From an uncultured Lachnospiraceae bacterium (GTDB lineage Bacteria > Bacillota > Clostridia > Lachnospirales > Lachnospiraceae), in contig CANQEL010000004.1 in NCBI GenBank assembly GCA_947594855.1, positions 110,845-174,844 of the forward strand: 64,000 nt of DNA. Direction: 5' to 3'. The stretch's first letter is position 1, and each line of letters begins with the position of its first letter. The notes under the pieces were generated by a model. It was not told where the DNA came from. It saw nothing but the letters and a program-made list of their open reading frames with translations, and did not search any database. A program made the translations under genes and the position numbers. Shown here piece by piece: positions 1 to 64,000 of the stretch.

Positions 1-2
1 TT

Positions 3-1292
3 TTAAATAATCCTTATAATAAGGCGCAGGAGATATTTTCGGAATATACAAGACGCGGAAGTATACTTTCGGCAGACGGCGAGGTAATTGCGGAAACTGT
101 TACAGATGACGAAGGCAATGAAATACGTAAATATCCGTATAATAATATGTTTGCGCATGCGGCAGGGCATTTTGATAATGGTAAAACGGGACTTGAAGCA
201 CAGTACAACGTGTATATGCTGAATTCAGGAATTAATCCTGTAGTATCGGCTTTAAATGAACTGAAAGGTGAGAAAAATCCCGGAGACAATCTTGTAACCA
301 CGCTCAATACTGCGATTCAGAAGGCGGCATATGACGCCCTGGGGAGTCATAGAGGCGCGGTAATAGCGATGGAACCTGAAAGCGGAGAAATACTCTGTAT
401 GGTATCAAAGCCTGATTTTAATCCAAATACGATAAAAAGTAACTGGGATGACCTTATAGAAGATGATAATAATGAATCTGCGCTTCTTAACAGGGCTACA
501 CAGGGACTGTATCCGCCGGGTTCGACATTTAAACTTCTGACTCTGCTTGAATATATGCGTGAAAATCCGGGATACAACGATTTCTCGTTTTCCTGTAAAG
601 GTTCTGTAAGTGCAGACGGCTATAAAATAAACTGTTATAATAAAAAGCATCACGGAAATGAAGACTTAAAGGACGCATTTGCTTCATCATGTAACAGTGC
701 ATTTGCAACTATCGGAATGGGGCTTAATAAAAAACAGTTCCGCAATTTATGCAGTTCATTTCTCTTTAATGAAGAACTTCCGGTAAATTATGCATATAAG
801 GGAAGTACATTTTCATTTAATAAGAATTTTACAACAGGAGAGGTAATGCAGACGGCAATAGGACAGGGTAAAACCCTTATTTCACCACTTCATAATGCAA
901 TTATCATATCGGCTGTTGCAAATGGAGGTTACATTGTTACTCCTCATATTGCAGATAAAATGGTAAATTCTTCAGGAAGAACGGTTAAAACATTTTCCTA
1001 TAAAAATGGTGAAACTGTAATTGCTCCTGAAGAGATAAGTTTTCTTAAGGAATGTCTTCTTGAGGTGACCGAAAAGGGAACCGGACATGCCCTGTCAGGG
1101 CAGGATTATACGGTATATGGAAAAACGGGAACCGCGCAGTTTGATTCGGGGGAAGAGTCACATGCCTGGTATATAGGGTATGCGGAGCTTAACGGTAAAA
1201 AAATAGCGGTAAGCATAATTGTTGAAAGGGCAGGAACAGGAAGCGATTATGCCGTGCCGGTTGCAAAAAAAATATTTGATGCGTACTATTGA
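3..1292 (+). CDS. Penicillin-binding protein transpeptidase (PbpA/FtsI-like), 5' end cut by window edge
   Basis: Class B penicillin-binding protein that cross-links peptidoglycan outside the membrane. The track starts it at 147, but the frame is open from base 3 and encodes a typical dimerisation-domain stretch (RRGSILSADGEVIAET), so the N-terminal membrane anchor lies left of the window. The three active-site motifs are present in order: STFK (nucleophile serine, after YPPG), SCN and KTGT. The C-terminus is complete (TGA). Family members are usually 450-550 aa, often downstream of an FtsW/RodA gene; that neighbour is not visible. Family assignment is sure; the exact paralogue is not. Confidence 0.93.
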   Translation, partial: LNNPYNKAQEIFSEYTRRGSILSADGEVIAETVTDDEGNEIRKYPYNNMFAHAAGHFDNGKTGLEAQYNVYMLNSGINPVVSALNELKGEKNPGDNLVTTLNTAIQKAAYDALGSHRGAVIAMEPESGEILCMVSKPDFNPNTIKSNWDDLIEDDNNESALLNRATQGLYPPGSTFKLLTLLEYMRENPGYNDFSFSCKGSVSADGYKINCYNKKHHGNEDLKDAFASSCNSAFATIGMGLNKKQFRNLCSSFLFNEELPVNYAYKGSTFSFNKNFTTGEVMQTAIGQGKTLISPLHNAIIISAVANGGYIVTPHIADKMVNSSGRTVKTFSYKNGETVIAPEEISFLKECLLEVTEKGTGHALSGQDYTVYGKTGTAQFDSGEESHAWYIGYAELNGKKIAVSIIVERAGTGSDYAVPVAKKIFDAYY

Positions 1293-1318
1293 AATACTAT
1301 GTCCATTTATGATATACT
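1289..1318 (+). promoter_or_regulatory. Putative sigma-A promoter for the NUDIX gene
   Basis: TTGAAA (1289-1294) and TATACT (1313-1318) are separated by 18 bp and overlap the stop codon of the preceding gene. Read by eye only. Confidence 0.5.
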
Positions 1319-1375
1319 ACTTATAGTTATGTACACACCATGTGTCTATACAGACAATTACAGGAGGCGCTTGCA

Positions 1376-1828
1376 ATGATTGAAGCAACGAGCTGTGGTG
1401 GTGTGGTTATATTCCGTGGTAAGATTCTGCTTTTATACAAGAATTACAGAAATAAATATGAAGGCTGGGTGTTGCCGAAAGGGACTGTAGAAGATGGCGA
1501 GGAGTATAAAGAGACAGCCATTCGTGAAGTTAAGGAAGAATCCGGCGCAGATGCGTCAATTATTAAGTACGTAGGTAAAAGTCAGTATTCATTTAATGCA
1601 CAGAATGATACGGTTCTCAAAAATGTTCACTGGTACCTGATGATGGCTGACAGCTACTACAGTAAACCACAACGCGAGGAATATTTTGTTGATTCCGGAT
1701 ATTATAAATACCATGAGGCTTATCATCTGCTTAAATTTATTAATGAAAAGCAGATTCTGGAAAAAGCCTATATGGAATATCTAGACCTCAAAAAAAGTAA
1801 TTTATGGGGTAATAAAAAATATTTCTGA
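1376..1828 (+). CDS. NUDIX hydrolase
   Basis: Hydrolyses a nucleoside diphosphate linked to another moiety; the substrate is not predictable. The Nudix box fits GX5EX7REUXEEXGU exactly (GTVEDGE, seven residues, REVKEESGA) at about residues 34-56 of 150. I start it at ATG 1376, not the track start 1340, because AGGAGG lies just upstream and the protein then begins MIEATSCGGVVIF, as usual for the family. It stands alone, with its own promoter-like sequence and a strong hairpin terminator downstream. Confidence 0.9.
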   Translation: MIEATSCGGVVIFRGKILLLYKNYRNKYEGWVLPKGTVEDGEEYKETAIREVKEESGADASIIKYVGKSQYSFNAQNDTVLKNVHWYLMMADSYYSKPQREEYFVDSGYYKYHEAYHLLKFINEKQILEKAYMEYLDLKKSNLWGNKKYF

Positions 1829-1849
1829 ATATGTACAGCTACTAAAATC

Positions 1850-1887
1850 AAACTTCCATGAGACTTGTATGTTTCATGGAAGTTTTT
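1850..1887 (+). terminator. Rho-independent terminator after the NUDIX gene
   Basis: A perfect 12-bp stem (AAACTTCCATGA / TCATGGAAGTTT) around a 12-nt loop runs into a T-rich stretch. The track start of the next ORF (1865) lies inside this hairpin, arguing against that start. Confidence 0.85.
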
Positions 1888-1951
1888 AGTTTTACTCATA
1901 TACTTTAATTGCATTACATATATTATAAGAAAACCATATAGGTGCATTAAT

Positions 1952-3346
1952 TTGGACAATGACTGTAAATATCAGAAAAGTGCTGCGTACATATACGAAT
2001 ATGTACCGTCTCTTTCATTGAGAAAAGCACATGAACTTGTATGTGCCCTTAAAATGGAGAAACCTGGTAAAGACTTTTTTATGGAGCTGGCTGATGTATA
2101 TTCAAATAAAAATATTAATCAGGAGTACATATGTCTGGAAATGGCAGAAAATGGCATACAGACTGTGAGAATGAAAAGAATTGAGCAAATGGAAGGATTC
2201 CGTGTACAGCCTTTTACAGGTATACGGTTTAACGGTGATGTGCATGAATGTAACAGACTTATAAAAAACATAAGGTGCGATAACGATATATACCTGTATT
2301 CCGAAAAAGAAGATATAGATGAAATGACTGTTTTCTGGCTGAGGCTTGCGCTTTACGAAGATAATGGCACAGGTATAGTTTTCAGTAGTTTCAGGGATAT
2401 GACATATGATGAAAACACTATGTATGCCCCATATGAAAACATTGCGGCGGGCACGTCGGAATCATTTATTATGAGACGTGATTTCATTGATAATGCAGGA
2501 CTTTTTGACCAGTCTTTTGAACATATGCAATATGCGGTATTTGATTACTGTATGAGGGCGCTTGAACTTGGATTAAGGAATATTACTGCTAAAAACAGCA
2601 GATTCGGCAAAACCTCCGATATCTGCATAAATAATGTGGACGAAAGGCGTTTTTTTAAAAAATGGCATATAAATACATGGAAATTGTATAAGGAAAACAG
2701 GAAAATACATCCGCTTATACATAAAAAACAGGATGAAAGTTTTAGTATGCTTTCTGTAGGATGCGGTATAGGAAAACTGCTTTCCAATATAAAAGGCATA
2801 TATCCGAACATCCGGGTTCTGGGAGCGGAAGACGACGAATATGCATTTGTCTATGGAGACAGGCTTATTCCATATATAACAGGCAGAATATATGATATAT
2901 CAGACTATATCCATACGCTTATATTATGCGGAAGGGAGAAATGTTTTGATTATATATTGCTTGAAAGCGTGCTGGAGCATATAAATGATCCTGTGGATTA
3001 TCTGAAAAATATAAGCAGGAATCTTACGGAAGAGGGAAAGATTATCGTATGTATACCGAATATAATGCACCATTCGGTAATAGCGGGGCTTTTAAGAGGC
3101 AATTTTACATATGGCAGAACCGGACTCATATACGAAGGCTGTACGCACTTTTATACATATAACGAGGCAAAAAAACATTTTTATGATGCCGGGCTTACAG
3201 TTGAAGAATGTTTCTTTTCCCTGTATGAAAATGAAAATTCAAAAAAAGACAGGGAAATGATAAATAAAATAATTAAAATAAAAGATGCAGCGTGTGAAGT
3301 TATGTTTAATGCATATGAATATTTCTTTTTATTAAAAAGATATTAA
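1952..3346 (+). CDS. Glycosyltransferase-like / class I SAM methyltransferase protein
   Basis: Probable modifier of a cell-surface glycan. The C-terminal half is a class I methyltransferase: a SAM-binding motif I (LSVGCGIGKLL), then FDYILLESVLEHINDP and a post-motif strand KIIVCIPN, as in UbiG/Methyltransf_11 proteins. The N-terminal half has GT2-like features (IMRRDFIDNAGLFDQSF, a pattern of glycosyltransferase 2 domains) but no clear DXD, so it may be degenerate. I use TTG 1952 because AGGTG is 8 nt upstream and the track start lies in the previous terminator. Neighbouring surface-polysaccharide genes suit this role. Substrate unknown. Confidence 0.7.
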   Translation: MDNDCKYQKSAAYIYEYVPSLSLRKAHELVCALKMEKPGKDFFMELADVYSNKNINQEYICLEMAENGIQTVRMKRIEQMEGFRVQPFTGIRFNGDVHECNRLIKNIRCDNDIYLYSEKEDIDEMTVFWLRLALYEDNGTGIVFSSFRDMTYDENTMYAPYENIAAGTSESFIMRRDFIDNAGLFDQSFEHMQYAVFDYCMRALELGLRNITAKNSRFGKTSDICINNVDERRFFKKWHINTWKLYKENRKIHPLIHKKQDESFSMLSVGCGIGKLLSNIKGIYPNIRVLGAEDDEYAFVYGDRLIPYITGRIYDISDYIHTLILCGREKCFDYILLESVLEHINDPVDYLKNISRNLTEEGKIIVCIPNIMHHSVIAGLLRGNFTYGRTGLIYEGCTHFYTYNEAKKHFYDAGLTVEECFFSLYENENSKKDREMINKIIKIKDAACEVMFNAYEYFFLLKRY

Positions 3347-3387
3347 AACTCCCATTAACCGGCAGAAGCGGAAATTTTTGCCGAAAC

Positions 3388-3416
3388 TTGAATTTTTATC
3401 AGGATAATGCTATACT
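3388..3416 (+). promoter_or_regulatory. Putative sigma-A promoter for the MBOAT-SGNH pair
   Basis: TTGAAT (3388-3393) and TATACT (3411-3416), spacing 17 bp, about 40 bp before the start codon. Confidence 0.6.
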
Positions 3417-3457
3417 GTGAAACGCATAATAAATAATTGGCCAATGGGAGGATGCCG

Positions 3458-4912
3458 ATGGATTTTTTGAGCATAGCATTTTATATTTTTTTACCTGTAT
3501 TTTTTGCAGCATATTATCTTGTTAAGGCAGAATACAGATATATTATTATCCTGGCAGGGAGTTATATTTTTTATGGTTACGGCAATCCGTCATTACTTAT
3601 CTTTTTGCTGGCAACAACAGTAATAACTTATTTTGCGGGACTTTTAATAGCAAAATATCCGCAGAGAAAAATTCTGGTTACTGCATTTTTGCTTAATATT
3701 CTTATATTACTGGTATTCAAATATACCAATTTTGCTATTGGTAATCTGAATTTTATAGCCAAAAGGCTGGGAGGAATATTTACCCTGAGCAAAAAGAACT
3801 GGATATTACCGGTAGGACTTTCATTTTATATTTTTCAGTCGTGTACATATCTTACAGATGTTTATAGAAAAAAGATAAGGGCGGAGAAAAATCCGCTTTT
3901 GTATGCGTCGTTTGTGTCATTTTTCCCTACAATATTGTCGGGCCCTATCCAAAAATCAAGGGAGCTGCTGCCTCAATTAAAAAATCCCGGTAAGTTTGAT
4001 TATATTGAAGCAAAAAAAGGAACGATACTTTTTATATGGGGATTGTTTGAAAAAATTATGATAGCAAATAATCTTATGACGGTAGTCAATAAGATATACG
4101 GTGATATTTCGTCTTACGGGCGGATTTATCATCTTTTGGCAGCCGTAAGCTTTTCGCTTTATATTTATGCTGATTTTTCTTCATATTCCGATATGGCAAG
4201 AGGTATTTCAAAAATTATGGGCATCAGTATTACAAGAAACTTCAACAATCCTTATCTGTCTGTCAGTACAAGCGAGTTCTGGAACAGATGGCATGTAAGT
4301 TTAAATGACTGGTTTCGTGAGAATATATATATACCGCTGGGAGGAAACCGTAAGGGAACGCTGAGAAAATATATAAACGTTCTTGTAGTTTTCTTTGTCA
4401 GTGGTCTCTGGCATGGTGCGCAATGGCATTTTGTGGCATGGGGAGTCATAAACGGACTGCTTGTTGTTATAGGAACCATGCTGATGCCGCTAAAAAGAAA
4501 GATATACGGTATGGCAAGAATTGACGAAAGTGCGGAAAGTATTGTTTTTTTAAAGAGGGCAGGAGTATTTATTCTTATAACCTTTACATGGATTTTCTTT
4601 CAAAACGGAATATATGATTCATTAAATATCATTAATTCAATAATACATATTAAGCCTATCGACTTTTTTGACCCCAACCTGTTGAATGTATCGGGAACTG
4701 CGGTTACGACATTTGTGACTATGATTGCAGTGGTGTTGTTTTGTACAATTCAGATAAAAAGACAAAAAGAAGCGTATTATTTTGAAAAATTTAATAAACA
4801 GCCTGAAGTATTTCAGGTTATGCTTCTGGCTGTGCTGGTTGTCGTATGTATATTTTCAGCTTATTTGCCAAGCGCTGAAGTAAATACCGGATTTTTGTAT
4901 TTTCAGTTTTAA
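3458..4912 (+). CDS. MBOAT family O-acyltransferase (AlgI/DltB-like)
   Basis: Polytopic membrane enzyme that passes acyl groups, usually acetyl, across the membrane to a surface polymer. Many hydrophobic helices are visible. The MBOAT core is clear: WNRWHVSLNDWFRENIYIPLGG, then SGLWHGAQWHF with the presumed catalytic histidine, at about residues 275-330 of 484. The start is ATG 3458, 6 nt after GGGAGG; the track's TTG 3437 lies before that site. The SGNH-like gene follows after 14 bp, the usual acyltransferase plus accessory esterase/transferase pairing. The acetylated polymer is not identified. Confidence 0.9.
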   Translation: MDFLSIAFYIFLPVFFAAYYLVKAEYRYIIILAGSYIFYGYGNPSLLIFLLATTVITYFAGLLIAKYPQRKILVTAFLLNILILLVFKYTNFAIGNLNFIAKRLGGIFTLSKKNWILPVGLSFYIFQSCTYLTDVYRKKIRAEKNPLLYASFVSFFPTILSGPIQKSRELLPQLKNPGKFDYIEAKKGTILFIWGLFEKIMIANNLMTVVNKIYGDISSYGRIYHLLAAVSFSLYIYADFSSYSDMARGISKIMGISITRNFNNPYLSVSTSEFWNRWHVSLNDWFRENIYIPLGGNRKGTLRKYINVLVVFFVSGLWHGAQWHFVAWGVINGLLVVIGTMLMPLKRKIYGMARIDESAESIVFLKRAGVFILITFTWIFFQNGIYDSLNIINSIIHIKPIDFFDPNLLNVSGTAVTTFVTMIAVVLFCTIQIKRQKEAYYFEKFNKQPEVFQVMLLAVLVVVCIFSAYLPSAEVNTGFLYFQF

Positions 4913-4926
4913 AGAGAGGAAAGCGT

Positions 4927-5862
4927 ATGAAATATTTAAGATTTCTTTTGGGTTTGATAACTGCAGCAATTATTATGTTTGCAGCAACCGTAGCCGGAAT
5001 AATTTGTATTCCGCAAAATGTTTTTGATTCAAATTATACAAGTTTGATACAGGAAAAATTTGAGATATTAAAGAATACAAACGAGCCAAAAATCATAATG
5101 GTGGCCGGCAGCAGTTCCGCTTTTGGCCTGAATCAGGATATGCTGGAAGAAAAAACGGGATATAAAGTTGCAAACTTAGGACTGCATGCGGGGTTTGGGC
5201 ATCTGTTTGTATCTGAACTGGCAAAACAGGGTATAAACCCAGGCGATATAGTGTTGTTAGGTTATGAATATGACTGGCAGGTTAAATATGGATTTACGCG
5301 GGTAGGCGCTGACCTTATTATGTCGGGAATAGATGATAATATTGGAATGTACCGCTACCTGCCGCCGGAAATTCTGAAGAAATGCCTGGGATATTTATTT
5401 ACGTATGCATCGCAAAAAAGAAATTATACTCCTGCAACAGGCATTTATTCAAGAGAAGCTTTTGACCCGGCAACAGGACAGATGACAATGGAGCGCGATT
5501 ATAGTATTGAATATAACAAAGAAACACATGGTGTTGTAGATATAAGCAATGTAAAGATTTCCAAAGATTCAGTAAAGTACTTAAAAGAATTCAAGAAGTT
5601 TATTGAGGACAGGGGCGCTGTTGTATATTTTGTCTCGCCTCCGCTGCTTGAGGACTGTATTGTGTGCGATTATTCTGAATTTACCAAATTAAAGGAACTG
5701 GAAGAAGAAAAGATTGGGATAGAATATATAAGTGATCCTCTTGAGTATATATATCCCAGTAAATATATATCCAATTCAAATTACCACTGTAACAGCGTCG
5801 GAGCCGATATACGGACAGAAATGCTTATAGAAGATTTGAGGGATGCATCCGTTATTGAATAA
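4927..5862 (+). CDS. SGNH-hydrolase-like membrane-anchored partner of the MBOAT protein
   Basis: Probably completes acyl transfer outside the membrane with the upstream MBOAT protein, as DltD/AlgJ/AlgX-type proteins do. One N-terminal membrane segment (about residues 5-30) is followed by an extracellular domain. A GDS-like block is seen as VAGSSSAFGLN (candidate nucleophile Ser), a second block as ANLGLHAGFG, and a C-terminal NYHCNSVGA resembling the block V His region, where the usual D..H is N-Y-H. Function is inferred from this pattern and the 14-bp spacing; no specific family name can be assigned. Confidence 0.7.
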   Translation: MKYLRFLLGLITAAIIMFAATVAGIICIPQNVFDSNYTSLIQEKFEILKNTNEPKIIMVAGSSSAFGLNQDMLEEKTGYKVANLGLHAGFGHLFVSELAKQGINPGDIVLLGYEYDWQVKYGFTRVGADLIMSGIDDNIGMYRYLPPEILKKCLGYLFTYASQKRNYTPATGIYSREAFDPATGQMTMERDYSIEYNKETHGVVDISNVKISKDSVKYLKEFKKFIEDRGAVVYFVSPPLLEDCIVCDYSEFTKLKELEEEKIGIEYISDPLEYIYPSKYISNSNYHCNSVGADIRTEMLIEDLRDASVIE

Positions 5863-5890
5863 ACCGATATAAACTAATATGTTTTTTTTG

Positions 5891-5919
5891 TTGAAAAAAG
5901 AAAAGGAGTTTGCTATAAT
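5891..5919 (+). promoter_or_regulatory. Near-consensus promoter for pfp
   Basis: TTGAAA (5891-5896) and TATAAT (5914-5919) with 17-bp spacing, 45 bp before the ATG. One of the strongest promoters in the window, as expected for glycolysis. Confidence 0.8.
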
Positions 5920-5964
5920 ACAGTACCGTAAAAGCAAATTTATAAATTTTCGGAGGTAAGGAAA

Positions 5965-7191
5965 ATGGGTAAGAATATTGTTGTTGGACAATCAGGCGGA
6001 CCAACAGCCGTTATTAATTCTTCTGTTGCAGGTGTATATGCACAGGCAAAAAAGCTTGGTATTGACAAAGTGTATGGTATGATTCACGGAATTGAAGGAT
6101 TCCTTGATGACAGGATATGTGACCTTGATGATTATCTTGCATCTCCTGAAGGTATTGAGATGCTTAAGAGAACACCATCTGCATTTCTTGGCTCGTGCCG
6201 TTTTAAAATGCCAAAAATCGAAGGCAACGAAGAAATCTACGACAAAATATTTGAGGTTATGGAAAAGCATGATATTGATTATCTGTTCTATTGCGGCGGT
6301 AACGATTCAATGGATACGGTAAAGATGCTTTCTGATTATGCGGCTGCACATGGAAAGAAGCAGAGATTCGTAGGAGTGCCGAAGACTGTTGATAACGACC
6401 TTCCTATAACAGATCATTGTCCGGGATATGGTTCAGCAGCAAAATATATTGCAACATCATTAAAAGAGGTTATTCGTGATAATTCTTCATTTGGTGTTAA
6501 AAAGCCTACAGTATGTATAGTTGAGATTATGGGCCGTAATGCAGGATGGCTTACAGCAGCTGCAGCACTGGCTAAGAGCGGTGACTGTGAAGGACCGGAT
6601 GCGATATATCTTCCGGAAAGGGTATTTGATATAGATAAGTTTGTAAATAAAATCGAAGAACTTTCAAAAACAAAGTCATCTATTGTAATTGCTGTATCTG
6701 AAGGCGTTAAGATATCAGACGGCCGTTATGTATGTGAGATTGGCCGTGAAGTTGCAGTAGATGCTTTTGGACACAAGCAGATGTCAGGTACAGCTGCAAA
6801 GCTTGCTGATATAGTTGCAGAGAGAACAGGTCTTAAAACACGTGCCATTGAGTTCTCAACACTTCAGAGATCAGCTACACATATTGCATCGCTTACAGAT
6901 ATTAATGAGGCGTTCCAGGTTGGAGCAGCAGCAGTTAAAGCGGCTGATGAAGGTAAGACTGCAATGATGATAACTCTTGACAGAAATGGTGACGACCCAT
7001 ATCAGTGTGGTACAAGCGCCCATGATATACATGACATTGCCAATGTTGAGAGAAAAGTTCCGGACGAATGGATTACAGAAGACGGATGTGGACTTACAGA
7101 TGAATTTGAAGCTTATGCAAGACCGCTTATAATGGGCGAGCTTACACCGCTTTTTGCCAATGGCGTGCCTGTTCATCTTGTTAGAAAATAA
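5965..7191 (+). CDS. pfp: 6-phosphofructokinase, probably pyrophosphate-dependent
   Basis: Phosphorylates fructose 6-phosphate to the 1,6-bisphosphate in the cytosol. The fold is clear: QSGGPTAVIN at the N-terminus, YCGGNDSMDTV, and PKTVDNDLP around the catalytic aspartate. In the family, Asp in the fourth place of GGxD and Lys in PKTVDND mark pyrophosphate rather than ATP use; ATP enzymes have GGDGS and PGTIDND. The length of 408 aa also fits the longer PPi class. Here the usual GGDD is GGND, a variant I believe common in clostridia. Fructose-bisphosphate aldolase follows with its own promoter, so consecutive glycolytic steps are neighbours. Confidence 0.9.
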   Translation: MGKNIVVGQSGGPTAVINSSVAGVYAQAKKLGIDKVYGMIHGIEGFLDDRICDLDDYLASPEGIEMLKRTPSAFLGSCRFKMPKIEGNEEIYDKIFEVMEKHDIDYLFYCGGNDSMDTVKMLSDYAAAHGKKQRFVGVPKTVDNDLPITDHCPGYGSAAKYIATSLKEVIRDNSSFGVKKPTVCIVEIMGRNAGWLTAAAALAKSGDCEGPDAIYLPERVFDIDKFVNKIEELSKTKSSIVIAVSEGVKISDGRYVCEIGREVAVDAFGHKQMSGTAAKLADIVAERTGLKTRAIEFSTLQRSATHIASLTDINEAFQVGAAAVKAADEGKTAMMITLDRNGDDPYQCGTSAHDIHDIANVERKVPDEWITEDGCGLTDEFEAYARPLIMGELTPLFANGVPVHLVRK

Positions 7192-7204
7192 TTTGCAAAA
7201 TAAT

Positions 7205-7233
7205 TTGCAAAATACTACCAGTAGAATTATAAT
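7205..7233 (+). promoter_or_regulatory. Promoter for fba
   Basis: TTGCAA (7205-7210) and TATAAT (7228-7233), 17-bp spacing, with an AGGAGA ribosome binding site downstream. Confidence 0.7.
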
Positions 7234-7263
7234 AGAAGAAAACTATGTAAAGGAGATAGAGAT

Positions 7264-8199
7264 ATGGCATTAGTTACAACAACAGAAATGTTCAAAAAGG
7301 CATATGCCGGCGGATATGCTATCGGGGCATTCAACGTAAATAACATGGAGATTGTACAGGGTATTACTGAAGCAGCAGGAGAGCTTAACTCACCTATTAT
7401 CCTTCAGGTATCTGCAGGAGCAAGAAAGTATGCACAGCACGAATACCTTGTTAATCTTGTAAAGGCAGCTTTGGAGCTTAATGATATTCCTATAGCTCTT
7501 CATCTTGACCATGGCGCAGATTTTGATATTTGTAAATCCTGTATTGACGGTGGATTTACATCAGTCATGATAGATGCTTCAGGCAAACCTTTTGAAGAAA
7601 ACATCGCTGTTACAAAGAAAGTAGTTGATTATGCGCATGATAAGGGAGTTGTAGTTGAAGCTGAGCTTGGAACTCTTGCAGGTGTTGAGGATGAAGTAAA
7701 AGTATCAGCTGAAGATTCAAGTTATACAAATCCTGATGAAGTTGAGGAATTCGTTAAGAGAACAGGCGTTGACTCACTTGCAATTGCAATTGGTACAAGC
7801 CACGGCGCATTCAAGTTTAAACCGGGAACCAAACCACAGCTTCGTTTTGACATTCTTGATGAGGTGTCTAAGAGGCTTCCTGAATTCCCTATCGTACTTC
7901 ATGGAGCTTCAAGCGTACCGCAGGAATATGTTAAGATTATAAATGAGAAGGGCGGCAATCTTGCAGATGCAATTGGTGTACCTGAGGACCAGCTCCGTCA
8001 GGCAGCAAGAAGTGCAGTATGTAAGATTAATATTGATTCTGACCTTCGTCTTGCAATGACAGCAGGTATCCGTCAGGTGCTTACAGATAATCCTGCAGCA
8101 TTTGACCCAAGAGAATATCTTAAAGTTGGCCGTGCTAACGTTAAGGCTATCGTTGCGCATAAGATTACAGAAGTACTTGGAAGTAATGGAAAGGCTTAA
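7264..8199 (+). CDS. fba: Class II fructose-1,6-bisphosphate aldolase
   Basis: Zinc-dependent cleavage of fructose 1,6-bisphosphate to dihydroxyacetone phosphate and glyceraldehyde 3-phosphate. The 311-aa protein carries the class II signatures GAFNVNNMEI near the N-terminus, ALHLDHGADF (catalytic Asp and a zinc His), VEAELGTLAGVED, and GTSHGAFKF with another zinc His, plus the late INIDSDLR segment. It lies 72 bp after pfp with a promoter between and a strong terminator after it. Full length and intact. Confidence 0.97.
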   Translation: MALVTTTEMFKKAYAGGYAIGAFNVNNMEIVQGITEAAGELNSPIILQVSAGARKYAQHEYLVNLVKAALELNDIPIALHLDHGADFDICKSCIDGGFTSVMIDASGKPFEENIAVTKKVVDYAHDKGVVVEAELGTLAGVEDEVKVSAEDSSYTNPDEVEEFVKRTGVDSLAIAIGTSHGAFKFKPGTKPQLRFDILDEVSKRLPEFPIVLHGASSVPQEYVKIINEKGGNLADAIGVPEDQLRQAARSAVCKINIDSDLRLAMTAGIRQVLTDNPAAFDPREYLKVGRANVKAIVAHKITEVLGSNGKA

Positions 8200-8230
8200 T
8201 TTTATAATTTAATTTATCTAAATTTATGGA

Positions 8231-8273
8231 GTTGCTGTAAAATAACATGTTATTTTGCAGCAACCCATTTTTA
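8231..8273 (+). terminator. Terminator after fba
   Basis: A 15-16 bp stem with one wobble (GTTGCTGTAAAATAAC / GTTATTTTGCAGCAAC) with a tiny loop, followed shortly by a T-run. Confidence 0.8.
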
Positions 8274-8300
8274 TAAAGGTAATTTTAAGGAGGATTTGCC

Positions 8301-9404
8301 ATGTATGATTACCTGATTGTGGGAGCAGGTCTGTTTGGTTCAGTATTTGCATACGAAATGACAAAAGCAGGTAAAAAATGTCTGGTAATAGACAAAAGAG
8401 AGCATATAGGCGGAAATATATATACAGAGGAAATTGAAGGTATAAATATACATAAATATGGCGCCCATATTTTTCATACGGGAAATAAAGAAATATGGGA
8501 TTATATAAACAGGTTTGCAGAATTTAACAGGTATACTAATTGTGTCGTTGCACGATATAAGGATGAACTATATAATCTTCCTTTTAATATGAATACATTT
8601 AATAAGCTCTGGGGTGTAATAACGCCAAAAGAGGCAAAACAAAAGATTGAAGAACAGATAAGAGAAGCAGGTATAACTAACCCGTCTAATTTGGAAGAAC
8701 AGGCGCTTTCGCTTGTTGGCCGTGATATATATGAGAAACTCATAAAAGGATATACTGAAAAACAGTGGGGTAAATCTGCTAAGGACCTTCCTTCATTTAT
8801 AATAAAAAGACTCCCGGTAAGATTCACTTACGATAATAATTATTTTAATGATAAATATCAGGGAATCCCGATAGGCGGTTATACGGGCATTATTGAAAAA
8901 ATGCTTGGGGATTGTGAAGTAATATTGTCTGAAGATTATTTTTCAGACAGAAAAAAATACGATAATATTGCGGCAAAAATTCTTTTTACCGGAATGATAG
9001 ACGAATATTTTGATTTCTGTTATGGAAATCTTGAGTACAGGACACTCAGGTTTGAAAATGAACTGCATGATACGGATAATTTTCAGGGAAATGCCGTAGT
9101 TAATTATACTGAATATGATATTCCTTATACCAGGATAATCGAACATAAGCATTTCGAGTTTGGAAAACAGGAAAAAACTATTATTACAAAAGAGTATCCT
9201 GATATATGGAAGCCGGGAATGGAGCCATATTACCCGGTTAATGATGAGAAAAATAATTCTCTTTATAATAAATATCTTAAACTCGCTGAAAAAAAAGAAA
9301 ATGTTATATTCGGTGGAAGACTTGGAATGTACAGATATCTTGATATGCATAATATAATAGAGGAAGCGTTAAAATGCTACAGGAGGGAAATGAAAGCATT
9401 ATGA
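8301..9404 (+). CDS. glf: UDP-galactopyranose mutase
   Basis: Flavoenzyme interconverting UDP-galactopyranose and UDP-galactofuranose for surface glycans. The 367-aa protein has the FAD-binding Rossmann motif VGAGLFGSVFA, then KREHIGGNIYTEE, YGAHIFHT (substrate/FAD region), KGYTEKQWG and a C-terminal FGGRLGMYRYLDM, all hallmarks of the family. AAGGAGG precedes the ATG. Its stop codon overlaps the start of the VanZ-like gene (ATGA), so the two are probably translationally coupled. Intact. Confidence 0.97.
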   Translation: MYDYLIVGAGLFGSVFAYEMTKAGKKCLVIDKREHIGGNIYTEEIEGINIHKYGAHIFHTGNKEIWDYINRFAEFNRYTNCVVARYKDELYNLPFNMNTFNKLWGVITPKEAKQKIEEQIREAGITNPSNLEEQALSLVGRDIYEKLIKGYTEKQWGKSAKDLPSFIIKRLPVRFTYDNNYFNDKYQGIPIGGYTGIIEKMLGDCEVILSEDYFSDRKKYDNIAAKILFTGMIDEYFDFCYGNLEYRTLRFENELHDTDNFQGNAVVNYTEYDIPYTRIIEHKHFEFGKQEKTIITKEYPDIWKPGMEPYYPVNDEKNNSLYNKYLKLAEKKENVIFGGRLGMYRYLDMHNIIEEALKCYRREMKAL

Positions 9405-9904
9405 AAAAATTAATGTATCTGACATTTCTGCCGGCGGTTTTATGGATGTTATTTATATTCGGATTTTCAAAGGATACAGGAGAAGAGTCTTCTTCGCTCA
9501 GCCTTACGATAACGCAGAAAATAGTGGACATTGTCGAATATAATAAAGATATTACAGAAGAGGAGTATGTTGAACTTGTAGAAAAACTCCATACTCCGGT
9601 AAGAAAGGCGGCGCATATGACAGAGTATGCCATACTTGCAATCCTTATATGCATACCGGTTATCATAAATATGTATGTAGGAAATATAAGGATGATAAGT
9701 CTAAAGCAGATGCTTTTTGGTATTGTTACGATATGTACATTATATGCGGCGACAGATGAAATACATCAGCTTTTTGTATCAGGGAGAACCGGCAAAGCAA
9801 CTGATGTGATAATAGATATGCTCGGCGCATTTTGCGGAACATTAATCTTTCTGTGTATTTATAAGTTCGCCTATGGAAAGATAATACGAAAATGCGAGCA
9901 GTGA
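9401..9904 (+). CDS. VanZ-family membrane protein
   Basis: Small integral membrane protein of about 167 aa; the family's biochemical role is unsettled, though VanZ itself gives low-level teicoplanin resistance. Motifs are RKAAHMTEYAIL and DEIHQLFVSGRTGKATDVIID, which define the family, among three or four hydrophobic segments. I start it at ATG 9401, overlapping the glf stop as ATGA, not the track's 9374. The 3' end overlaps the convergent polymerase gene by 63 bp. Confidence 0.88.
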   Translation: MKKLMYLTFLPAVLWMLFIFGFSKDTGEESSSLSLTITQKIVDIVEYNKDITEEEYVELVEKLHTPVRKAAHMTEYAILAILICIPVIINMYVGNIRMISLKQMLFGIVTICTLYAATDEIHQLFVSGRTGKATDVIIDMLGAFCGTLIFLCIYKFAYGKIIRKCEQ

Positions 9905-11260
9905 CTGTATTGGGATAAGAAGGCTCTCCGTAAGTGAAGTTATTATAAACCCAAATGTGATAAGCATGGGAAGTATGGCGTTGCGTCTCGTATCATGGTA
10001 TTTTATATAGTGACGCAAGGAGAATATTATGCTGAATATATTAAGTATTATATAAAATATCATGGCAGGGATGCCATACGTGTATCCCATCTGTATAATA
10101 TTATTGTGGGCGTGTATGACAAGTTGTCCATTAATTTTTTTTGCATACTTTCTGTGTCCGGTCATATCGATTTTTCTGATATAGCTTTTATATATGCTTA
10201 TTCTTCCGTTTAGTATGGTATCCAGGCTTTCTCCGCTTTTAAATGCCATTTTTATCCGTTTTATAAGGGAAGGTTCTTTATCGGCATTATGTATGGCCGA
10301 TTCCATATCATGTTCAATCTCGTTTAATGCGCCGGAATGTGATGCAGAGTTCTCAGACTGCGGAGTACTTTGAGCTGCGAGGCATATGCTGCCGTTATCA
10401 TGTTCAGCCAGAAACTCCTTGTCGCGGTCAAATGTAACAGGGTGGTTGATAAGGTGCGGCACGGTTGCCAAAAGTCCGTATGATACGAAAAATGATATTG
10501 CCATAACGGGTATTGCGGCCAGGATATATCTTATAAAAGCCTGTCCGGATTTTCTTGCAAAAAATAGTCTGAATACAAACCATATGGCTGATATGATGAC
10601 AATGGCTCCAAATGAAGTCCTTGCGCCTGTCATATAAAGGAAAAACAGTGCGCATCCGGCTTCTATATATATGAACATACAGTTTTTTATGGATTTTTCT
10701 TTATATATGATATAATCGAACCTTGAAATCAGGCAGGCCCATACGGATATGATAAACATGGCGTAGACGTTTGGATTTGCAGACAGCGCCGAATATCTTA
10801 CGCCCGGCGTATACGGCCTGAAAAGGAAACAGAATATCACAGTGGCAAAAAATATTATCTGCACGCTGTGTATGAACAAACTCCATAATTTGTCCCTATC
10901 CGGCATTTTATACTGCTGCAGTATACAGAATATTGACGTAAAAAGTATAAGCAGTATAAGGCTTAGAAACCAGTATTTCTTAAAAACTGCAATATCCGAA
11001 TATAACATGCACAGGCACATGCATATCCATATTGATAAAAAAGGTATATTAAAAGAAAGTTTCCTGTGTACATTATTTTTGTACGGGAAAATAACAAGTA
11101 CTGATATAAGTAAGAGTACCAGAACTATAAATATTGACGCATATATATAATAATTGCTTTTAATCGCATTTATCCTGACAATGATTTGCAAAACTATAAT
11201 CCCTATTATAAGCAGCATAATCAGAAGCGAATACAAGCCGTTCATTTTTTTGTTTTTCAT
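9842..11260 (-). CDS. O-antigen ligase / polymerase-like membrane protein (Wzy/WaaL type)
   Basis: Polytopic membrane protein of 472 aa with about 11-12 hydrophobic segments and one large hydrophilic loop (about residues 270-370). The loop is preceded by YMTGARTSFGAIV, which matches the conserved core of the Wzy_C/O-antigen ligase family, and followed by HAHNNIIQMGYTYGIPA, where the histidine and asparagines are typical. It probably polymerises or ligates a surface polysaccharide, consistent with glf next door. It is convergent with the VanZ-like gene and has its own promoter and a GGAGG ribosome binding site. Confidence 0.8.
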   Translation of the reverse strand: MKNKKMNGLYSLLIMLLIIGIIVLQIIVRINAIKSNYYIYASIFIVLVLLLISVLVIFPYKNNVHRKLSFNIPFLSIWICMCLCMLYSDIAVFKKYWFLSLILLILFTSIFCILQQYKMPDRDKLWSLFIHSVQIIFFATVIFCFLFRPYTPGVRYSALSANPNVYAMFIISVWACLISRFDYIIYKEKSIKNCMFIYIEAGCALFFLYMTGARTSFGAIVIISAIWFVFRLFFARKSGQAFIRYILAAIPVMAISFFVSYGLLATVPHLINHPVTFDRDKEFLAEHDNGSICLAAQSTPQSENSASHSGALNEIEHDMESAIHNADKEPSLIKRIKMAFKSGESLDTILNGRISIYKSYIRKIDMTGHRKYAKKINGQLVIHAHNNIIQMGYTYGIPAMIFYIILNIFSIIFSLRHYIKYHDTRRNAILPMLITFGFIITSLTESLLIPIQSLLAFSYYLSIGELINTQKD

Positions 11261-11281
11261 ATTTTGCCTCCGAGTATTATT

Positions 11282-11310
11282 AGTATACGATTATTTGTTG
11301 AAAAATACAA
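11282..11310 (-). promoter_or_regulatory. Promoter for the polymerase-like gene
   Basis: On the minus strand TTGTAT and TATACT are separated by 17 bp, about 22 bp upstream of the start codon. Confidence 0.6.
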
Positions 11311-11397
11311 GAGTTAAATACATTGTATAATCAACTTGTGACTTAATTGTGTTATTTTATGGCTGTTTTAAAAATTTCAGGAAATACAAAAATCAAC

Positions 11398-11426
11398 TTC
11401 AAAAGACGGAAAAAATATGCTATTCT
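11398..11426 (+). promoter_or_regulatory. Putative promoter for the transglutaminase-like gene
   Basis: TTCAAA and TATTCT with a 17-bp spacer; the TG before TATTCT would give an extended -10. Moderate match. Confidence 0.4.
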
Positions 11427-11454
11427 TATATAAAAAGTATAAGGAGCAGTATCT

Positions 11455-13518
11455 ATGGGAAAGAGAAGATTTCAAAAATTTGTGGCGTGTTTATTAATTT
11501 CTGCAATGACTGCAGGTATATTTAATTCTTACACTGCAGAGGCGTATACAGTTAAAAACAATACATCAGAGTACATATACAGCAAAGCGGAAACAATATA
11601 TCCGGTTACTGCAGGACAGATATACAGTCTTTATAGCAGTTCGGGTAAATATGTAAAATTAAAATCCGGTAATTATGATAAATGGATTGACAGGATAGAA
11701 GTACCTGAATATGCGCTGGATTTTTACGATACATTGTCTGGTGAATCTTTTTGGACAAATGATGCCAATTTTTCTGAAAACGGAAACACATGGATTGAAA
11801 ATGGCAGGATTAATGCAATTAAATTTTCGGATGTTAAAGTACAGGGTACGGAAGAAGAGTTCAAATCACGGATGAAAGACGAGGCTTTTCTGATGCGTGC
11901 AGTTTTTGATGCATTTGACAGGGACCATCCGGAGATATTCTGGCTTGATGGTACTACTACATATCAGTATTATGCGACAAAGACGACTAATGGAAATACT
12001 GTTACATATGATGCAAAGCTGTATTTGGTTCTGAAGAATGATACTTATGATATTAGAAGACAGGAGTATCAGTCAGCCGGCGCTATAAAGGCGGGAATTT
12101 CACAAAGAAATAGTGCTGTTAATGACATTCTTTCTGAAATCAGCAGTTCGGATTCCATATATCAGAAAATAAAATATTTTAATAACAGGCTTACAAAGAA
12201 CAATATGTATAATACCGAAGTTTCAAAAGGAAACAGTAATGCAGCATCCGAATATGCATGGGAATGTATAAGTGCGCTTTTGGGAAATACAGGCAGTGAA
12301 GGACCGGTATGCGAGGGATATGCGCGTGCTTTTAAGGTTTTATGCGACAGGTCAGGAATTGGCTGTACTCTTGTAGATGGAAGCGCAGTGAACAGTTACG
12401 GGAATCCGGGAGACCATATGTGGAACTATGTGAAAATAGGCAGTGCATGGTATGCTGCAGATGTTACATGGAATGACCCTGTAGTTCAAAATGTTAATAA
12501 GGCAGACTCAGGTTTTGAACGTGAGGATTATTTATGTGTTGGTTCAGATACAGTAATAAGTAAAATGAAATTTATTGATTCTCATCCTGTTACAAATTCT
12601 GCGTCTAATGGCGGTGTTGAATTTATAAACGGACCTGTTCTTAGTAAAACAGAATATGACCCTCTGACATCACCTGAACCAACGGTGGAACCGACAGCGG
12701 AGCCAACAGCAAAACCAACAGCGGAGCCAACAGCAAAACCAACAGCAGAACCAACGGCGAAGCCAACATCAGAACCAACGGCGGAGCCAACGACAGAACC
12801 GACGGCGGAGCCAACAGCAGAACCGACAGCGGAGCCAACAGCAGAGCCAACGGCGGAGCCGACGTCAGGGCCGACGTCAGAACCGACAGCAGAGCCAACA
12901 TTAGAACCAACGTCAGAGCCAACGGCGGAACCGACAGCGGAACCGACAGCGGAGCCGACGTCAGAGCCAACATCGGAACCGACAGCGGAACCAACGACAG
13001 AACCGGCGTCAGAGCCAACATCGGAACCGACCGCAGAGCCGTCAGGCGTAAATCCTCCGGTTTCGGTACCGGAAAATGAAGCTCTTCCGGCAGGAAGCAT
13101 ATTGGAGTCAGATGGTAACAGATATATGGTAACATCATCAGATGCACAGAATAGAACCGTGGAATTTATAGGTATTAAAGGCAACAGGAGCACTGTGTCG
13201 ATACCGGATATTATCGTGTCAGATAATATTGCATATTATGTAACGTCTATATCGGATAAAGCATTAAAAGGCAATAAGAAGTTAAAGAAGGTAGTAATCG
13301 GCAGTAATATATCCTCTGTAGGTAAACAGGCGTTCCTAAATTGCAGGAAATTAAAAAAGATAACTATATTATCGCTAAATATAAAAATAAAGAAAAAAGC
13401 ATTTTATGGAATTTACGGTAAAGCAAAAATATATATTCCGGCAGAAAAATTTGCAGCATACAGGAAAATGCTTAAGAAATCGAAAATTAAAGCCGGTGTA
13501 AAGATTAAAAAGAAGTGA
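11455..13518 (+). CDS. Secreted transglutaminase-like protein with Pro-Thr-Glu spacer and BspA-like C-terminus
   Basis: Exported 687-aa protein. An N-terminal signal peptide (KRRFQKF, a hydrophobic core, cleavage near TAEA) precedes a transglutaminase-like domain with the catalytic triad order: Cys in GPVCEGYARAF, His in GDHMWNYV and Asp in AADVTWNDP (about residues 285-345). About 120 residues of PT(A/S/T)EPT repeats follow as an extended spacer. The C-terminal ~150 aa resemble a BspA-like leucine-rich repeat (GKQAFLNCRKLKKITI, then KKKAFYGI). No LPXTG or anchor is seen, so it may be released or wall-associated. Whether it acts as protease, cross-linker or amidase cannot be told. Confidence 0.82.
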   Translation: MGKRRFQKFVACLLISAMTAGIFNSYTAEAYTVKNNTSEYIYSKAETIYPVTAGQIYSLYSSSGKYVKLKSGNYDKWIDRIEVPEYALDFYDTLSGESFWTNDANFSENGNTWIENGRINAIKFSDVKVQGTEEEFKSRMKDEAFLMRAVFDAFDRDHPEIFWLDGTTTYQYYATKTTNGNTVTYDAKLYLVLKNDTYDIRRQEYQSAGAIKAGISQRNSAVNDILSEISSSDSIYQKIKYFNNRLTKNNMYNTEVSKGNSNAASEYAWECISALLGNTGSEGPVCEGYARAFKVLCDRSGIGCTLVDGSAVNSYGNPGDHMWNYVKIGSAWYAADVTWNDPVVQNVNKADSGFEREDYLCVGSDTVISKMKFIDSHPVTNSASNGGVEFINGPVLSKTEYDPLTSPEPTVEPTAEPTAKPTAEPTAKPTAEPTAKPTSEPTAEPTTEPTAEPTAEPTAEPTAEPTAEPTSGPTSEPTAEPTLEPTSEPTAEPTAEPTAEPTSEPTSEPTAEPTTEPASEPTSEPTAEPSGVNPPVSVPENEALPAGSILESDGNRYMVTSSDAQNRTVEFIGIKGNRSTVSIPDIIVSDNIAYYVTSISDKALKGNKKLKKVVIGSNISSVGKQAFLNCRKLKKITILSLNIKIKKKAFYGIYGKAKIYIPAEKFAAYRKMLKKSKIKAGVKIKKK
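12673..13041 (+). repeat. Degenerate tandem repeat encoding Pro-Thr-Ala/Ser-Glu units
   Basis: About 370 bp of 6/12-bp repeats of the type GAACCGACAGCG and GAGCCAACGTCA encode the PT-rich spacer. Long opposite-strand ORFs here (12582..13193 and 12641..13147) are products of the repeat. Likely prone to copy-number change. Confidence 0.9.
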
Positions 13519-13600
13519 TTCGCTTATATAAGTTGATTATAAGAGTTTATCATGTTATTATATAATCTGGTAAATTGAAAAGAACTCAGGAGGTAATGTA

Positions 13601-15895
13601 ATGATTACATTAAGCAAATCAGGCGCGTATCTCATTAATGGAAATGAGGTTATTGAAGAAAATGCAGACGCATCTGGAAAGATTAAAGCGGCAACAGGAA
13701 AAGAAGTAAATGTCAAAGAGGCAAAAAAAGGAACTATAGCATATAAAATACTTGAAAATCATAATGTTTCAGGAAATATGAACGAGCTTCAGATAAAATT
13801 TGATAAGCTCACTTCTCATGATATTACATTTGTAGGTATAATTCAGACTGCAAGGGCATCGGGCCTGGAAAAATTTCCTATACCGTATGTACTTACCAAC
13901 TGCCATAACAGCCTGTGTGCAGTAGGCGGTACAATTAACGAAGATGACCACATGTTTGGTCTTTCATGTGCAAAGAGATATGGCGGGATATATGTACCGC
14001 CCCATCAGGCTGTAATACATCAATTTGCAAGAGAAATGCTTGCAGGCGGAGGAAAGATGATTCTTGGTTCAGACAGCCATACAAGGTATGGTGCGCTTGG
14101 AACGATGGCAATGGGTGAAGGCGGTCCTGAACTTGTAAAGCAGCTTCTTTCAAAGACATATGATATAAAAATGCCGGATATTATAGGTGTATATATGACA
14201 GGTACGCCTGCGAAGGGCGTTGGACCGCAGGATGTGGCGCTTGCACTTATTAAGGCGGTATTTGCAAACGGATATGTCAATAACAAGGTACTCGAATTCG
14301 TAGGACCGGGAATCAGCTCGTTAAGCGCTGATTTCAGAATAGGAATAGATGTTATGACTACTGAAACAACATGTCTTTCATCTATATGGAGAACAGACGA
14401 TACGATAAAAGAGTTTTATGATATACATAAACGTCCGGATGAATACAGGGAACTTAATCCTTCTGATATTGCTTATTATGACGGCATGGTATATATTGAT
14501 CTTTCAAAAGTAAAGCCTATGATAGCAATGCCGTTCCACCCAAGCAATGCGTATACAATAGAGGAACTGAATGAGAATCTTATGGACATTCTTGATGATT
14601 GTGAAAAGAAAGCTCTTGTAAGCCTTGACGGTGCAGTTGAATACTCACTGAAAGATAAAGTGCGAAATGGAAAAATGTATGTTGAACAGGGAATAATTGC
14701 AGGCTGTGCAGGAGGAGGTTTTGAAAATATATGCGCTGCTGCTGATATACTCAAAGGAAAGAGTATCGGTAATGATGAATTTACACTCAGCGTATATCCT
14801 GCAAGTACGCCTATATATATGGAACTTGCACGTAACGGAAAGCTTGCAGACCTCCTTGCAACCGGCGCTATTGTGAAGACAGCGTTCTGCGGCCCGTGTT
14901 TTGGAGCAGGGGATACTCCTGCCAATAATGCATTCAGCATAAGACATTCAACCAGAAACTTCCCTAATCGTGAAGGTTCAAAACTTCAGAATGGACAGAT
15001 ATCGTCTGTTGCCCTTATGGATGCACGTTCAATAGCGGCTACTGCGGCAAATAAGGGATATCTTACTGCTGCAACAGATATTGATGTTGAATATACGTCG
15101 CCTAAATATCATTTTGACAGCTCAATATATGAAAACAGGGTATTTGACAGTAAAGGAATAGCTGATAAAACACAGGAAATCAAGCTTGGACCAAATATAA
15201 AAGACTGGCCTGAGATGATAGCGCTTAAAGATAATATTATGCTTAAAGTAGTGTCTGAGATACATGACCCGGTTACTACTACCGACGAGCTTATTCCTTC
15301 AGGAGAGACTTCTTCATACAGGTCCAATCCGCTTGGACTTGCAGAATTTGCATTATCCAGAAAAGATCCTGCATATGTAGGAAGGGCAAAAGAGGTACGG
15401 GAGATTGAAGAAGCAAGACAGAAAGGCACAAATCCGTGTACGTCAGAATTTGAGCATGCATTTTCAGTAGTAAAGAAAGATAACAGATTTAAAGATATTA
15501 ATCCTCTTGAGTGTGAGATAGGAAGTACTATATTTGCCGTAAAACCGGGTGACGGCTCGGCAAGGGAACAGGCAGCTTCATGCCAGAGAGTGCTTGGAGG
15601 CCTTGCAAATATAGCAAATGAATATGCTACAAAGAGATACCGTTCCAATCTTATTAACTGGGGTATGCTTCCGTTTATATATAACGGCAGCCATGATGCG
15701 CTCCCATTTGCAAACGGGGATTATATATTCGTTCCTGATATAGTATCGGCGATAAAAGAACAGAAGGAATCTGTTAAAGCATATGTAATAAAAGATGACG
15801 GACTTTCAGAGTGTGAATTTGAACTCGGAAGGCTCACTGATGACGAAAGAGACATTATACTAAAGGGATGTCTTATAAATTATAACAGAAATTAG
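13601..15895 (+). CDS. Aconitase-family hydratase
   Basis: 4Fe-4S dehydratase of the aconitase/isopropylmalate isomerase superfamily, 764 aa. Substrate-loop segments include [23 protein letters not shown]. Cluster cysteines are presumably those in TNCHNSLC or [12 protein letters not shown] and in [11 protein letters not shown]. The C-terminal swivel domain ends in an INWGMLPF segment. The divergent N-terminus and cysteine spacing differ from classical AcnA, and such proteins are often labelled only 'hydratase', so citrate as substrate is probable but not certain. A small DUF6472-like gene follows after 11 bp. Confidence 0.85.
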
Positions 15896-15906
15896 GAGAA
15901 AAAAGT

Positions 15907-16086
15907 ATGGCAGGCCAGAGTCAGTGTGATATATGTTCAAATTATGTATATGATGAACTTAATGACTACTATTACTGTGATATAAATCTGGATGAAGACG
16001 AAATGTACAGATTTATGAAAGGCGCAGTAAATGCCTGCCCTTACTTTAACCTTGATGATGAGTACAAAATTGCAAGAAAACAGTAA
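15907..16086 (+). CDS. Small DUF6472-like cysteine protein
   Basis: A 59-aa ORF missing from the track, preceded by TTAGGAGA. It begins MAGQSQCDICSNYVYDE and contains CDIC, a further YYYCD and a CPYF, i.e. four cysteines suited to a small zinc or metal knuckle. The acidic Tyr-rich sequence ending DEYKIARKQ matches the DUF6472 family as I recall it from Lachnospiraceae. Function unknown. It sits 11 bp behind the hydratase, so probably co-transcribed, and is convergent with glmS. Confidence 0.8.
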   Translation: MAGQSQCDICSNYVYDELNDYYYCDINLDEDEMYRFMKGAVNACPYFNLDDEYKIARKQ

Positions 16087-16105
16087 TGAAATCTGTAAAC
16101 AGTTT

Positions 16106-17938
16106 TTATTCTACCGTTACTGATTTTGCAAGATTTCTTGGCTGGTCCACATTAAGGTCACGTCTTACTGCAGTAAAATAAGCAAGGTATTGTAATATTA
16201 CCGCAGTACAGAACGGAGTGAATTCCTCATCCATTTTAGGAAGCGTTATGTGGTGGTCGCAAAGCGTTGTATCAACATGCGCTCCTGATTTGGTTATAAG
16301 AATTACATATGCGCCGCGGGAGCGAACTTCAACTACATTAGAAATTACTTTTGAATATACGTTATCCTGTGTGGCGAAAGCTATTACCGGAATGTTGTCA
16401 GTTATAAGTGATATGGTTCCGTGCTTTAATTCGCCGGCGGCATAAGCTTCTGAATGTATATAGCTTATTTCCTTGAGCTTAAGGGAACCTTCACATGCTA
16501 TTGCATAATCGAGACCCCTGCCAAGATAGAATATATTATCGGCTTTTTTAAGTTTTTGGGTTATATAAAATAGTTCTTCATCCATATCTATTATTGTCTG
16601 CATATCCTGGGCTGAGTTCATAAGTGATTCCGTTTTTTTATGTGCCTCTTCATCTGAGAGGAGATTATTAACCATAGCAATTTTATAAGCAATAAGATAC
16701 ATTAATGAAAGTTGTACGGTATATGCTTTTGTGCTGGCAACGGATATTTCCGGGCCGGCATGGGTATATAATACATAATCGCTTTCGATTGCTATAATGG
16801 AACCTTTTACATTTACAACCGCAAGTGTCTTTGAACCAAGGCTTTTTGCAAGTTTGACTGCAGCCAGCGTATCAGCAGTTTCTCCGGATTGCGATATTGC
16901 AATGACAAGCGTGTGTCCATCAATAATAGGATTGGAATATCTGAATTCGGAAGCAATATCTACGGAAACAGGAATCCTTGCATATTTTTCAATCATAATT
17001 TTTCCAAGCATACCGGCGTGCATCGCAGTTCCGCACGCAGTAATTACTATACGGTTTATATCTTTAAAAAGTTCATCAGGAATGTTATCAGATGAAAAAT
17101 CAGGTAATCCTTTAACAATTCTTGGTGAAATTGTATTAATAACAGAATCAGGCTGTTCATGTATTTCCTTAAGCATAAAATGTTCATAACCGCCTTTTTT
17201 TGCTGCGGCAATATCCCAGTCTACATGGATGATTTCAGGATTAAATATGTTGCCTGATATATCCTGTACTGTGATTTTATCAGCTGTAAGTTCTGCTATG
17301 TAGTTTTCAGGAAGGATGAAATAATCCTTTGTATAATCTATTATTGCAACTATATCAGAAGCGACAAATGCTCCTTTGTTACAATATGCGGCTATAAGAG
17401 GACTGTTTTTTCTTGTAGCATATATTTTATCGGGCTGGTCCGAAAAGATTATACAGAATGCATAAGAGCCATCAAGAACTTCTTCAGCTTTTTTTATTGC
17501 GTCATATGCGTCACCGTTATAAAATGAATCAATTACCATGGCGGCAATTTCAGTATCAGTCTGTGATATGGGGAATTTACCTTCTTTTGCAAAATTTTCG
17601 GATAATTCACGGTAATTTTCAATTATTCCGTTATGTATAAGGGTGACATTGCCAAACGAATGAGGATGTGAATTGGTTTCAGTTACTCCGCCGTGTGTAG
17701 CCCATCTGGTATGTCCGATTCCTGAGTATGGGATGAGGTCTTCGTGGTGCTGATTTATTTTTTCGATAAGATTCATAACTTTTCCGGTAGTTTTAATTGT
17801 TTTAAAAGGATGAGAAGAATCATTTATACAATATGTTATTCCCGCGCTGTCATAACCTCTGTATTCAAGTGCCAGAAGCCCGTCTGTTACAATCTGTCTT
17901 GCGTCAGCGTTACCAATATATCCAATTATTCCGCACAT
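16106..17938 (-). CDS. glmS: Glutamine--fructose-6-phosphate aminotransferase (isomerizing)
   Basis: First step of UDP-GlcNAc synthesis: fructose 6-phosphate plus glutamine gives glucosamine 6-phosphate. The 610-aa protein starts MCGIIGYIG with the N-terminal nucleophile Cys, followed by GLLALEYRGYDSAG, GHTRWATHG and SHPH of the glutaminase domain. Two SIS domains follow (TACGTAMHAG, AISQSGETADT, STKAYT, LGRG), and it ends DQPRNLAKSVTVE as usual. AGGGGGATT precedes the start. The 129 bp to hydE hold its promoter but are too short for, and do not resemble, a glmS ribozyme. Confidence 0.98.
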   Translation of the reverse strand: MCGIIGYIGNADARQIVTDGLLALEYRGYDSAGITYCINDSSHPFKTIKTTGKVMNLIEKINQHHEDLIPYSGIGHTRWATHGGVTETNSHPHSFGNVTLIHNGIIENYRELSENFAKEGKFPISQTDTEIAAMVIDSFYNGDAYDAIKKAEEVLDGSYAFCIIFSDQPDKIYATRKNSPLIAAYCNKGAFVASDIVAIIDYTKDYFILPENYIAELTADKITVQDISGNIFNPEIIHVDWDIAAAKKGGYEHFMLKEIHEQPDSVINTISPRIVKGLPDFSSDNIPDELFKDINRIVITACGTAMHAGMLGKIMIEKYARIPVSVDIASEFRYSNPIIDGHTLVIAISQSGETADTLAAVKLAKSLGSKTLAVVNVKGSIIAIESDYVLYTHAGPEISVASTKAYTVQLSLMYLIAYKIAMVNNLLSDEEAHKKTESLMNSAQDMQTIIDMDEELFYITQKLKKADNIFYLGRGLDYAIACEGSLKLKEISYIHSEAYAAGELKHGTISLITDNIPVIAFATQDNVYSKVISNVVEVRSRGAYVILITKSGAHVDTTLCDHHITLPKMDEEFTPFCTAVILQYLAYFTAVRRDLNVDQPRNLAKSVTVE

Positions 17939-17976
17939 AATAATCCCCCTAAGATAAAAACTTCATTACTTATAAA

Positions 17977-18005
17977 AGTATATACGTTTACATATATTAT
18001 TGCAA
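17977..18005 (-). promoter_or_regulatory. Promoter for glmS
   Basis: Minus strand TTGCAA and TATACT separated by 17 bp, about 40 bp upstream of the start codon, in the region shared with divergent hydE. Confidence 0.65.
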
Positions 18006-18067
18006 TAAAAAATTTGCCATGTTAATATATGTATAAATTATAATTACTATTACTGCAGAGGTATAAA

Positions 18068-19117
18068 ATGCATACGGTATATACGATAATTGATGATATT
18101 GCAGACAATAGAAGAATTGATATTACGCAACTTGACACGCTGCTTAAAAATGACGACTGTGAAGCTGATGAATATCTTTTTTTTAAAGCGAGAGAAGCAG
18201 CAAATCGTGTATATAAAAATAAAATATATATAAGAGGTTTAATAGAATTTACTAATCATTGTAAAAATAACTGTTACTATTGTGGAATAAGAAGAAGCAA
18301 TACGTGCATACAGCGTTACAGGTTATCAAAAGATGAAATTATCTCATGTGCTGACGAAGGATACCGGCTGGGATTCCGTACATTTGTACTTCAGGGCGGA
18401 GAGGACCTCTTTTATGATGATGATAAGATATGTGATATAGTCTCTGCAATTAAAAAGAATCATGATGACTGCGCTGTTACGTTGTCAATAGGGGAAAAGA
18501 GCTATGAATCATATAAAATGTACTTTGATGCAGGCGCGGACAGATATCTTCTGCGACATGAGACGGCGGACAAAGAACATTACGGCAGACTTCATCCACC
18601 GAAGCTTTCTTTTGAGAACAGAATAAGATGCCTGTATGACCTTAAAGAAATCGGATATCAGGTCGGGTGCGGATTTATGACGGGTTCGCCATATCAGACA
18701 ACGGATACTATATATAAAGATATAAAATTTATATGTGAATTAGAGCCTCATATGATGGGAATCGGTCCGTTCATACCACACCACGATACGCCGTTTGCGG
18801 CTGAAAGCGCAGGAACTGCTATTATTACTTTAAGGCTTATTGCGGTTATGAGGCTTTTAAGGCCTTGTATGCTTATTCCGGCTACAACAGCTCTTGGCAC
18901 TATTGACCATGGAGGCAGGGAAAAAGGGATACTTGCCGGAGCCAATGTTGTTATGCCAAACCTGTCGCCAAAAGACGTGCGGAATAAATACACTCTTTAT
19001 GATAATAAAATATACGCTGGAAGTGAAGCTGCAGAACATATACGTCTGCTTAAGAAAAAGTTTGAAGATATAGGATATGAGATAGAGATATCAAGAGGAG
19101 ATTATAAAGATAGTTAA
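18068..19117 (+). CDS. hydE: [FeFe]-hydrogenase maturase HydE (radical SAM)
   Basis: Radical SAM enzyme that helps build the organic ligands of the H-cluster. The 349-aa protein has the radical-SAM motif CKNNCYYC (CX3CX2C) in the HydE context GLIEFTNHCKNNCYYCGIRR. It also has RYRLSKDEI, LQGGED, CGFMTGSPYQT and GIGPFIPHHDTPFA, all typical of HydE rather than biotin synthase or PylB. It starts 129 bp from divergent glmS; HydF, HydG and the hydrogenase are not in the window. Confidence 0.93.
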   Translation: MHTVYTIIDDIADNRRIDITQLDTLLKNDDCEADEYLFFKAREAANRVYKNKIYIRGLIEFTNHCKNNCYYCGIRRSNTCIQRYRLSKDEIISCADEGYRLGFRTFVLQGGEDLFYDDDKICDIVSAIKKNHDDCAVTLSIGEKSYESYKMYFDAGADRYLLRHETADKEHYGRLHPPKLSFENRIRCLYDLKEIGYQVGCGFMTGSPYQTTDTIYKDIKFICELEPHMMGIGPFIPHHDTPFAAESAGTAIITLRLIAVMRLLRPCMLIPATTALGTIDHGGREKGILAGANVVMPNLSPKDVRNKYTLYDNKIYAGSEAAEHIRLLKKKFEDIGYEIEISRGDYKDS

Positions 19118-19154
19118 GCATATTTATTAAGATTTCTAAGTTATTAACACAGAG

Positions 19155-19220
19155 AATCCCCGGTTTTCCCATTCTGCATAAGACCTTGTGTCTCTGCCGG
19201 AATGAGGAAAACCGGGGATT
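19155..19220. terminator. Bidirectional hairpin terminator between hydE and trpB2
   Basis: Long inverted repeat (AATCCCCGGTTTTCCCATTC / GAATGAGGAAAACCGGGGATT, one inserted base) with a 25-nt loop, between two convergent genes. T-runs on either side are short, so efficiency is uncertain. Confidence 0.7.
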
Positions 19221-19243
19221 TAATAGTTAATATATTTAATAAT

Positions 19244-20617
19244 CTATTTATCTACTTTAGGAAGTCCGTCAAAACCTTTTTGAAGGTCTTCGTCTGTTGG
19301 AATATAATCTGACATTGTACCGTCGTTATATGCCTGATAAGCATACATATCAAAGTAGCCTGTTCCTGTAAGACCGAAGAGAATGGTTTTTTCTTCGCCG
19401 GTTTCCTTGCATTTAAGAGCTTCGTCAATAGCAACTTTTATTGCATGGCTGCTTTCAGGCGCAGGAAGTATGCCTTCAACACGTGCAAATTTCTGAGCAG
19501 CTTCAAATACGCTTGTCTGTTCTACAGATCTTGCTTCCATTAAACCGTCATCATAGAGCTGTGAAAGAACGGAGCTCATTCCATGGTATCTGAGACCGCC
19601 TGCATGGTTTGCAGAAGGTATAAAGCCGCTTCCGAGTGTATACATTTTGGCAAGCGGACAAACCATACCTGTGTCGCAGAAATCATATGCATATTTTCCT
19701 CTTGTAAGACTTGGACAGGAAGCAGGTTCAACAGCTATTATCTGATAATCAGCTTCGCCTCTTAATTTTTCGCCCATGAATGGCGCTACAAGTCCGCCGA
19801 GGTTGGAACCTCCGCCGGCACATCCTATGATAATATCAGGTTTTTCACCGTACTTATCAAGAGCAGTCTTAGACTCAAGACCAATAACGGACTGATGCAG
19901 AAGAACCTGTGAAAGAACTGAGCCGAGCACATATCTGTAACCTTCGGTAGATACTGCGACTTCAACGGCTTCGGATATTGCGCATCCAAGGCTTCCGGTT
20001 GTGTCAGGGAATTTTTCAAGCATTGCCTTTCCGACATTGGTTGTATCAGAAGGAGAAGGAGTTACTGATGCTCCGTAAGTTCTCATTACTTCGCGCCTGA
20101 AAGGTTTCTGTTCGTATGAGCATTTTACCATGTAGACTTTACAGTCAAGGTCAAAGTATGAACAAGCCATTGACAGGGCGGTTCCCCACTGACCGGCGCC
20201 TGTTTCTGTAGTAACGCCTTTAAGTCCCTGTTTCTTTGCATAATAAGCCTGGGCAATTGCAGAATTAAGTTTGTGGCTTCCGGAAGTGTTATTGCCCTCA
20301 AATTTATAATAAATCTTTGCCGGTGTATCAAGAGCTTTTTCAAGGAAATATGCTCTTATAAGAGGTGAAGGACGATACATTTTGTAAAAATCAAGTATCT
20401 CGTCAGGTATATCAAAATAAGGAGTGGTATCGTCAAGCTCCTGTTTTACCAGGTCGTCGCAGAATACAGGCCGTAAGTCTTCAAATCCCATAGGCTCAAG
20501 TGTTGCAGGATTAAGAAGCGGTGCAGGTTTGTTTTTCATATCTGACCTGACATTATACCACTTTGTTGGAATCTCATTTTCGTTAAGATAGATTTTGTAA
20601 GGTATGTTATTTTTCAT
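19244..20617 (-). CDS. trpB2: TrpB2-type tryptophan synthase beta chain-like enzyme
   Basis: PLP enzyme of the tryptophan synthase beta family, 457 aa. The PLP lysine lies in NNTSGSHKLNSA and the phosphate-binding loop is CAGGGSNLGG; ETGAGQWG corresponds to the catalytic-Glu region. The longer N-terminus (PTKWYNVRSDM) and length place it in the TrpB2 branch, which can act without TrpA; no trpA or other trp gene is nearby. It probably makes tryptophan from indole and serine, though TrpB2 roles vary. A near-consensus promoter lies upstream. Confidence 0.9.
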   Translation of the reverse strand: MKNNIPYKIYLNENEIPTKWYNVRSDMKNKPAPLLNPATLEPMGFEDLRPVFCDDLVKQELDDTTPYFDIPDEILDFYKMYRPSPLIRAYFLEKALDTPAKIYYKFEGNNTSGSHKLNSAIAQAYYAKKQGLKGVTTETGAGQWGTALSMACSYFDLDCKVYMVKCSYEQKPFRREVMRTYGASVTPSPSDTTNVGKAMLEKFPDTTGSLGCAISEAVEVAVSTEGYRYVLGSVLSQVLLHQSVIGLESKTALDKYGEKPDIIIGCAGGGSNLGGLVAPFMGEKLRGEADYQIIAVEPASCPSLTRGKYAYDFCDTGMVCPLAKMYTLGSGFIPSANHAGGLRYHGMSSVLSQLYDDGLMEARSVEQTSVFEAAQKFARVEGILPAPESSHAIKVAIDEALKCKETGEEKTILFGLTGTGYFDMYAYQAYNDGTMSDYIPTDEDLQKGFDGLPKVDK

Positions 20618-20649
20618 ATAGATATTCTTCCTTTCCTTTTTATTAATTT

Positions 20650-20677
20650 ATTATATACTTTTACGAAAAAATGTCAA
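20650..20677 (-). promoter_or_regulatory. Promoter for trpB2
   Basis: Minus strand TTGACA and TATAAT with a 16-bp spacer, about 33 bp before the start codon. No T-box or attenuator fits in the 150-bp intergenic region. Confidence 0.75.
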
Positions 20678-20707
20678 TGTTCTGAAGAATAATGCCCTGT
20701 GTATATG

Positions 20708-20736
20708 TTGATTTTTTTGGAATAATGTACTAGTAT
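20708..20736 (+). promoter_or_regulatory. Putative promoter for the hexuronate operon
   Basis: TTGATT (20708-20713) and TAGTAT (20731-20736), 17-bp spacing, about 30 bp before uxuA. The weak -10 suggests control, but no operator palindrome could be fixed by eye. Confidence 0.5.
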
Positions 20737-20767
20737 ATTGTAGTAGACAAATTAGGAGGTATCTGGC

Positions 20768-21838
20768 ATGAAAATGACTTTTCGCTGGTACGGTGAAAGC
20801 AATGACAGCGTAACGCTGGACCAGATAAAGCAGATTCCCGGCGTAGAGGGAATTGTGTGGGCGCTGCATAATAAACTACCGGGCGAAGTATGGCATACGA
20901 AAGAGATAGCAGAAGTAAAGGCCCAGCTTGATAAATATGGTTTTAATATGGATGTGGTTGAATCAGTAAATGTTCATGATGATATCAAGACCGGGGCAAA
21001 AGACAGGGATATGTATATTGAGAATTATAAGCAGACTCTAAGAAACCTTAAGCCATTCGGAGTAAAAGTAGTATGTTATAATTTTATGCCGGTCTTTGAC
21101 TGGACAAGGACAGATTTGTTTCATCCTGTGGGAGACGGTTCCACGGCGCTTTATTATGAAAAGGATAAAATAATTGATGACCCTGAAAAGATGGCTGATT
21201 ACATACTTAAAGAATGTAAGGGTTATACAATGCCGGGATGGGAACCTGAACGTATGGCGAAGCTCAAAGAGCTTTTTGCGGTTTACAGCGGTGTTACTAA
21301 GGAAATGCTTTGGGATAACCTCAGATATTTCCTTGAGGCTCTTATGCCGGTATGCAATGAGCTAGATATAAAAATGGCAATTCATCCGGATGACCCGCCG
21401 TGGGATATTTTCGGACTTCCGAGGCTTATTGTTGATGAAGAATCCGTTGAGCGTTTCCTTAAGATGGTTGACGACCCATATAACTGTCTTACGTTATGCT
21501 CAGGTTCGCTTGGCGCGAATCCGGACAATAATGTTGCGGACATAATAAGAAAACACTGCGACCGTATTGCCTTTGCGCATGTAAGGAATGTAAAGCATTT
21601 TGAAAACGGCGATTTCAGTGAGGCATCACACAGGGATTGTGATGGCGACACAGGCATACTTGATATAATGAAAGCTTATCATGATTGTGGCTTTGACGGA
21701 TATATGAGACCTGACCACGGAAGGCACATATGGGGAGAAAAATGCCGTCCGGGATACGGACTCTATGACCGGGCGCTTGGAATCATGTATCTGTTAGGAT
21801 GCTGGGATATGTTAGATAAACTTTCTGCGGAGGCCTGA
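20768..21838 (+). CDS. uxuA: Mannonate dehydratase
   Basis: Dehydrates D-mannonate to 2-keto-3-deoxygluconate, third step of glucuronate breakdown. The 356-aa TIM-barrel protein shows MTFRWYGESNDSV at the start, CYNFMPVFDWTRTDL, MAIHPDDPPWDIFGLPR, CSGSLGANPDNN, FAHVRNVK and MRPDHGRHIWGE, all characteristic of UxuA with its metal-binding His, Cys and Asp. AGGAGGT precedes the ATG. It ends 1 bp before uxaC and heads a uxuA-uxaC-kdgK-uxuB operon. Confidence 0.97.
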   Translation: MKMTFRWYGESNDSVTLDQIKQIPGVEGIVWALHNKLPGEVWHTKEIAEVKAQLDKYGFNMDVVESVNVHDDIKTGAKDRDMYIENYKQTLRNLKPFGVKVVCYNFMPVFDWTRTDLFHPVGDGSTALYYEKDKIIDDPEKMADYILKECKGYTMPGWEPERMAKLKELFAVYSGVTKEMLWDNLRYFLEALMPVCNELDIKMAIHPDDPPWDIFGLPRLIVDEESVERFLKMVDDPYNCLTLCSGSLGANPDNNVADIIRKHCDRIAFAHVRNVKHFENGDFSEASHRDCDGDTGILDIMKAYHDCGFDGYMRPDHGRHIWGEKCRPGYGLYDRALGIMYLLGCWDMLDKLSAEA

Positions 21839-21839
21839 T

Positions 21840-23249
21840 ATGAAAAATTTTATGGATGAAGACTTTCTTCTTTCTAATGATACTGCAAAACTTCTTTACC
21901 ATGGTTATGCAAAAAAAATGCCAGTGATAGATTATCACTGCCATATTGACCCGGAGGAAATTGCAAAAGACAGGAGATTTGACAATATTACGCAGGTGTG
22001 GCTTGGCGCAGACCATTATAAATGGCGTCTTATGCGTTCAAATGGAATAGAAGAAAAATACATAACAGGAGATGCTTCTGACCGGGAAAAGTTTGGAAAG
22101 TGGGCCGATACTATTGGAAGAGCTATAGGCAACCCTCTGTATCACTGGAGTCATCTTGAGCTTAAAAGATATTTTGGCTATGACGGGGACCTTAATTCAG
22201 AAACTGCAGAGGAAGTATGGAATCTTTGCAATGAAAAATTAAAGAGCCCGTCAATGTCTGCAAGGAATATCATGCGCATGTCCGATGTTTCGCTTATAGG
22301 AACTACTGATGATCCGGTGGATGACCTGAAATGGCATAAAGTTATTGCAGATGATGAAGAGTTTGATATACAGGTACTTCCTATGTGGAGGCCTGATAAA
22401 GCAACAGGTATTGAAAAACCCGGATTCTGTGAATATATAAACAGACTTTCTGATGTGTCAGGCATTAAAATCAATACATTTTCAGACTGGAAGCAGGCGA
22501 TGACGGTAAGGCTTGACTATTTTTCAGCGCGGGGATGTCTTGGAAGCGACCATGGAATGAAGTATGTGCCGTTTACCCGTGCAGATGAAAAGACAGTTAG
22601 TGAAATACTTGATAAAGCCCTTAACGGAGGCAGTATTTCGGAAACAGAAGAGGATATGTTTAAAACGGAATGTATGCTGTTTCTGGCATCTGAATATGCA
22701 AAACGAAACTGGGTTATGCAGCTTCATTTTGGTGTTACAAGGGATAACAATACGAAGATGTATAATCGTATAGGAGCAGATACGGGCTTTGACGGAATAT
22801 ATAACAGCGTGCCTATTGATAAACTGTCATCATTTCTTGATGAATTAAATAAAAATGATAATCTTCCGAAAACTATACTGTACAGTCTTAATCCTAACGA
22901 TAATGCAGCTATAGGCGTGCTTATCGGCTGCTTTCAGGAAGCAGGCGCCCGCGGTAAAATACAGCAGGGTACGGCGTGGTGGTTTAATGACCATCTTAAC
23001 GGAATGACTGAGCAGATGACAAGCCTTGCCAATTTGGGAATGTTAGCCAATTTTGTGGGGATGCTTACTGATTCCAGGAGTTTTTTGTCGTATACGAGAC
23101 ATGAATATTTCAGAAGGATATTATGCAATATAATTGGTACAAAGGTAGAAAATGGAGAATTCCCATTTGATGAAAAGAGACTTGGAGGAATTATTCAGGA
23201 TATTTCATTTAATAATGCACGCGATTATTTTGGATTTAATATTAAATAA
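21840..23249 (+). CDS. uxaC: Glucuronate/galacturonate isomerase
   Basis: Converts D-glucuronate to D-fructuronate, and D-galacturonate to tagaturonate. The 469-aa amidohydrolase-fold protein has the metal motif VIDYHCHIDPEEI near residue 30, TQVWLGADHYKWRLMR, LIGTTDDPVDDL, LHFGVTRDNN, WWFNDH and TDSRSFLSYTRHEYFRRI, matching UxaC throughout. It starts 1 bp after uxuA, implying translational coupling. Intact. Confidence 0.97.
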   Translation: MKNFMDEDFLLSNDTAKLLYHGYAKKMPVIDYHCHIDPEEIAKDRRFDNITQVWLGADHYKWRLMRSNGIEEKYITGDASDREKFGKWADTIGRAIGNPLYHWSHLELKRYFGYDGDLNSETAEEVWNLCNEKLKSPSMSARNIMRMSDVSLIGTTDDPVDDLKWHKVIADDEEFDIQVLPMWRPDKATGIEKPGFCEYINRLSDVSGIKINTFSDWKQAMTVRLDYFSARGCLGSDHGMKYVPFTRADEKTVSEILDKALNGGSISETEEDMFKTECMLFLASEYAKRNWVMQLHFGVTRDNNTKMYNRIGADTGFDGIYNSVPIDKLSSFLDELNKNDNLPKTILYSLNPNDNAAIGVLIGCFQEAGARGKIQQGTAWWFNDHLNGMTEQMTSLANLGMLANFVGMLTDSRSFLSYTRHEYFRRILCNIIGTKVENGEFPFDEKRLGGIIQDISFNNARDYFGFNIK

Positions 23250-23267
23250 CGACGGAGGTATTGTAAA

Positions 23268-24293
23268 TTGAGTAAAAAAGTGGTTACATTCGGTGAGATA
23301 ATGTTAAGGCTTGAGCCTGAGGGATATTACAGATTTGTTCAGGCAGAGAATTATCAGGCAACATTTGGAGGCGGTGAGGCAAACGTAAGCGTTTCACTTG
23401 CAAATTACGGTTATGACACAAGTTTTGTTACAAAGCTTCCGGCAAATGAGATTGCACAGAGCGCAATAAATTCACTTAGGAAATACGGTGTGGATACGTC
23501 AGATATTGTAAGGGGCGGCGATAGAATAGGAATCTATTTCCTTGAAAAAGGAGCAAGCCAGAGACCGTCAAAAGTAATATATGACCGTGCAGGTTCGTCG
23601 ATAGCGAAGGCTTCAATGGATGATTTTGACTGGGATAAAATATTTGACGGCGCAGACTGGTTCCATTTTACGGGAATTACTCCGGCTCTTTCAAAGAACG
23701 TTGCCGATATATGTCTGTATGCATGTAAAAAAGCAAAGGAAAAAGGAATTACGGTAAGCTGTGACCTCAATTACAGAAATAAGCTGTGGTCAAAAGAGGA
23801 AGCAGGAAAGGTTATGGGCAGGCTTTGTGAATATGTTGATGTATGTATTTCAAATGAAGAAGATGCAAACGATGTATTTGGAATAAAAGCGTCGGATACT
23901 AATGTAACGGGTGGAGAAATCAGCTATGAAGGATATAAGGATGTCGCAAGGCAGCTTTATGAAAGATTTTCCTTCAAAAAAGTAGCAATAACCCTGCGTA
24001 CTTCAATATCTGCCAATGATAATAAATGGGCGGCAATGCTGTATGACGGTGATGATTATTATTTCAGTAAAACATACCTTATGCATATAGTTGACAGGGT
24101 AGGCGGAGGAGACAGCTTTGGAGGCGGTCTTATATATGCGCTTATGGAAAATTATGATTCACAGAATGTAATAGAGTTTGCTGTTGCCGCATCATGCCTT
24201 AAACATTCAATTGAGGGAGACTTTAATATGGTTTCTGCAGATGAGGTTAAAAAGCTTGCAGAGGGTGATGCATCGGGAAGGGTTCAGAGATAG
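23268..24293 (+). CDS. kdgK: 2-keto-3-deoxygluconate kinase (PfkB family)
   Basis: Phosphorylates KDG to KDPG, feeding the Entner-Doudoroff aldolase. The 341-aa ribokinase-fold protein has the PfkB signatures GEIMLRLEPEG and ATFGGGEANVSVSLANYG at the N-terminus. The anion-hole/catalytic motif is VDRVGGGDSFGGGLIYAL (catalytic Asp in GGGDSF). The start is TTG 23268 after GGAGGT. Substrate is inferred from its place between uxaC and uxuB; fructokinases look similar. KDPG aldolase is not in this operon. Confidence 0.88.
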   Translation: MSKKVVTFGEIMLRLEPEGYYRFVQAENYQATFGGGEANVSVSLANYGYDTSFVTKLPANEIAQSAINSLRKYGVDTSDIVRGGDRIGIYFLEKGASQRPSKVIYDRAGSSIAKASMDDFDWDKIFDGADWFHFTGITPALSKNVADICLYACKKAKEKGITVSCDLNYRNKLWSKEEAGKVMGRLCEYVDVCISNEEDANDVFGIKASDTNVTGGEISYEGYKDVARQLYERFSFKKVAITLRTSISANDNKWAAMLYDGDDYYFSKTYLMHIVDRVGGGDSFGGGLIYALMENYDSQNVIEFAVAASCLKHSIEGDFNMVSADEVKKLAEGDASGRVQR

Positions 24294-24311
24294 ATTTATG
24301 GAGGAAATGTT

Positions 24312-25928
24312 ATGAAACTGACATATGAAGGTATAAAAGATGCAGATAAATGGGAAGAAAAAGGAATAAAACTTCCAAAATATGATATAAATGCCGTAAA
24401 AAAACGTACGGCAGATAACCCTGTATGGATTCATTTTGGCGCAGGTAATATTTTCAGAGGCTTTATTGCCGGACTTCAGGATGAGCTGCTTAATAAAGGA
24501 CTTGCCGATAGAGGAATTATAGCCGCAGATACTTTTGATTATGAGATAATCGATAAAATCTACAGGCCATTTGATAACCTGACTTTATTTGTAGGGCTTC
24601 TGCCTGACGGAAACACCAGAAGCAATGTTATAGCGAGTGTGACCGAGGCGCTGCGCGCGGACTGCAAGGATGTATGTTCATATGAACGGCTGCGGGAAAT
24701 ATTTGTACAGAAGTCGCTTCAGATAATCAGCTTTACAATAACAGAAAAAGGATATTCACTGAAAAATATTGACGGCGGGCTTCTGCCGGTTGTGGAATCA
24801 GATATTGAAAACGGACCGGATGCCCCGAATCATGCAATGAGCATAGTCACAGCATTATTATATGAAAGATATAAGAACGGTTCCATGCCCGTGGCGCTTG
24901 TGAGTATGGATAATTGCAGCCATAATGGTGATAAATTAAAGGAAAGCATACTTTTTATTGCAAAAGAGTGGCATAAAAGAGGGTTTGTTGATAAAGAATA
25001 TATAGATTACCTTAATGATGAGGATAAGATAAGCTTTCCATGGAGCATGATAGATAAGATTACGCCAAGGCCTGCTAAAGTAATTGAAGATATGCTTTAT
25101 GATAATGAAATTGAAGATATGGCTCCGATAACGACCTCAAAGAATACATTTATAGCTCCGTTTGTCAATGCTGAGATTCCGCAGTATCTTGTGATTGAAG
25201 ACAGATTTCCAAACGGAAGGCCTGAACTTTCCCAGGCAGGAGTGTATTTTACTGACAGAAAAACCGTAAATGATACTGAAAGGATGAAGGTGACTACATG
25301 CCTGAATCCGCTGCATACGGCGCTTGCCGTTTTCGGATGCCTTTTAGGTTACGAAAGCATATCTGCTGAAATGCAGGATGAAGATTTGAAAAAACTTGTT
25401 GAAAATATAGGATATAAAGAAGGCATACCTGTTGTTACAGACCCGGGAATTATCAATCCTATGGATTTCATAAAAGAGGTAATTGATGAAAGACTCCCAA
25501 ATCCGTTTGTGCCCGATATGCCGCAGCGTATTGCAACGGATACCAGTCAAAAGGTTCCTGTAAGATTTGGGGAGACAATTAAGGCATATATTGCAAGCCC
25601 AAAGCTTTCAGTGAAAGATCTTGTATACATTCCGCTTGCAATAGCCGGATGGCTCAGATATCTGATGGGCATAGATGATAACGGGCTCAGTATGAACCTT
25701 AGCCCGGACCCTATGCTGGATGAACTTTGTGAAAGGCTTAGCGGAATTGAATTTGGAAAACCGGATACTATAGGTGATAAGCTTAAAGATATACTATCAA
25801 ATGAATCACTATTTGCAACCAATCTTTGTGAAGCAGGAATTGCCGGTAAAATTGAAGAGATGTTTAAAGAGATGATTGCGGCTCCAAAGGCTGTGCGCAA
25901 TACGCTTCACAGGTATGTAAATACATAA
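24312..25928 (+). CDS. uxuB: Fructuronate reductase (mannonate oxidoreductase)
   Basis: NAD-dependent reduction of D-fructuronate to D-mannonate, linking UxaC and UxuA. The 538-aa protein belongs to the long-chain mannitol dehydrogenase family: the NAD loop is WIHFGAGNIFRGF near residue 40, then VALVSMDNCSHNG, and a catalytic segment with CLNPLHTALAVFG near residue 335. It is the last gene of the operon, 18 bp after kdgK; no strong terminator is visible after it. Confidence 0.92.
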   Translation: MKLTYEGIKDADKWEEKGIKLPKYDINAVKKRTADNPVWIHFGAGNIFRGFIAGLQDELLNKGLADRGIIAADTFDYEIIDKIYRPFDNLTLFVGLLPDGNTRSNVIASVTEALRADCKDVCSYERLREIFVQKSLQIISFTITEKGYSLKNIDGGLLPVVESDIENGPDAPNHAMSIVTALLYERYKNGSMPVALVSMDNCSHNGDKLKESILFIAKEWHKRGFVDKEYIDYLNDEDKISFPWSMIDKITPRPAKVIEDMLYDNEIEDMAPITTSKNTFIAPFVNAEIPQYLVIEDRFPNGRPELSQAGVYFTDRKTVNDTERMKVTTCLNPLHTALAVFGCLLGYESISAEMQDEDLKKLVENIGYKEGIPVVTDPGIINPMDFIKEVIDERLPNPFVPDMPQRIATDTSQKVPVRFGETIKAYIASPKLSVKDLVYIPLAIAGWLRYLMGIDDNGLSMNLSPDPMLDELCERLSGIEFGKPDTIGDKLKDILSNESLFATNLCEAGIAGKIEEMFKEMIAAPKAVRNTLHRYVNT

Positions 25929-25969
25929 CAGGATGTTTCAGACGGGTGCGTGTACGCAGAACGGATTAA

Positions 25970-25998
25970 TTGACAGCAATATGAAAATATGTTACATT
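25970..25998 (+). promoter_or_regulatory. Promoter for tRNA-Arg
   Basis: Perfect TTGACA (25970-25975), 17-bp spacer, TACATT (25993-25998), 11 bp before the mature tRNA 5' end. Confidence 0.75.
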
Positions 25999-26009
25999 TA
26001 TTTTGCTTC

Positions 26010-26083
26010 GCACCTGTAGCTCAGTGGATAGAGCAATAGTTTCCGGAACTATGTTTGCGGGGGTTCGAGTCCCTTCAGGTGCG
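26010..26083 (+). tRNA. tRNA-Arg (anticodon CCG)
   Basis: A 74-nt cloverleaf: acceptor GCACCTG / CAGGTGC with discriminator G, D arm GCTC...GAGC, anticodon arm ATAGT-TTCCGGA-ACTAT giving anticodon CCG, and T arm GGGGG-TTCGAGT-CCCTT. CCA is not encoded. It reads CGG codons. No direct repeat of its 3' end was noticed nearby, so no sign of use as an integration site. Confidence 0.93.
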
Positions 26084-26127
26084 TTTTGTTATACGAATAA
26101 ATATAATTAATATACGTGGAGAAGATT

Positions 26128-26916
26128 ATGAAAATAAGTCACAAATATATTAAACCTGTAGTAAAAACTACTGCTATAACAGCACTTTTTGGTTTTATAG
26201 TGCTTACTGCAGCTCCCTGTTGGAGTGATGTACGGGATTCCCATGCCGCAGTATCGCATAATGAACCTGTTATAAGTGATGAAAATGCAGACCCTGATAA
26301 GATATTTGATTACAAAGGAACTGATTATCTTAAAAGGGATGCGTATCCTGAGATTAACGAACTTATGAATAAATATTATGAGGCAAGCCTTGCAGTAGAT
26401 TTGGATACCCTTGAGGGGCTTGTGAGTGATATCAGCCAGATTGATGCAGGAAAGCTTGAAAAGCAGCTTTCTTATCTGGAAAGTGTAGACAATATAATAT
26501 GCTATACGGTAGCAGGGGAAGTGGAAGGAACATTCAGGGTATATGTATATTATGATATGAAATTAATAGGAATAGATACTCCTGCGCCTGCGCTGTATGC
26601 ATTTTATGTTACAATGTCGTCTGACGGAAACTATATAGTTTATCTGAGCGGACTTGACGGTGATACACAGGATTTTATATCTGATGCTGATGCAAGTGAT
26701 GATGTAAATACTCTTAAGACTCTTGTAAATGCAAGATTTAAGAATGTTATAAACAGTGATGAAAAACTGAAAGAATTTTGCGATATGCTGGATAACGGGC
26801 TTATGCCATCCACTGCCGTATCAGAAGGAGCATTGGATGTGGAGGAAACCGAAGGAGAAGATGTATCACCGGAGGCGCTTGATGTATCGCCGCAGGCAAT
26901 GGACGTTGTACAGTAA
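26128..26916 (+). CDS. Secreted protein of unknown function
   Basis: I do not recognise this 262-aa protein. It has an N-terminal hydrophobic segment (about residues 12-30, with a cysteine in APCWSD that is not a clear lipobox). The core is alpha/beta: INELMNKYYEASLAVDLDTLEGL, then strands around YTVAGEVEGTFRVYVYYDMKL. This resembles NTF2/SnoaL-like folds often found in secreted Lachnospiraceae proteins. The tail is acidic and repetitive (SPEALDVSPQAMDV). ATG 26128 is chosen over GTG 26116 for its GGAG spacing. Confidence 0.6.
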   Translation: MKISHKYIKPVVKTTAITALFGFIVLTAAPCWSDVRDSHAAVSHNEPVISDENADPDKIFDYKGTDYLKRDAYPEINELMNKYYEASLAVDLDTLEGLVSDISQIDAGKLEKQLSYLESVDNIICYTVAGEVEGTFRVYVYYDMKLIGIDTPAPALYAFYVTMSSDGNYIVYLSGLDGDTQDFISDADASDDVNTLKTLVNARFKNVINSDEKLKEFCDMLDNGLMPSTAVSEGALDVEETEGEDVSPEALDVSPQAMDVVQ

Positions 26917-26943
26917 TTAACAGGTATTTACAGTTTGTAGTGA

Positions 26944-26974
26944 ATCGGTGCCGGTTTGTATAGTCGGCACTGAT
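26944..26974 (+). terminator. Possible terminator or leader hairpin before rluF
   Basis: Stem ATCGGTGCCG / CGGCACTGAT (10 bp, one wobble) between the secreted-protein gene and rluF. The following sequence is A/T-mixed rather than a T-run, so termination is unsure. Confidence 0.4.
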
Positions 26975-26992
26975 TATATATATGGAGGAAAA

Positions 26993-27697
26993 GTGGAGAA
27001 CGAAATCAGAATCAACAAATACCTTAGTGAGGCAGGAATCTGTTCACGAAGAGAAGCTGACAGGCTGATTGAAGCAGGGAAAATAATGATAAATGATATT
27101 GTTGCAGAATGTGGAATGAAAGTATCAGAAAATGATGTCGTTTATTTTAATGGAAAACGTGTGGATTTATCGGAAGAACCTGTTGTACTTATATATAACA
27201 AGCCGAAAGGAGTGGTATGTTCTACGAAAGAACGGGATAACATAATAGATTATATAGGTTATCCAAAGAGAATATATCCTGTAGGCAGGCTTGATAAGGA
27301 TTCGACAGGACTTATACTGCTTACTAATCAGGGTGATATATCCGACGCCATGTCAAGGGCTTCTAATTATCATGAAAAAGAGTATCTTGTGAAGGTGAAC
27401 AGACCGGTTACAAAAGAGTTTATTGAGGGAATGAAACGGGGAGTTCCGATTCTTGATACTGTTACAAGACCATGTAAAATAAAGACCTATGGAGAAAAAG
27501 AATTTTCTGTTATTCTTACCCAGGGACTTAACAGGCAGATAAGAAGAATGTGTGAATATTTTGATTACAGGGTCTGCTCGTTAGAAAGAATAAGAATAAT
27601 GAATATAAAACTTGGAAACCTGAAACCCGGTGAATATATTGAAATGTCCGATACTGAAATAAATAAATTAAAACAAAATCTGGGTATAGCAAACTAG
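26993..27697 (+). CDS. rluF: 23S rRNA pseudouridine synthase (RluF/RsuA family)
   Basis: Isomerises a uridine in ribosomal RNA. An N-terminal S4 RNA-binding domain (IRINKYLSEAGICSRREADRLIEAG) is followed by the RsuA-type catalytic domain with GRLDKDSTGLILLTNQGD (catalytic Asp in GRLDKD). QGLNRQIRRMCEYF and LERIRIMNIKLGNL follow, closest to RluF. I choose GTG 26993, 4 nt after GGAGG, not the track's 26948; the protein is then 234 aa. ligA follows after 9 bp, then metA. RluB/RsuA is an alternative label. Confidence 0.88.
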   Translation: MENEIRINKYLSEAGICSRREADRLIEAGKIMINDIVAECGMKVSENDVVYFNGKRVDLSEEPVVLIYNKPKGVVCSTKERDNIIDYIGYPKRIYPVGRLDKDSTGLILLTNQGDISDAMSRASNYHEKEYLVKVNRPVTKEFIEGMKRGVPILDTVTRPCKIKTYGEKEFSVILTQGLNRQIRRMCEYFDYRVCSLERIRIMNIKLGNLKPGEYIEMSDTEINKLKQNLGIAN

Positions 27698-27706
27698 GAA
27701 AGGATA

Positions 27707-29668
27707 ATGTCTATGAAAAGTATTGCAGACAGAATGAAAGAACTAATTACAATACTTGACAAAGCATCTTCTGCATATTATCAGGGAAAAGATGAGATAA
27801 TAAGCAATTTTGAATATGACAGGTTATATGACGAACTGGAAAGGCTTGAAAATGAGAGCGGAATAGTTTTGGCAGGAAGCCCCACAACTACAGTAGGATA
27901 TGAAGTTGTAAGCGAGCTGCCAAAGGAAAGGCATGGATATGATGTGCTTTCCCTTGATAAAACTAAAGATGTAACAGTACTTGAAAGCTGGCTTGGAGAT
28001 ATGAAAGGGGTGCTTTCCTGGAAACTTGACGGGCTTACTGTAGTTGTAACTTATGAAAATGGTAAACTTGTAAAAGCCGTGACGCGCGGAAATGGTGAAG
28101 TTGGAGAAGTTATTACGGCAAATGCAAAAACATTTGTTAATCTTCCTTTATCTGTTCCGTATACCGGAAGATTTGTGCTTAGGGGAGAGGCATTAATTAA
28201 ATATTCCGATTTTGAAAAAATCAATTCAGAGATAGAAAATCCTGATGAAAAGTATAAGAATCCCAGAAATCTCTGCAGCGGCTCGGTAAGACAGCTTGAC
28301 AGCAGTATTACTGCGAAACGCAGGGTGTATTTTCTTGTGTACAGTGTACTTGATTCAGAGGTTGAATTTGAAACCATAAGCAGCCAGCTTGACTGGGTGT
28401 CCAAACAGGGCTTTGAAGTAGTAGGACACAGCATTGTGGACAGAAATACGCTGGCAGATGAGGTGGCTTTATATACGTCGCGTGTTTCAGAAAATGATTT
28501 TCCTGCTGACGGTCTGGTACTTGCATATGATGATATCGCTTATGGCAAATCACTCGGCAGAACTGCAAAATTTCCAAGACATTCGATAGCTTTTAAATGG
28601 GAAGATGAAACGGCTGAAACTGTACTTAAGGAGATTGAATGGAGCGCATCAAGAACAGGACTTATTAATCCGGTAGCGGTATTTGAACCGGTGACGCTTG
28701 AAGGAACTACTGTATCAAGGGCAAGTGTGCATAATATAAGCATAGTAGAACAGCTCAGACTTGGTATAGGCGACAGGCTGCTTGTATATAAGGCAAATAT
28801 GATTATTCCGCAGATTGCGGACAATCTGACAGAAAGCGGTACGCTGGTAATCCCGGATGAATGTCCCGTGTGCGGAGGACATCTTGAGATAAGGCAGGAA
28901 AACGGAACAAAGACACTGGTATGTCCTAATAAGTATTGTCTTGCTAAACAGATAAAGACATTTACGCATTTTGTGAGCAGGGAAGCTATGAATATAGATG
29001 GATTATCAGAAGCAACCATTGAAAAATTTATTGCAAAAAAAATAATAAAAAAACGTGTTGATTTTTATCATCTTTCGGATTACAGGGATATTATAACTGA
29101 AATGGAAGGATTTGGTGAAAAGTCGTATAATAATCTTATCAGGTCAGTCGATGATTCCAGAAAGGTAAGAATAGAGAATTTTGTATACAGCCTTGCAATA
29201 CCGGGAGTGGGATTGTCTACGGCAAGGCTTATATGCAGGAAATTTGATAATAACCTGGATAAAGCCATGAATTCCGGTTATGATGAACTGGTGGAAATAG
29301 ACGGAATAGGCGATGTACTGGCAAAAGAATGGGTCAGATATATGTCTGATGAGAACAATAGGGCAGAGATAAATGATATTCTTAAGGAAATTGATATAAT
29401 AATTCCAAAAGAGGAAGAAAGCAGTCAGAATCTTTTGGGGATAACAGTTGTAATAACCGGCTCGCTTAATATGTTTTCAAATAGAAATGAGCTTAAGAAA
29501 ATCATTGAGCAGAATGGTGGGAAAGTAACCGGAAGCGTCACCGGTAATACAGATTATCTGATTAACAATGATGTGGCATCAGGTTCATCGAAAAATAGAA
29601 AAGCCCATGAGCTTGGAGTTAAGATAATATCAGAAGCGGATTTCGTTAATGAATTCGGACTTGTGTAA
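27707..29668 (+). CDS. ligA: NAD-dependent DNA ligase
   Basis: Seals nicks in replication and repair using NAD. The 653-aa protein has the Ia domain (YDRLYDELERLE), an adenylation motif with the AMP-accepting lysine (WKLDGLTV), TRGNGEVGE, LRGEALI and AFKWEDE. An OB fold, a four-cysteine zinc finger (CPVCGG...CPNKYC), helix-hairpin-helix repeats (GFGEKSYNNL, AIPGVGLSTARLI, IDGIGDVLA) and a C-terminal BRCT domain (GITVVITGSLNMF) follow. All modules are present. The KLDG motif replaces the more common KxDG contexts without loss. Confidence 0.95.
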   Translation: MSMKSIADRMKELITILDKASSAYYQGKDEIISNFEYDRLYDELERLENESGIVLAGSPTTTVGYEVVSELPKERHGYDVLSLDKTKDVTVLESWLGDMKGVLSWKLDGLTVVVTYENGKLVKAVTRGNGEVGEVITANAKTFVNLPLSVPYTGRFVLRGEALIKYSDFEKINSEIENPDEKYKNPRNLCSGSVRQLDSSITAKRRVYFLVYSVLDSEVEFETISSQLDWVSKQGFEVVGHSIVDRNTLADEVALYTSRVSENDFPADGLVLAYDDIAYGKSLGRTAKFPRHSIAFKWEDETAETVLKEIEWSASRTGLINPVAVFEPVTLEGTTVSRASVHNISIVEQLRLGIGDRLLVYKANMIIPQIADNLTESGTLVIPDECPVCGGHLEIRQENGTKTLVCPNKYCLAKQIKTFTHFVSREAMNIDGLSEATIEKFIAKKIIKKRVDFYHLSDYRDIITEMEGFGEKSYNNLIRSVDDSRKVRIENFVYSLAIPGVGLSTARLICRKFDNNLDKAMNSGYDELVEIDGIGDVLAKEWVRYMSDENNRAEINDILKEIDIIIPKEEESSQNLLGITVVITGSLNMFSNRNELKKIIEQNGGKVTGSVTGNTDYLINNDVASGSSKNRKAHELGVKIISEADFVNEFGLV

Positions 29669-29703
29669 TAAGATAAAATGTTTAGATGAGAGGGGAGAGA
29701 AAA

Positions 29704-30621
29704 ATGGCGCCGATAAACGTACAGTCAGGACTTCCGGCAAAAAAGGTAATGGAAGAAGAAAATATATTTATGATGGATGAAATAAGGGCAGGAAAGCAGG
29801 ATATAAGACCATTAAAAATAGCAATTCTTAATCTTATGCCATTAAAAGAAGATACGGAAGTACATCTTCTCCGATGTCTGTCAAATACTCCTCTGCAGGT
29901 AGAGATAACTTTTCTTTCAACTGCAAGTTATATAGGAAGCAATACTTCAAAGAGCCATCTTGACCAGTTTTATCTTACTTATGATGATGTGAAAGATGTC
30001 CGTTATGACGGCCTTATAATTACCGGAGCGCCTGTTGAGAATAAAGAATGGAAAGATGTGCTTTACTGGGATGAGATTACCAAAATTATGGAATGGTCAA
30101 AATCCCATGTTACAAGTACGCTCCATATATGCTGGGGAGCGCAGGCAGGAATGTATTATCATTATGGAATTGATAAATATCAGCTTCCAAAGAAAAAATC
30201 AGGCATATACTGGCACAGGGTTCACAACAGGAAAGTGCCTTTGGTCAGGGGATTTGATGATGTATTTCTGGCGCCGCACTCACGATATACGGAGATAAGA
30301 AAAGAAGATGTTGAGAATAATCCTGAACTTACGATACTTGCAGATTCAGAAGATGCAGGACTTTTCCTTGTAATGGCAGGAGGGGGCAGGCAGATATTTT
30401 TATTTGGACATCCTGAGTATGACAGGCTTACTCTTGACAATGAATATAAAAGGGATTTGGAGAAAGGACTCAATCCCGAAATACCATATAATTATTACAA
30501 AGATGACAATCCTGATAATAAACCGCTTCTTACCTGGCGCGCACATTCAAATGCGCTGTACAGCAACTGGTTAAATTATTACGTATATCAGGAAACGCCG
30601 TATGATATATCGAAAATATAA
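29704..30621 (+). CDS. metA: Homoserine O-acetyltransferase (MetA family)
   Basis: Activates homoserine for methionine synthesis. The 305-aa protein has the MetA start PINVQSGLPAKKVMEEENIFMM, the nucleophile Cys in LHICWGAQAGMYYHYG, and the His/Glu region IFLFGHPEYDRLTL. In ITGAPVE the residue that sets acyl-CoA choice is Glu, which in characterised MetA enzymes means acetyl-CoA; Gly there means succinyl-CoA. I start at ATG 29704, after GAGGGGAG, rather than 29686. No SAM riboswitch fits in the short gap after ligA. Confidence 0.93.
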   Translation: MAPINVQSGLPAKKVMEEENIFMMDEIRAGKQDIRPLKIAILNLMPLKEDTEVHLLRCLSNTPLQVEITFLSTASYIGSNTSKSHLDQFYLTYDDVKDVRYDGLIITGAPVENKEWKDVLYWDEITKIMEWSKSHVTSTLHICWGAQAGMYYHYGIDKYQLPKKKSGIYWHRVHNRKVPLVRGFDDVFLAPHSRYTEIRKEDVENNPELTILADSEDAGLFLVMAGGGRQIFLFGHPEYDRLTLDNEYKRDLEKGLNPEIPYNYYKDDNPDNKPLLTWRAHSNALYSNWLNYYVYQETPYDISKI

Positions 30622-30681
30622 GGAAAACCGCCGTTTTTCAAGGGTTTTAGGAAATTTCAAAATTCACGTAAGTTTATGTAA

Positions 30682-30876
30682 TTTTATATAATTTTATGCC
30701 AAAATGGTGTAGTAAATGGTGTAGTAAATAATTTTCAATTTATAACAGAAAAATACCTTGAAAAGAATACAAAAGTAAACAAAAGCTCTACTATAGAAAT
30801 GTGGAGATTAAGAGAACAGGCAAAAATGGCAGCAGAAGAAAATATTATGTTGGATATAGTAAACAGGTATAGATAG
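30682..30876 (+). other. Short open frame, possible gene remnant
   Basis: A 64-codon frame without stops ends at 30876; from its only ATG (30799) it reads MWRLREQAKMAAEENIMLDI... for 25 aa, and the codons before it also look protein-like (FQFITEKYLEKNTK). It is preceded by a tandem duplication of AATGGTGTAGTA. No family recognised and no good ribosome binding site; it may be the tail of a lost gene at the border of the accessory island. Confidence 0.25.
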
Positions 30877-30889
30877 CTATAAGCTAATA

Positions 30890-30927
30890 AAAAGGCAGTG
30901 CTTTAATAAATAATGTGCTGTCTTTTT
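30890..30927 (+). terminator. Rho-independent terminator
   Basis: 12-bp stem with three wobbles (AAAAGGCAGTGC / GTGCTGTCTTTT) around AT loop, ending in TTTTT; just after the small open frame. Confidence 0.75.
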
Positions 30928-30969
30928 AATTATAAAAAATAGATTCATTGTTAAAATATTTTGTCGTGA

Positions 30970-31097
30970 CTTTTGTAAGTAAAATGAGCAAAACACCTCG
31001 TTTTTTACTTACAAAGGTGATATAAGGGATTTCAGGGGAAAAATTCTCCTGACAAGATGCAAAATGGGAGCGTGAGCTATCTCTTTTGCGTATCTTG
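30970..31097. other. Structured non-coding region with three consecutive hairpins
   Basis: The 776 bp from metA to 31397 hold no convincing gene. Within them lie a 15-bp stem (CTTTTGTAAGTAAAA pairing with 31003-31017, 18-nt loop), a small hairpin AGGGGAA/TTCTCCT (31034-31050), and a bulged stem pairing CAAGATGCAAAA...GAG with CTCTTTTGC..ATCTTG (31053-31097). A T-run follows at about 31116. The rest to 31397 is AT-rich and shows nothing clear. It could be an ncRNA or the end of a decayed element. Confidence 0.4.
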
Positions 31098-31397
31098 CCA
31101 AAGACCTGAGCGGTATTTTTTGAAAGAAAATTATTAAAAAAATATAAATAAGACAAGTAAAGATAGTTGTCACTGGAGTGGGTGGAAAAGTACACCTTTT
31201 GTATAACAGGCATGAAAACTATGCTTGTTATGAAAGTAACCGTATGATACAATTAAACAAAAAACTAAGTTATAATGACATTATATCTATTGTTTTTAAA
31301 ATATATTGAAAATGTAAAATACAACAAAATTAAATATTATTTGTAGTATTTAATTTTGGATTATTGAGTACAAAATACGGGAAGAGGGGTAGCCTCT

Positions 31398-32327
31398 GTG
31401 ATTATTAATATTCAGGATGATATTTTAAAAATACAAGCTTTGGGATTGCTTGACCGCATACTGGTAGATAAAACCACAAAGCGGAATATAATGTGGGCTA
31501 CGGATGCATATAGTGTTTTGGGAACTAAATATGAGCGGAATGAGGAGATAACTTCAGACTTGATAACAGGCAGAAATTCAGGAGTTATTAAGACCCGCGC
31601 CCGTAAAGCAATGGAGCAGCAAACAGTGAGAACCAGACAACATGCGGAAGTGTTCACTCCTTTGTGGGTTTGCAGTAAAATGAATAACCATACGGATGAA
31701 ATATGGTTTGGTCGGAAAGATATTTTTTTTCGAGATGGGATACCAACGGAACGGGTTGTATTTCAAAAAGAAGATGGATGGAAACGGTATGTGGATTCCC
31801 GGAGACTGGAGATTACTTGCGGTGAAGCACCTTATCTTGTCAGCCGATACGACGTGGAAACGGGGGAGGCGGTTTCCATTAAAAATCGTATTGGAATATT
31901 AGATCGAAAACTTCGCGTAGTAAATGAAAATACAGAAACGGAAGAAAGTTGGATGGAATGGACAGAACGAGCTTTTCAAGCGACGTATGGGTATGAGTTT
32001 CAGGGAGATAATCTGTTAATAGCTCGTGTGAATCTTTTAATGACGTTTGAAGAATATATGCAGGAACGATGGCAGCGTAAACCTACAATTGAAGAATATC
32101 GAAAGGTAATTAATATTATTTCATGGAATATCTGGCAGATGGATGGTCTGACTGGAACGATACCTTATAGTACGATAGAGGAAAAGTATCATCAAATGGA
32201 TTTGTTGGAGCTGCTGGGAATTAATACAGAGAACAAAGAGGGAAACAAACAGCCACCTTGTCGTATTTTCGATTGGCGCGGAAAAGGTTGTAGTATAGAG
32301 TTTTTATCATTACAAAGGAAGGGATAA
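31398..32327 (+). CDS. R-M system methyltransferase subunit carrying SAM-binding half (motifs X and I)
   Basis: First gene of a three-gene restriction-modification cluster. The 309-aa protein has HAEVFTPLWVCSKMN (motif X, like FTP..V..KM of N6-adenine MTases) at about residue 80. EITCGEAPYLVSRYD occupies the place of SAM motif I at about residue 137, and RIGILDRKLRVVN follows. No NPPY is present here; it is in the next gene 6 bp on, so the two probably make one enzyme. GTG start after AGAGGGG. This family is usually called 'restriction endonuclease subunit M'. Confidence 0.78.
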   Translation: MIINIQDDILKIQALGLLDRILVDKTTKRNIMWATDAYSVLGTKYERNEEITSDLITGRNSGVIKTRARKAMEQQTVRTRQHAEVFTPLWVCSKMNNHTDEIWFGRKDIFFRDGIPTERVVFQKEDGWKRYVDSRRLEITCGEAPYLVSRYDVETGEAVSIKNRIGILDRKLRVVNENTETEESWMEWTERAFQATYGYEFQGDNLLIARVNLLMTFEEYMQERWQRKPTIEEYRKVINIISWNIWQMDGLTGTIPYSTIEEKYHQMDLLELLGINTENKEGNKQPPCRIFDWRGKGCSIEFLSLQRKG

Positions 32328-32333
32328 CGTGCT

Positions 32334-33362
32334 ATGAAATTTGATTTTATTATTGGTAATCCACCATATCAGGAAGAAACTCTTGGTGACAATAAAGGGT
32401 ATGCACCACCTATTTATCATAAGTTTTTAGAAAATGCTTACGAAATTGCAGATGTTGTAGAGATGATTCATCCGGCAAGATTTTTGTTTAATGCAGGAAG
32501 TACACCTAAAGAGTGGAATAGGAAAATGCTTGAGGATGAGCACTTAAAGGTTCTTTATTATGAACAGGATAGTAGTAAAGTTTTTACCAATACAGATATC
32601 AAGGGCGGAGTGGCAATTACTTATCATGACAAAAATAAGAGCTTTGGAGCAATAAATGTATTTTCTATTTATCAACAGTTAACTTCAATTATGGATAAAG
32701 TAGCACCGGCAAATGAAAAAGAGAGTATTATGAGTATTATATATTTGCAAAATTGCTTTAACCTTAAAGTTTTATATGAAAAACATCCAGAATTAAGAAA
32801 TGTTATTGGAAGTGGTGGAAAGGATAAGAGATTTAGAAATAATATTTTTGAAAAAGTGCCATTATTTACAGAGCAAAAGCAAAATGAAGATGATGTATCT
32901 GTAATTGGAGTTATTAATAATAAGAGAATATGGAAATATTGTCCATTGGAATATATAAATACGCAGCATGAAAATTTATTCAAGTATAAAGTACTTGTTG
33001 TTCGTGTAAATGGTAATGGGACATTGGGTGAGACATTGAGCACTCCTATAGTTGCAAAATCTAATGAAGGATATACACAAACATTTATTGGAATAGGAGC
33101 TTTTGATAGTCTAAATGAAGCAGAGAATGCATTGAAGTATATAAAATCGAAGTTCTTACGAACAATGCTAGGTATACTTAAAATTACGCAAGATAATAAT
33201 CGTGATACTTGGAGAATGGTACCGATTCAAAATTTTACAGATGTGTCGGACATTGACTGGACAAAATCCGTTAAAGATATTGACAGACAGCTTTATGCAA
33301 AATACGGATTAGACGAAAATGAAATTAACTTCATTGAATCCCATGTAAAGGAGATGGAATGA
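32334..33362 (+). CDS. Eco57I-like N6-adenine methyltransferase subunit (NPPY half)
   Basis: Catalytic half of the split MTase. It opens with FDFIIGNPPYQEET, the NPPY motif IV that binds the flipped adenine, then MIHPARFLFNAGS and a TDIKGGVAITY segment typical of Eco57I/type-IIG-like methylases. The C-terminal part (about residues 170-340) probably forms a target recognition domain. It lies 6 bp after the motif I subunit and 1 bp before the helicase gene. Intact, 342 aa, low GC unlike the ICE. Confidence 0.82.
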   Translation: MKFDFIIGNPPYQEETLGDNKGYAPPIYHKFLENAYEIADVVEMIHPARFLFNAGSTPKEWNRKMLEDEHLKVLYYEQDSSKVFTNTDIKGGVAITYHDKNKSFGAINVFSIYQQLTSIMDKVAPANEKESIMSIIYLQNCFNLKVLYEKHPELRNVIGSGGKDKRFRNNIFEKVPLFTEQKQNEDDVSVIGVINNKRIWKYCPLEYINTQHENLFKYKVLVVRVNGNGTLGETLSTPIVAKSNEGYTQTFIGIGAFDSLNEAENALKYIKSKFLRTMLGILKITQDNNRDTWRMVPIQNFTDVSDIDWTKSVKDIDRQLYAKYGLDENEINFIESHVKEME

Positions 33363-33363
33363 T

Positions 33364-34263
33364 ATGAGTGAAACGACAAAGATTAGGTCTTTTACCCATG
33401 TGGTTCCGATGATTTATGCTTATAATACTCCAGGCGTAACTTATCATGATGGATGGACAAAGATTGGGTATACAGAAAAACAGACAGTAACGAAACGAAT
33501 CAATCAACAGTTGCATACTGCCGGAGTGAAATGGGAATTGGCATGGCAGGATAATGCGATGTATAAAGATGGTTCCGGGGAGTATTTTACGGATAGGGAA
33601 TTTCATACTTATCTGGAGTCTGATGCTGGGATAGAGCGTGAACCTGGAACTGAATGGTTTAAGATTAGCGGCTTGGATTCTCAAAATTATTTTAACCGCT
33701 TTTGCAGACGGCAAAGTGCAGAAAAGACTGAGAAAAAATGTACCTATGTTTTGCGAAAAGAGCAGCAGGAAGCTGTAAATATAACAAAGAAATATTTTGA
33801 AAATGGTGGAACAGAATTTTTATGGAATGCGAAGCCGAGATTTGGAAAAACTTTGGCAGCTTATGATTTACTATGTGATATGGGATTCTCAAAAGTGCTT
33901 ATAGTTACAAACAGACCCAGCATTGCGAATTCATGGGCGGATGATTTCCATAAGTTTATCGGATGGAAACATCAATTATGTTTTGTTTCGGATACAGATG
34001 CTCTGAGAGATAAATCGGGTGTCATGACTAGAAATGAATATACTAAAGCTATGCTGCCTCTTGACGATTACGAAGTAAAAGGAATGGTTGCATTTGAATC
34101 GCTGCAGGGTTTAAAAGGTTCCGTTTATTTTGGCGGCGACTATGATAAATTAAAGTGGATTAGCGATTTGGAGTTTGATTTGCTGATTGTGGATGATGAG
34201 GGTGTTATAATAGGGACAAATCAGAAGAAACCTAGTAAAATCAAGGGGTTGCAGATGATTTAG
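33364..34263 (+). pseudogene. Truncated GIY-YIG-like / SF2 helicase restriction subunit
   Basis: Restriction/translocation subunit of the cluster, cut short. The N-terminus resembles GIY-YIG-like T5orf172 nucleases (PMIYAYNTPGV...WTKIGYTEK..). A DEAD/DEAH helicase follows: Walker A AKPRFGKTLAAYDLL (about residue 165), motif Ia VLIVTNRPSIANSW, and LEFDLLIVDDEGV where VDEAHEG is expected. After that the sequence turns unlike a helicase (IIGTNQKKPSKIKG) and stops. All later helicase motifs (III-VI) are missing. The break coincides with the start of the GC-richer ICE, so the gene was probably split by insertion; the other half should lie beyond the ICE's right end. Confidence 0.75.
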
Positions 34264-34419
34264 TCCTATTATTTTTTGCAACGAAACGGAGCAGATGGTA
34301 TAGGGCAGGCCTGTTATATATCAAAATACCTCATATTGCATACGAAGTCAAAAATTATTTTGCTGTTGGTTTCGTATTGCCGAAAAGGAGTGATAACTGA
34401 ATATTGTAACTTTTTAGGT

Positions 34420-34480
34420 AGGACTAAATTGGCTGATTGGAACATGGTGTTTCGCTGTCGGTTTAGTCCTTTTGTATTTT
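34420..34480 (+). terminator. Possible terminator/leader hairpin at the ICE left end
   Basis: AGGACTAAA (34420-34428) pairs with TTTAGTCCT (34462-34470), followed by TTTGTATTTTT. A third copy of TTTAGTCCT lies at 34260. The loop of 33 nt is long, so it may be a leader structure rather than a terminator. Confidence 0.45.
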
Positions 34481-34503
34481 TATGGTAAAAGGAGAAACAA
34501 GGT

Positions 34504-34836
34504 ATGTGCTTTGAGGATTTAGAGCATTTTGATAAGTTTGATGATACAGAGGTTTATTGGGTGGATGTTTCCGGGGTTCCGGAACGGCTTGTGGAAGAGG
34601 CAAAAAGGATAGACGGCGCTGATTATTCTGGTGAGTGTTTTGGTGTGTGCATACAGCGTGACAAAAAAAACGGTAAATTTGGCGTAATAGAGGACAGCCC
34701 GGGGCACAGCCTCTATTATGTTGACAATCTTGGGTATAAACACTGGCTTGACTACAGGCTGACGGGGCAGGAAATGGAAAAGATAGTCGGTAAAATCCGT
34801 ATGTTTATTGAGGGAGAATGCGGGGCAGAGCAATAG
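34504..34836 (+). CDS. Conserved ICE protein of unknown function
   Basis: First gene of the ICE, 110 aa, after AAAGGAGAA. No family recognised. It is acidic, alpha/beta in look (VYWVDVSGVPERLVEEAKRIDG, FGVIEDSPGHSLYYVDNLGYKHWLDYRLTGQE) and has no signal or membrane segment. The ParM-like gene follows about 60 bp later. Its position at the element's edge would suit a regulator or early protein, but nothing in the sequence shows it. Confidence 0.6.
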   Translation: MCFEDLEHFDKFDDTEVYWVDVSGVPERLVEEAKRIDGADYSGECFGVCIQRDKKNGKFGVIEDSPGHSLYYVDNLGYKHWLDYRLTGQEMEKIVGKIRMFIEGECGAEQ

Positions 34837-34895
34837 GTATGAGGCTTAAATACAAAGATAAAGGAGCTGGTTACATGAAAAGGAGGACATTCAGG

Positions 34896-35825
34896 ATGGA
34901 TAATAAAATAGAAGTGATTGGGATTGACCACGGCTGGTCGGGCATGAAAACGGTGCATGAGGTATTTACATCAGGCTGCAAGGAAATCAGCACGGAGCCG
35001 GCATTTACAGAGAACCTGCTGGAGTTTGGCGGGAAATATTATAAGATTGGCAGCAGGCGTCTTGAAGTAAAGGACACAAAGGTAACGGATGAAAATTACT
35101 ATATGCTGACACTGGCGGCGGTGGCAAAGGAGTTAAAGATCAGGGGAAGAAAGACAGCTCATGTGCTGTTGGCGGTGGGGTTGCCGCTGACAAGGTTCGG
35201 GGACGAGAAGAAAGAGTTTGTTTCTTACCTGTCAAGGGAAAAGGAAGTCTCCTTTACCTTTGAGAAAGAGAAGTACCATATTTTTATTGAAAATGTGTGT
35301 GTCTATCCCCAGTGCTATGCGGCAGTGATTGACCGGATTGACAAGTTCCCGGAGAAGCAGCTTGTGGTGGACATTGGTTCATGGACGGTGGACATTATGC
35401 CGATTATCGGCCATCTGCCGGATGAATCAGCATGTGTGACACAGCCGCATGGGATTATTACCTGCATCCAGCAGATTAACAAGGAGTGTGTGAGGCAGTT
35501 AAACGCAGAGGTGGACGAGTATGATATTCAGAAAGTCATGGTAAGCGGCGGGGGAGACCTGCCGGAGAAGTACCGGGAGATTATCATTAAGGAAATCCGT
35601 GGTTACTGCCAGCAGATATACCATAACATCCGGGAGCTTGGCTACAACATGGACCTGACGCAGATTATCTTTGTGGGCGGCGGCGCCGGGGTGATGAAAC
35701 GCTTTGGCGGACTGGACCAGAAGAACATCAGCTATATTGAGGATGTGAAGGCAAACGCAAAGGGATATGAAATGCTTGGGAACGCATATCTGGCGCAGTC
35801 GCAGAGGAAACGTAAGATTGGATAG
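34896..35825 (+). CDS. ParM/StbA-like actin-family segregation protein
   Basis: Actin-like ATPase that would form filaments to segregate circular DNA. The 309-aa protein has phosphate-1-like IGIDHGWSGMKTV, phosphate-2-like LVVDIGSWTVDIM and adenosine-motif IIFVGGGAGVMKRF, in the order of ParM/Alp proteins. I start at ATG 34896, 9 nt after AGGAGG; the track begins at 34818, and ATG 34875 is another option. The small gene 11 bp downstream looks like the ParR adaptor. A ParM system in an ICE suggests a stabilised circular form. Confidence 0.82.
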   Translation: MDNKIEVIGIDHGWSGMKTVHEVFTSGCKEISTEPAFTENLLEFGGKYYKIGSRRLEVKDTKVTDENYYMLTLAAVAKELKIRGRKTAHVLLAVGLPLTRFGDEKKEFVSYLSREKEVSFTFEKEKYHIFIENVCVYPQCYAAVIDRIDKFPEKQLVVDIGSWTVDIMPIIGHLPDESACVTQPHGIITCIQQINKECVRQLNAEVDEYDIQKVMVSGGGDLPEKYREIIIKEIRGYCQQIYHNIRELGYNMDLTQIIFVGGGAGVMKRFGGLDQKNISYIEDVKANAKGYEMLGNAYLAQSQRKRKIG

Positions 35826-35836
35826 GGGGGATTGCA

Positions 35837-36280
35837 ATGGCTTATGGAGAGCTGTTCCGGCATTTTACCATACGCTTTTCCTTGAAAAAGGGGCAGCATG
35901 TCAGGCTGCTTCAGAAGTTTGAGGATAATAAGCTGATTGGGGCTAAGACGAAAAACCAGGTGGTCATGGATGCGCTGGAAATGTACTTTGACGCACTGGA
36001 GGTAGGGACCGGAAAAGAGAAAAAGGAAGAAATAACGCCTGCTTATTTTGAAAAAAGACTGTCTGATATGAAAACAGAAATCAAGGCGGAGCTCCTGCAG
36101 GAAATTCTCCGTACTGTTTTGGGGAATGTCATAACCGGCCAGGCGGCTGTGATGCCCCCTCACACCAGAGAACCAGAGAGTGTGGATATGGGGGAAGAAA
36201 ATATGGCAGGGGATGGCATGGCGGATATCAGTGGGATGCCGGATGTTATGGATAAAATCATGGGATGGAGTGAAAATTAG
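35837..36280 (+). CDS. ParR-like adaptor protein
   Basis: Probable DNA-binding partner of the ParM-like protein. The 147-aa protein opens with a strand-helix-helix pattern (FRHFTIRFSLKKGQHVRLLQKFEDNK, then TKNQVVMDALEMYFDAL) fitting ribbon-helix-helix ParR proteins; the acidic C-terminus (DMGEENMAGDGM) would contact ParM. Assigned from size, pattern and the 11-bp spacing behind parM. A ParR-binding parC-like site was not located. Confidence 0.65.
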   Translation: MAYGELFRHFTIRFSLKKGQHVRLLQKFEDNKLIGAKTKNQVVMDALEMYFDALEVGTGKEKKEEITPAYFEKRLSDMKTEIKAELLQEILRTVLGNVITGQAAVMPPHTREPESVDMGEENMAGDGMADISGMPDVMDKIMGWSEN

Positions 36281-36298
36281 GAAAGGCTGGTGACTGGT

Positions 36299-36475
36299 AT
36301 GGTAAAGCAGGGAATCAAAGGAATTGTCCGTTTTATGGGCTGGATGTTGAAAGGTGCGGCATGGATATTGGTACACATTTTGAAACTGGCGCTGGCAGCA
36401 TTGGAGATTGCCCTGCTTTTAGTCGGAAATGTGTTAAAGATGATGCTTTTGGTATTTCATGCAGGACAGTGTTAG
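36299..36475 (+). CDS. Small hydrophobic membrane protein
   Basis: A 58-aa protein, start ATG 36299 after AGGAAAGG (the track's GTG 36290 is too close to it). It is basic at the N-terminus (MVKQGIKGIVRF), then almost wholly hydrophobic from residue 12 to 52, room for one or two membrane helices. No family recognised. It sits behind the ParMR-like pair. Confidence 0.5.
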   Translation: MVKQGIKGIVRFMGWMLKGAAWILVHILKLALAALEIALLLVGNVLKMMLLVFHAGQC

Positions 36476-36485
36476 GAGGGAAGTG

Positions 36486-36539
36486 ATGGGATTGAGCTGG
36501 TATTCTGTCTTTATCCGTGGCAGGATGGCAATGGAATAA
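36486..36539 (+). CDS. Possible 17-aa peptide ORF with strong ribosome binding site
   Basis: MGLSWYSVFIRGRMAME, preceded by TTAGGAGGGAAGTG, an unusually good Shine-Dalgarno for so short an ORF. It ends just before a hairpin and terminator upstream of the surface-protein gene, a layout that would suit a leader peptide. No direct evidence of translation. Confidence 0.3.
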   Translation: MGLSWYSVFIRGRMAME

Positions 36540-36542
36540 GGG

Positions 36543-36568
36543 AAAGCCAGGTTTGCGGAACCGGCTTT
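36543..36568 (+). other. Intercistronic hairpin (AAAGCC-A-GGTT family)
   Basis: AAAGCC-A-GGTT pairs with AACCGGCTTT (10 bp, one bulged A) around a 5-nt loop. The same architecture returns at 54170 and, more loosely, at 58591 and 44560. Confidence 0.55.
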
Positions 36569-36581
36569 ATGGGTTGAAAAG

Positions 36582-36609
36582 GCACGCTGAAAGAGGCGTG
36601 CTTTTTTTT
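36582..36609 (+). terminator. Terminator upstream of the SpaA-repeat gene
   Basis: GCACGC/GCGTGC stem, 8-nt loop, then a run of eight T. It separates the ParMR module from the surface-protein gene. Confidence 0.8.
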
Positions 36610-36743
36610 CTGCGCAAATGCCGGGCAGGCCCGGTATCTGTGCCGGCAGGGAATTATCCGCAGGAAACAACGTATCGAATGGGGCTTACTGCGAAAAATG
36701 CTGTTGCGGCATTTTCTCGCAGGGCTTCGGAATGGAGGAATAT

Positions 36744-39700
36744 ATGACAAAAAAGAAATTGAAAAGGGTAATGGCTCTTGCAATGGCTTTTGTCCTGACG
36801 GTGGGGGCTGTCATTCCCACCGCCGCCTATGCCAATGCAACAGGGCCGGATGCAAGTGTAACGGCAGGCGGCAGCAGCGTCAGTGACGGTGACAGCGGGG
36901 GCAGCCAGACGGAAGCGGTTCAGGAGCCGGTGCTTTATAACGAAACGGACAGGCCAGATTTGGAGCCGGCGGAGATTGCGGCGGCAGAGGACATTATCGT
37001 GGCTGCCGGCTACGGGTTTGACGTGGAGAAGTCCTTTGATGGGATTTCCTATGATGAAAAGGCTGTCAGTGTCAGCTACTATGCAGACAAAAGCTCTTTT
37101 GATGGGGATAAGCCGGGAGATTACGAAACTTTCTATAAGGTGGAGCCGATAAGCGGAAAAAGCCCTTATCTTATCTGCCGTATGATTTCCGTGCGTGAGC
37201 CGGAGGCTGCGGTAGAGGAAAGCATGGAATCCGGGGACGGACAGCAGGAAAAAGAAGATGGGGACAGCGGGGAAGAAGAGCCTGCCCCCGGAGAGGGGAG
37301 TGTTTCCCCATCGGATGGCAGGCCGGCGCTCCTGTCAGAGGGAGAGATGGAAACCTTCGGTGCGGGGGACACCATGATGGTCCGCATGGCGTCTGCACCG
37401 GTGTTAAAGGCGGCAGAGAAATCCTCTGGCAAGGACAGCATGAAGGTGTCATGCAGCGGGTATGCCTCATACTGCGGGCACAGGATGGGAATTAAGTACA
37501 TCTCGGAGTCCGGGGATTACCACAACCATCTGGTGTACTGCCTGAACCTGCACAAGAATACCACGAATGGGAAGGTGGATGCGTCTGCCTCTAAGAGCAG
37601 CATTAAGCCGGAAATCACGTTCTGCATGGTAAACGGCGCCAGGACGCTGAATGGGAAATGCCACAACAGCAAGTATTCCGCGGGTTCTGCCTCAGCCGAT
37701 TACTTCCTTACCGGTGCGGCGGTCCATGTACTGAACGGGGAAGTAAAGTTAAGCTACTACAATGATGGCAGCAGCGTCTATAAGAAAATAGCTGCCCTTG
37801 TATCAGATGCAAAAAATTATGATGAGGATGAGTATGATGCGGCAACCGGGACTACAAAGTCCATCACCTATACGATTTCGCCAAAGAGGACCGAGTGGCA
37901 GGATATGGGGGACGGGCTGTACCGTTCCAAGGAGAAGTTTGTCCGCACAAAAACCGGGAGCATTACCAATGTCTCCTATAAAATCACGGGGCAGCCGGGC
38001 GGATTGACGGTAGGCGAGTTAAAAACGGATGCCAGTGAGATTGAGGACGGTTCTGATTTGAAAAAGTATGACATCTGTGTGGCACAGACAGACGCAGACA
38101 AGCCTTCCTCTAACTTTTACCTGTATTGTAACGGGGAGGCAATGAAAAAAATACTTGCGGTGGAGAGCACCGTCAAGCTGACGGCAACCGCCAAATCAAA
38201 GGAAAAGGGCGGAAGGAAATGGACGCCGACAGTAGTGTCACAGCAGAAGATTACGTTTCTGGAGGAGTTTGAGCCGGGGACTGTGACCGCCAGCGTTAAA
38301 GTCACTTCCAAATTTAAGGAGGGAAAATTTGAACTGAGAAAGACAGATGCATACAGCGGTGTACCAGTAGCGGGTGCAACGTATTACCTGTATGAAGATG
38401 AAGAGTGTACCGACCTGTTGTGCAAACTTGGAAAAACAGACTTGGATGGGCGTGTGCTGTCAGGTAAAGAAATGCTGACACAAAGCATTTATTATCTGAA
38501 AGAGATAAAAGCAGCACAGGGATATTTAAGGGATGAAACCATATATCCCGTAGGTTTGGAATACTTTACCCTCTATGACAGCGATGGGAAAGTCACGCAG
38601 CAGGGGAAAACCATGCCGGTTGTGGAATACCCGGATAAGGTAGGCGTCATGGTGGCAAAGACGGACGCAGAATCAAAGAACATCGTAAAGGGTGCCGGGT
38701 TTGCGGTTTTTACCGATGCCGGATGCACGCAGCGTGTTTCTGTGGAGGGCGATGGCAAGGAGGAAGTGCCGGTATTCTATTATGATGAGGATTTAGGGAC
38801 GGCGGCTTCTGAAAAATTCGTAAAAATGCAGGATAAATATTATGTGAAAGAGGTTGTCATACCGGATGGGTACCGGGATGACGGCAAGGTGTGGGAAGTA
38901 ACACCCGATTATGGGGAGATTTCGGATTTCAGTGCAGAGAATACGCCAATCCGCTGTGACGTGTCAGCGAAAAAAGAGGATAAGGAAACCGGGGCAGAGC
39001 CGCAGGGGGATGCAAAACTGTCCGGCGCCACTTACGGGCTGTATGCGGCGGAAACCATTGCCTACCCGGATGGCAGGGGAACCGTGGCCTATGTGGGGGA
39101 TGACAACATTGCCAGCACGCAGGGGACGGATTTTGTGTCAACGGGTGTCCCGGCGGAGAAGGATGCCCTGCTTGCCACGGTAAAGACAGGGGAGCAGGGG
39201 GAGTTTCATTTCGGCAACCTGTACTTCGGCAGTTATTATATCAGGGAGATTGAGGCAAGTGAGGGGTACCTGCTGGATGAAACCATTTACCCGGTGGAAT
39301 TTAGGAAAGCGGAAAATGTCCATCAGGATATTTCCTTAAAAAGCACGGTAACGGAAATGGTAAAAAAACAGGCCTTTGGGATTATCAAGGTATCTACTGA
39401 CGGCGCGTCAGCGGAGCCGGATTATGTAGAGGGTGCGGAATTTACCGTAAAGTTACAGTCGGATATTGATAAAAACGGATGGGATGCTGCGAAAACCTGT
39501 GACGTGCTTGTGACCGATGAAAAGGGGTATGCACTTTCCAAAGAGCTGCCTTATGGGACGTACCTGGTAAGGGAAACAAAGACACCAAAGGATTTGTATA
39601 AGACAAAAGATTTTACCGTACAGGTTACGGAAGATTCCAGAGAGCCGCAGCAGTGGAGGGTGTTCAATGACGGGCCTTTTAAGGCATATATCCGTATCGT

Positions 39701-41522
39701 GAAAAAGGATGCGGAAAACGGGAACACAATCCTGCTTCCCGGCGTGACGTTTAAGATAAAAAATACAGAAACGGATGAGTATGTGGAACAGAAAATCGGC
39801 GATAAGAAAATCAGCGAATTTACCACGGATGAGACCGGAACCATCACCACACCGTTACAGTTGAAGTACGGAAGCTATGCGGTGGAGGAGATTACCGCAC
39901 CGGAGGGATATTTGATTACGGATGAAAGTTTTCCGCTGGAAGTTACCACGGACGGGATGTTGAAGGTTTCGGAAGATATAGACGGCGATCCGGTCATTGA
40001 GGTAGCCATTGAGAACCAGCCCGTCAAGGGCAGCATTTCCATTAAAAAGTCAGGGGAAGTATTAACTTCCGTGGCATATGACACCATTGTGGACCGTATC
40101 CTCAGTGAGCTTTCCGATGAAAACCGGAGCGTGGATTTCACTTATGGGGAACAGCCGCTTGGCGGGGCAGTATTTAATATTATTGCAATAGAAGATATTT
40201 ACACCCCGGACCACCAGACGGATGGAGATGGGAACCGCATACTGGAAGTGATTGGCGGTGTGCCGGCAAGCAAGGGTGCCATTGTTGCAACGCTGGCCAC
40301 AGATGAAAAGGGGGAGGCTTCCCTTGACAATCTTCCGCTTGGGAAATATCAGGTGGTGGAGGTGCAGCCGCCGTCAGGCTTTGCCATCTGTGAGGAACCA
40401 AAGGAGGTTACCCTTGATTATGCCGATGAGCATACGGAAGTGGTTTTCGGGGAGGCAGAGTTTGTCAATGCGAGGGTAAAACCGGAACTTTCTCTGATTA
40501 AGACGGATGGTGTGACCACCTATCCGGTAGCCGGCGCCACTTATGGCATTTATACGAAAGAGAATATTTTGAGTGCAGCGGGGGAGGTGCTTGTAAAGGC
40601 AGATGACCTTGTGGATACGGCTGTGACGGATGAAAACGGGAAAGCAGTGTTTGAGGCAGACCTGCCGCTTGGCCTGTATTATGTGAAGGAAGTGGAGTCC
40701 CCGGCGGGGTATCTGTTAGATGAAACGGTGTATGACGTGGATTTCTCCTATACGCAGGAAATGGCTGCCACGCCAACCGTGGCAAAAGAACTGGAGATGA
40801 AAGACACGCCGATTATTGTGGAAGTGTCCAAAACGGACATTACCACGGGGAAAGAGCTGCCGGGGGCAACGCTGGAGATTATTGATTCCAATGGGGATGT
40901 GTATGCCTCATGGAAAACGGACGGGAAGCCTTACCGTCTGGAGGCAGTCCCGGCAGGGAAATATACCCTGCGGGAGACAGCGGCGCCATATGGCTACCTG
41001 ATTGCGAATGAAGTAGAGTTTACCGTGGAGGAGACAGGGGAGATTCAGAAAGTTGCCATGTCCGATGAAAGGGTAAAGGGAAAAATCGTAATCTACAAAA
41101 CATGCAGCAAGACGAAAAAGCCGTTAAAGGGCGTCACGTTTGAACTCCGTAACAAAGAGGGGAAGAAGCTGGACACGCTGGTAACGGACAAGACCGGCTA
41201 TGCGGAAACAGGGCTTCTGGACATCTGCACCTATCATGAGGATGGCAGCTTTGGGGAGGACATTCCGTATTATATCGTGGAAACAAAGGCTGCGGAGGGG
41301 TATATCCTCGACGATACCCCGCATGAGGTACTGCTGCAGTATGATGACAGTGCGACAGAGACGGTGGTTTATACACTGAAGCTGAAGAATAAACCAAACA
41401 AACCCAAATTGCCACAGACGGGCGGCAACTACCATCCGTGGATGTTTGCCGCCCTCGGTGGTGCGTGCATTGCCGGCGGTTTGCTGTATGGGAGGAAACG
41501 AAAGAGGAAAGTGCGTAAATAA
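36744..41522 (+). CDS. LPXTG-anchored surface protein with about eight SpaA/Cna-B repeats
   Basis: Sortase-anchored adhesin-like protein of 1592 aa. I start at ATG 36744 (GGAGGA upstream; MTKKKLKRVMALAMAF signal peptide), not the track's 36618. After an acidic low-complexity linker there is a thioester-domain-like region (HRMGIKYI...HLVYCLNLHKN). About eight SpaA/Cna-B domains follow from residue ~525 to 1540, each with a lysine strand (FELRKTDAYSG, VSKTDITTGK, IVIYKTCSKTK) and an E-box (YYLKEI, YYVKEVESP, YYIVETKAAEGY), the pairs that form isopeptide bonds. The end is LPQTG, one membrane helix and RKRKRK. Likely helps mating-pair contact or host binding. Confidence 0.92.
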   Translation: MTKKKLKRVMALAMAFVLTVGAVIPTAAYANATGPDASVTAGGSSVSDGDSGGSQTEAVQEPVLYNETDRPDLEPAEIAAAEDIIVAAGYGFDVEKSFDGISYDEKAVSVSYYADKSSFDGDKPGDYETFYKVEPISGKSPYLICRMISVREPEAAVEESMESGDGQQEKEDGDSGEEEPAPGEGSVSPSDGRPALLSEGEMETFGAGDTMMVRMASAPVLKAAEKSSGKDSMKVSCSGYASYCGHRMGIKYISESGDYHNHLVYCLNLHKNTTNGKVDASASKSSIKPEITFCMVNGARTLNGKCHNSKYSAGSASADYFLTGAAVHVLNGEVKLSYYNDGSSVYKKIAALVSDAKNYDEDEYDAATGTTKSITYTISPKRTEWQDMGDGLYRSKEKFVRTKTGSITNVSYKITGQPGGLTVGELKTDASEIEDGSDLKKYDICVAQTDADKPSSNFYLYCNGEAMKKILAVESTVKLTATAKSKEKGGRKWTPTVVSQQKITFLEEFEPGTVTASVKVTSKFKEGKFELRKTDAYSGVPVAGATYYLYEDEECTDLLCKLGKTDLDGRVLSGKEMLTQSIYYLKEIKAAQGYLRDETIYPVGLEYFTLYDSDGKVTQQGKTMPVVEYPDKVGVMVAKTDAESKNIVKGAGFAVFTDAGCTQRVSVEGDGKEEVPVFYYDEDLGTAASEKFVKMQDKYYVKEVVIPDGYRDDGKVWEVTPDYGEISDFSAENTPIRCDVSAKKEDKETGAEPQGDAKLSGATYGLYAAETIAYPDGRGTVAYVGDDNIASTQGTDFVSTGVPAEKDALLATVKTGEQGEFHFGNLYFGSYYIREIEASEGYLLDETIYPVEFRKAENVHQDISLKSTVTEMVKKQAFGIIKVSTDGASAEPDYVEGAEFTVKLQSDIDKNGWDAAKTCDVLVTDEKGYALSKELPYGTYLVRETKTPKDLYKTKDFTVQVTEDSREPQQWRVFNDGPFKAYIRIVKKDAENGNTILLPGVTFKIKNTETDEYVEQKIGDKKISEFTTDETGTITTPLQLKYGSYAVEEITAPEGYLITDESFPLEVTTDGMLKVSEDIDGDPVIEVAIENQPVKGSISIKKSGEVLTSVAYDTIVDRILSELSDENRSVDFTYGEQPLGGAVFNIIAIEDIYTPDHQTDGDGNRILEVIGGVPASKGAIVATLATDEKGEASLDNLPLGKYQVVEVQPPSGFAICEEPKEVTLDYADEHTEVVFGEAEFVNARVKPELSLIKTDGVTTYPVAGATYGIYTKENILSAAGEVLVKADDLVDTAVTDENGKAVFEADLPLGLYYVKEVESPAGYLLDETVYDVDFSYTQEMAATPTVAKELEMKDTPIIVEVSKTDITTGKELPGATLEIIDSNGDVYASWKTDGKPYRLEAVPAGKYTLRETAAPYGYLIANEVEFTVEETGEIQKVAMSDERVKGKIVIYKTCSKTKKPLKGVTFELRNKEGKKLDTLVTDKTGYAETGLLDICTYHEDGSFGEDIPYYIVETKAAEGYILDDTPHEVLLQYDDSATETVVYTLKLKNKPNKPKLPQTGGNYHPWMFAALGGACIAGGLLYGRKRKRKVRK

Positions 41523-41560
41523 TTTCGTAAGTTACGCATTGGCTGTGAGTAAAATATCAG

Positions 41561-41595
41561 GGAGGGAGGCCGTTTATGGCTTCCCTCCTGTTTTT
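41561..41595 (+). terminator. Strong terminator after the surface-protein gene
   Basis: 11-bp stem with one wobble (GGAGGGAGGCC / GGCTTCCCTCC), 6-nt loop, then TGTTTTT. Confidence 0.85.
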
Positions 41596-41609
41596 AGGAG
41601 GATTTTATT

Positions 41610-42611
41610 ATGATGGATTATGAGATATTCAAAGCGGTTGTAAAAGAAAAATTTTTAAGCTATATGCCGGAGAAATACCGGGATGCAGCTGTGGATATAA
41701 GGCCTTCCCAGAAAGTGAACCGCACTCTGGACGCTTTGACGGTGTATAAAGAGGGTGATTCCATTGTATTCCCTGCGATATATGTGAATGAGATGTATGA
41801 GCATTACCAGATGTGCAATGATTTGGAGGCCGTACTCTTCCATGCGGCAGGGCATTACGCAAAAGTATTGGAGGGGGTGGAAAGCTATAAGCCGGACATT
41901 GCAATAGGAAATCTTAAGGATAACGTGATTATGTGCCTTATAAACACGGAGCAGAACCGGGAGCTGCTGGCCGGCATACCAAGCAGGGAATTTCAGGATT
42001 TATCGGTTATCTACCGGTGGGTTATTGACCAGGCGCAGGATGCAATAGGGAGTGTGATTGTTTCAGATAGGCTGGCGAAAGAAGCGGGCCTGTCGGAGGA
42101 GGAGCTCTTTCAGCATGCTGTGGACAATACAAGGCGTATTGCCCCGGCAGTGGTTATGTCCATGGGGGAGGCATTTGGAAATATCGTAGCGGAGATGGAT
42201 GTCCCGGAGGAAGTGAAGGAAGAGTTTGGCAGGGAGGAAAGTCCGGTAGACACCATGTGGATTATTGGCAACAGTCTGGGCATTAACGGGGCAGTTTCCA
42301 TGTTATATGAGGAGAACCTCCATAAGCTGGCGGAAAAAGTAGGGGATGACCTTTTTATCCTGCCTTCGTCCATCCATGAGGTGCTCGCCATCCCGGCAGG
42401 GATGGCAGAGGGCAGGCTGGAGGATATGGTAAGGACCGTGCAGGGGGCAAATATGGATGCCGTGAGACTGGAGGACCGGCTTTCAAACAGTGTCTACCAT
42501 TATGACAAAAATCTCCGGAAAGTAACACTGGCTGCGGAGGGGCGGCAGAAAAGGCTGGATGGGAAGGAAACGGAGCTGCCGCTGATCCAGGAAGAAAATA
42601 AGGCAAGATAG
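41610..42611 (+). CDS. DUF5688 family protein
   Basis: Cytosolic protein of 333 aa typical of clostridial ICEs. The N-terminal half (VKEKFLSYMPEKYRDAAVDIRPSQKVN, DALTVYKEG, AIYVNEMYEHY) and the C-terminal half (PSSIHEVLAIPAGMAEGRLEDMVRTVQGAN) match the DUF5688 pattern as I know it. No catalytic motif is seen. AGGAGG precedes two adjacent ATGs, so the start is 41610 or 41613. It heads a tight run with the 41-aa gene, radC-like and primase-like genes. Confidence 0.75.
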   Translation: MMDYEIFKAVVKEKFLSYMPEKYRDAAVDIRPSQKVNRTLDALTVYKEGDSIVFPAIYVNEMYEHYQMCNDLEAVLFHAAGHYAKVLEGVESYKPDIAIGNLKDNVIMCLINTEQNRELLAGIPSREFQDLSVIYRWVIDQAQDAIGSVIVSDRLAKEAGLSEEELFQHAVDNTRRIAPAVVMSMGEAFGNIVAEMDVPEEVKEEFGREESPVDTMWIIGNSLGINGAVSMLYEENLHKLAEKVGDDLFILPSSIHEVLAIPAGMAEGRLEDMVRTVQGANMDAVRLEDRLSNSVYHYDKNLRKVTLAAEGRQKRLDGKETELPLIQEENKAR

Positions 42612-42620
42612 GAGCTGCAT

Positions 42621-42746
42621 ATGGAAAAAGAACAGAGCAGGGAGATTACAGAAAAAGAGCTTGCAGAACTACTGAAATCCATGCCGGATAATGTGGTGGT
42701 CAGGGTAATTTTCGGGGAGGAAGATAAAGATGGAAAGAGAGAGTGA
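42621..42746 (+). CDS. Small 41-aa protein, overlaps radC-like gene
   Basis: An ORF too short for the track: MEKEQSREITEKELAELLKSM... rich in Glu/Lys, ending VVVRVIFGEEDKDGKRE. Preceded by AGGAGC, it starts 9 bp after the DUF5688 gene and overlaps the next start by 17 bp, as in a translationally coupled operon. No family recognised. Confidence 0.5.
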   Translation: MEKEQSREITEKELAELLKSMPDNVVVRVIFGEEDKDGKRE

Positions 42747-43272
42747 TTTTACACTGGAGGTTGTGTCTGTCAGGCTTGTCCGGGATGCCCCCATCCTGTC
42801 GGAAATAAAAGTCGATACCCCGGAAGACGCCATCCGGTTAGTGGGGCGGGAATTGTGTGACATGGATCGGGAAGTTATCTGCGTCATCAACCTGAAGGCA
42901 GACAATACGCCGATTAACTGCCACTTTGCCAGTGTCGGTGCATTGGATTATGCAATGGTACATCCGCGGGAGCTGCTGAAATCCGGCATTCTGTCCAATG
43001 CCTCAAGGATGATTCTGGCACACAATCACCCTTCGGGAAATCTCCTGCCATCGGGGACAGACGTGCGTATGACAGACCGGATACAGCAGGTATGTGGGCT
43101 TGTGGGGATTCCGTTGCTGGACCATGTGATTGTCGGCGGGGATAACAGCATGTATTTCAGTTTCAGGGAAAAAGGGCTGGTAAAAAATCCAAGTGTGGAG
43201 TACCAGTCTGACTACCGGCGGCTGGATTGGGACAGCCCCGCAGGGGTGGCGGAGAGGGGAGGCAGGAGATGA
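42730..43272 (+). CDS. RadC-like JAB/MPN domain protein
   Basis: The 180-aa protein is the JAB domain of RadC: SVGALDYAMVHPRELLKSGIL, then the metal motif ILAHNHPSGNLLPSGTDVRMTD (HNHPSG with downstream Asp), then LLDHVIVGG. It lacks the N-terminal helix-hairpin-helix part of chromosomal RadC, as in plasmid and ICE versions. Its role is unclear; suggestions include DNA processing or anti-defence. Its stop overlaps the next start (ATGA). Confidence 0.9.
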   Translation: MERESDFTLEVVSVRLVRDAPILSEIKVDTPEDAIRLVGRELCDMDREVICVINLKADNTPINCHFASVGALDYAMVHPRELLKSGILSNASRMILAHNHPSGNLLPSGTDVRMTDRIQQVCGLVGIPLLDHVIVGGDNSMYFSFREKGLVKNPSVEYQSDYRRLDWDSPAGVAERGGRR

Positions 43273-44228
43273 GGTTTACAGCGGACGAGCTGGCGCTTGC
43301 CAAGCAGGTTGATTTGTGCAGGGTGGCAGAGCATCTGGGTTATACCGTAAAAAGGATTGGGAACTACCATACGTTAAAGGAAATGGATTCCATCCGTATT
43401 TATGGCAGGAGCCACTGGTGCCGTTTTTCAAGGCGGTATGACAAAGGGGAAAACGGCGGCAGCCAGATTGACTTCTTACGGGTGTTTGCAGGCATGGACG
43501 TAAAAGAGGCGGTGTTCTGGCTGCTGGATTTTGCCGGGTACCGGAGGGAGGAAAGTGTCAGGAACATTCAGAACCTTGCCCCGGCCAGGGAGAAAGAGGA
43601 AAAGAAAAAACCGTTTGTACTGCCGGAGTTTGCCGGCAGCAATGTCTATCTGTACCGTTATCTGGAGCATGAGCGGGGGATTGCCCGCCCGGTCATCGAC
43701 TTCTTTGTGAAGAAAGGAATTTTGTATGAGGCGAAGAATTACCACAATATTGTGTTTGTGGGAACGGATGCAGAGGGCGTGCCGAGGTTTGCCAGCATGC
43801 GGGGTGTTTTTGATAAGGATGGGAAAGGCTTCAAGTGTGACGTGGCAGGAAATGACAAGCGGTATGGATTCCATCTTTACTGCCGTGGCAGTGGGGAAGT
43901 GATTGTGTTTGAGGCGGCAATCGACCTGATGAGCCATATCACGATGTTCCCGAAGCACAGGGCAAGCATGGTGGCGCTTGGGATGTTAGCGGATGCGCCG
44001 CTGGAAACCTTTCTTGCAGAACACCCGGAGACGGAAAAAATAAGCTTCTGTCTGGACAATGATGGGCCGGGCAGGAAGGCGGCGGAAAGCCTGAAAGAAA
44101 AATATCAGGGCAAAGGCTATGAAACGGAGATTTTCCTGCCCCCGGAACCATATAAGGATTTCAACCAGTGGAATGTGGAATTGAAAAAGGCGCAGGAGCA
44201 GGAAAAAATCCGGGAAATGGCAAGGTGA
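43269..44228 (+). CDS. DUF3991/Toprim primase-like protein
   Basis: A 319-aa protein with a DnaG-like layout: an N-terminal region (VDLCRVAEHLGYTVKRIGNYHTLKEMDSIRI, then GENGGSQIDFLRVFAGMDVKEAV), a DUF3991 middle, and a Toprim domain with EAAIDLMSH and FCLDNDGPGRKAAESL, the metal-binding Glu and DxD. It probably primes the transferred or replicating strand. I start at ATG 43269, overlapping the radC stop as ATGA. The stop codon touches the first iteron of the repeat array. Confidence 0.85.
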   Translation: MRFTADELALAKQVDLCRVAEHLGYTVKRIGNYHTLKEMDSIRIYGRSHWCRFSRRYDKGENGGSQIDFLRVFAGMDVKEAVFWLLDFAGYRREESVRNIQNLAPAREKEEKKKPFVLPEFAGSNVYLYRYLEHERGIARPVIDFFVKKGILYEAKNYHNIVFVGTDAEGVPRFASMRGVFDKDGKGFKCDVAGNDKRYGFHLYCRGSGEVIVFEAAIDLMSHITMFPKHRASMVALGMLADAPLETFLAEHPETEKISFCLDNDGPGRKAAESLKEKYQGKGYETEIFLPPEPYKDFNQWNVELKKAQEQEKIREMAR

Positions 44229-44492
44229 TGTAGGAATGGAGTAGAAACGGTGTAGGTTTGCAGATTTTCGGTGTAGGAATGATGTAGCAATGGTGTAGGC
44301 TCTGAAAAAGGGCTTTTTCTGACGGTGTAGGAATGGTGTAGAAACGGTGTAGGCTTGCGGATTTTCGGTGTAGGAATGATGTAGCAATGGTGTAGGCTCT
44401 GCGAAAGGGCTTTTTTTGGCGGTGTAGGAATGGTGTGGGAACGGTGTAGGCTTACGGATTTTTGGTGTGGGAATGATGTAGCAATGGTGTAG
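44227..44492. repeat. 97-bp tandem repeat (x2.75) of phased GGTGTAG iterons
   Basis: Three copies of a 97-bp unit, the last incomplete, start at the stop codon of the primase-like gene. Each unit has six GGTGTAG-like heptamers (variants GATGTAG, GGTGTGG, GGAGTAG) at steps of 11, 11, 21, 11, 11 and 32 bp, so every copy lies on nearly the same helix face. In unit 2 they start at 44324, 44335, 44346, 44367, 44378 and 44389. Units 1-2 and 2-3 are separated by an AAAGGGCTTT-type hairpin. This looks like binding sites for a replication or transfer initiator. Confidence 0.9.
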
Positions 44493-44528
44493 ATTTCCCT
44501 ATTCTATGGTATTTACCGTATTTTATCA

Positions 44529-44620
44529 GGGGTTTTAGGGGATTTTCCCCTAACCAGGGAGCCGGGCTTTGTGCCGGCTGGCATTTTGTGACACAAAATG
44601 CGTATCTGGCGAAACCTTTG
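44529..44620. other. Candidate oriT
   Basis: Immediately after the iteron array come a hairpin (GGTT..AGGGG / CCCCT-AACC, 44531-44555), a second one (GCCGGGC...GCCGGC, 44561-44578), and a perfect 10-bp inverted repeat GCATTTTGTG-A-CACAAAATGC (44581-44601) followed by GTATCTGGCG. A palindrome followed by a YATC-TG-like sequence resembles MOBP nick regions, and MobC and relaxase genes lie 0.7-1 kb downstream. The 534 bp between 44228 and 44763 hold no gene. Confidence 0.55.
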
Positions 44621-44762
44621 GGAGTGAAAGGGAGGCAAAGGTTTCGGTGCAGGAGAGGATTTGCAGCAGGCAGGAAACGGGTAAGGAAAAGTACCGGCTG
44701 CTGACGTAAAGCGCAGGGAAATATTTTATTATGAAAAAACAAAACAGGAGGTGCAGGGGAGC

Positions 44763-45299
44763 ATGGGAATGGAAGTGCTGGAAGTAAATACGCCCGGTGA
44801 GCTGATTATGTGGCTTCATCTGGCAGAATCAGAAATTAGCATGAAACAGGACGGGGCAGAAATTATTCTGGATTATATGGCGGAGCATAACATGGCACTG
44901 GCTGTCCGCAATCAGGAGCTGGTGGTAAAAGATATGGGGGAGGAATCCCCGGAGTATCAGCCGTATTCCATAGATGATGCCATCCACGATGTCTGTGAGT
45001 GGAATCTGGAGCTGGCAGATAAGATGGAGGACGGCATGAAAAATCCTAATAATCAGGCGGAATATAACCAGTTCAGCAATGCGCATGATATTCTGAAACA
45101 GCAGGAGGAAGTGCTGGATGGGCTGTACCGGCAGACAAAGTATGAGCAGATTGCAGTGGAATGTGCATTGGAGATAATTACCGCTACATTTGGAAGTGTG
45201 CCGGAGGGTGTGCAGGAGAAAATGGAGGCATACCGAAAAGGCGGAGCCGGGCAGACAGGGAGACCAGAGGGGATGCAGGCGCAGGAAAGGATGAGGTAG
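44763..45299 (+). CDS. Unrecognised protein upstream of mobC
   Basis: A 178-aa acidic, helical, cytosolic protein (MEVLEVNTPGELIMWLHLAESE, then DDAIHDVCEWNLELADKMEDGMKN, FSNAHDILKQQEEVLDGLYRQTKYEQIAVE). No family recognised. I prefer ATG 44763 over the track's GTG 44751, which lies within the CAGGAGGTG site; ATG 44769 is also possible. Its stop is directly followed by the mobC start, so it is probably co-translated with the relaxosome genes. Confidence 0.55.
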   Translation: MGMEVLEVNTPGELIMWLHLAESEISMKQDGAEIILDYMAEHNMALAVRNQELVVKDMGEESPEYQPYSIDDAIHDVCEWNLELADKMEDGMKNPNNQAEYNQFSNAHDILKQQEEVLDGLYRQTKYEQIAVECALEIITATFGSVPEGVQEKMEAYRKGGAGQTGRPEGMQAQERMR

Positions 45300-45623
45300 A
45301 TGGCAAAGGAGGTTGTAAAGCATTTCCGCCTGACTGCCCATGATGCGGGGGTTTTCTCTGATAAGGCGAAAGAGGCAGGGATGAAAGAGGCCGAGTATTT
45401 CCGCCTTCTGATAACGCAGGAGCCAAACGATTACCCGGAAGTGAGGCAGGGGTTAAAAGCACTTATCAATGAAGTGAACCGGATCGGCGTAAACATCAAT
45501 GAGATTGTCCATAACAACAATTCGGGGCTGTACCGGGAGTCGGATAAAATCCGCCTGGTCGCCTATATGCGGAAGCTGAATGAGGAAATGGAAAGGGTGG
45601 TGGCAGTCCTTGGCTATCACTAA
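45300..45623 (+). CDS. mobC: MobC-like relaxosome accessory protein
   Basis: DNA-binding helper of the relaxase at oriT. The 107-aa protein has a ribbon-helix-helix-like N-terminus (KHFRLTAHDAGVFSDKAKEAGMKEAEYFRLLI) and the MobC signature INEVNRIGVNINEIVHNNNSG. It follows the preceding gene with no gap and overlaps the relaxase start by 14 bp, as in mobC-relaxase operons. Confidence 0.9.
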   Translation: MAKEVVKHFRLTAHDAGVFSDKAKEAGMKEAEYFRLLITQEPNDYPEVRQGLKALINEVNRIGVNINEIVHNNNSGLYRESDKIRLVAYMRKLNEEMERVVAVLGYH

Positions 45624-47061
45624 GATTTTAACCATCAATGACAGCGGCGTGAAGTTTGCGGGGAAACATCTGGAGCAGGCGGTTTCCTATATTCTTGACC
45701 GGGAGAAAACGCAGGGCGGCAGGCTGGTGACGGGAATCAACTGCCAGCCGGGGAAAGCCTATGCGCAGATGGCGGCGACGAAACAGAAGTATGGAAAGAC
45801 AGATAAAAGGCAGGGCTACCATCTTATCATTTCCTTTGAGGCGGGTGAGGTCACACCGGATACCGCCTTTGAGATTATACGGAGGTTTGCGGGGGAATAT
45901 CTTGGGCAGGAGTATGAGGCTGTCCTTGCCGTCCATGACAACACTGCCCATGTCCACGGGCATATCATATTTAACAGCGTGAATTATTTAAGCGGCAGGA
46001 AATACCGTTATGAAAAGGGGGACTGGGCAAAAAAGATACAGCCCGTCACGAACCGTCTTTGTGAGGAATACGGGCTTTCCACCATAGAGATAGAGGAACA
46101 CGGCAGGAAACAAAATGAGAGGTACAAGGACTGGAATGAGTTTCGGGACGGGAAATTCATCTGGCGGGAAATGATACAGAAGGATGTGGATGCCTGTATC
46201 ATGCAGGCGGATTCCTTTGAGGAGTTTCTGGACCTGATGGTGGAAAAGGGCTATGACGTCAAGCAGAATAAGTATCTGGCGGTAAGGCCTAAGGGAATGC
46301 AGCGGTTCTGCCGGTGCAGATCCATGGGGGAGAATTATACAGAGGAAAGAATCAGGGAGAGAATCTGGCTGGAGAATCTGGAAAGCTATGCAAAACGGAA
46401 CCGTGAAAAAAATTCCTATGCCGTAGAGCCGCCAAAGGATGAATTTTTACGCAGGACAAAGCTGACAGGCATACAGAAAACCTATTATGCGAAGATATGT
46501 CGCCTGCGCCATCTGGAACGGCTGCCCTACAGTAAGGCATGGGAGTACCGGGAGGAAATCCGCAAAATGCAGGAAGTCCATGAAAAATACCTTTTCCTTG
46601 TTAAGAATGGCATCCATTCCCTTATGGAGTTAACTGCCGTCCGTGAGAACCTTGCGGAAAAGGCGGCAGAGTGCCGGAAAGAGAGGCGGGAAGTGTACCG
46701 GGAGAAGAAACAGATGGAGCCGTTATTTTCCGTGGCAGATAAGCTGGCGGAATTAGCCCCGGCAGAAAAAAGTTATCAGGCAGGGGATGAATTTTTTGAG
46801 AAGGAACACCGCCGGTATCAGGCGTTGGGGGAACAGTTACAGAGTGAGGGATATTCACTGGAAGAAATGGAAATTCTCCGTAAAAAATATAAAGATAAAA
46901 GCAGCGGCATTTACCAGAGGCAGAGGGAAATCAGCCGGAGGTTAAAAATGTCAGAAGAAATGATAACGGAATTTACCGAAAGTCTGGAACGGGCAAAAGA
47001 AAGGCAGGAGAGGGAACCGGCAGACAGGAAAAAAGAGAAAGAAAATTTGAACAGGAATTAG
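45610..47061 (+). CDS. MOBP-type relaxase/mobilization nuclease
   Basis: Nicks oriT and leads the strand into the recipient. The N-terminal relaxase domain has AVSYILDREKT, a GYHLIISFEAGEV strand, and the metal-binding motif HVHGHIIFNSVN with its His triad near residue 113, typical of the Relaxase (PF03432) family. The long charged C-terminus (to residue 483) is coiled-coil-like and ends in a basic tail. I take TTG 45610 (reads (M)AITKILTIND, like homologues) over the track's 45580, which lies deep inside mobC. The catalytic tyrosine was not fixed by eye. Confidence 0.9.
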   Translation: MAITKILTINDSGVKFAGKHLEQAVSYILDREKTQGGRLVTGINCQPGKAYAQMAATKQKYGKTDKRQGYHLIISFEAGEVTPDTAFEIIRRFAGEYLGQEYEAVLAVHDNTAHVHGHIIFNSVNYLSGRKYRYEKGDWAKKIQPVTNRLCEEYGLSTIEIEEHGRKQNERYKDWNEFRDGKFIWREMIQKDVDACIMQADSFEEFLDLMVEKGYDVKQNKYLAVRPKGMQRFCRCRSMGENYTEERIRERIWLENLESYAKRNREKNSYAVEPPKDEFLRRTKLTGIQKTYYAKICRLRHLERLPYSKAWEYREEIRKMQEVHEKYLFLVKNGIHSLMELTAVRENLAEKAAECRKERREVYREKKQMEPLFSVADKLAELAPAEKSYQAGDEFFEKEHRRYQALGEQLQSEGYSLEEMEILRKKYKDKSSGIYQRQREISRRLKMSEEMITEFTESLERAKERQEREPADRKKEKENLNRN

Positions 47062-47068
47062 ACAGGGG

Positions 47069-47110
47069 CAGCCAGAGCCGGAAATGACGGATTGCAGGCT
47101 GTTATTTTTA
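47069..47110 (+). terminator. Possible terminator after the relaxase gene
   Basis: CAGCC/GGCTG outer stem with a CCG/CGG inner stem, then TTATTTTTA. Short stems and long loop make it uncertain. Confidence 0.4.
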
Positions 47111-47171
47111 TGGGCTAAACAGGTAAGCGGAACATGGAAAAATAGAAATGCATGAATGGAGGTAATGGCAG

Positions 47172-47540
47172 ATGGCAGAAATTACTTTTTTTGCGGCAGA
47201 GTGCATGGAGTTCCCGGAAAGGCTTGGGGAACTGCGTGAAAACCTGACACTGCCGGAGGCAGTGGATGTGTATATGGGGATTTGCGGGAGGAACAGGTCA
47301 TTTGGACCGGGAATCGGTTTTGTGCTTGAGGATGAAAGCATCCCCGATTATTCCAATATCAAATGGCCGTTATATCAGGGCAGGGGGATTGCACAGGAGA
47401 TGATTGACTTAATTCCGGCATATCGGGAACACCCTCTGGTAAAACAGGCAGTGGAGGATATGAAACCCTATTTGGAAAAGTTAGGGAGAAACGGAAAGGA
47501 AGAGCGTGGCATGGAACGCTCCGGGAGAGCAGGGAGATGA
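47172..47540 (+). CDS. Conserved ICE protein, YodL-like pattern
   Basis: A 122-aa acidic protein with ECMEFPERLGELRENLTLPEAVDVYMGI, FGPGIGFVLEDESIPDYS and YREHPLVKQAVEDMKPYLEKL. The GIGF segment and the region before it resemble the YodL-like domain of large polyvalent ICE/phage proteins; this is from memory and not certain. GGAGG precedes it. It stands between the relaxase and coupling-protein genes. Function unknown. Confidence 0.5.
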   Translation: MAEITFFAAECMEFPERLGELRENLTLPEAVDVYMGICGRNRSFGPGIGFVLEDESIPDYSNIKWPLYQGRGIAQEMIDLIPAYREHPLVKQAVEDMKPYLEKLGRNGKEERGMERSGRAGR

Positions 47541-47636
47541 TGGAATGTTTAACCATGCGGCAGGGAGGATTCCATTATATATGAATCTCCAAATGAATAT
47601 TAGCGTTTATGAAAAAACAGGAAAGCGAGGCAGGAT

Positions 47637-48869
47637 ATGGAAACAAGGAAACCGGAGATGGCGCAGTTTGGGCCGGTCATCAGTGAGCTTACACAAAAGG
47701 GCTGCAGTGATGAAGTGCTGAAACTGGTAAAAGAGGATTTTGAGCTTGGCTACCCGAAGGAGCTGGTCCTCCTGTATGCAGAGGCGGGCTGGCAGATGGA
47801 CCGCTGTAAGAAGTTTTCTTCCATTATGAGGGAGAACAGCGACGGGGAGCTGCTGCGGATGCTGGCAGGCGGCGGTTTCAACCAGTACCAGATGCAGCTG
47901 CTGGCGAATTATTATGATAAGGGGCTGACGGTGCCGCAGCTTGCAGATGTTGGTGCGAAAAAGCTGCCTGCCTATGACATGGAGCAGGCTTTGAAATTGG
48001 TGTACCAGGCAAACCGGGAGGCGGAAACAAAGCAGAAAAATGAGGCGGCAGGGCCGAAAGAACTGCAGGGACAGGAGATTTCCATGACGGAGGCGCTCAG
48101 GCAGCTGGAGAAGGAGCTGGAAGAACAGCAGGAAATCAGCAATAAACGGGCAGCGGAAAATGCGGAACTCCGTACCAAAATGGAAGAACTGGAAAAACAG
48201 GCCGGGGAGCTGAAAAAGCAGGTTAAGGAGCTGGAGCAGGAGAAAGCAGGGTATGACAGTGAAAAGCGTTCCATACTGGAGGAGCGGGACCGGTTTTACC
48301 GGCAGAACCAGATACTGCTTGAGGAAAAAGAACAGCTGATTGCAGACCTTGAGGCAGTCCAGAAAGAAAAGGATGGGCTGGAACAAAAATTAAAAGAAAA
48401 GGATGGGCTGGTGGCAGGCGTAACGGAAAAGGCAGAGCCACGGGCAGCAACACAACACCCGGCAGGCGGGCAGCAGGCTGTTGGCAGCGGACCGCAGGCA
48501 TCAAAGCAGCCCTCGGCAGGGCAGCAGAATAAAACAGATGGGGGCATGGGAAACCATGATTTTACTGCCGCCATAAAAGGCAGGAACGGGGAAACACAGC
48601 TTATCCCGGTGGAGAGGACAGTACGTAGGAAGCCGGAGGGAATCCGGGCATTTGCGGAGAAACTTCTCGGCAGGGGCAGGCAGAGCTCCGGGCTGATAAA
48701 GCAGCTGACCGGGAAAGGGTTAAACCCGGCACAGATGGAGCAGGTCAGGATTGCGGTGCAGGCAGGGCTTACGGAACAGGAGGTAAACGACCTCATAGAC
48801 AGCGGTTTCAGTGCGGAGGAGATGGCACAGGCAGTCGGGATTGTGCTGGCGGAAAAGGAATACCAGTAA
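47637..48869 (+). CDS. Coiled-coil ICE protein of unknown function
   Basis: A 410-aa protein in three parts. The first is an N-terminal helical repeat region (FGPVISELTQKGCSDEVLKLV, FSSIMRENSDGELLRMLAGGGFNQYQM, residues 1-125). The second is a long Glu/Lys/Gln coiled coil (about 140-260). The third is a Gln/Gly/Ala-rich linker, then a C-terminal helical pair (LTGKGLNPAQMEQVRIAVQAGLTEQEVNDLI) echoing the N-terminal repeats. No enzyme motif. Placed just before pcfB/virD4, it could be a scaffold for the coupling complex, which is inference. Confidence 0.55.
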   Translation: METRKPEMAQFGPVISELTQKGCSDEVLKLVKEDFELGYPKELVLLYAEAGWQMDRCKKFSSIMRENSDGELLRMLAGGGFNQYQMQLLANYYDKGLTVPQLADVGAKKLPAYDMEQALKLVYQANREAETKQKNEAAGPKELQGQEISMTEALRQLEKELEEQQEISNKRAAENAELRTKMEELEKQAGELKKQVKELEQEKAGYDSEKRSILEERDRFYRQNQILLEEKEQLIADLEAVQKEKDGLEQKLKEKDGLVAGVTEKAEPRAATQHPAGGQQAVGSGPQASKQPSAGQQNKTDGGMGNHDFTAAIKGRNGETQLIPVERTVRRKPEGIRAFAEKLLGRGRQSSGLIKQLTGKGLNPAQMEQVRIAVQAGLTEQEVNDLIDSGFSAEEMAQAVGIVLAEKEYQ

Positions 48870-48902
48870 TGGAAAATATTTTAATATGATTGGAGGCAGA
48901 AA

Positions 48903-50024
48903 ATGTCAGAGATAGCAGATGCAGTACAGATTATCCGTGTCACTTATGACGGGATAGAGATAGCCTTGAAAATGGGGAGCGCATCCATCCATTCCATGCA
49001 GAAGGCATTGGATTTGATTGTGGGGATGTTAGCACATGAAAAGGAAATGGGAAGGACAAACCTGAAGGGGCTGCTGGCAAAGGGCGGCGACATACAGGTG
49101 CTTTCCTTTGCGGATGAGGATTTGAAGAAGTTCCGGAAAATGGCGAAGAAATATGGGATTTTGTATTCGGAAATGCCGGATGCAGGCCGGAACGACGGGC
49201 TTACGGAAGTGATGTTCCACAGTGAGGCGGCGCCGAGGATACGGATGATGTCACAGAAGTTACAGGACGGCAGGGTATTCAACATGGATGAATACTTAAA
49301 AAGCGGCAATGAGGAAAAGCTGGAACAGTTACTCCGTTATCTGGAGAGTGAAAAGAAAGAAAAAAACGGAAAATCCCCACGGAAATCCCGCACTGACGAA
49401 GCGGCCAGAGCGGACAGCGCCATTGACGGGCTGATACAGAAAGTCGGCCATTATGCAGTGGAGAAAAAGTCAGTCAGCGTGGAGGCGGTAAAGGCGGATT
49501 TGCAGGTGGGGGCAGATGAGGCGGAAAAAGTAATCGGGCAGCTTACAAAGATTGGGGTGCTGGACCGGGCGGACGGGGCCGGCAATTACCGTGTCATCAT
49601 GGAGCGGGAGGCATTTGACAGGCGGATCAGCCGGTATCAGGAATTAAGTAACCGCATGAGGCAGATAGCCGCCTCTAAAAATACTTCGCTCTTAGATATT
49701 ACCATCACAAAAAAGCTGATAGCACAGGAGAATGAACATGCCGTAAAGACAAGGGTGCCAGGCATGTACGGGCAGAATGAGGGATATATCTGGATAGACA
49801 AGGCAGACATTATGGAAATCCATAACGGAAAAACGCTGCTTACCTATCTGGATAAAAAGAAGGAGTATAAGATTTATTCCGCAGACAACCGGGTACTCCG
49901 CACCATAAAAGGGGAGGAGCTTTATGACGGGCATTATGACCGGGTGGAGGCGGCAGTCAGGCAGCGGTATAAGGCAGCAAAGCCGCAGCCAACAAAATCA
50001 GTGGAAAGGCCGAGGAGGAGATAA
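48903..50024 (+). CDS. PcfB-like protein (DUF3801)
   Basis: Accessory protein of the coupling ATPase. The N-terminal ~140 aa (YDGIEIALKMGSASIHSMQKALDLIVGML, NLKGLLAKGGDIQVLSFADEDLKKFRKMAKKYGILYSEM) match PcfB/DUF3801, which partners the VirD4 protein PcfC in pCF10-type systems. An extension of ~200 aa includes a winged-helix-like stretch (VSVEAVKADLQVGADEAEKVIGQL) and a basic end. virD4 begins 2 bp after its stop. Confidence 0.85.
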   Translation: MSEIADAVQIIRVTYDGIEIALKMGSASIHSMQKALDLIVGMLAHEKEMGRTNLKGLLAKGGDIQVLSFADEDLKKFRKMAKKYGILYSEMPDAGRNDGLTEVMFHSEAAPRIRMMSQKLQDGRVFNMDEYLKSGNEEKLEQLLRYLESEKKEKNGKSPRKSRTDEAARADSAIDGLIQKVGHYAVEKKSVSVEAVKADLQVGADEAEKVIGQLTKIGVLDRADGAGNYRVIMEREAFDRRISRYQELSNRMRQIAASKNTSLLDITITKKLIAQENEHAVKTRVPGMYGQNEGYIWIDKADIMEIHNGKTLLTYLDKKKEYKIYSADNRVLRTIKGEELYDGHYDRVEAAVRQRYKAAKPQPTKSVERPRRR

Positions 50025-50026
50025 CC

Positions 50027-52393
50027 ATGCAGACAACAAAAAAGAAACCAAATATTATTATGATTGTGCTTGGCGCCCTTGCCTCTGCCTTTCTTGGGTA
50101 TCTGGTGGCGGGCGCATGGAGGGAGGGGATAGAGTTTAATGAGTTTCTGGAACGGTTTTCCATTGTATGCTCTTATCCACTGCATGATTATTACAATGAA
50201 TTTACCTTCCGCATGATCGGCTATGCGCTGCTGGTGTATGCAGTTGTGATGGTAATGTATTATACAAGCCGGAGGAACCTCATGCCGGGGAAGGAATACG
50301 GCACTTCCAAGCTGGCGGATATAAAACAGGTCAACCGGGTTCTGGCGGACAGGGATGAGGGCAGGAACCGGATACTCAGCCAGAATGTCCGCATGAGCCT
50401 TGATACAAGGCATACAAGGCTCAATAACAATGTCCTTATTATCGGCGGTTCCGGGGCAGGAAAGACGTTCTATGAAGTAAAGCCAAACCTGATGCAGCTG
50501 AACACCTCTTTTATCGCAACCGATCCGAAAGGGGAGCTTCTCCGCAGCGAGGGCGAGATGTTAAAAAATAACGGTTATAATGTAAAAGTCATCAACCTTT
50601 TAGAAATGGCAAAATCGGACTGTTATAATCCCTTTGCCTATATCCGCGAGGAAACGGATGTGGTAAAACTGATAACGAATATTATGAGCAACACCACCCC
50701 GAAAGGCTCGAACCCCTCCGATCCGTTCTGGGAACACGCAGAGAGCTTGTTTTTGCAGGCTCTTTTCTATTATGTGTGGCTGGAGGAAAAGCCGTCAAAA
50801 AGGAACTTCTCTTCCGTGCTGAAACTGATGGGGGAGGCGGAAGTGACGGAAAAGGGGAAGCCCTCCATGCTGGATACCAGAATGAAGTTTCTGGAGGCGA
50901 CAAGCCCCCTGAAAGAAAACCACCCGGCGGTCAAACAGTACAACAAGTGCATGAGGGGAGCCGGCGATACCGTCCGTTCCATTATTATCAGCGCCAACTC
51001 CCGTCTGGCAACTCTGGAGAATAAGCAGGTTCTCCGCATGCTTTCAAGGGATGAGCTGAACCTTGCGGAGCTTGGGATTGGCGTCAACGGGGACGGAAAG
51101 ACGAAAACGGCGCTGTTCTGTGTGATACCGGATTCGGATAAATCTTACAACTATATCATTGGGATGCTCTATACGCAGATATTTCAGGAGTTATATTATC
51201 AGGCGGATTTTAACTGCGGGGGCAGGCTGCCAATCCACGTTACCTTTATGTTAGACGAATTTGCGAATGTCGCCCTGCCGGATGATTACTGCTCGCTGTT
51301 ATCCACCATGCGCAGCCGGGAGATTTCCAGTGTGATTATCATCCAGAACCTTGCACAGATCAAGGCGCTGTTTAAGGACACATGGGAAACAATACCGGGG
51401 AATTGCGACAGTTTGGTTTACCTTGGCGGCAACGAAGCTTCAACGCACGAATATATCTCGAAACTGCTTGGCAAGGCGACCATTGACAAGCGTTCCACCG
51501 GGGAAACAAGGGGACGGCAGGGGAGCTCCTCAAGGAATTATGATGTCCTCGGCAGGGAGATTATGATGCCTGATGAAGTCAGGAAGATGGACAACAAGAA
51601 ATGCCTTATCTTTATCCGTGGGTTTGACCCGGTACTGGACAATAAATATAATCCATTCAAACACCCGGCATTTTCCCAGACCGCTGACGGGGAGGGAGCA
51701 CCTTATGAGCATAAACCGGCAACAGAGGGAGAGAGTGCGGGGCCGGGATTTACCATCCTGAATGAGAAGTCCCTTGCCTATTATGAGGGCCTGAAAGAAA
51801 AGGGCGAACCGGTCTATATTGACACGGTACCATATGAGGATTTTGCACTGCTTGGGCAGGTAGAAATGGAAAAACAGTTTATGGATTTGGACGGGCAGGA
51901 GCAGCGGGACACGCTGGATGAGGATATGGAACTGGAATATGCTTTTGATATGGAAGAAGATATGCAGGCATTGGAAGGCAGTGCATGGGCAACGGGAGTG
52001 CAGAAACCTATGGCACTTGGAAACAAAGGCGTGACGGGTATTCCGTCAGCGGCAGATATGGGAGTGCCGGAATCCTTTATAATAGGAGAGCCGGGAACCG
52101 CCGGAACCTCTGCGGCAGGAAATGGCGGAAAGGCAGGGGCTTCTGTGGCAGGGACGGGAAGAAAACCTGGGACAGTACCGAAAAACATGGAGAAAAAGCC
52201 ACCTGCTGGCAGGGAGGATAAAGCAGCAGATTCCATTTCTTACCGTATGTTCCACTGGAAATTCAGCGTGGAGCAGAAAGAGGAAGTAAGGCGGGCAATG
52301 GCTGTCCGTGTGCCAAAGGAAGTGATACTGTCCTATTTCTACCCGGAAACTCCGGTAGCAAGGATGATGGAGATACGCCGGAGGTATGAATAA
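50027..52393 (+). CDS. VirD4/TraG-type coupling protein
   Basis: Membrane ATPase that brings the relaxase-DNA complex to the transfer channel. The 788-aa protein has two N-terminal membrane helices (residues 10-30 and 62-82), KEYGTSKLAD, Walker A IGGSGAGKTF at about residue 140, ATDPKGEL, and Walker B VTFMLDEFANV near residue 410. An SRxxS-like arginine region and GGNEASTHEYISKLLG follow. The C-terminal ~170 aa are low-complexity (Gly/Ala/Thr/Lys) and end in a helical segment, perhaps for substrate docking. Confidence 0.95.
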   Translation: MQTTKKKPNIIMIVLGALASAFLGYLVAGAWREGIEFNEFLERFSIVCSYPLHDYYNEFTFRMIGYALLVYAVVMVMYYTSRRNLMPGKEYGTSKLADIKQVNRVLADRDEGRNRILSQNVRMSLDTRHTRLNNNVLIIGGSGAGKTFYEVKPNLMQLNTSFIATDPKGELLRSEGEMLKNNGYNVKVINLLEMAKSDCYNPFAYIREETDVVKLITNIMSNTTPKGSNPSDPFWEHAESLFLQALFYYVWLEEKPSKRNFSSVLKLMGEAEVTEKGKPSMLDTRMKFLEATSPLKENHPAVKQYNKCMRGAGDTVRSIIISANSRLATLENKQVLRMLSRDELNLAELGIGVNGDGKTKTALFCVIPDSDKSYNYIIGMLYTQIFQELYYQADFNCGGRLPIHVTFMLDEFANVALPDDYCSLLSTMRSREISSVIIIQNLAQIKALFKDTWETIPGNCDSLVYLGGNEASTHEYISKLLGKATIDKRSTGETRGRQGSSSRNYDVLGREIMMPDEVRKMDNKKCLIFIRGFDPVLDNKYNPFKHPAFSQTADGEGAPYEHKPATEGESAGPGFTILNEKSLAYYEGLKEKGEPVYIDTVPYEDFALLGQVEMEKQFMDLDGQEQRDTLDEDMELEYAFDMEEDMQALEGSAWATGVQKPMALGNKGVTGIPSAADMGVPESFIIGEPGTAGTSAAGNGGKAGASVAGTGRKPGTVPKNMEKKPPAGREDKAADSISYRMFHWKFSVEQKEEVRRAMAVRVPKEVILSYFYPETPVARMMEIRRRYE

Positions 52394-52464
52394 GGGTAAT
52401 TTGCAGTTGTGTATTGGCATATGTGCGTGTTACAATATATTCAATACTAGCGGGAGGAAATGTT

Positions 52465-52992
52465 ATGGAAACACTGGAAATCGCACTGGATGAAAACGGC
52501 AGCAAAGTTGTTGTCCTGCCTGATATTATCTTTGTGGGTAAACAGAATATTGACTGGGATGAAGTGGAGAAATATCTGGAACGCTTTGTCGGGGAACTGG
52601 TGGAGATAGCGGAGACAGGCGATATTGTGTATCTGGGGAAAGACTTTCCGGATGAATACGCGGGTTCAAAATATACGAGGAAAACAAAAGGCGCAAGGGC
52701 AAAGGCGAAAGCCAATGCAGCACAGGGTATCCGTGAGATGGTGGGGATTGCCTCTGAAAAAAGATTCCGGGAAAACCGGAAGGAGAAACATTCCGGTGAT
52801 GCCGCAAACGGCTGGTATTATTATACGACCAGGTTTGCAATGCCGGTATATGACAACGATGTGAAAACGGAAAATTATAATATTTATTCCGGCTGTCTGG
52901 TGGTAAACTGTACGGGAAAAGGGAAGATGTACCTGTATGATCTGGCGGATATAAAAAAAGAAGCGAGTAACCCACTCAGGACTAACGGATAG
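52465..52992 (+). CDS. ICE protein with possible PBECR/RelE-like nuclease end
   Basis: A 175-aa protein; I start at ATG 52465 (GGGAGGAAATGTT upstream) rather than 52414. It has a helical IDWDEVEKYLERFVGELVEI region, a basic linker (KTKGARAKAKANAAQGIREM), and a C-terminal beta-rich end, NIYSGCLVVNCTGKGKMYLYDLADIKKEAS. That end resembles the terminal block of phage Barnase-EndoU-ColicinE5/D-RelE-like (PBECR) domains as I remember it. Nuclease activity is only a suggestion. A 71-aa gene follows. Confidence 0.5.
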   Translation: METLEIALDENGSKVVVLPDIIFVGKQNIDWDEVEKYLERFVGELVEIAETGDIVYLGKDFPDEYAGSKYTRKTKGARAKAKANAAQGIREMVGIASEKRFRENRKEKHSGDAANGWYYYTTRFAMPVYDNDVKTENYNIYSGCLVVNCTGKGKMYLYDLADIKKEASNPLRTNG

Positions 52993-53122
52993 TCAAGTGG
53001 TACAAAACCGCTTCTCTTTAGTTAAAAGGATACCACCGGGCAGGGGAAATGTCAATCTTTTTTACAGTTTGTGGAGAGGAAAAATATGGGGCAATGGCAG
53101 GGATGAAAGAGGGTGCAGGCAG

Positions 53123-53338
53123 ATGTTTATTGATGAAGCCATAGAGCTACGAAAAGATTTGCCGGACAGATTGCAGCGTGATTTTGCGGAACTGCGGAAA
53201 TATTACGATGCGGGAGACTGGTTCAACTTTGATATTTTTTTTGAAGGAGTTGAGGCAACGGTTAAGGGATATTATCTGGCAGGCAAAATCAGCAGGGAGG
53301 ATTTGGACTGTATTTTTCGTAAATATGGTATTCTGTAA
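53123..53338 (+). CDS. Small acidic protein, possible partner of the preceding gene
   Basis: A 71-aa protein from ATG 53123 (AGAGGG 8 nt upstream); the track's 52997 start adds a stretch without coding character. It reads as three helices (FIDEAIELRKDLPDRLQRDFAELRKYYDAGDWFNFDIFFEGVEA, then GKISREDLDCIFRKYGIL). No family recognised. Size, acidity and place behind a possible nuclease gene would fit an antitoxin or immunity protein. Confidence 0.5.
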   Translation: MFIDEAIELRKDLPDRLQRDFAELRKYYDAGDWFNFDIFFEGVEATVKGYYLAGKISREDLDCIFRKYGIL

Positions 53339-53367
53339 ATCATACCCTGCAGAGAGGATGTAATGCT

Positions 53368-53574
53368 ATGGGAAAAAGCAATAAGGTGTGTCCAAATTGC
53401 GGAAGAAAAATGAAACAGCAATTCATCGGCTTACAGCACTGTAAATGTGGAATGAGTTGGAAAAAGGGTTCCGGTTTTTTTGAAAGGGATTCTGATATGG
53501 TCTTTGCCTTGGAGAAAAATGCAAAAGGGAAACAGATACCGGTGATCCGGCACAGACAAAATGATGGACGGTAA
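53368..53574 (+). CDS. Small zinc-ribbon protein
   Basis: A 68-aa basic protein with KVCPNCGRKMK and HCKCGMSW, i.e. four cysteines plus a histidine of a zinc ribbon in the first 33 residues, then a short beta-like tail (DMVFALEKNAKGKQIPVI). RBS AGAGG. It may bind nucleic acid, but the partner is unknown. Followed by a terminator. Confidence 0.6.
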   Translation: MGKSNKVCPNCGRKMKQQFIGLQHCKCGMSWKKGSGFFERDSDMVFALEKNAKGKQIPVIRHRQNDGR

Positions 53575-53580
53575 ATATGG

Positions 53581-53611
53581 CATCAGCTATTCAGGCTGGT
53601 GTCTTTTTTAT
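53581..53611 (+). terminator. Terminator after the zinc-ribbon gene
   Basis: CATCAGC/GCTGGTG stem (one wobble), 7-nt loop, then TCTTTTTT. Confidence 0.75.
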
Positions 53612-53637
53612 GGAACCGGAAAGGAGGTGGTTACCGC

Positions 53638-53697
53638 ATGGACGCACCGGGGAAAGCCCGGTTTCCTGTAATAACGGGATTATTCCCGGTGGAATAG
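53638..53697 (+). CDS. Possible 19-aa leader peptide
   Basis: MDAPGKARFPVITGLFPVE behind a textbook AAAGGAGGTGG site, ending just before a large terminator hairpin and the pilin-like gene. No homologue recalled; translation is unproven. Confidence 0.3.
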   Translation: MDAPGKARFPVITGLFPVE

Positions 53698-53706
53698 AAA
53701 GAGCAG

Positions 53707-53776
53707 ATGTGGATGGACTTGTTTCATCAGAACGGAGATAAAAGCCGTGGATGGAAGAAGTCTGTCCACATTTTTT
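53707..53776 (+). terminator. Large hairpin terminator upstream of the pilin-like gene
   Basis: 14-bp stem (ATGTGGATGGACTT / AAGTCTGTCCACAT, two wobbles) with a 37-nt loop and six T after it, only 35 bp before the next start codon. It could act as an attenuator for the transfer-channel operon. Confidence 0.65.
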
Positions 53777-53810
53777 ATCTCCATATTTTTATGAAAAGGA
53801 GACAGTGAAA

Positions 53811-54161
53811 ATGAGAAACAACACAAGCAAGAAAAAACAAAACAACATTGCCGGTTTCTGCAAAGGGGTTCTGGTTCCGTCTTTTGCCGGGGCGGTATAT
53901 GCCATGTCACAGATGACGGTGACGGTCTTTGCGGCAGGGGGCGATACCAGTGCCGTCACAAAGCCGCTTGATAACTTAAAGACATTAGTGATTGCAGTGA
54001 TTGGGGCGGTGGGCGTCATTATCCTTGCAAAGAATGTGATGGAGTTTGCACAGGCCTACCAGCAGCAGGATTCTTCCACCATGAATTCCGCACTGAAGGG
54101 GATTGTGGCAGGTGTGATTATGGCGGGGATTTCCTCCGTGCTGACATTCTTAGGATTTTAG
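53811..54161 (+). CDS. VirB2/TrbC-like small membrane protein (Maff2-like)
   Basis: Probable channel or pilus subunit. The 116-aa protein starts at ATG 53811 after AGGAGAC; the track's 53751 lies inside the terminator. A basic N-terminus (KKKQNNIAGFCKG) is followed by a hydrophobic signal-like segment ending VFAAGGD. Two membrane helices (TLVIAVIGAVGVIILAKNVMEFA, IVAGVIMAGISSVLTFLGF) sit around QQQDSSTMNSALKG, matching the VirB2-like/Maff2 small proteins that precede VirB6-like genes in such ICEs. Confidence 0.75.
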   Translation: MRNNTSKKKQNNIAGFCKGVLVPSFAGAVYAMSQMTVTVFAAGGDTSAVTKPLDNLKTLVIAVIGAVGVIILAKNVMEFAQAYQQQDSSTMNSALKGIVAGVIMAGISSVLTFLGF

Positions 54162-54169
54162 AAAATAAC

Positions 54170-54195
54170 GCAAAAGCCAGGATAACCGGCTTTGC
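54170..54195 (+). other. Intercistronic hairpin (AAAGCC-A-GG family)
   Basis: AAAGCC-A-GG pairs with CCGGCTTT around a 4-nt loop, flanked by GC/GC; same layout as at 36543. It ends just before the RBS of the VirB6-like gene. Confidence 0.5.
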
Positions 54196-54213
54196 AGAAG
54201 GAGGAATGAAATA

Positions 54214-55056
54214 ATGGACATTTTTAAGCTGGGGGACAAGATACTTGCACTTCTGGAGGCGGTGTTTGGGTTCTGGAACAACCAGATTTCCCTTATCTTT
54301 GACCTTTTGGGTCAGTCCCCCGATTCGTTTAAGGGAGGGGGGCCGTGGAATGTGATAGCTGGCATTGAGCCCATTTTTGTAGCGGTGGGTTCCTCCCTTG
54401 TGGTGCTGTTCTTTGTGATCGGGTTCTGTTCGGAGAGCATTGATATCAGGGAGGAAATGAGGTTTGAGGTAATCCTGCGTATTCTGATCCGGCTTGGGCT
54501 GGCGGAGTATATGGTGGCAAATAATGTAACGATTATGAAAGCCTTTTTTACTTCCATCGGCAGCCTGGTAGGGCTGCTCAGTGCCGGGAATACCACGGAG
54601 TTAAAGATTGCAGAGGAGCAGGCGGAGGTTATCAAAAATTTAGGGTTTGGGGAGAGCCTGATTATGCTGATACTGGCGGCGCTTCTGTCGCTGATTGTGT
54701 TAATCTGCGGATTTTTCCTGCTTTACACGGTATATTTCCGTTTTCTGAAACTGTTGGTTATTGTGCCGATTGGCTCGATTGCCTACTCCACCATGAGCGG
54801 AAACCGGATGGTGGCACACACAGCGGTCACTTACAGCAAGTATTTCCTGTCGGTGGCGTTTGAGGCGGTTACGATGGCGCTGGCGATTATCGTCTGCAAC
54901 GCCTTTATCAATGCGGGGCTTCCGTCTTTTACAGGCGATTACTCGGATTGGGCAAAAACACTGATTTATCTGTGTGAGATGACATTTACGATTGCGCTGA
55001 CGGTGGGCAGTGTAAAAGGAGCCCAGAGCCTTACCAGTAAGGCATTGGGGCTTTAA
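54214..55056 (+). CDS. VirB6/TrbL-like conjugal transfer membrane protein
   Basis: Polytopic inner-membrane channel component, 280 aa, of the CD1112 type of clostridial ICEs. An amphipathic N-terminus (MDIFKLGDKILALLEAVFGFWNNQ) is followed by about six membrane helices, including VVLFFVIGF, LIMLILAALLSLIVLICGFFLLYTVYFRFLKLLVIVPIG and FTIALTVGSVKGAQSL. The charged IDIREEMRFEVILRILIRL segment between helices is typical. AGGAGG before the ATG. The DUF4313 gene follows after 11 bp. Confidence 0.88.
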   Translation: MDIFKLGDKILALLEAVFGFWNNQISLIFDLLGQSPDSFKGGGPWNVIAGIEPIFVAVGSSLVVLFFVIGFCSESIDIREEMRFEVILRILIRLGLAEYMVANNVTIMKAFFTSIGSLVGLLSAGNTTELKIAEEQAEVIKNLGFGESLIMLILAALLSLIVLICGFFLLYTVYFRFLKLLVIVPIGSIAYSTMSGNRMVAHTAVTYSKYFLSVAFEAVTMALAIIVCNAFINAGLPSFTGDYSDWAKTLIYLCEMTFTIALTVGSVKGAQSLTSKALGL

Positions 55057-55067
55057 GGAGGGATTCG

Positions 55068-55475
55068 GTGAACAAACAGTTGGAGATGGAGAGCCGGTTT
55101 TCGGGGAAGGTAAAGCTGGAACTGGAAATCAGTTCCTATATGGATAACGGCAGGATGTATATCGGCCTGGTGGAGGCAGGCGGGGAATATCAGGGGCATT
55201 TTGCGGATTTGACGGTCAATATCAGTGCGCCATGCCCGGATTACTGTGGGTATGTGGATACCAACAACTGCCCGGAGCTGGAGGGGTTTATTGAGAAGCA
55301 TGGGCTTGGGGAGTTTACGGGACTGATGGGCAGCAGCGGTTTCTGTTCTTACCCGTTGTATCTGTTCAACCCGGAAAAGCTGCGTGAGGCGGCGCCGGAG
55401 GATATGGAGCTTTTTGAAAGGACAGTTATGGGGAGGACACCGGACCGGGAGAAGGAAGAGAGGGGGAAACGATGA
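55068..55475 (+). CDS. DUF4313-like ICE protein
   Basis: A 135-aa protein, GTG start after AAGGAGGG. It reads KLELEISSYMDNGRMYIGLV, YQGHFADLTVNISAP, CGYVDTNNCPELEGFIEKHGLGEFTGLMGSSGFCSYPLYLFNPEKL, a pattern I associate with DUF4313 of clostridial conjugative elements. No catalytic motif; function unknown. Its stop overlaps the next start (ATGA). Confidence 0.75.
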   Translation: MNKQLEMESRFSGKVKLELEISSYMDNGRMYIGLVEAGGEYQGHFADLTVNISAPCPDYCGYVDTNNCPELEGFIEKHGLGEFTGLMGSSGFCSYPLYLFNPEKLREAAPEDMELFERTVMGRTPDREKEERGKR

Positions 55476-56173
55476 GAGAGTTAAAAATAAGGCCGCTTAC
55501 GGAGGAAGAAAGGAAATACACCTATGCACAGAGTATGCAGCTTGACGGGCAGACGGGGAACATCGGTTATCTGCGGGGGGATTTTGGCAGTGCCGGGAAG
55601 GAGTTTTTTACCACATGGACGGACCGGTGGGAGAGATACAAAACGGACGTGTTCAAGGAGAAACTGGATGAGGTGGTAAATGCCCTGCGTTCAGGGGAGT
55701 ACGGGCTGCTGCGGGACCGCACCGCCATGAGGGAATATGTGCGTGAGCACCCGGACAGCCTCTTTGGGGCAGACAGCGGTGCGGCGGTTTCCGGCTTCCG
55801 TGTGGACACGGAGGAACATGCCTTCCTGATACGCTGTAACCCGGTGCAGGGGGATTATAACTTTTACTGTTACTGCTATGTTTCGGAATTTCTGGACAGG
55901 CACATGGCAAATGCCCGGCAGGGCATCCGTTTTGTCAATCCGCATTATAAGGAGCTGTTCCGTATTCCGGACGGCGGGAAGATTGTCATAACGGAACCGG
56001 GCGGGGAACAGAGGGAACGGACCTGCCGGTTTGTGGAGGAATACCATACTGAGGTTGGCAGCAGCCTCTACCATATCTGTGAATTTGCAGAAATAATGCA
56101 GCGGAACGGAAATTCCTATGGGCCGGTGCAGGAGAAAAGCAGGGAAAAAGGAACGCCGGAGAGGGCAAGGTAA
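55472..56173 (+). CDS. Unrecognised ICE protein
   Basis: A 233-aa soluble protein with no family I can name. N-terminal half is charged and helical (RPLTEEERKYTYAQSMQLDGQTGNIGYLRGDFG, TWTDRWERYKTDVFKEKLDEVVNALR). The second half is beta-rich (EHAFLIRCNPVQGDYNFYCYCYVSEFLDRHMANARQGIRFV, GKIVITEPGGEQRERTCRFVEEYHTEVG). It overlaps the DUF4313-like gene by 4 bp, so the two are co-translated and may act together. Confidence 0.6.
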   Translation: MRELKIRPLTEEERKYTYAQSMQLDGQTGNIGYLRGDFGSAGKEFFTTWTDRWERYKTDVFKEKLDEVVNALRSGEYGLLRDRTAMREYVREHPDSLFGADSGAAVSGFRVDTEEHAFLIRCNPVQGDYNFYCYCYVSEFLDRHMANARQGIRFVNPHYKELFRIPDGGKIVITEPGGEQRERTCRFVEEYHTEVGSSLYHICEFAEIMQRNGNSYGPVQEKSREKGTPERAR

Positions 56174-56217
56174 AAAATAATATTCTGATATAAATGGTAA
56201 GAAAGGGGGATTAATTT

Positions 56218-56814
56218 TTGAATATTAAAAAAATATCAACGGAAGATTTGCGCCGCATGGAGGGGAAAGAGGGGCTTATCCTGCAGGGCTGCGGTGGGAA
56301 GCCGGAGGAGTGGGTGGACGGAATCAACCAGATGCTTACGGAGGAAGGGATTTTACTGGAGGGGACAGAGTTCCGGGAAGTGTCCGTGTTTGAGCATGAC
56401 GGGCTGACCTGTATTTTATATCCTTTCGGGGATGTGAAGCTGGCTATGGGGAAACTCGCCGTGTGGCGGTTGCAGACACATGAAGATTTTGGAGGCACAT
56501 GGCTGTCTGATTATGTGCCGAACCGTCTGGGCGGTTTTACGGACAGACAGGCAGAAAAGCCGGACTGTGCCCTGATCGGGGAGGACGGCAACATCTTTAA
56601 CCTTGCGGGGGTTGCCGCACGGACGCTGAGGGAGCATGGGCTGAAAGAGCAGGCGGAGGAATTGAAAGAGCGCGTCTGTTCTTCCGGCAGTTATAATGAG
56701 GCGCTCTGTATCATTGGGGAGTATGTCAATATCACATCCGTGGACGGACAGGAGTTTGTGGATACGGAAATGGAACAGGAAACAGAACGTCAGGAACCGG
56801 GCATGTCAAGATGA
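56218..56814 (+). CDS. Conserved ICE/phage-type protein of unknown function
   Basis: A 198-aa protein from TTG 56218 (AGAAAGGGGGA upstream). The C-terminal part, CALIGEDGNIFNLAGVAARTLREHGLKEQAEELKERV...SGSYNEALCIIGEYVNIT, is a block I recognise from many ICE and phage proteins without assigned function. The N-terminal part includes FEHDGLTCILYPFGDVKLAMGKLAVWRLQ. Placed between channel genes, so possibly an accessory rather than a channel part. Confidence 0.6.
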   Translation: MNIKKISTEDLRRMEGKEGLILQGCGGKPEEWVDGINQMLTEEGILLEGTEFREVSVFEHDGLTCILYPFGDVKLAMGKLAVWRLQTHEDFGGTWLSDYVPNRLGGFTDRQAEKPDCALIGEDGNIFNLAGVAARTLREHGLKEQAEELKERVCSSGSYNEALCIIGEYVNITSVDGQEFVDTEMEQETERQEPGMSR

Positions 56815-56870
56815 AAAGAATTTCTAAGCTGATAAAAGACATCAGCAAAGAAATTCTACCGTTTCATCTT

Positions 56871-56897
56871 AGAAGAACGCAAAAGCAGCGTTCTTCT
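56871..56897 (+). other. Perfect hairpin upstream of prgI
   Basis: AGAAGAACGC and GCGTTCTTCT, 10 bp without mismatch around a 7-nt loop, 67 bp before the PrgI start; no T-run, so not a classical terminator. The track's 56811..56993 ORF runs through it. Confidence 0.6.
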
Positions 56898-56964
56898 GCT
56901 TTCTGTGGATTTGTGCCGCAAAGCGGCGTGGCTGGAAGTATGGGGAAAGGAATGGTGATTAAAA

Positions 56965-57462
56965 ATGGTAATAGAAATCAACAAGAATATTGACAATTAC
57001 AAGGAGTCCGTGGTGTTGGGACTGACGGCAAGGCAGCTTGTGTATTCTGCTTTATCTGTGGTGGTAGGAGGCGGAATTGTGCTGCTTTTATACCGGCATA
57101 TGGGGCTGACAGTCAGCACTTATATTGCAGTCCCGGTGATTGCACCCATTGCCATGACGGGGTTTTATTCCTATCATGGCATGACATTCATTGAGATGAT
57201 GAAATTAAAGCTGTATTTTGCCTTTGCAAACCGCACCTACACTTATATGTCTACGGAAGGGGAGCAGGCAGTACAGAGGCTGCGCCAGGAGGAAGAAACA
57301 AAAAATAAGGCAGGAAAGAAAAGCAGTACGGGAAAGAAAGGGGACAATGGCAGGGGAGATTTTGCAGCAGTCCGAAAAAAGATGATCCACATGCTTATCT
57401 TAACCGTTTTGTTTTTGATTGTTTTTATGGGTTTTGCGGTCTGGTATAAGTACAGACAGTAA
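56965..57462 (+). CDS. PrgI family protein (VirB3-like)
   Basis: Short membrane protein of the transfer channel, usually just before VirB4. The N-terminus INKNIDNYKESVVLGLTARQL is the PrgI signature, then two adjacent membrane helices (LVYSALSVVVGGGIVLLLY, YIAVPVIAPIAMTGFY). A charged loop (NKAGKKSSTGKKGDNGRG) and a final helix (MLILTVLFLIVFMGFAVW) follow. 165 aa. Here a cytosine methyltransferase gene is placed between it and VirB4. Confidence 0.88.
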   Translation: MVIEINKNIDNYKESVVLGLTARQLVYSALSVVVGGGIVLLLYRHMGLTVSTYIAVPVIAPIAMTGFYSYHGMTFIEMMKLKLYFAFANRTYTYMSTEGEQAVQRLRQEEETKNKAGKKSSTGKKGDNGRGDFAAVRKKMIHMLILTVLFLIVFMGFAVWYKYRQ

Positions 57463-57482
57463 AAAGAACAGGCAGTAATCAG

Positions 57483-57518
57483 GGCATTTTCCGCTGTATG
57501 GGGAGGATGCCTTTTTTT
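57483..57518 (+). terminator. Terminator after prgI
   Basis: GGCAT/ATGCC outer stem with inner TCC/GGA pairs, then seven T, 20 bp before the dcm RBS. Confidence 0.65.
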
Positions 57519-57538
57519 AATTTAGTTTGGAGGCTAAT

Positions 57539-58519
57539 ATGCAGGATTTAACACACATCAGCCTGTTTAGCGGCATTGGCGGGCTTGACCTTGCGGCGGA
57601 GGCGGCGGGGTTTACCACCGTTGCACAGTGCGAATGGGCTGATTTTCAGAATGAGGTGTTACAGAAACACTGGAAGGATGTGCCCAGATTTAAGGACATC
57701 AGGGATTTGAACAAGGAGGAGTTTTATGCGAGAACAAAACAACAAAATGTCACACTCATCTCAGGGGGATTCCCCTGCCAGCCGTTTTCCTTTGCCGGGA
57801 AGCGCAGGGGCTTTGAAGATGACCGTTACCTCTGGCCGGAAATGCTTAGAGTCATCAGAGAGTTCTCCCCCGCTTGGGTGCTTGGAGAAAATGTTGCTGG
57901 ATTCCTCAACATGGGGCTCGAAAAGACGGTATCTGATCTGGAAGGAGCAGGCTATGAAGTCCGGGCCTTCGTACTACCTGCTCTCGCCGTCGGTGCGTGG
58001 CATGAGAGGAAACGGGTATTCATTGCCGGACACTTATCCGACGCCGGTGGCTTCCATTGGGAAGATGGATGTTTCCACTGCCCTCATTGGCAGGATGAAG
58101 AAAACGGGGACATTAAAGAAACTCAACTCGACGGGGACGCTCTGGCAGCCCAACCTGCAGATGCGGGTGTTCTGCACCCCGGAGGTAATGGAGCAGACGG
58201 GGACGGAGTTTCACGAACCGGAGACGGAGGAGCAGAAAGAGCTCTTTACGGAGGTTGTGGAGATTTCCATGAAACGGCACAAAATCAACCCGGACTGGGT
58301 GGAATGGCTGATGGGCTTCCCCATTGGATGGACGGACACAGGCTGTGGGAACAGGAGCCGGAGGGGGTAAGCCGGATTACGGAAGCGAACCCACTTTGGG
58401 GCAGCCGCATGTTTTCGCTTGGCAATGCGGTGGTGCCGCAGCAGGCCTATCCGGTACTGAAATGTATTGCAGATATTGAAACGGGAAGATGCAGGTCTTT
58501 CTGTCCGGAAAAGAAATAG
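57539..58519 (+). CDS. dcm: C5-cytosine DNA methyltransferase
   Basis: Methylates cytosine in a specific DNA site; in an ICE probably protects the element from restriction. Start ATG 57539 after TTTGGAGG (the track's TTG 57527 overlaps that site). Motif I is [18 protein letters not shown], motif IV is [19 protein letters not shown] with the catalytic Cys, motif VI is [10 protein letters not shown], motif VIII is [12 protein letters not shown], and the end is [16 protein letters not shown] (motif X). The stretch between about residues 170 and 285 is Gly/Asp-rich and shares its DNA with a long ORF in another frame. Confidence 0.93.
57726..58370 (+). CDS. Out-of-frame ORF inside dcm, possible overlapping gene
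   Basis: A 214-codon ORF in another plus-strand frame, wholly inside dcm. It starts 6 nt after AAGGAGG, an internal Shine-Dalgarno. Its product looks protein-like: [59 protein letters not shown], and [23 protein letters not shown] recall similar blocks in proteins encoded with phage and ICE dcm genes. Dual coding is therefore likely, but function is unknown and translation unproven. Confidence 0.5.
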
Positions 58520-58590
58520 TGCAATGGAAATGAAATATTTTTCTGTTTTGTAAATGTGATGTTCACTGCACTATTCAACAAGGAGAGCAG

Positions 58591-58620
58591 GAAGCCGGCA
58601 GGGAAATATCAGCCGGCTTC
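58591..58620 (+). other. Hairpin upstream of virB4
   Basis: GAAGCCGGC and GCCGGCTTC, perfect 9-bp stem with a 12-nt loop, 16 bp before the virB4 ribosome binding site; no T-run. Related in sequence to the AAAGCC/GGCTTT hairpins elsewhere in the element. Confidence 0.55.
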
Positions 58621-58648
58621 TGTTATCAGTAGAAATGGAGGTAAAAAA

Positions 58649-61309
58649 ATGGGATTATTTTCAGATGGTTTCCGGGAACTGAAAAAGGCGGGGGAGCCCC
58701 TTTACAGGACACCGAAATCCATACAGGAAACGATAGAGATACTTTCGGTGGCAGAAAACGGTATTTTTGAGGTGGCAAAAAACCGGTATTCCAAAAGCTA
58801 CCGTTTCATGGACATTAACTACACGACCACCAATGAGGAGGAGCAGGAAAGCATTTTTGAGAGGTACTGTAAATTCCTCAATTCTCTGGACTGTAATTTC
58901 AAAATCACAGTGAATAACAAAAACAAGGACATGGCAGATTTGCGGGAGATGGTGCTGCTTTCATACCGGCAGGACGGGTTTGACCGGTTCCGTAAAATCT
59001 ACAATGACATCATAGAGGACAAAATCCGTGAAGGCAGGCAGGGGATTGAGCAGGAGAGGTATCTCACGCTTACGGTGGAGAGGAAGAACTTTGAGGAGGC
59101 AAAGGCACAGTTTGCCACGCTGGAGGCTGTACTGCACAAAGCCTTTGGGGAGCTTGGGACAGAGATAGGGCCGCTTTCCGGCAATGAGAGGTTAAGGGTG
59201 CTGCATGACTTTTACCATCTTGGCAGGGAGGACGGCTTTGACTTTGACATCAGGCACGCAAAAAGGGTAGGGGCAGACTTCCGCAATGATTTATGTAACG
59301 GAATGCTGAAATACTTCCCGGAGCATATCGAGGACGAGGGAAAATTTGTGAGGGCGCTGTTCATAAAAAAATATCCAAGCAGCCTGTCAGACCGTTTCCT
59401 CAATGAAATCACTTCCCTGCCTGTCCATTCCATTGTGAGCATTGACGTGGTGCCGGTGCCAAAGGATTTGACAACGAAAATACTGCAGAAGAAATATCTC
59501 GGCATTGAGAGCGACATCATCAAGCAGCAGCGGGTAAGGAATAAAAATAATGATTTTTCCTCGGAAATCTCCTATGCAAAGCGGATGGAGAAAAAAGACA
59601 TTGAGGAAATCATGGATGACGTGCGGGAGAACGACCAGTGCTTATTTTATGCGGCAGTCAGCATAATCCTTGTTGCGGAGAGTAAGGAGGAGCTGGATAG
59701 CGTGACGGAGACGGTGGAGACCATTGGGAAACGCAATTCCGTTGTGATTGATACCCACTACCTGAAACAGCGCGAGGCATTAAACACCGCACTCCCCATC
59801 GGGGTACGGCAGGTGGAGACCATGCGCACCATGCTCACACAGTCCCTTGCGGCACTCCTTCCGTTCAACGTGCAGGAGTTAAACGATGCCGGGGGCAATT
59901 ATTACGGCATTAACCAGATCAGCAAAAATATCAACGTCGGGAACAGAAAGACACTGATAAACGGGAACGGGTTTATCTTCGGGGTGCCGGGTTCCGGCAA
60001 GTCCTTTTTTGCAAAACAGGAAATGGGCAGCGTTTTCTTAAATACAGATGATGACGTGATAGTGATAGACCCAATGAATGAGTATTTTGACATTGCGGCG
60101 ACTTACGGCGGTGCGGTAGTGAATTTATCTGCCTACACAAGGAATTTTGTAAATCCGCTGGAGGCGGATATGGCGCACATCAATGAAAAAGGGCTGCGGG
60201 AGGTAATCGCTGACAAGTCGGAGTTTATGCTTTCCCTCTGTGACCAGCTGTTAGGCAATGCCCTGAACCAGAAACACCACTCCATCATTGACCGCTGTGT
60301 CAGGGGGCTGTATATGGCAGCATGGAAACAGCAGAGGGTTCCGGTGATGTCAGACTTTTACCGGATACTCAAGGCACAGCAGGAAATGGAGGCACAGGAG
60401 TTAGCCCTTTCATTGGAGCTGTTTGTGGAGGGTTCGCTTAATATCTTCAACCACCATACAAACGTGGACGTGGACAACCGTTTCACGGTGTACGGCATAC
60501 AGGATTTGGGGAGCCAGCTTGCGCCGGCGGCAATGCTTGTGATGATGGAGGCGATACAGCAGAGGATTTTAGACAATGCAAAACGGGGCAGGGCAACGTG
60601 GCTGTATATTGACGAGTGCCATGTCCTGCTTGGCAGTGAGTACAGTGCAAAGTATTTGCAGCAGTTATGGAAAAAAGTCAGGAAGCAGGGCGGATTATGT
60701 ACCGGAATCAGCCAGAACGTGTCGGATTTATTACAGAATTATATTGCCACAACGCTTTTATCCAACAGTGAGTTTGTGGTGCTGCTAAAGCAGTCCAACG
60801 TGGACAGTGCAAAGCTGGCGGAGGCCATAGGCGTGTCCGATGCACAGTTACGGTTTGTCAGCAATTCATCAAGCGGTACGGGATTGTTAAAATGCGGGAA
60901 TGTTGTCATTCCTTTTGATAACAGGATCAGCAAGGACACGGATTTGTACCGTCTGTATAACACGAACCTCCATGAGAAGATTGCAGAGGGGGCATTGCAG
61001 GGCAGCGGGAACGCTGGATTTGGGGATGTGCCCGAAGCAGCAGAAGCGGAAACGGAGCCGGCAGATGATTTTATGTCGGAATGGGCTACGCCGGAGGCAT
61101 CAGCACAGGCAACAGAGCCGGCAGATAGTCTTATTCTAGGGTGGAATATGCCAGAAAATGGCATTGCGGACAGTATGGAGATATTTTCAGAGGACACCGC
61201 ACCAACGAAAATATATGAGCCAAAGCACAGCAGGGCGGAAAGCAGGCAGGTTTTTTCAGAGCCGGTGCAGACGGAAAAGGCGGGGAATGACTGGATGATA
61301 TATGGTTAG
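58649..61309 (+). CDS. VirB4-type conjugation ATPase
   Basis: Powers the mating channel at the inner membrane. I start at ATG 58649, 6 nt after GGAGGT, not the track's 58556; product 886 aa. The N-terminal VirB4 domain (FMDINYTTTNEEEQESIFERYCKFLNSL...) is followed by the ATPase: YYGINQISKNINVGNRKTLINGNGF, Walker A GVPGSGKSFFAKQE near residue 444, VIDPMNEYF, and Walker B WLYIDECHVLLGS near residue 650. The C-terminal ~100 residues are acidic and Ala/Glu-rich, an extension beyond the usual core. Confidence 0.95.
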   Translation: MGLFSDGFRELKKAGEPLYRTPKSIQETIEILSVAENGIFEVAKNRYSKSYRFMDINYTTTNEEEQESIFERYCKFLNSLDCNFKITVNNKNKDMADLREMVLLSYRQDGFDRFRKIYNDIIEDKIREGRQGIEQERYLTLTVERKNFEEAKAQFATLEAVLHKAFGELGTEIGPLSGNERLRVLHDFYHLGREDGFDFDIRHAKRVGADFRNDLCNGMLKYFPEHIEDEGKFVRALFIKKYPSSLSDRFLNEITSLPVHSIVSIDVVPVPKDLTTKILQKKYLGIESDIIKQQRVRNKNNDFSSEISYAKRMEKKDIEEIMDDVRENDQCLFYAAVSIILVAESKEELDSVTETVETIGKRNSVVIDTHYLKQREALNTALPIGVRQVETMRTMLTQSLAALLPFNVQELNDAGGNYYGINQISKNINVGNRKTLINGNGFIFGVPGSGKSFFAKQEMGSVFLNTDDDVIVIDPMNEYFDIAATYGGAVVNLSAYTRNFVNPLEADMAHINEKGLREVIADKSEFMLSLCDQLLGNALNQKHHSIIDRCVRGLYMAAWKQQRVPVMSDFYRILKAQQEMEAQELALSLELFVEGSLNIFNHHTNVDVDNRFTVYGIQDLGSQLAPAAMLVMMEAIQQRILDNAKRGRATWLYIDECHVLLGSEYSAKYLQQLWKKVRKQGGLCTGISQNVSDLLQNYIATTLLSNSEFVVLLKQSNVDSAKLAEAIGVSDAQLRFVSNSSSGTGLLKCGNVVIPFDNRISKDTDLYRLYNTNLHEKIAEGALQGSGNAGFGDVPEAAEAETEPADDFMSEWATPEASAQATEPADSLILGWNMPENGIADSMEIFSEDTAPTKIYEPKHSRAESRQVFSEPVQTEKAGNDWMIYG

Positions 61310-61361
61310 ATTTTGCCGGGAGAAAAGGCAGACAAAATGATTATATGGTTTTGGCCGGGGA

Positions 61362-61381
61362 GGACGCTGGAAACAGCGTTC
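61362..61381 (+). other. GNRA-tetraloop hairpin between virB4 and the hydrolase gene
   Basis: GGACGCTG-GAAA-CAGCGTTC, 8-bp stem with a GAAA loop, in the 125-bp gap; no T-run follows. Confidence 0.5.
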
Positions 61382-61434
61382 TTCCTGCATTTCAGGGTTA
61401 TTTATGACGGCAGGGGAAAGGAGGTTCGGGAAGA

Positions 61435-63378
61435 TTGAAAATCAGAAAAGCGGATGACAGGCCGATGGTAATCCATACAAAGAAAAAGCCCCGTCTGCAT
61501 CTGCATACAGGTAAAAAGGCAGTAATCAGAAAAAAGGCGGAAAACACTTCCGTAACTGTAAACAGAAGAAAGCCGCATTTGGGTATCAGGGATAAATATG
61601 CGGAGTCCGGGAAGTCGGTCAAAGTCCGTAACCAGAGCTTAAAAGTGGTGGCAGCGGCAGGGGCGAGAGCCGGGGCGGGGCAGATAGAGGGCGGGGAAGA
61701 GATAAAGGAAAGCCTTGATTTGGCAGCCACAGCTACAGCCCCAGTAATGGGTATCACTTCCGGGGCGGGAAAACTGTACCGCAGGAAAAAGGCAGAAAAC
61801 AAGGAGAAGGAAAGTAAAGCGGAGATTAAGAAAAATAAAATACAAAAGGGCAGCAGGCAGAGTGGAGTTTCAGATGGTTTTGGAAAAAAGGGAGGCAGTG
61901 CAAAAAAGGAGAATATCAGGGAAAAAGACAGAAATGGGAGAAAACGCAGTGGAAGAAAGGAAAATTCCAGTAAAAAGCGTGGGAGAGGTTCTGTCAATGG
62001 TGCCGTCAAAGGGCGTATGATTGACACCTTTCTTGATGCCTTCCAGACAGAGCGGCAGGAGCGGAAGGATTTGATTACTTCCACAAAATCGGCGGCAAAG
62101 GCGGCTGCCATGCTGCTGGTAAAACAAGCGGCGGTGGTGCTTGCCCCTTTACTTCTTGTTGTGTTTTTCGTGATTGCAGTTGTGGGGATTATCGTGGTGG
62201 CTGTGCTTGCGGTGATTTACAATTCCCCGCTTGCCATCTTTTTCCCATTGCCGGACACCGGGTATGAAAATCCCCGGACCGTATTAAGCGAGTATTACCG
62301 GGATTTTAACAGCCAGATTACCTCGCTGGAGGAACAGGGGTATGTTATCACTTACCAGAACAGTGAGGATGGTGTCCCCGTATCAAATTTTAATGACACC
62401 CTTATGGTGTATATGGTCAAGTACGGCACCGGGCAGGCGGCTTATGTCATGGATGATGAGGGAAAAAAGCACCTGAAGGAAGTTTTTGACGAGATGAATT
62501 ACTGTGATAATTCCAGCAGTAAGACGCAGATTCCGGCAGGGGCTTCGTTGGGGGAAGTGGTTACCACGGGCTACTGTAACTGCTCCCTATGCTGTGGGAG
62601 GTGGGCAGGCGGGCATACCGCCTCTGGCACTGTCCCCAAGGCAAACCATACTCTGGCGGTGGATGCACACAGCCCAAAAGTGCCAATGGGGACAAAGATT
62701 GTAATGAATGGAAAGACGTATAAGGTGGAAGATACGGGTAATTTTGCCCGGTATGGTACGGATTTTGACATTTATTTTGACAGCCACGCAGCGGCGCAGG
62801 CATGGGGCAAGCGGAAAGTGGAGGCGTTTCTGGCAGAGGGGGACGAGAATACCGTGGAGGTCACGGTATCCGGCACGCTGGTACACAACCTGACCTATGA
62901 GGATTATCTGGCGCTGGATAAATTAACGGAGGAACAAAAGGACTGGCTGAAATCCATGATGGGTGATGATATGCAGAATAGTTTTCCTGCAGGCACTGGG
63001 GGACAGGCGGTTGCTGAGCTTGCCATGACAAAGATTGGGTGTCAGTACAGCCAGGACAGGCGGTATCAGGAGGGGTATTACGACTGCAGCTCCCTTGTGC
63101 AGAGACTGTACAAGGAGGCAGGCATAGACCTTCCGGCAACATCGGCAGCGCAGGGGGAATACTGTTATAAAAATGCTATGGTAATCAATAAGAAGGATTT
63201 GAAGCCGGGGGATTTGATATTTTATTCCTATGAAAAAAACGGGGAGTTCCGCAATATCTCCCATGTGGCGATTTATGTGGGGGATGGGAAGATGGTCCAC
63301 GCCGCCAACCCGTCAAGGGGCGTGGTGCTTGATCCGTTACGGACAAACAGTGTTGTATTTTATGCCAGGCCGTATTAG
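61435..63378 (+). CDS. Bifunctional wall hydrolase: 3D domain plus NlpC/P60 (VirB1/CwlT-like)
   Basis: Opens the cell wall for the mating channel. The 647-aa protein, TTG start 10 nt after AAGGAGG, has a very basic cytoplasmic N-terminus (~210 aa, Lys/Arg-rich). One or two membrane helices (PLLLVVFFVIAVVGIIVVAVLAVIY, residues ~235-262) lead to an external part. There lies a 3D/RlpA-like domain (VVTTGYCNCSLCCG, VDAHSPKVPMGTKI, GTDFDIYFDSH) near residues 375-450, then NlpC/P60 with catalytic Cys in YYDCSSLVQRLY (~548) and His in ISHVAIYVGDG. The 3D domain replaces the lysozyme-like domain of Tn916 CwlT. Confidence 0.92.
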   Translation: MKIRKADDRPMVIHTKKKPRLHLHTGKKAVIRKKAENTSVTVNRRKPHLGIRDKYAESGKSVKVRNQSLKVVAAAGARAGAGQIEGGEEIKESLDLAATATAPVMGITSGAGKLYRRKKAENKEKESKAEIKKNKIQKGSRQSGVSDGFGKKGGSAKKENIREKDRNGRKRSGRKENSSKKRGRGSVNGAVKGRMIDTFLDAFQTERQERKDLITSTKSAAKAAAMLLVKQAAVVLAPLLLVVFFVIAVVGIIVVAVLAVIYNSPLAIFFPLPDTGYENPRTVLSEYYRDFNSQITSLEEQGYVITYQNSEDGVPVSNFNDTLMVYMVKYGTGQAAYVMDDEGKKHLKEVFDEMNYCDNSSSKTQIPAGASLGEVVTTGYCNCSLCCGRWAGGHTASGTVPKANHTLAVDAHSPKVPMGTKIVMNGKTYKVEDTGNFARYGTDFDIYFDSHAAAQAWGKRKVEAFLAEGDENTVEVTVSGTLVHNLTYEDYLALDKLTEEQKDWLKSMMGDDMQNSFPAGTGGQAVAELAMTKIGCQYSQDRRYQEGYYDCSSLVQRLYKEAGIDLPATSAAQGEYCYKNAMVINKKDLKPGDLIFYSYEKNGEFRNISHVAIYVGDGKMVHAANPSRGVVLDPLRTNSVVFYARPY

Positions 63379-63407
63379 GCGGTCCGGCATTTTGAAAGGA
63401 GAGGTAT

Positions 63408-64000
63408 ATGAAGATACAGGACATGGTTCTTGTGATAGAGAACACAAAAGGCAGCGAAAAAAATATGCTGATGACGTTAAAAGAGTATAAAGAGGAGTAT
63501 CTTTTTGTGGCGTCACTGTCAAGGGAGCAGTCGGCGGAACTGCTGAAAGAGCTGTTTGACACCAAGTTTTCAGAGGCAGGGAAAGGATGGGCGGAATGTT
63601 ATATTACGGCAAACCAAAGCTATTATGCTAAATTCTGTAACAGCGGTGACGAGCTGCAGTGCTTTCTCCACGGAAGTTACAATGATGACAAGGAGTTTCA
63701 GTTTGACAGGGAGAAAAGCAGCAGGGAATGTATGTGGGCGCTGGAAGAATATAACCTTGATGTAAATGGCGGGGCAAAAGGCTTCATGTTCCATTATGAG
63801 CAGAGAGAGCATGAGTTTAAGCAGGGGGAAGTCCTGCATAACTTCAACGGTACGGATTACAAAGTCGTGGAATGCTACAGCCCAAATAACATTTTGATGA
63901 TGAACATGGCGTCAGGGCAGTTCCTGGTGGCGGTGGATGTGAAATATTATTCCCGTTATCCCTATGCAGGGGAATATACAAAGGACAATGCGGAGATGGG
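63408..64000 (+). CDS. Unrecognised ICE protein, cut by the right window edge
   Basis: Not in the track because it has no stop inside the window. From ATG 63408 (GAAAGGAGAGG upstream) 197 codons stay open to the end: MKIQDMVLVIENTKGSEKNM, then LKEYKEEYLFVASLSREQSAELLKELFDTKFSE, GWAECYITANQSYYAKFCNSGDEL, GEVLHNFNGTDYKVVE. Soluble and acidic, no family recognised. It lies 29 bp after the hydrolase gene and so probably belongs to the transfer operon. Confidence 0.65.
   Translation, partial: MKIQDMVLVIENTKGSEKNMLMTLKEYKEEYLFVASLSREQSAELLKELFDTKFSEAGKGWAECYITANQSYYAKFCNSGDELQCFLHGSYNDDKEFQFDREKSSRECMWALEEYNLDVNGGAKGFMFHYEQREHEFKQGEVLHNFNGTDYKVVECYSPNNILMMNMASGQFLVAVDVKYYSRYPYAGEYTKDNAEM

Follow-up and report, generated by a model that had tools for sequence, protein, structure and literature searches.

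An iteron array beside oriT as the probable centromere of an actin-like partition system in ICEs of gut Clostridia

Introduction

On plasmids (R1, pB171, pSK41 and the pCW3 families of Clostridium perfringens), type II ParMRC partition systems combine an actin-like ParM, a small ribbon-helix-helix (RHH) protein, ParR, encoded downstream, and repeated sites; in each of their many sequence families, ParR and parC match (PMC9426499). ParR of R1, pSK41 and C. perfringens binds direct repeats, and on C. perfringens plasmids its family-specific recognition sets incompatibility; the position of parC upstream of parM is usual rather than defining (PMC9426499).

Partition has also been described next to oriT. 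The srpMRC system of SXT/R391 ICEs is an ICE-borne ParMRC with its centromere region in the oriT-containing intergenic region, just upstream of srpM (PMC4489591). In plasmid R388, the stability protein StbA of the stbABC operon binds the stbDRs, two sets of five 9-bp repeats with 2-bp spacers, and its binding in this oriT-containing region suppresses conjugation (PMC3098194).

The locus described here, from an ICE family of gut Clostridia, shares with plasmid ParMRC the actin-like ParM, the small predicted RHH protein behind it, the repeated sites and the diversity of families. It differs in being ICE-borne, in its two-triplet 32-bp geometry, often with inverted half-sites, and in the array lying about 8 kb or more from parMR, at oriT, with none upstream of parM. 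In arrangement it is like srpMRC in having direct and inverted repeats, but these differ between elements, whereas srpMRC is strictly conserved in SXT/R391. R388 likewise has two sets of repeats with an 11-bp period in its oriT region, bound by a stability protein; its stb system has no actin-like motor, and its repeats flank the promoter of their own operon.

The original prediction had placed the locus in a Tn1549-like ICE. The CD1110-family VirB4, as part of a CD1110-type T4SS with MobC and a MobP-type relaxase, is indeed common to both. The mob/oriT region is not shared, so the label fits only loosely: the relaxase is 36.6% identical over half its length, the upstream genes differ, and in Tn1549 (examined as the vanB element of an E. 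faecium plasmid) we detected no array before mobC and no ParM. A literature search, with most subscription journals outside its reach, returned no published description of this family's array.

Results

Eighteen phased iterons adjoin an oriT-like block

The window, the whole stretch of 64,000 nucleotides analysed here, contains the following mobilisation region:

43272..44228, plus strand: Toprim_2/DUF3991 primase-like gene (Pfam DUF3991 1.5e-15, Toprim_2 1.4e-13)
44227..44492, plus strand: iteron array, proposed parC-like centromere, 18 GGTGTAG-like heptamers in six triplets
44227-44255, 44270-44298, 44324-44352, 44367-44395, 44421-44449, 44464-44492: the triplets, with heptamers starting at 44227, 44238, 44249; 44270, 44281, 44292; 44324, 44335, 44346; 44367, 44378, 44389; 44421, 44432, 44443; 44464, 44475, 44486
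44529..44610, plus strand: oriT-like block, beginning with GGGGTTTTAGGGG, conserved among relatives
44581-44590/44592-44601, plus strand: oriT hairpin, within the block
44600-44610, plus strand: conserved GCGTATCTGGC, probable nic region, within the block
44610..44646, plus strand: second inverted repeat, CGAAACCTTTG/CAAAGGTTTCG, with 11-nt arms
44766..45299, plus strand: orf177, conserved acidic protein of unknown function, missing from some relatives
45300..45623, plus strand: MobC/NikA-like relaxosome protein (Pfam NikA-like 5.7e-8, MobC 2.2e-7)
45580..47061, plus strand: MobP-type relaxase (Pfam Relaxase 9.3e-37; NCBIfam TraI_MobP_relax 1e-16, under the profile's cut-off)

The array consists of 2.74 copies of a 97-bp unit. 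Its 18 heptamers, each within one mismatch of GGTGTAG, share one orientation and follow a recurring 11-11-21-11-11-32 spacing, just as first described; TRF agrees (period 97, 2.7 copies, 92% match) and gives the array the top score in the window, 444. The triplets succeed each other at 43 and 54 bp, and the autocorrelation peaks (97, 43, 54, 11, 108, 86 and 32) all lie near multiples of about 10.7 bp.

The window contains 13 exact copies of GGTGTAG where 3.7 are expected, far more than chance would give, and 11 of these lie inside the array. The extended 18-mer (up to two mismatches) is confined to this one locus of the host genome, bar one weaker two-mismatch site elsewhere on the contig, which rules out a dispersed host repeat. 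A universal GGTGTAG element was rejected as well, as a scan of genomes and viral contigs returned mainly plain 11-bp tandem repeats from unrelated phyla. Searched as DNA against PLSDB, the array region had no match. Over 8 kb the window is identical to CANQUM010000003.1, a public Clostridia MAG contig.

The first heptamer overlaps the TGA stop (44226-44228) of the Toprim/DUF3991 gene, and 36 bp separate the array end from GGGGTTTTAGGGG at 44529, so that the placement first proposed, from the stop of a primase-like gene to the side of an oriT-like palindrome, is confirmed. The oriT-like block, orf177, MobC and the relaxase follow in this order.

While the array varies between elements, the adjoining oriT is constant: in a comparison of 24 elements, 22 have the block GGGGTTTTAGGGG ... 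CTAAC-AG ... hairpin ... GCGTATCT-GC. In its hairpin the outer arms co-vary (CCAG/CTGG, CTAG/CTAG, CAAG/CTTG, CAGG/CCTG), which supports a real hairpin, and its TATCTG|GC resembles the IncP nic site, TATCCTG|C.

Several other features of the window were recorded. Two GGTGTAG copies form a chance-like 12-bp tandem at 30702-30729, downstream of metA, and metA is directly followed by a restriction-modification-like gene cluster (31398-34263), close to the element's left end. The interval from parR to the mobilisation genes encodes a surface protein of 1634 aa (36618-41522), LPXTG-like and with repeated SpaA-like domains. A gene at 57527-58519 resembles a C5 DNA methylase, and a 24/48-bp tandem repeat at 12676-13040 is probably coding.

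Related elements keep the place and geometry of the array and change its sequence

A search of about 1,100 genomes yielded 30 related loci, all from the same bacterial family; most of their relaxases are 45-60% identical. The twenty loci examined first, to a depth of about 5 kb, keep the order (DUF5688)-RadC-Toprim-intergenic-(orf177)-MobC-relaxase. The intergenic slot holds a short-iteron array in 29 of the 30 relatives. On the single-contig chromosome of G282, the second element (L277) has oriT with neither array nor parM nearby. In the first element of G711 (L270), an IS cuts a GGGGGC-type array after its third unit; the second element of that genome carries an intact GGTGG-type array.

Iteron letters differ completely between elements. 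Among the 22 spellings are GGTGTAG in the window and, in relatives, GGGGGCAGAAAGCGCCCCC, GGTAGTAAAAAGTCCTACC, GAGTGATAAAAAGTCACTC, TGGATTAAACCTTAATCCA, CATGGGGAAAT and AAGTAGGAAACCTACTTAG. Many relatives have iterons made of two half-sites flanking an A-rich spacer; those of the window and of the GGTGG type (L271) are direct repeats. Asked whether the array is missing or scrambled in relatives, as first proposed, the comparison gives an unexpected result: place and geometry are kept, the sequence is not.

In most relatives the array consists of two triplets of sites of about 19 bp; the sites are spaced at 32 bp, and the distance from one triplet to the next is 43, 54 or 64 bp. This common layout, 32-32-(43, 54 or 64)-32-32, amounts to 3, 4, 5 and 6 helical turns. 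We searched the 22 distinct arrays for six-site motifs, with dinucleotide shuffles for comparison, and motif content exceeded every shuffle in all 22, so that phased repeats able to serve as a putative parC are found in each distinct type. Spacings of 31-33 bp account for 68 of 110, or 3.1 per array against 0.4 in shuffles, and no shuffle reached four of them. Fit to the common layout is poor in L208, L212, L213 and L268 and partial in L214, L216, L217 and L274.

Genomes with two or three elements mostly hold different types (G110, G002, G122, G711, G636), and the two elements of G101 have identical iterons and ParR strand. Shared types being rare anyway, no avoidance of equal types in one cell can be read from this.

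Three Enterococcus plasmids with a 50% identical relaxase hold a piece of the family: the Toprim-orf177-mobC-relaxase segment occurs on plasmids of Enterococcus gallinarum, E. faecalis and E. faecium (L321 18673-19020; L322). On pEG81-1, which carries optrA and fexA, array and oriT could be read, the array in the exact 32-32-64-32-32 layout. ParM had no match on any Enterococcus plasmid, and fragmented copies there still keep the array.

Repeats of other kinds were met in other settings. A GGTGTAGGG pattern of Prevotellaceae/Bacteroidales and phage contigs (L066, L092, L094, L063, L122, L169), in which three sites at 11 bp are followed, about 90 bp further along, by two more, appears to be a separate iteron element. 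A different element has palindromic TTCTGCAxATGCAGAA repeats within one of its ORFs, not far from a ParA-like gene (L282 11082-11289).

A parM gene and a putative parR lie upstream of the array

Two further genes of the window bear on the array:

34872..35825, plus strand: ParM-like actin-fold ATPase (Pfam ALP_N 3.7e-11, ParM_N 1.1e-3)
35837..36280, plus strand: ParR-like protein of 147 aa, directly behind parM, predicted ribbon-helix-helix, proposed array binder

The open frame of ParM could begin at 34818. Besides Pfam ALP_N, a PDB match to Alp12 (4apw, 4.2e-6) marks it as an actin-like ATPase of the kind that defines ParMRC; the NCBIfam ParM profile scores 6.9e-8, under its cut-off.

ParR is a predicted assignment, based on gene position, an alignment pattern and a low-confidence model (pTM 0.31 for the whole, 0.56 for the N-terminal part). 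The alignment reads strand-R-x-N...NPQH...KSKNQFIIDA, with a conserved C-terminal LA..W helix. The model places helices at 19-31 and 39-55 after a strand-like stretch, with FRHFTIRFS as predicted DNA-contact strand; as a monomer model cannot show the paired strand, we infer the remainder of the RHH reading. Profile and fold searches, Foldseek on models included, gave no significant match, with ParR of pB171 at E 7.8.

In the window the pair lies about 8 kb upstream of the array. The pair recurs in relatives upstream of the mobilisation genes, mostly at a distance of about 10 kb and at most about 24 kb; the ParR of relatives is mostly 22-34% and their ParM mostly 47-65% identical to those of the window. 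ParM is a pseudogene in G164, and the co-occurrence of array and ParM could be followed in full outside L209 and L215, where contigs end. Additional ParM loci in G122, G110 and G282 lie on contigs that stop short or have no oriT close by. No element examined has an iteron cluster upstream of or near parM, the usual place of parC.

By eye, TTGACA-type repeats can be read upstream of parM on the R. albus plasmid pRUMAL02 (L324 2640-2730), and GAAATCA-type repeats between parR and mobC on Monoglobus plasmid 12 (L325 5282-5457). These are possible intermediate arrangements.

Iterons covary with the predicted contact strand of ParR

All ten pairs of elements with the same iterons have an identical nine-residue ParR strand, even where the rest of ParR is only 73-76% identical (75% in L202/L207, 76% in L211/L273). 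In close pairs with switched iterons the surroundings are preserved (ParM 86-91%, MobC 80-99%, Toprim 72-91%), but ParR falls to 41-65%. The values for ParM, Toprim, MobC and ParR are 89, 89, 86 and 52% in L202/L271, 91, 91, 99 and 65% in L214/L216, and 86, 72, 90 and 41% in L205/L278.

When each iteron type is represented by a single element, iteron similarity is correlated with the ParR strand (rho 0.26, p 0.001) but not with the rest of ParR (rho 0.11, p 0.13) or MobC (rho 0.13, p 0.09). It also correlates with orf177 (rho 0.37, p 0.001, 16 elements) and, more weakly, with DUF5688 (rho 0.24, p 0.014). Whole-set Mantel tests are uninformative because related elements share everything, and this shared history lets several proteins split same- from different-iteron pairs almost equally well. 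Similar ParR strands also occur with different iterons (L213/L217, L200/L268), and, with no relative more than 60% identical to the window, the pairing of GGTGTAG with its ParR counts as one observation.

Sequence comparison thus makes ParR the best candidate for the array binder. It was among the binders first suggested, and the array tracks it; MobC, the 178-aa protein (orf177) and the primase-like protein, proposed alongside, are less likely. MobC is 99% identical in L214/L216 while the iterons differ. Both elements of G101 have array, ParM and ParR without Toprim and without orf177, and tblastn did not find orf177 in six array-bearing elements (L208, L212, L215, L268, L274, L275), so that neither protein can be the general binder.

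Discussion

We now propose, as a reading of the sequences that we regard as likely, that a type II ParMRC partition system has this array as its centromere (parC), which has been relocated to the side of oriT and has come to differ in specificity between elements. ParR, encoded behind parM 8 kb upstream, would bind the heptamers on one face of the DNA, at 18 sites in six groups, and wrap or stack the array into a segrosome. Its conserved C-terminal helix would cap ParM filaments, which would then separate excised, oriT-replicated copies of the element. Because the array lies not ahead of parM but within 36 bp of oriT, the ParR complex probably also touches relaxosome assembly or transfer. And with a ParR/iteron pair that varies from element to element, no element would segregate any but its own copies.

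That a dedicated, phased protein-binding array lies beside oriT, as first suggested, is very likely; that it is an iteron set for initiating replication or transfer is less so. Of the other readings, an unlikely one that survives best is that ParR or another small element protein binds the array mainly for transfer control, as StbA does, at an accessory relaxosome site or a vertical/horizontal switch with little role in segregation. The distance of 36 bp to the oriT block speaks for it, as do the lack of another array near parM, the suppression of conjugation by StbA at the stbDRs of R388 (PMC3098194) and the stimulation of the relaxase TraI by ParM/ParR of R1 (PMC4949242). The linked ParM favours active partition, however, and since oriT and MobC stay conserved across array switches, the array appears dispensable for relaxase specificity.

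It is improbable that orf177 binds the array to form a dedicated relaxosome or replication complex. The gene adjoins oriT, evolves fast (about 30% identity between elements) and has the correlation with iteron similarity given above, which may reflect physical linkage to the array. Against it stand its absence from array-bearing elements (with Toprim in G101, alone in four more), the 68-74% and 81% identity that it retains where iterons switched, and the lack of a recognised DNA-binding domain in profile scans.

Iterons are typical of plasmid origins, and this array abuts the Toprim gene, entering its 3' end in several relatives. Even so, an iteron replication origin recognised by either a Rep or the Toprim/DUF3991 protein is a very improbable reading: none of the scanned proteins was recognised as a Rep initiator, with the element's right end falling outside the contig; both G101 elements carry the array but lack Toprim; and two iteron switches leave Toprim at 89-91% identity. 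ICEs of this type are generally taken to use oriT and the relaxase for their replication, a mode discussed in PMC4489591.

A neutral tandem repeat or an RNA-level element (terminator or hairpin array) is hardly credible: slippage generates tandem repeats and the palindromic units of many relatives could fold as RNA hairpins, but the geometry is kept across many unrelated spellings, the direct repeats of the window and the GGTGG type cannot form such hairpins, and an Rfam search with the array gave no match.

Returning to the partition reading, we can tentatively extend it to the whole family, though the wider picture is open to considerable doubt. The gut-Clostridia ICEs may possess a hypervariable oriT-side centromere in which 20 or more ParR/iteron specificities share a single conserved scaffold and change independently of the other parts of the element. 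It might set which related ICEs share a cell and couple segregation of the excised circle to transfer.

ICEs were long regarded as having no need of a partition system. The present family appears to carry an actin-like one, with its centromere at oriT, whose protein/DNA code appears to have changed repeatedly while the geometry was kept; a piece of it, array included, is also present on an optrA/fexA resistance plasmid of Enterococcus. Its approximately 20 natural ParR/iteron pairs are a resource for decoding RHH specificity. Altogether, the family could help to show whether ICEs fall into incompatibility groups and whether segregation and conjugation share one complex.
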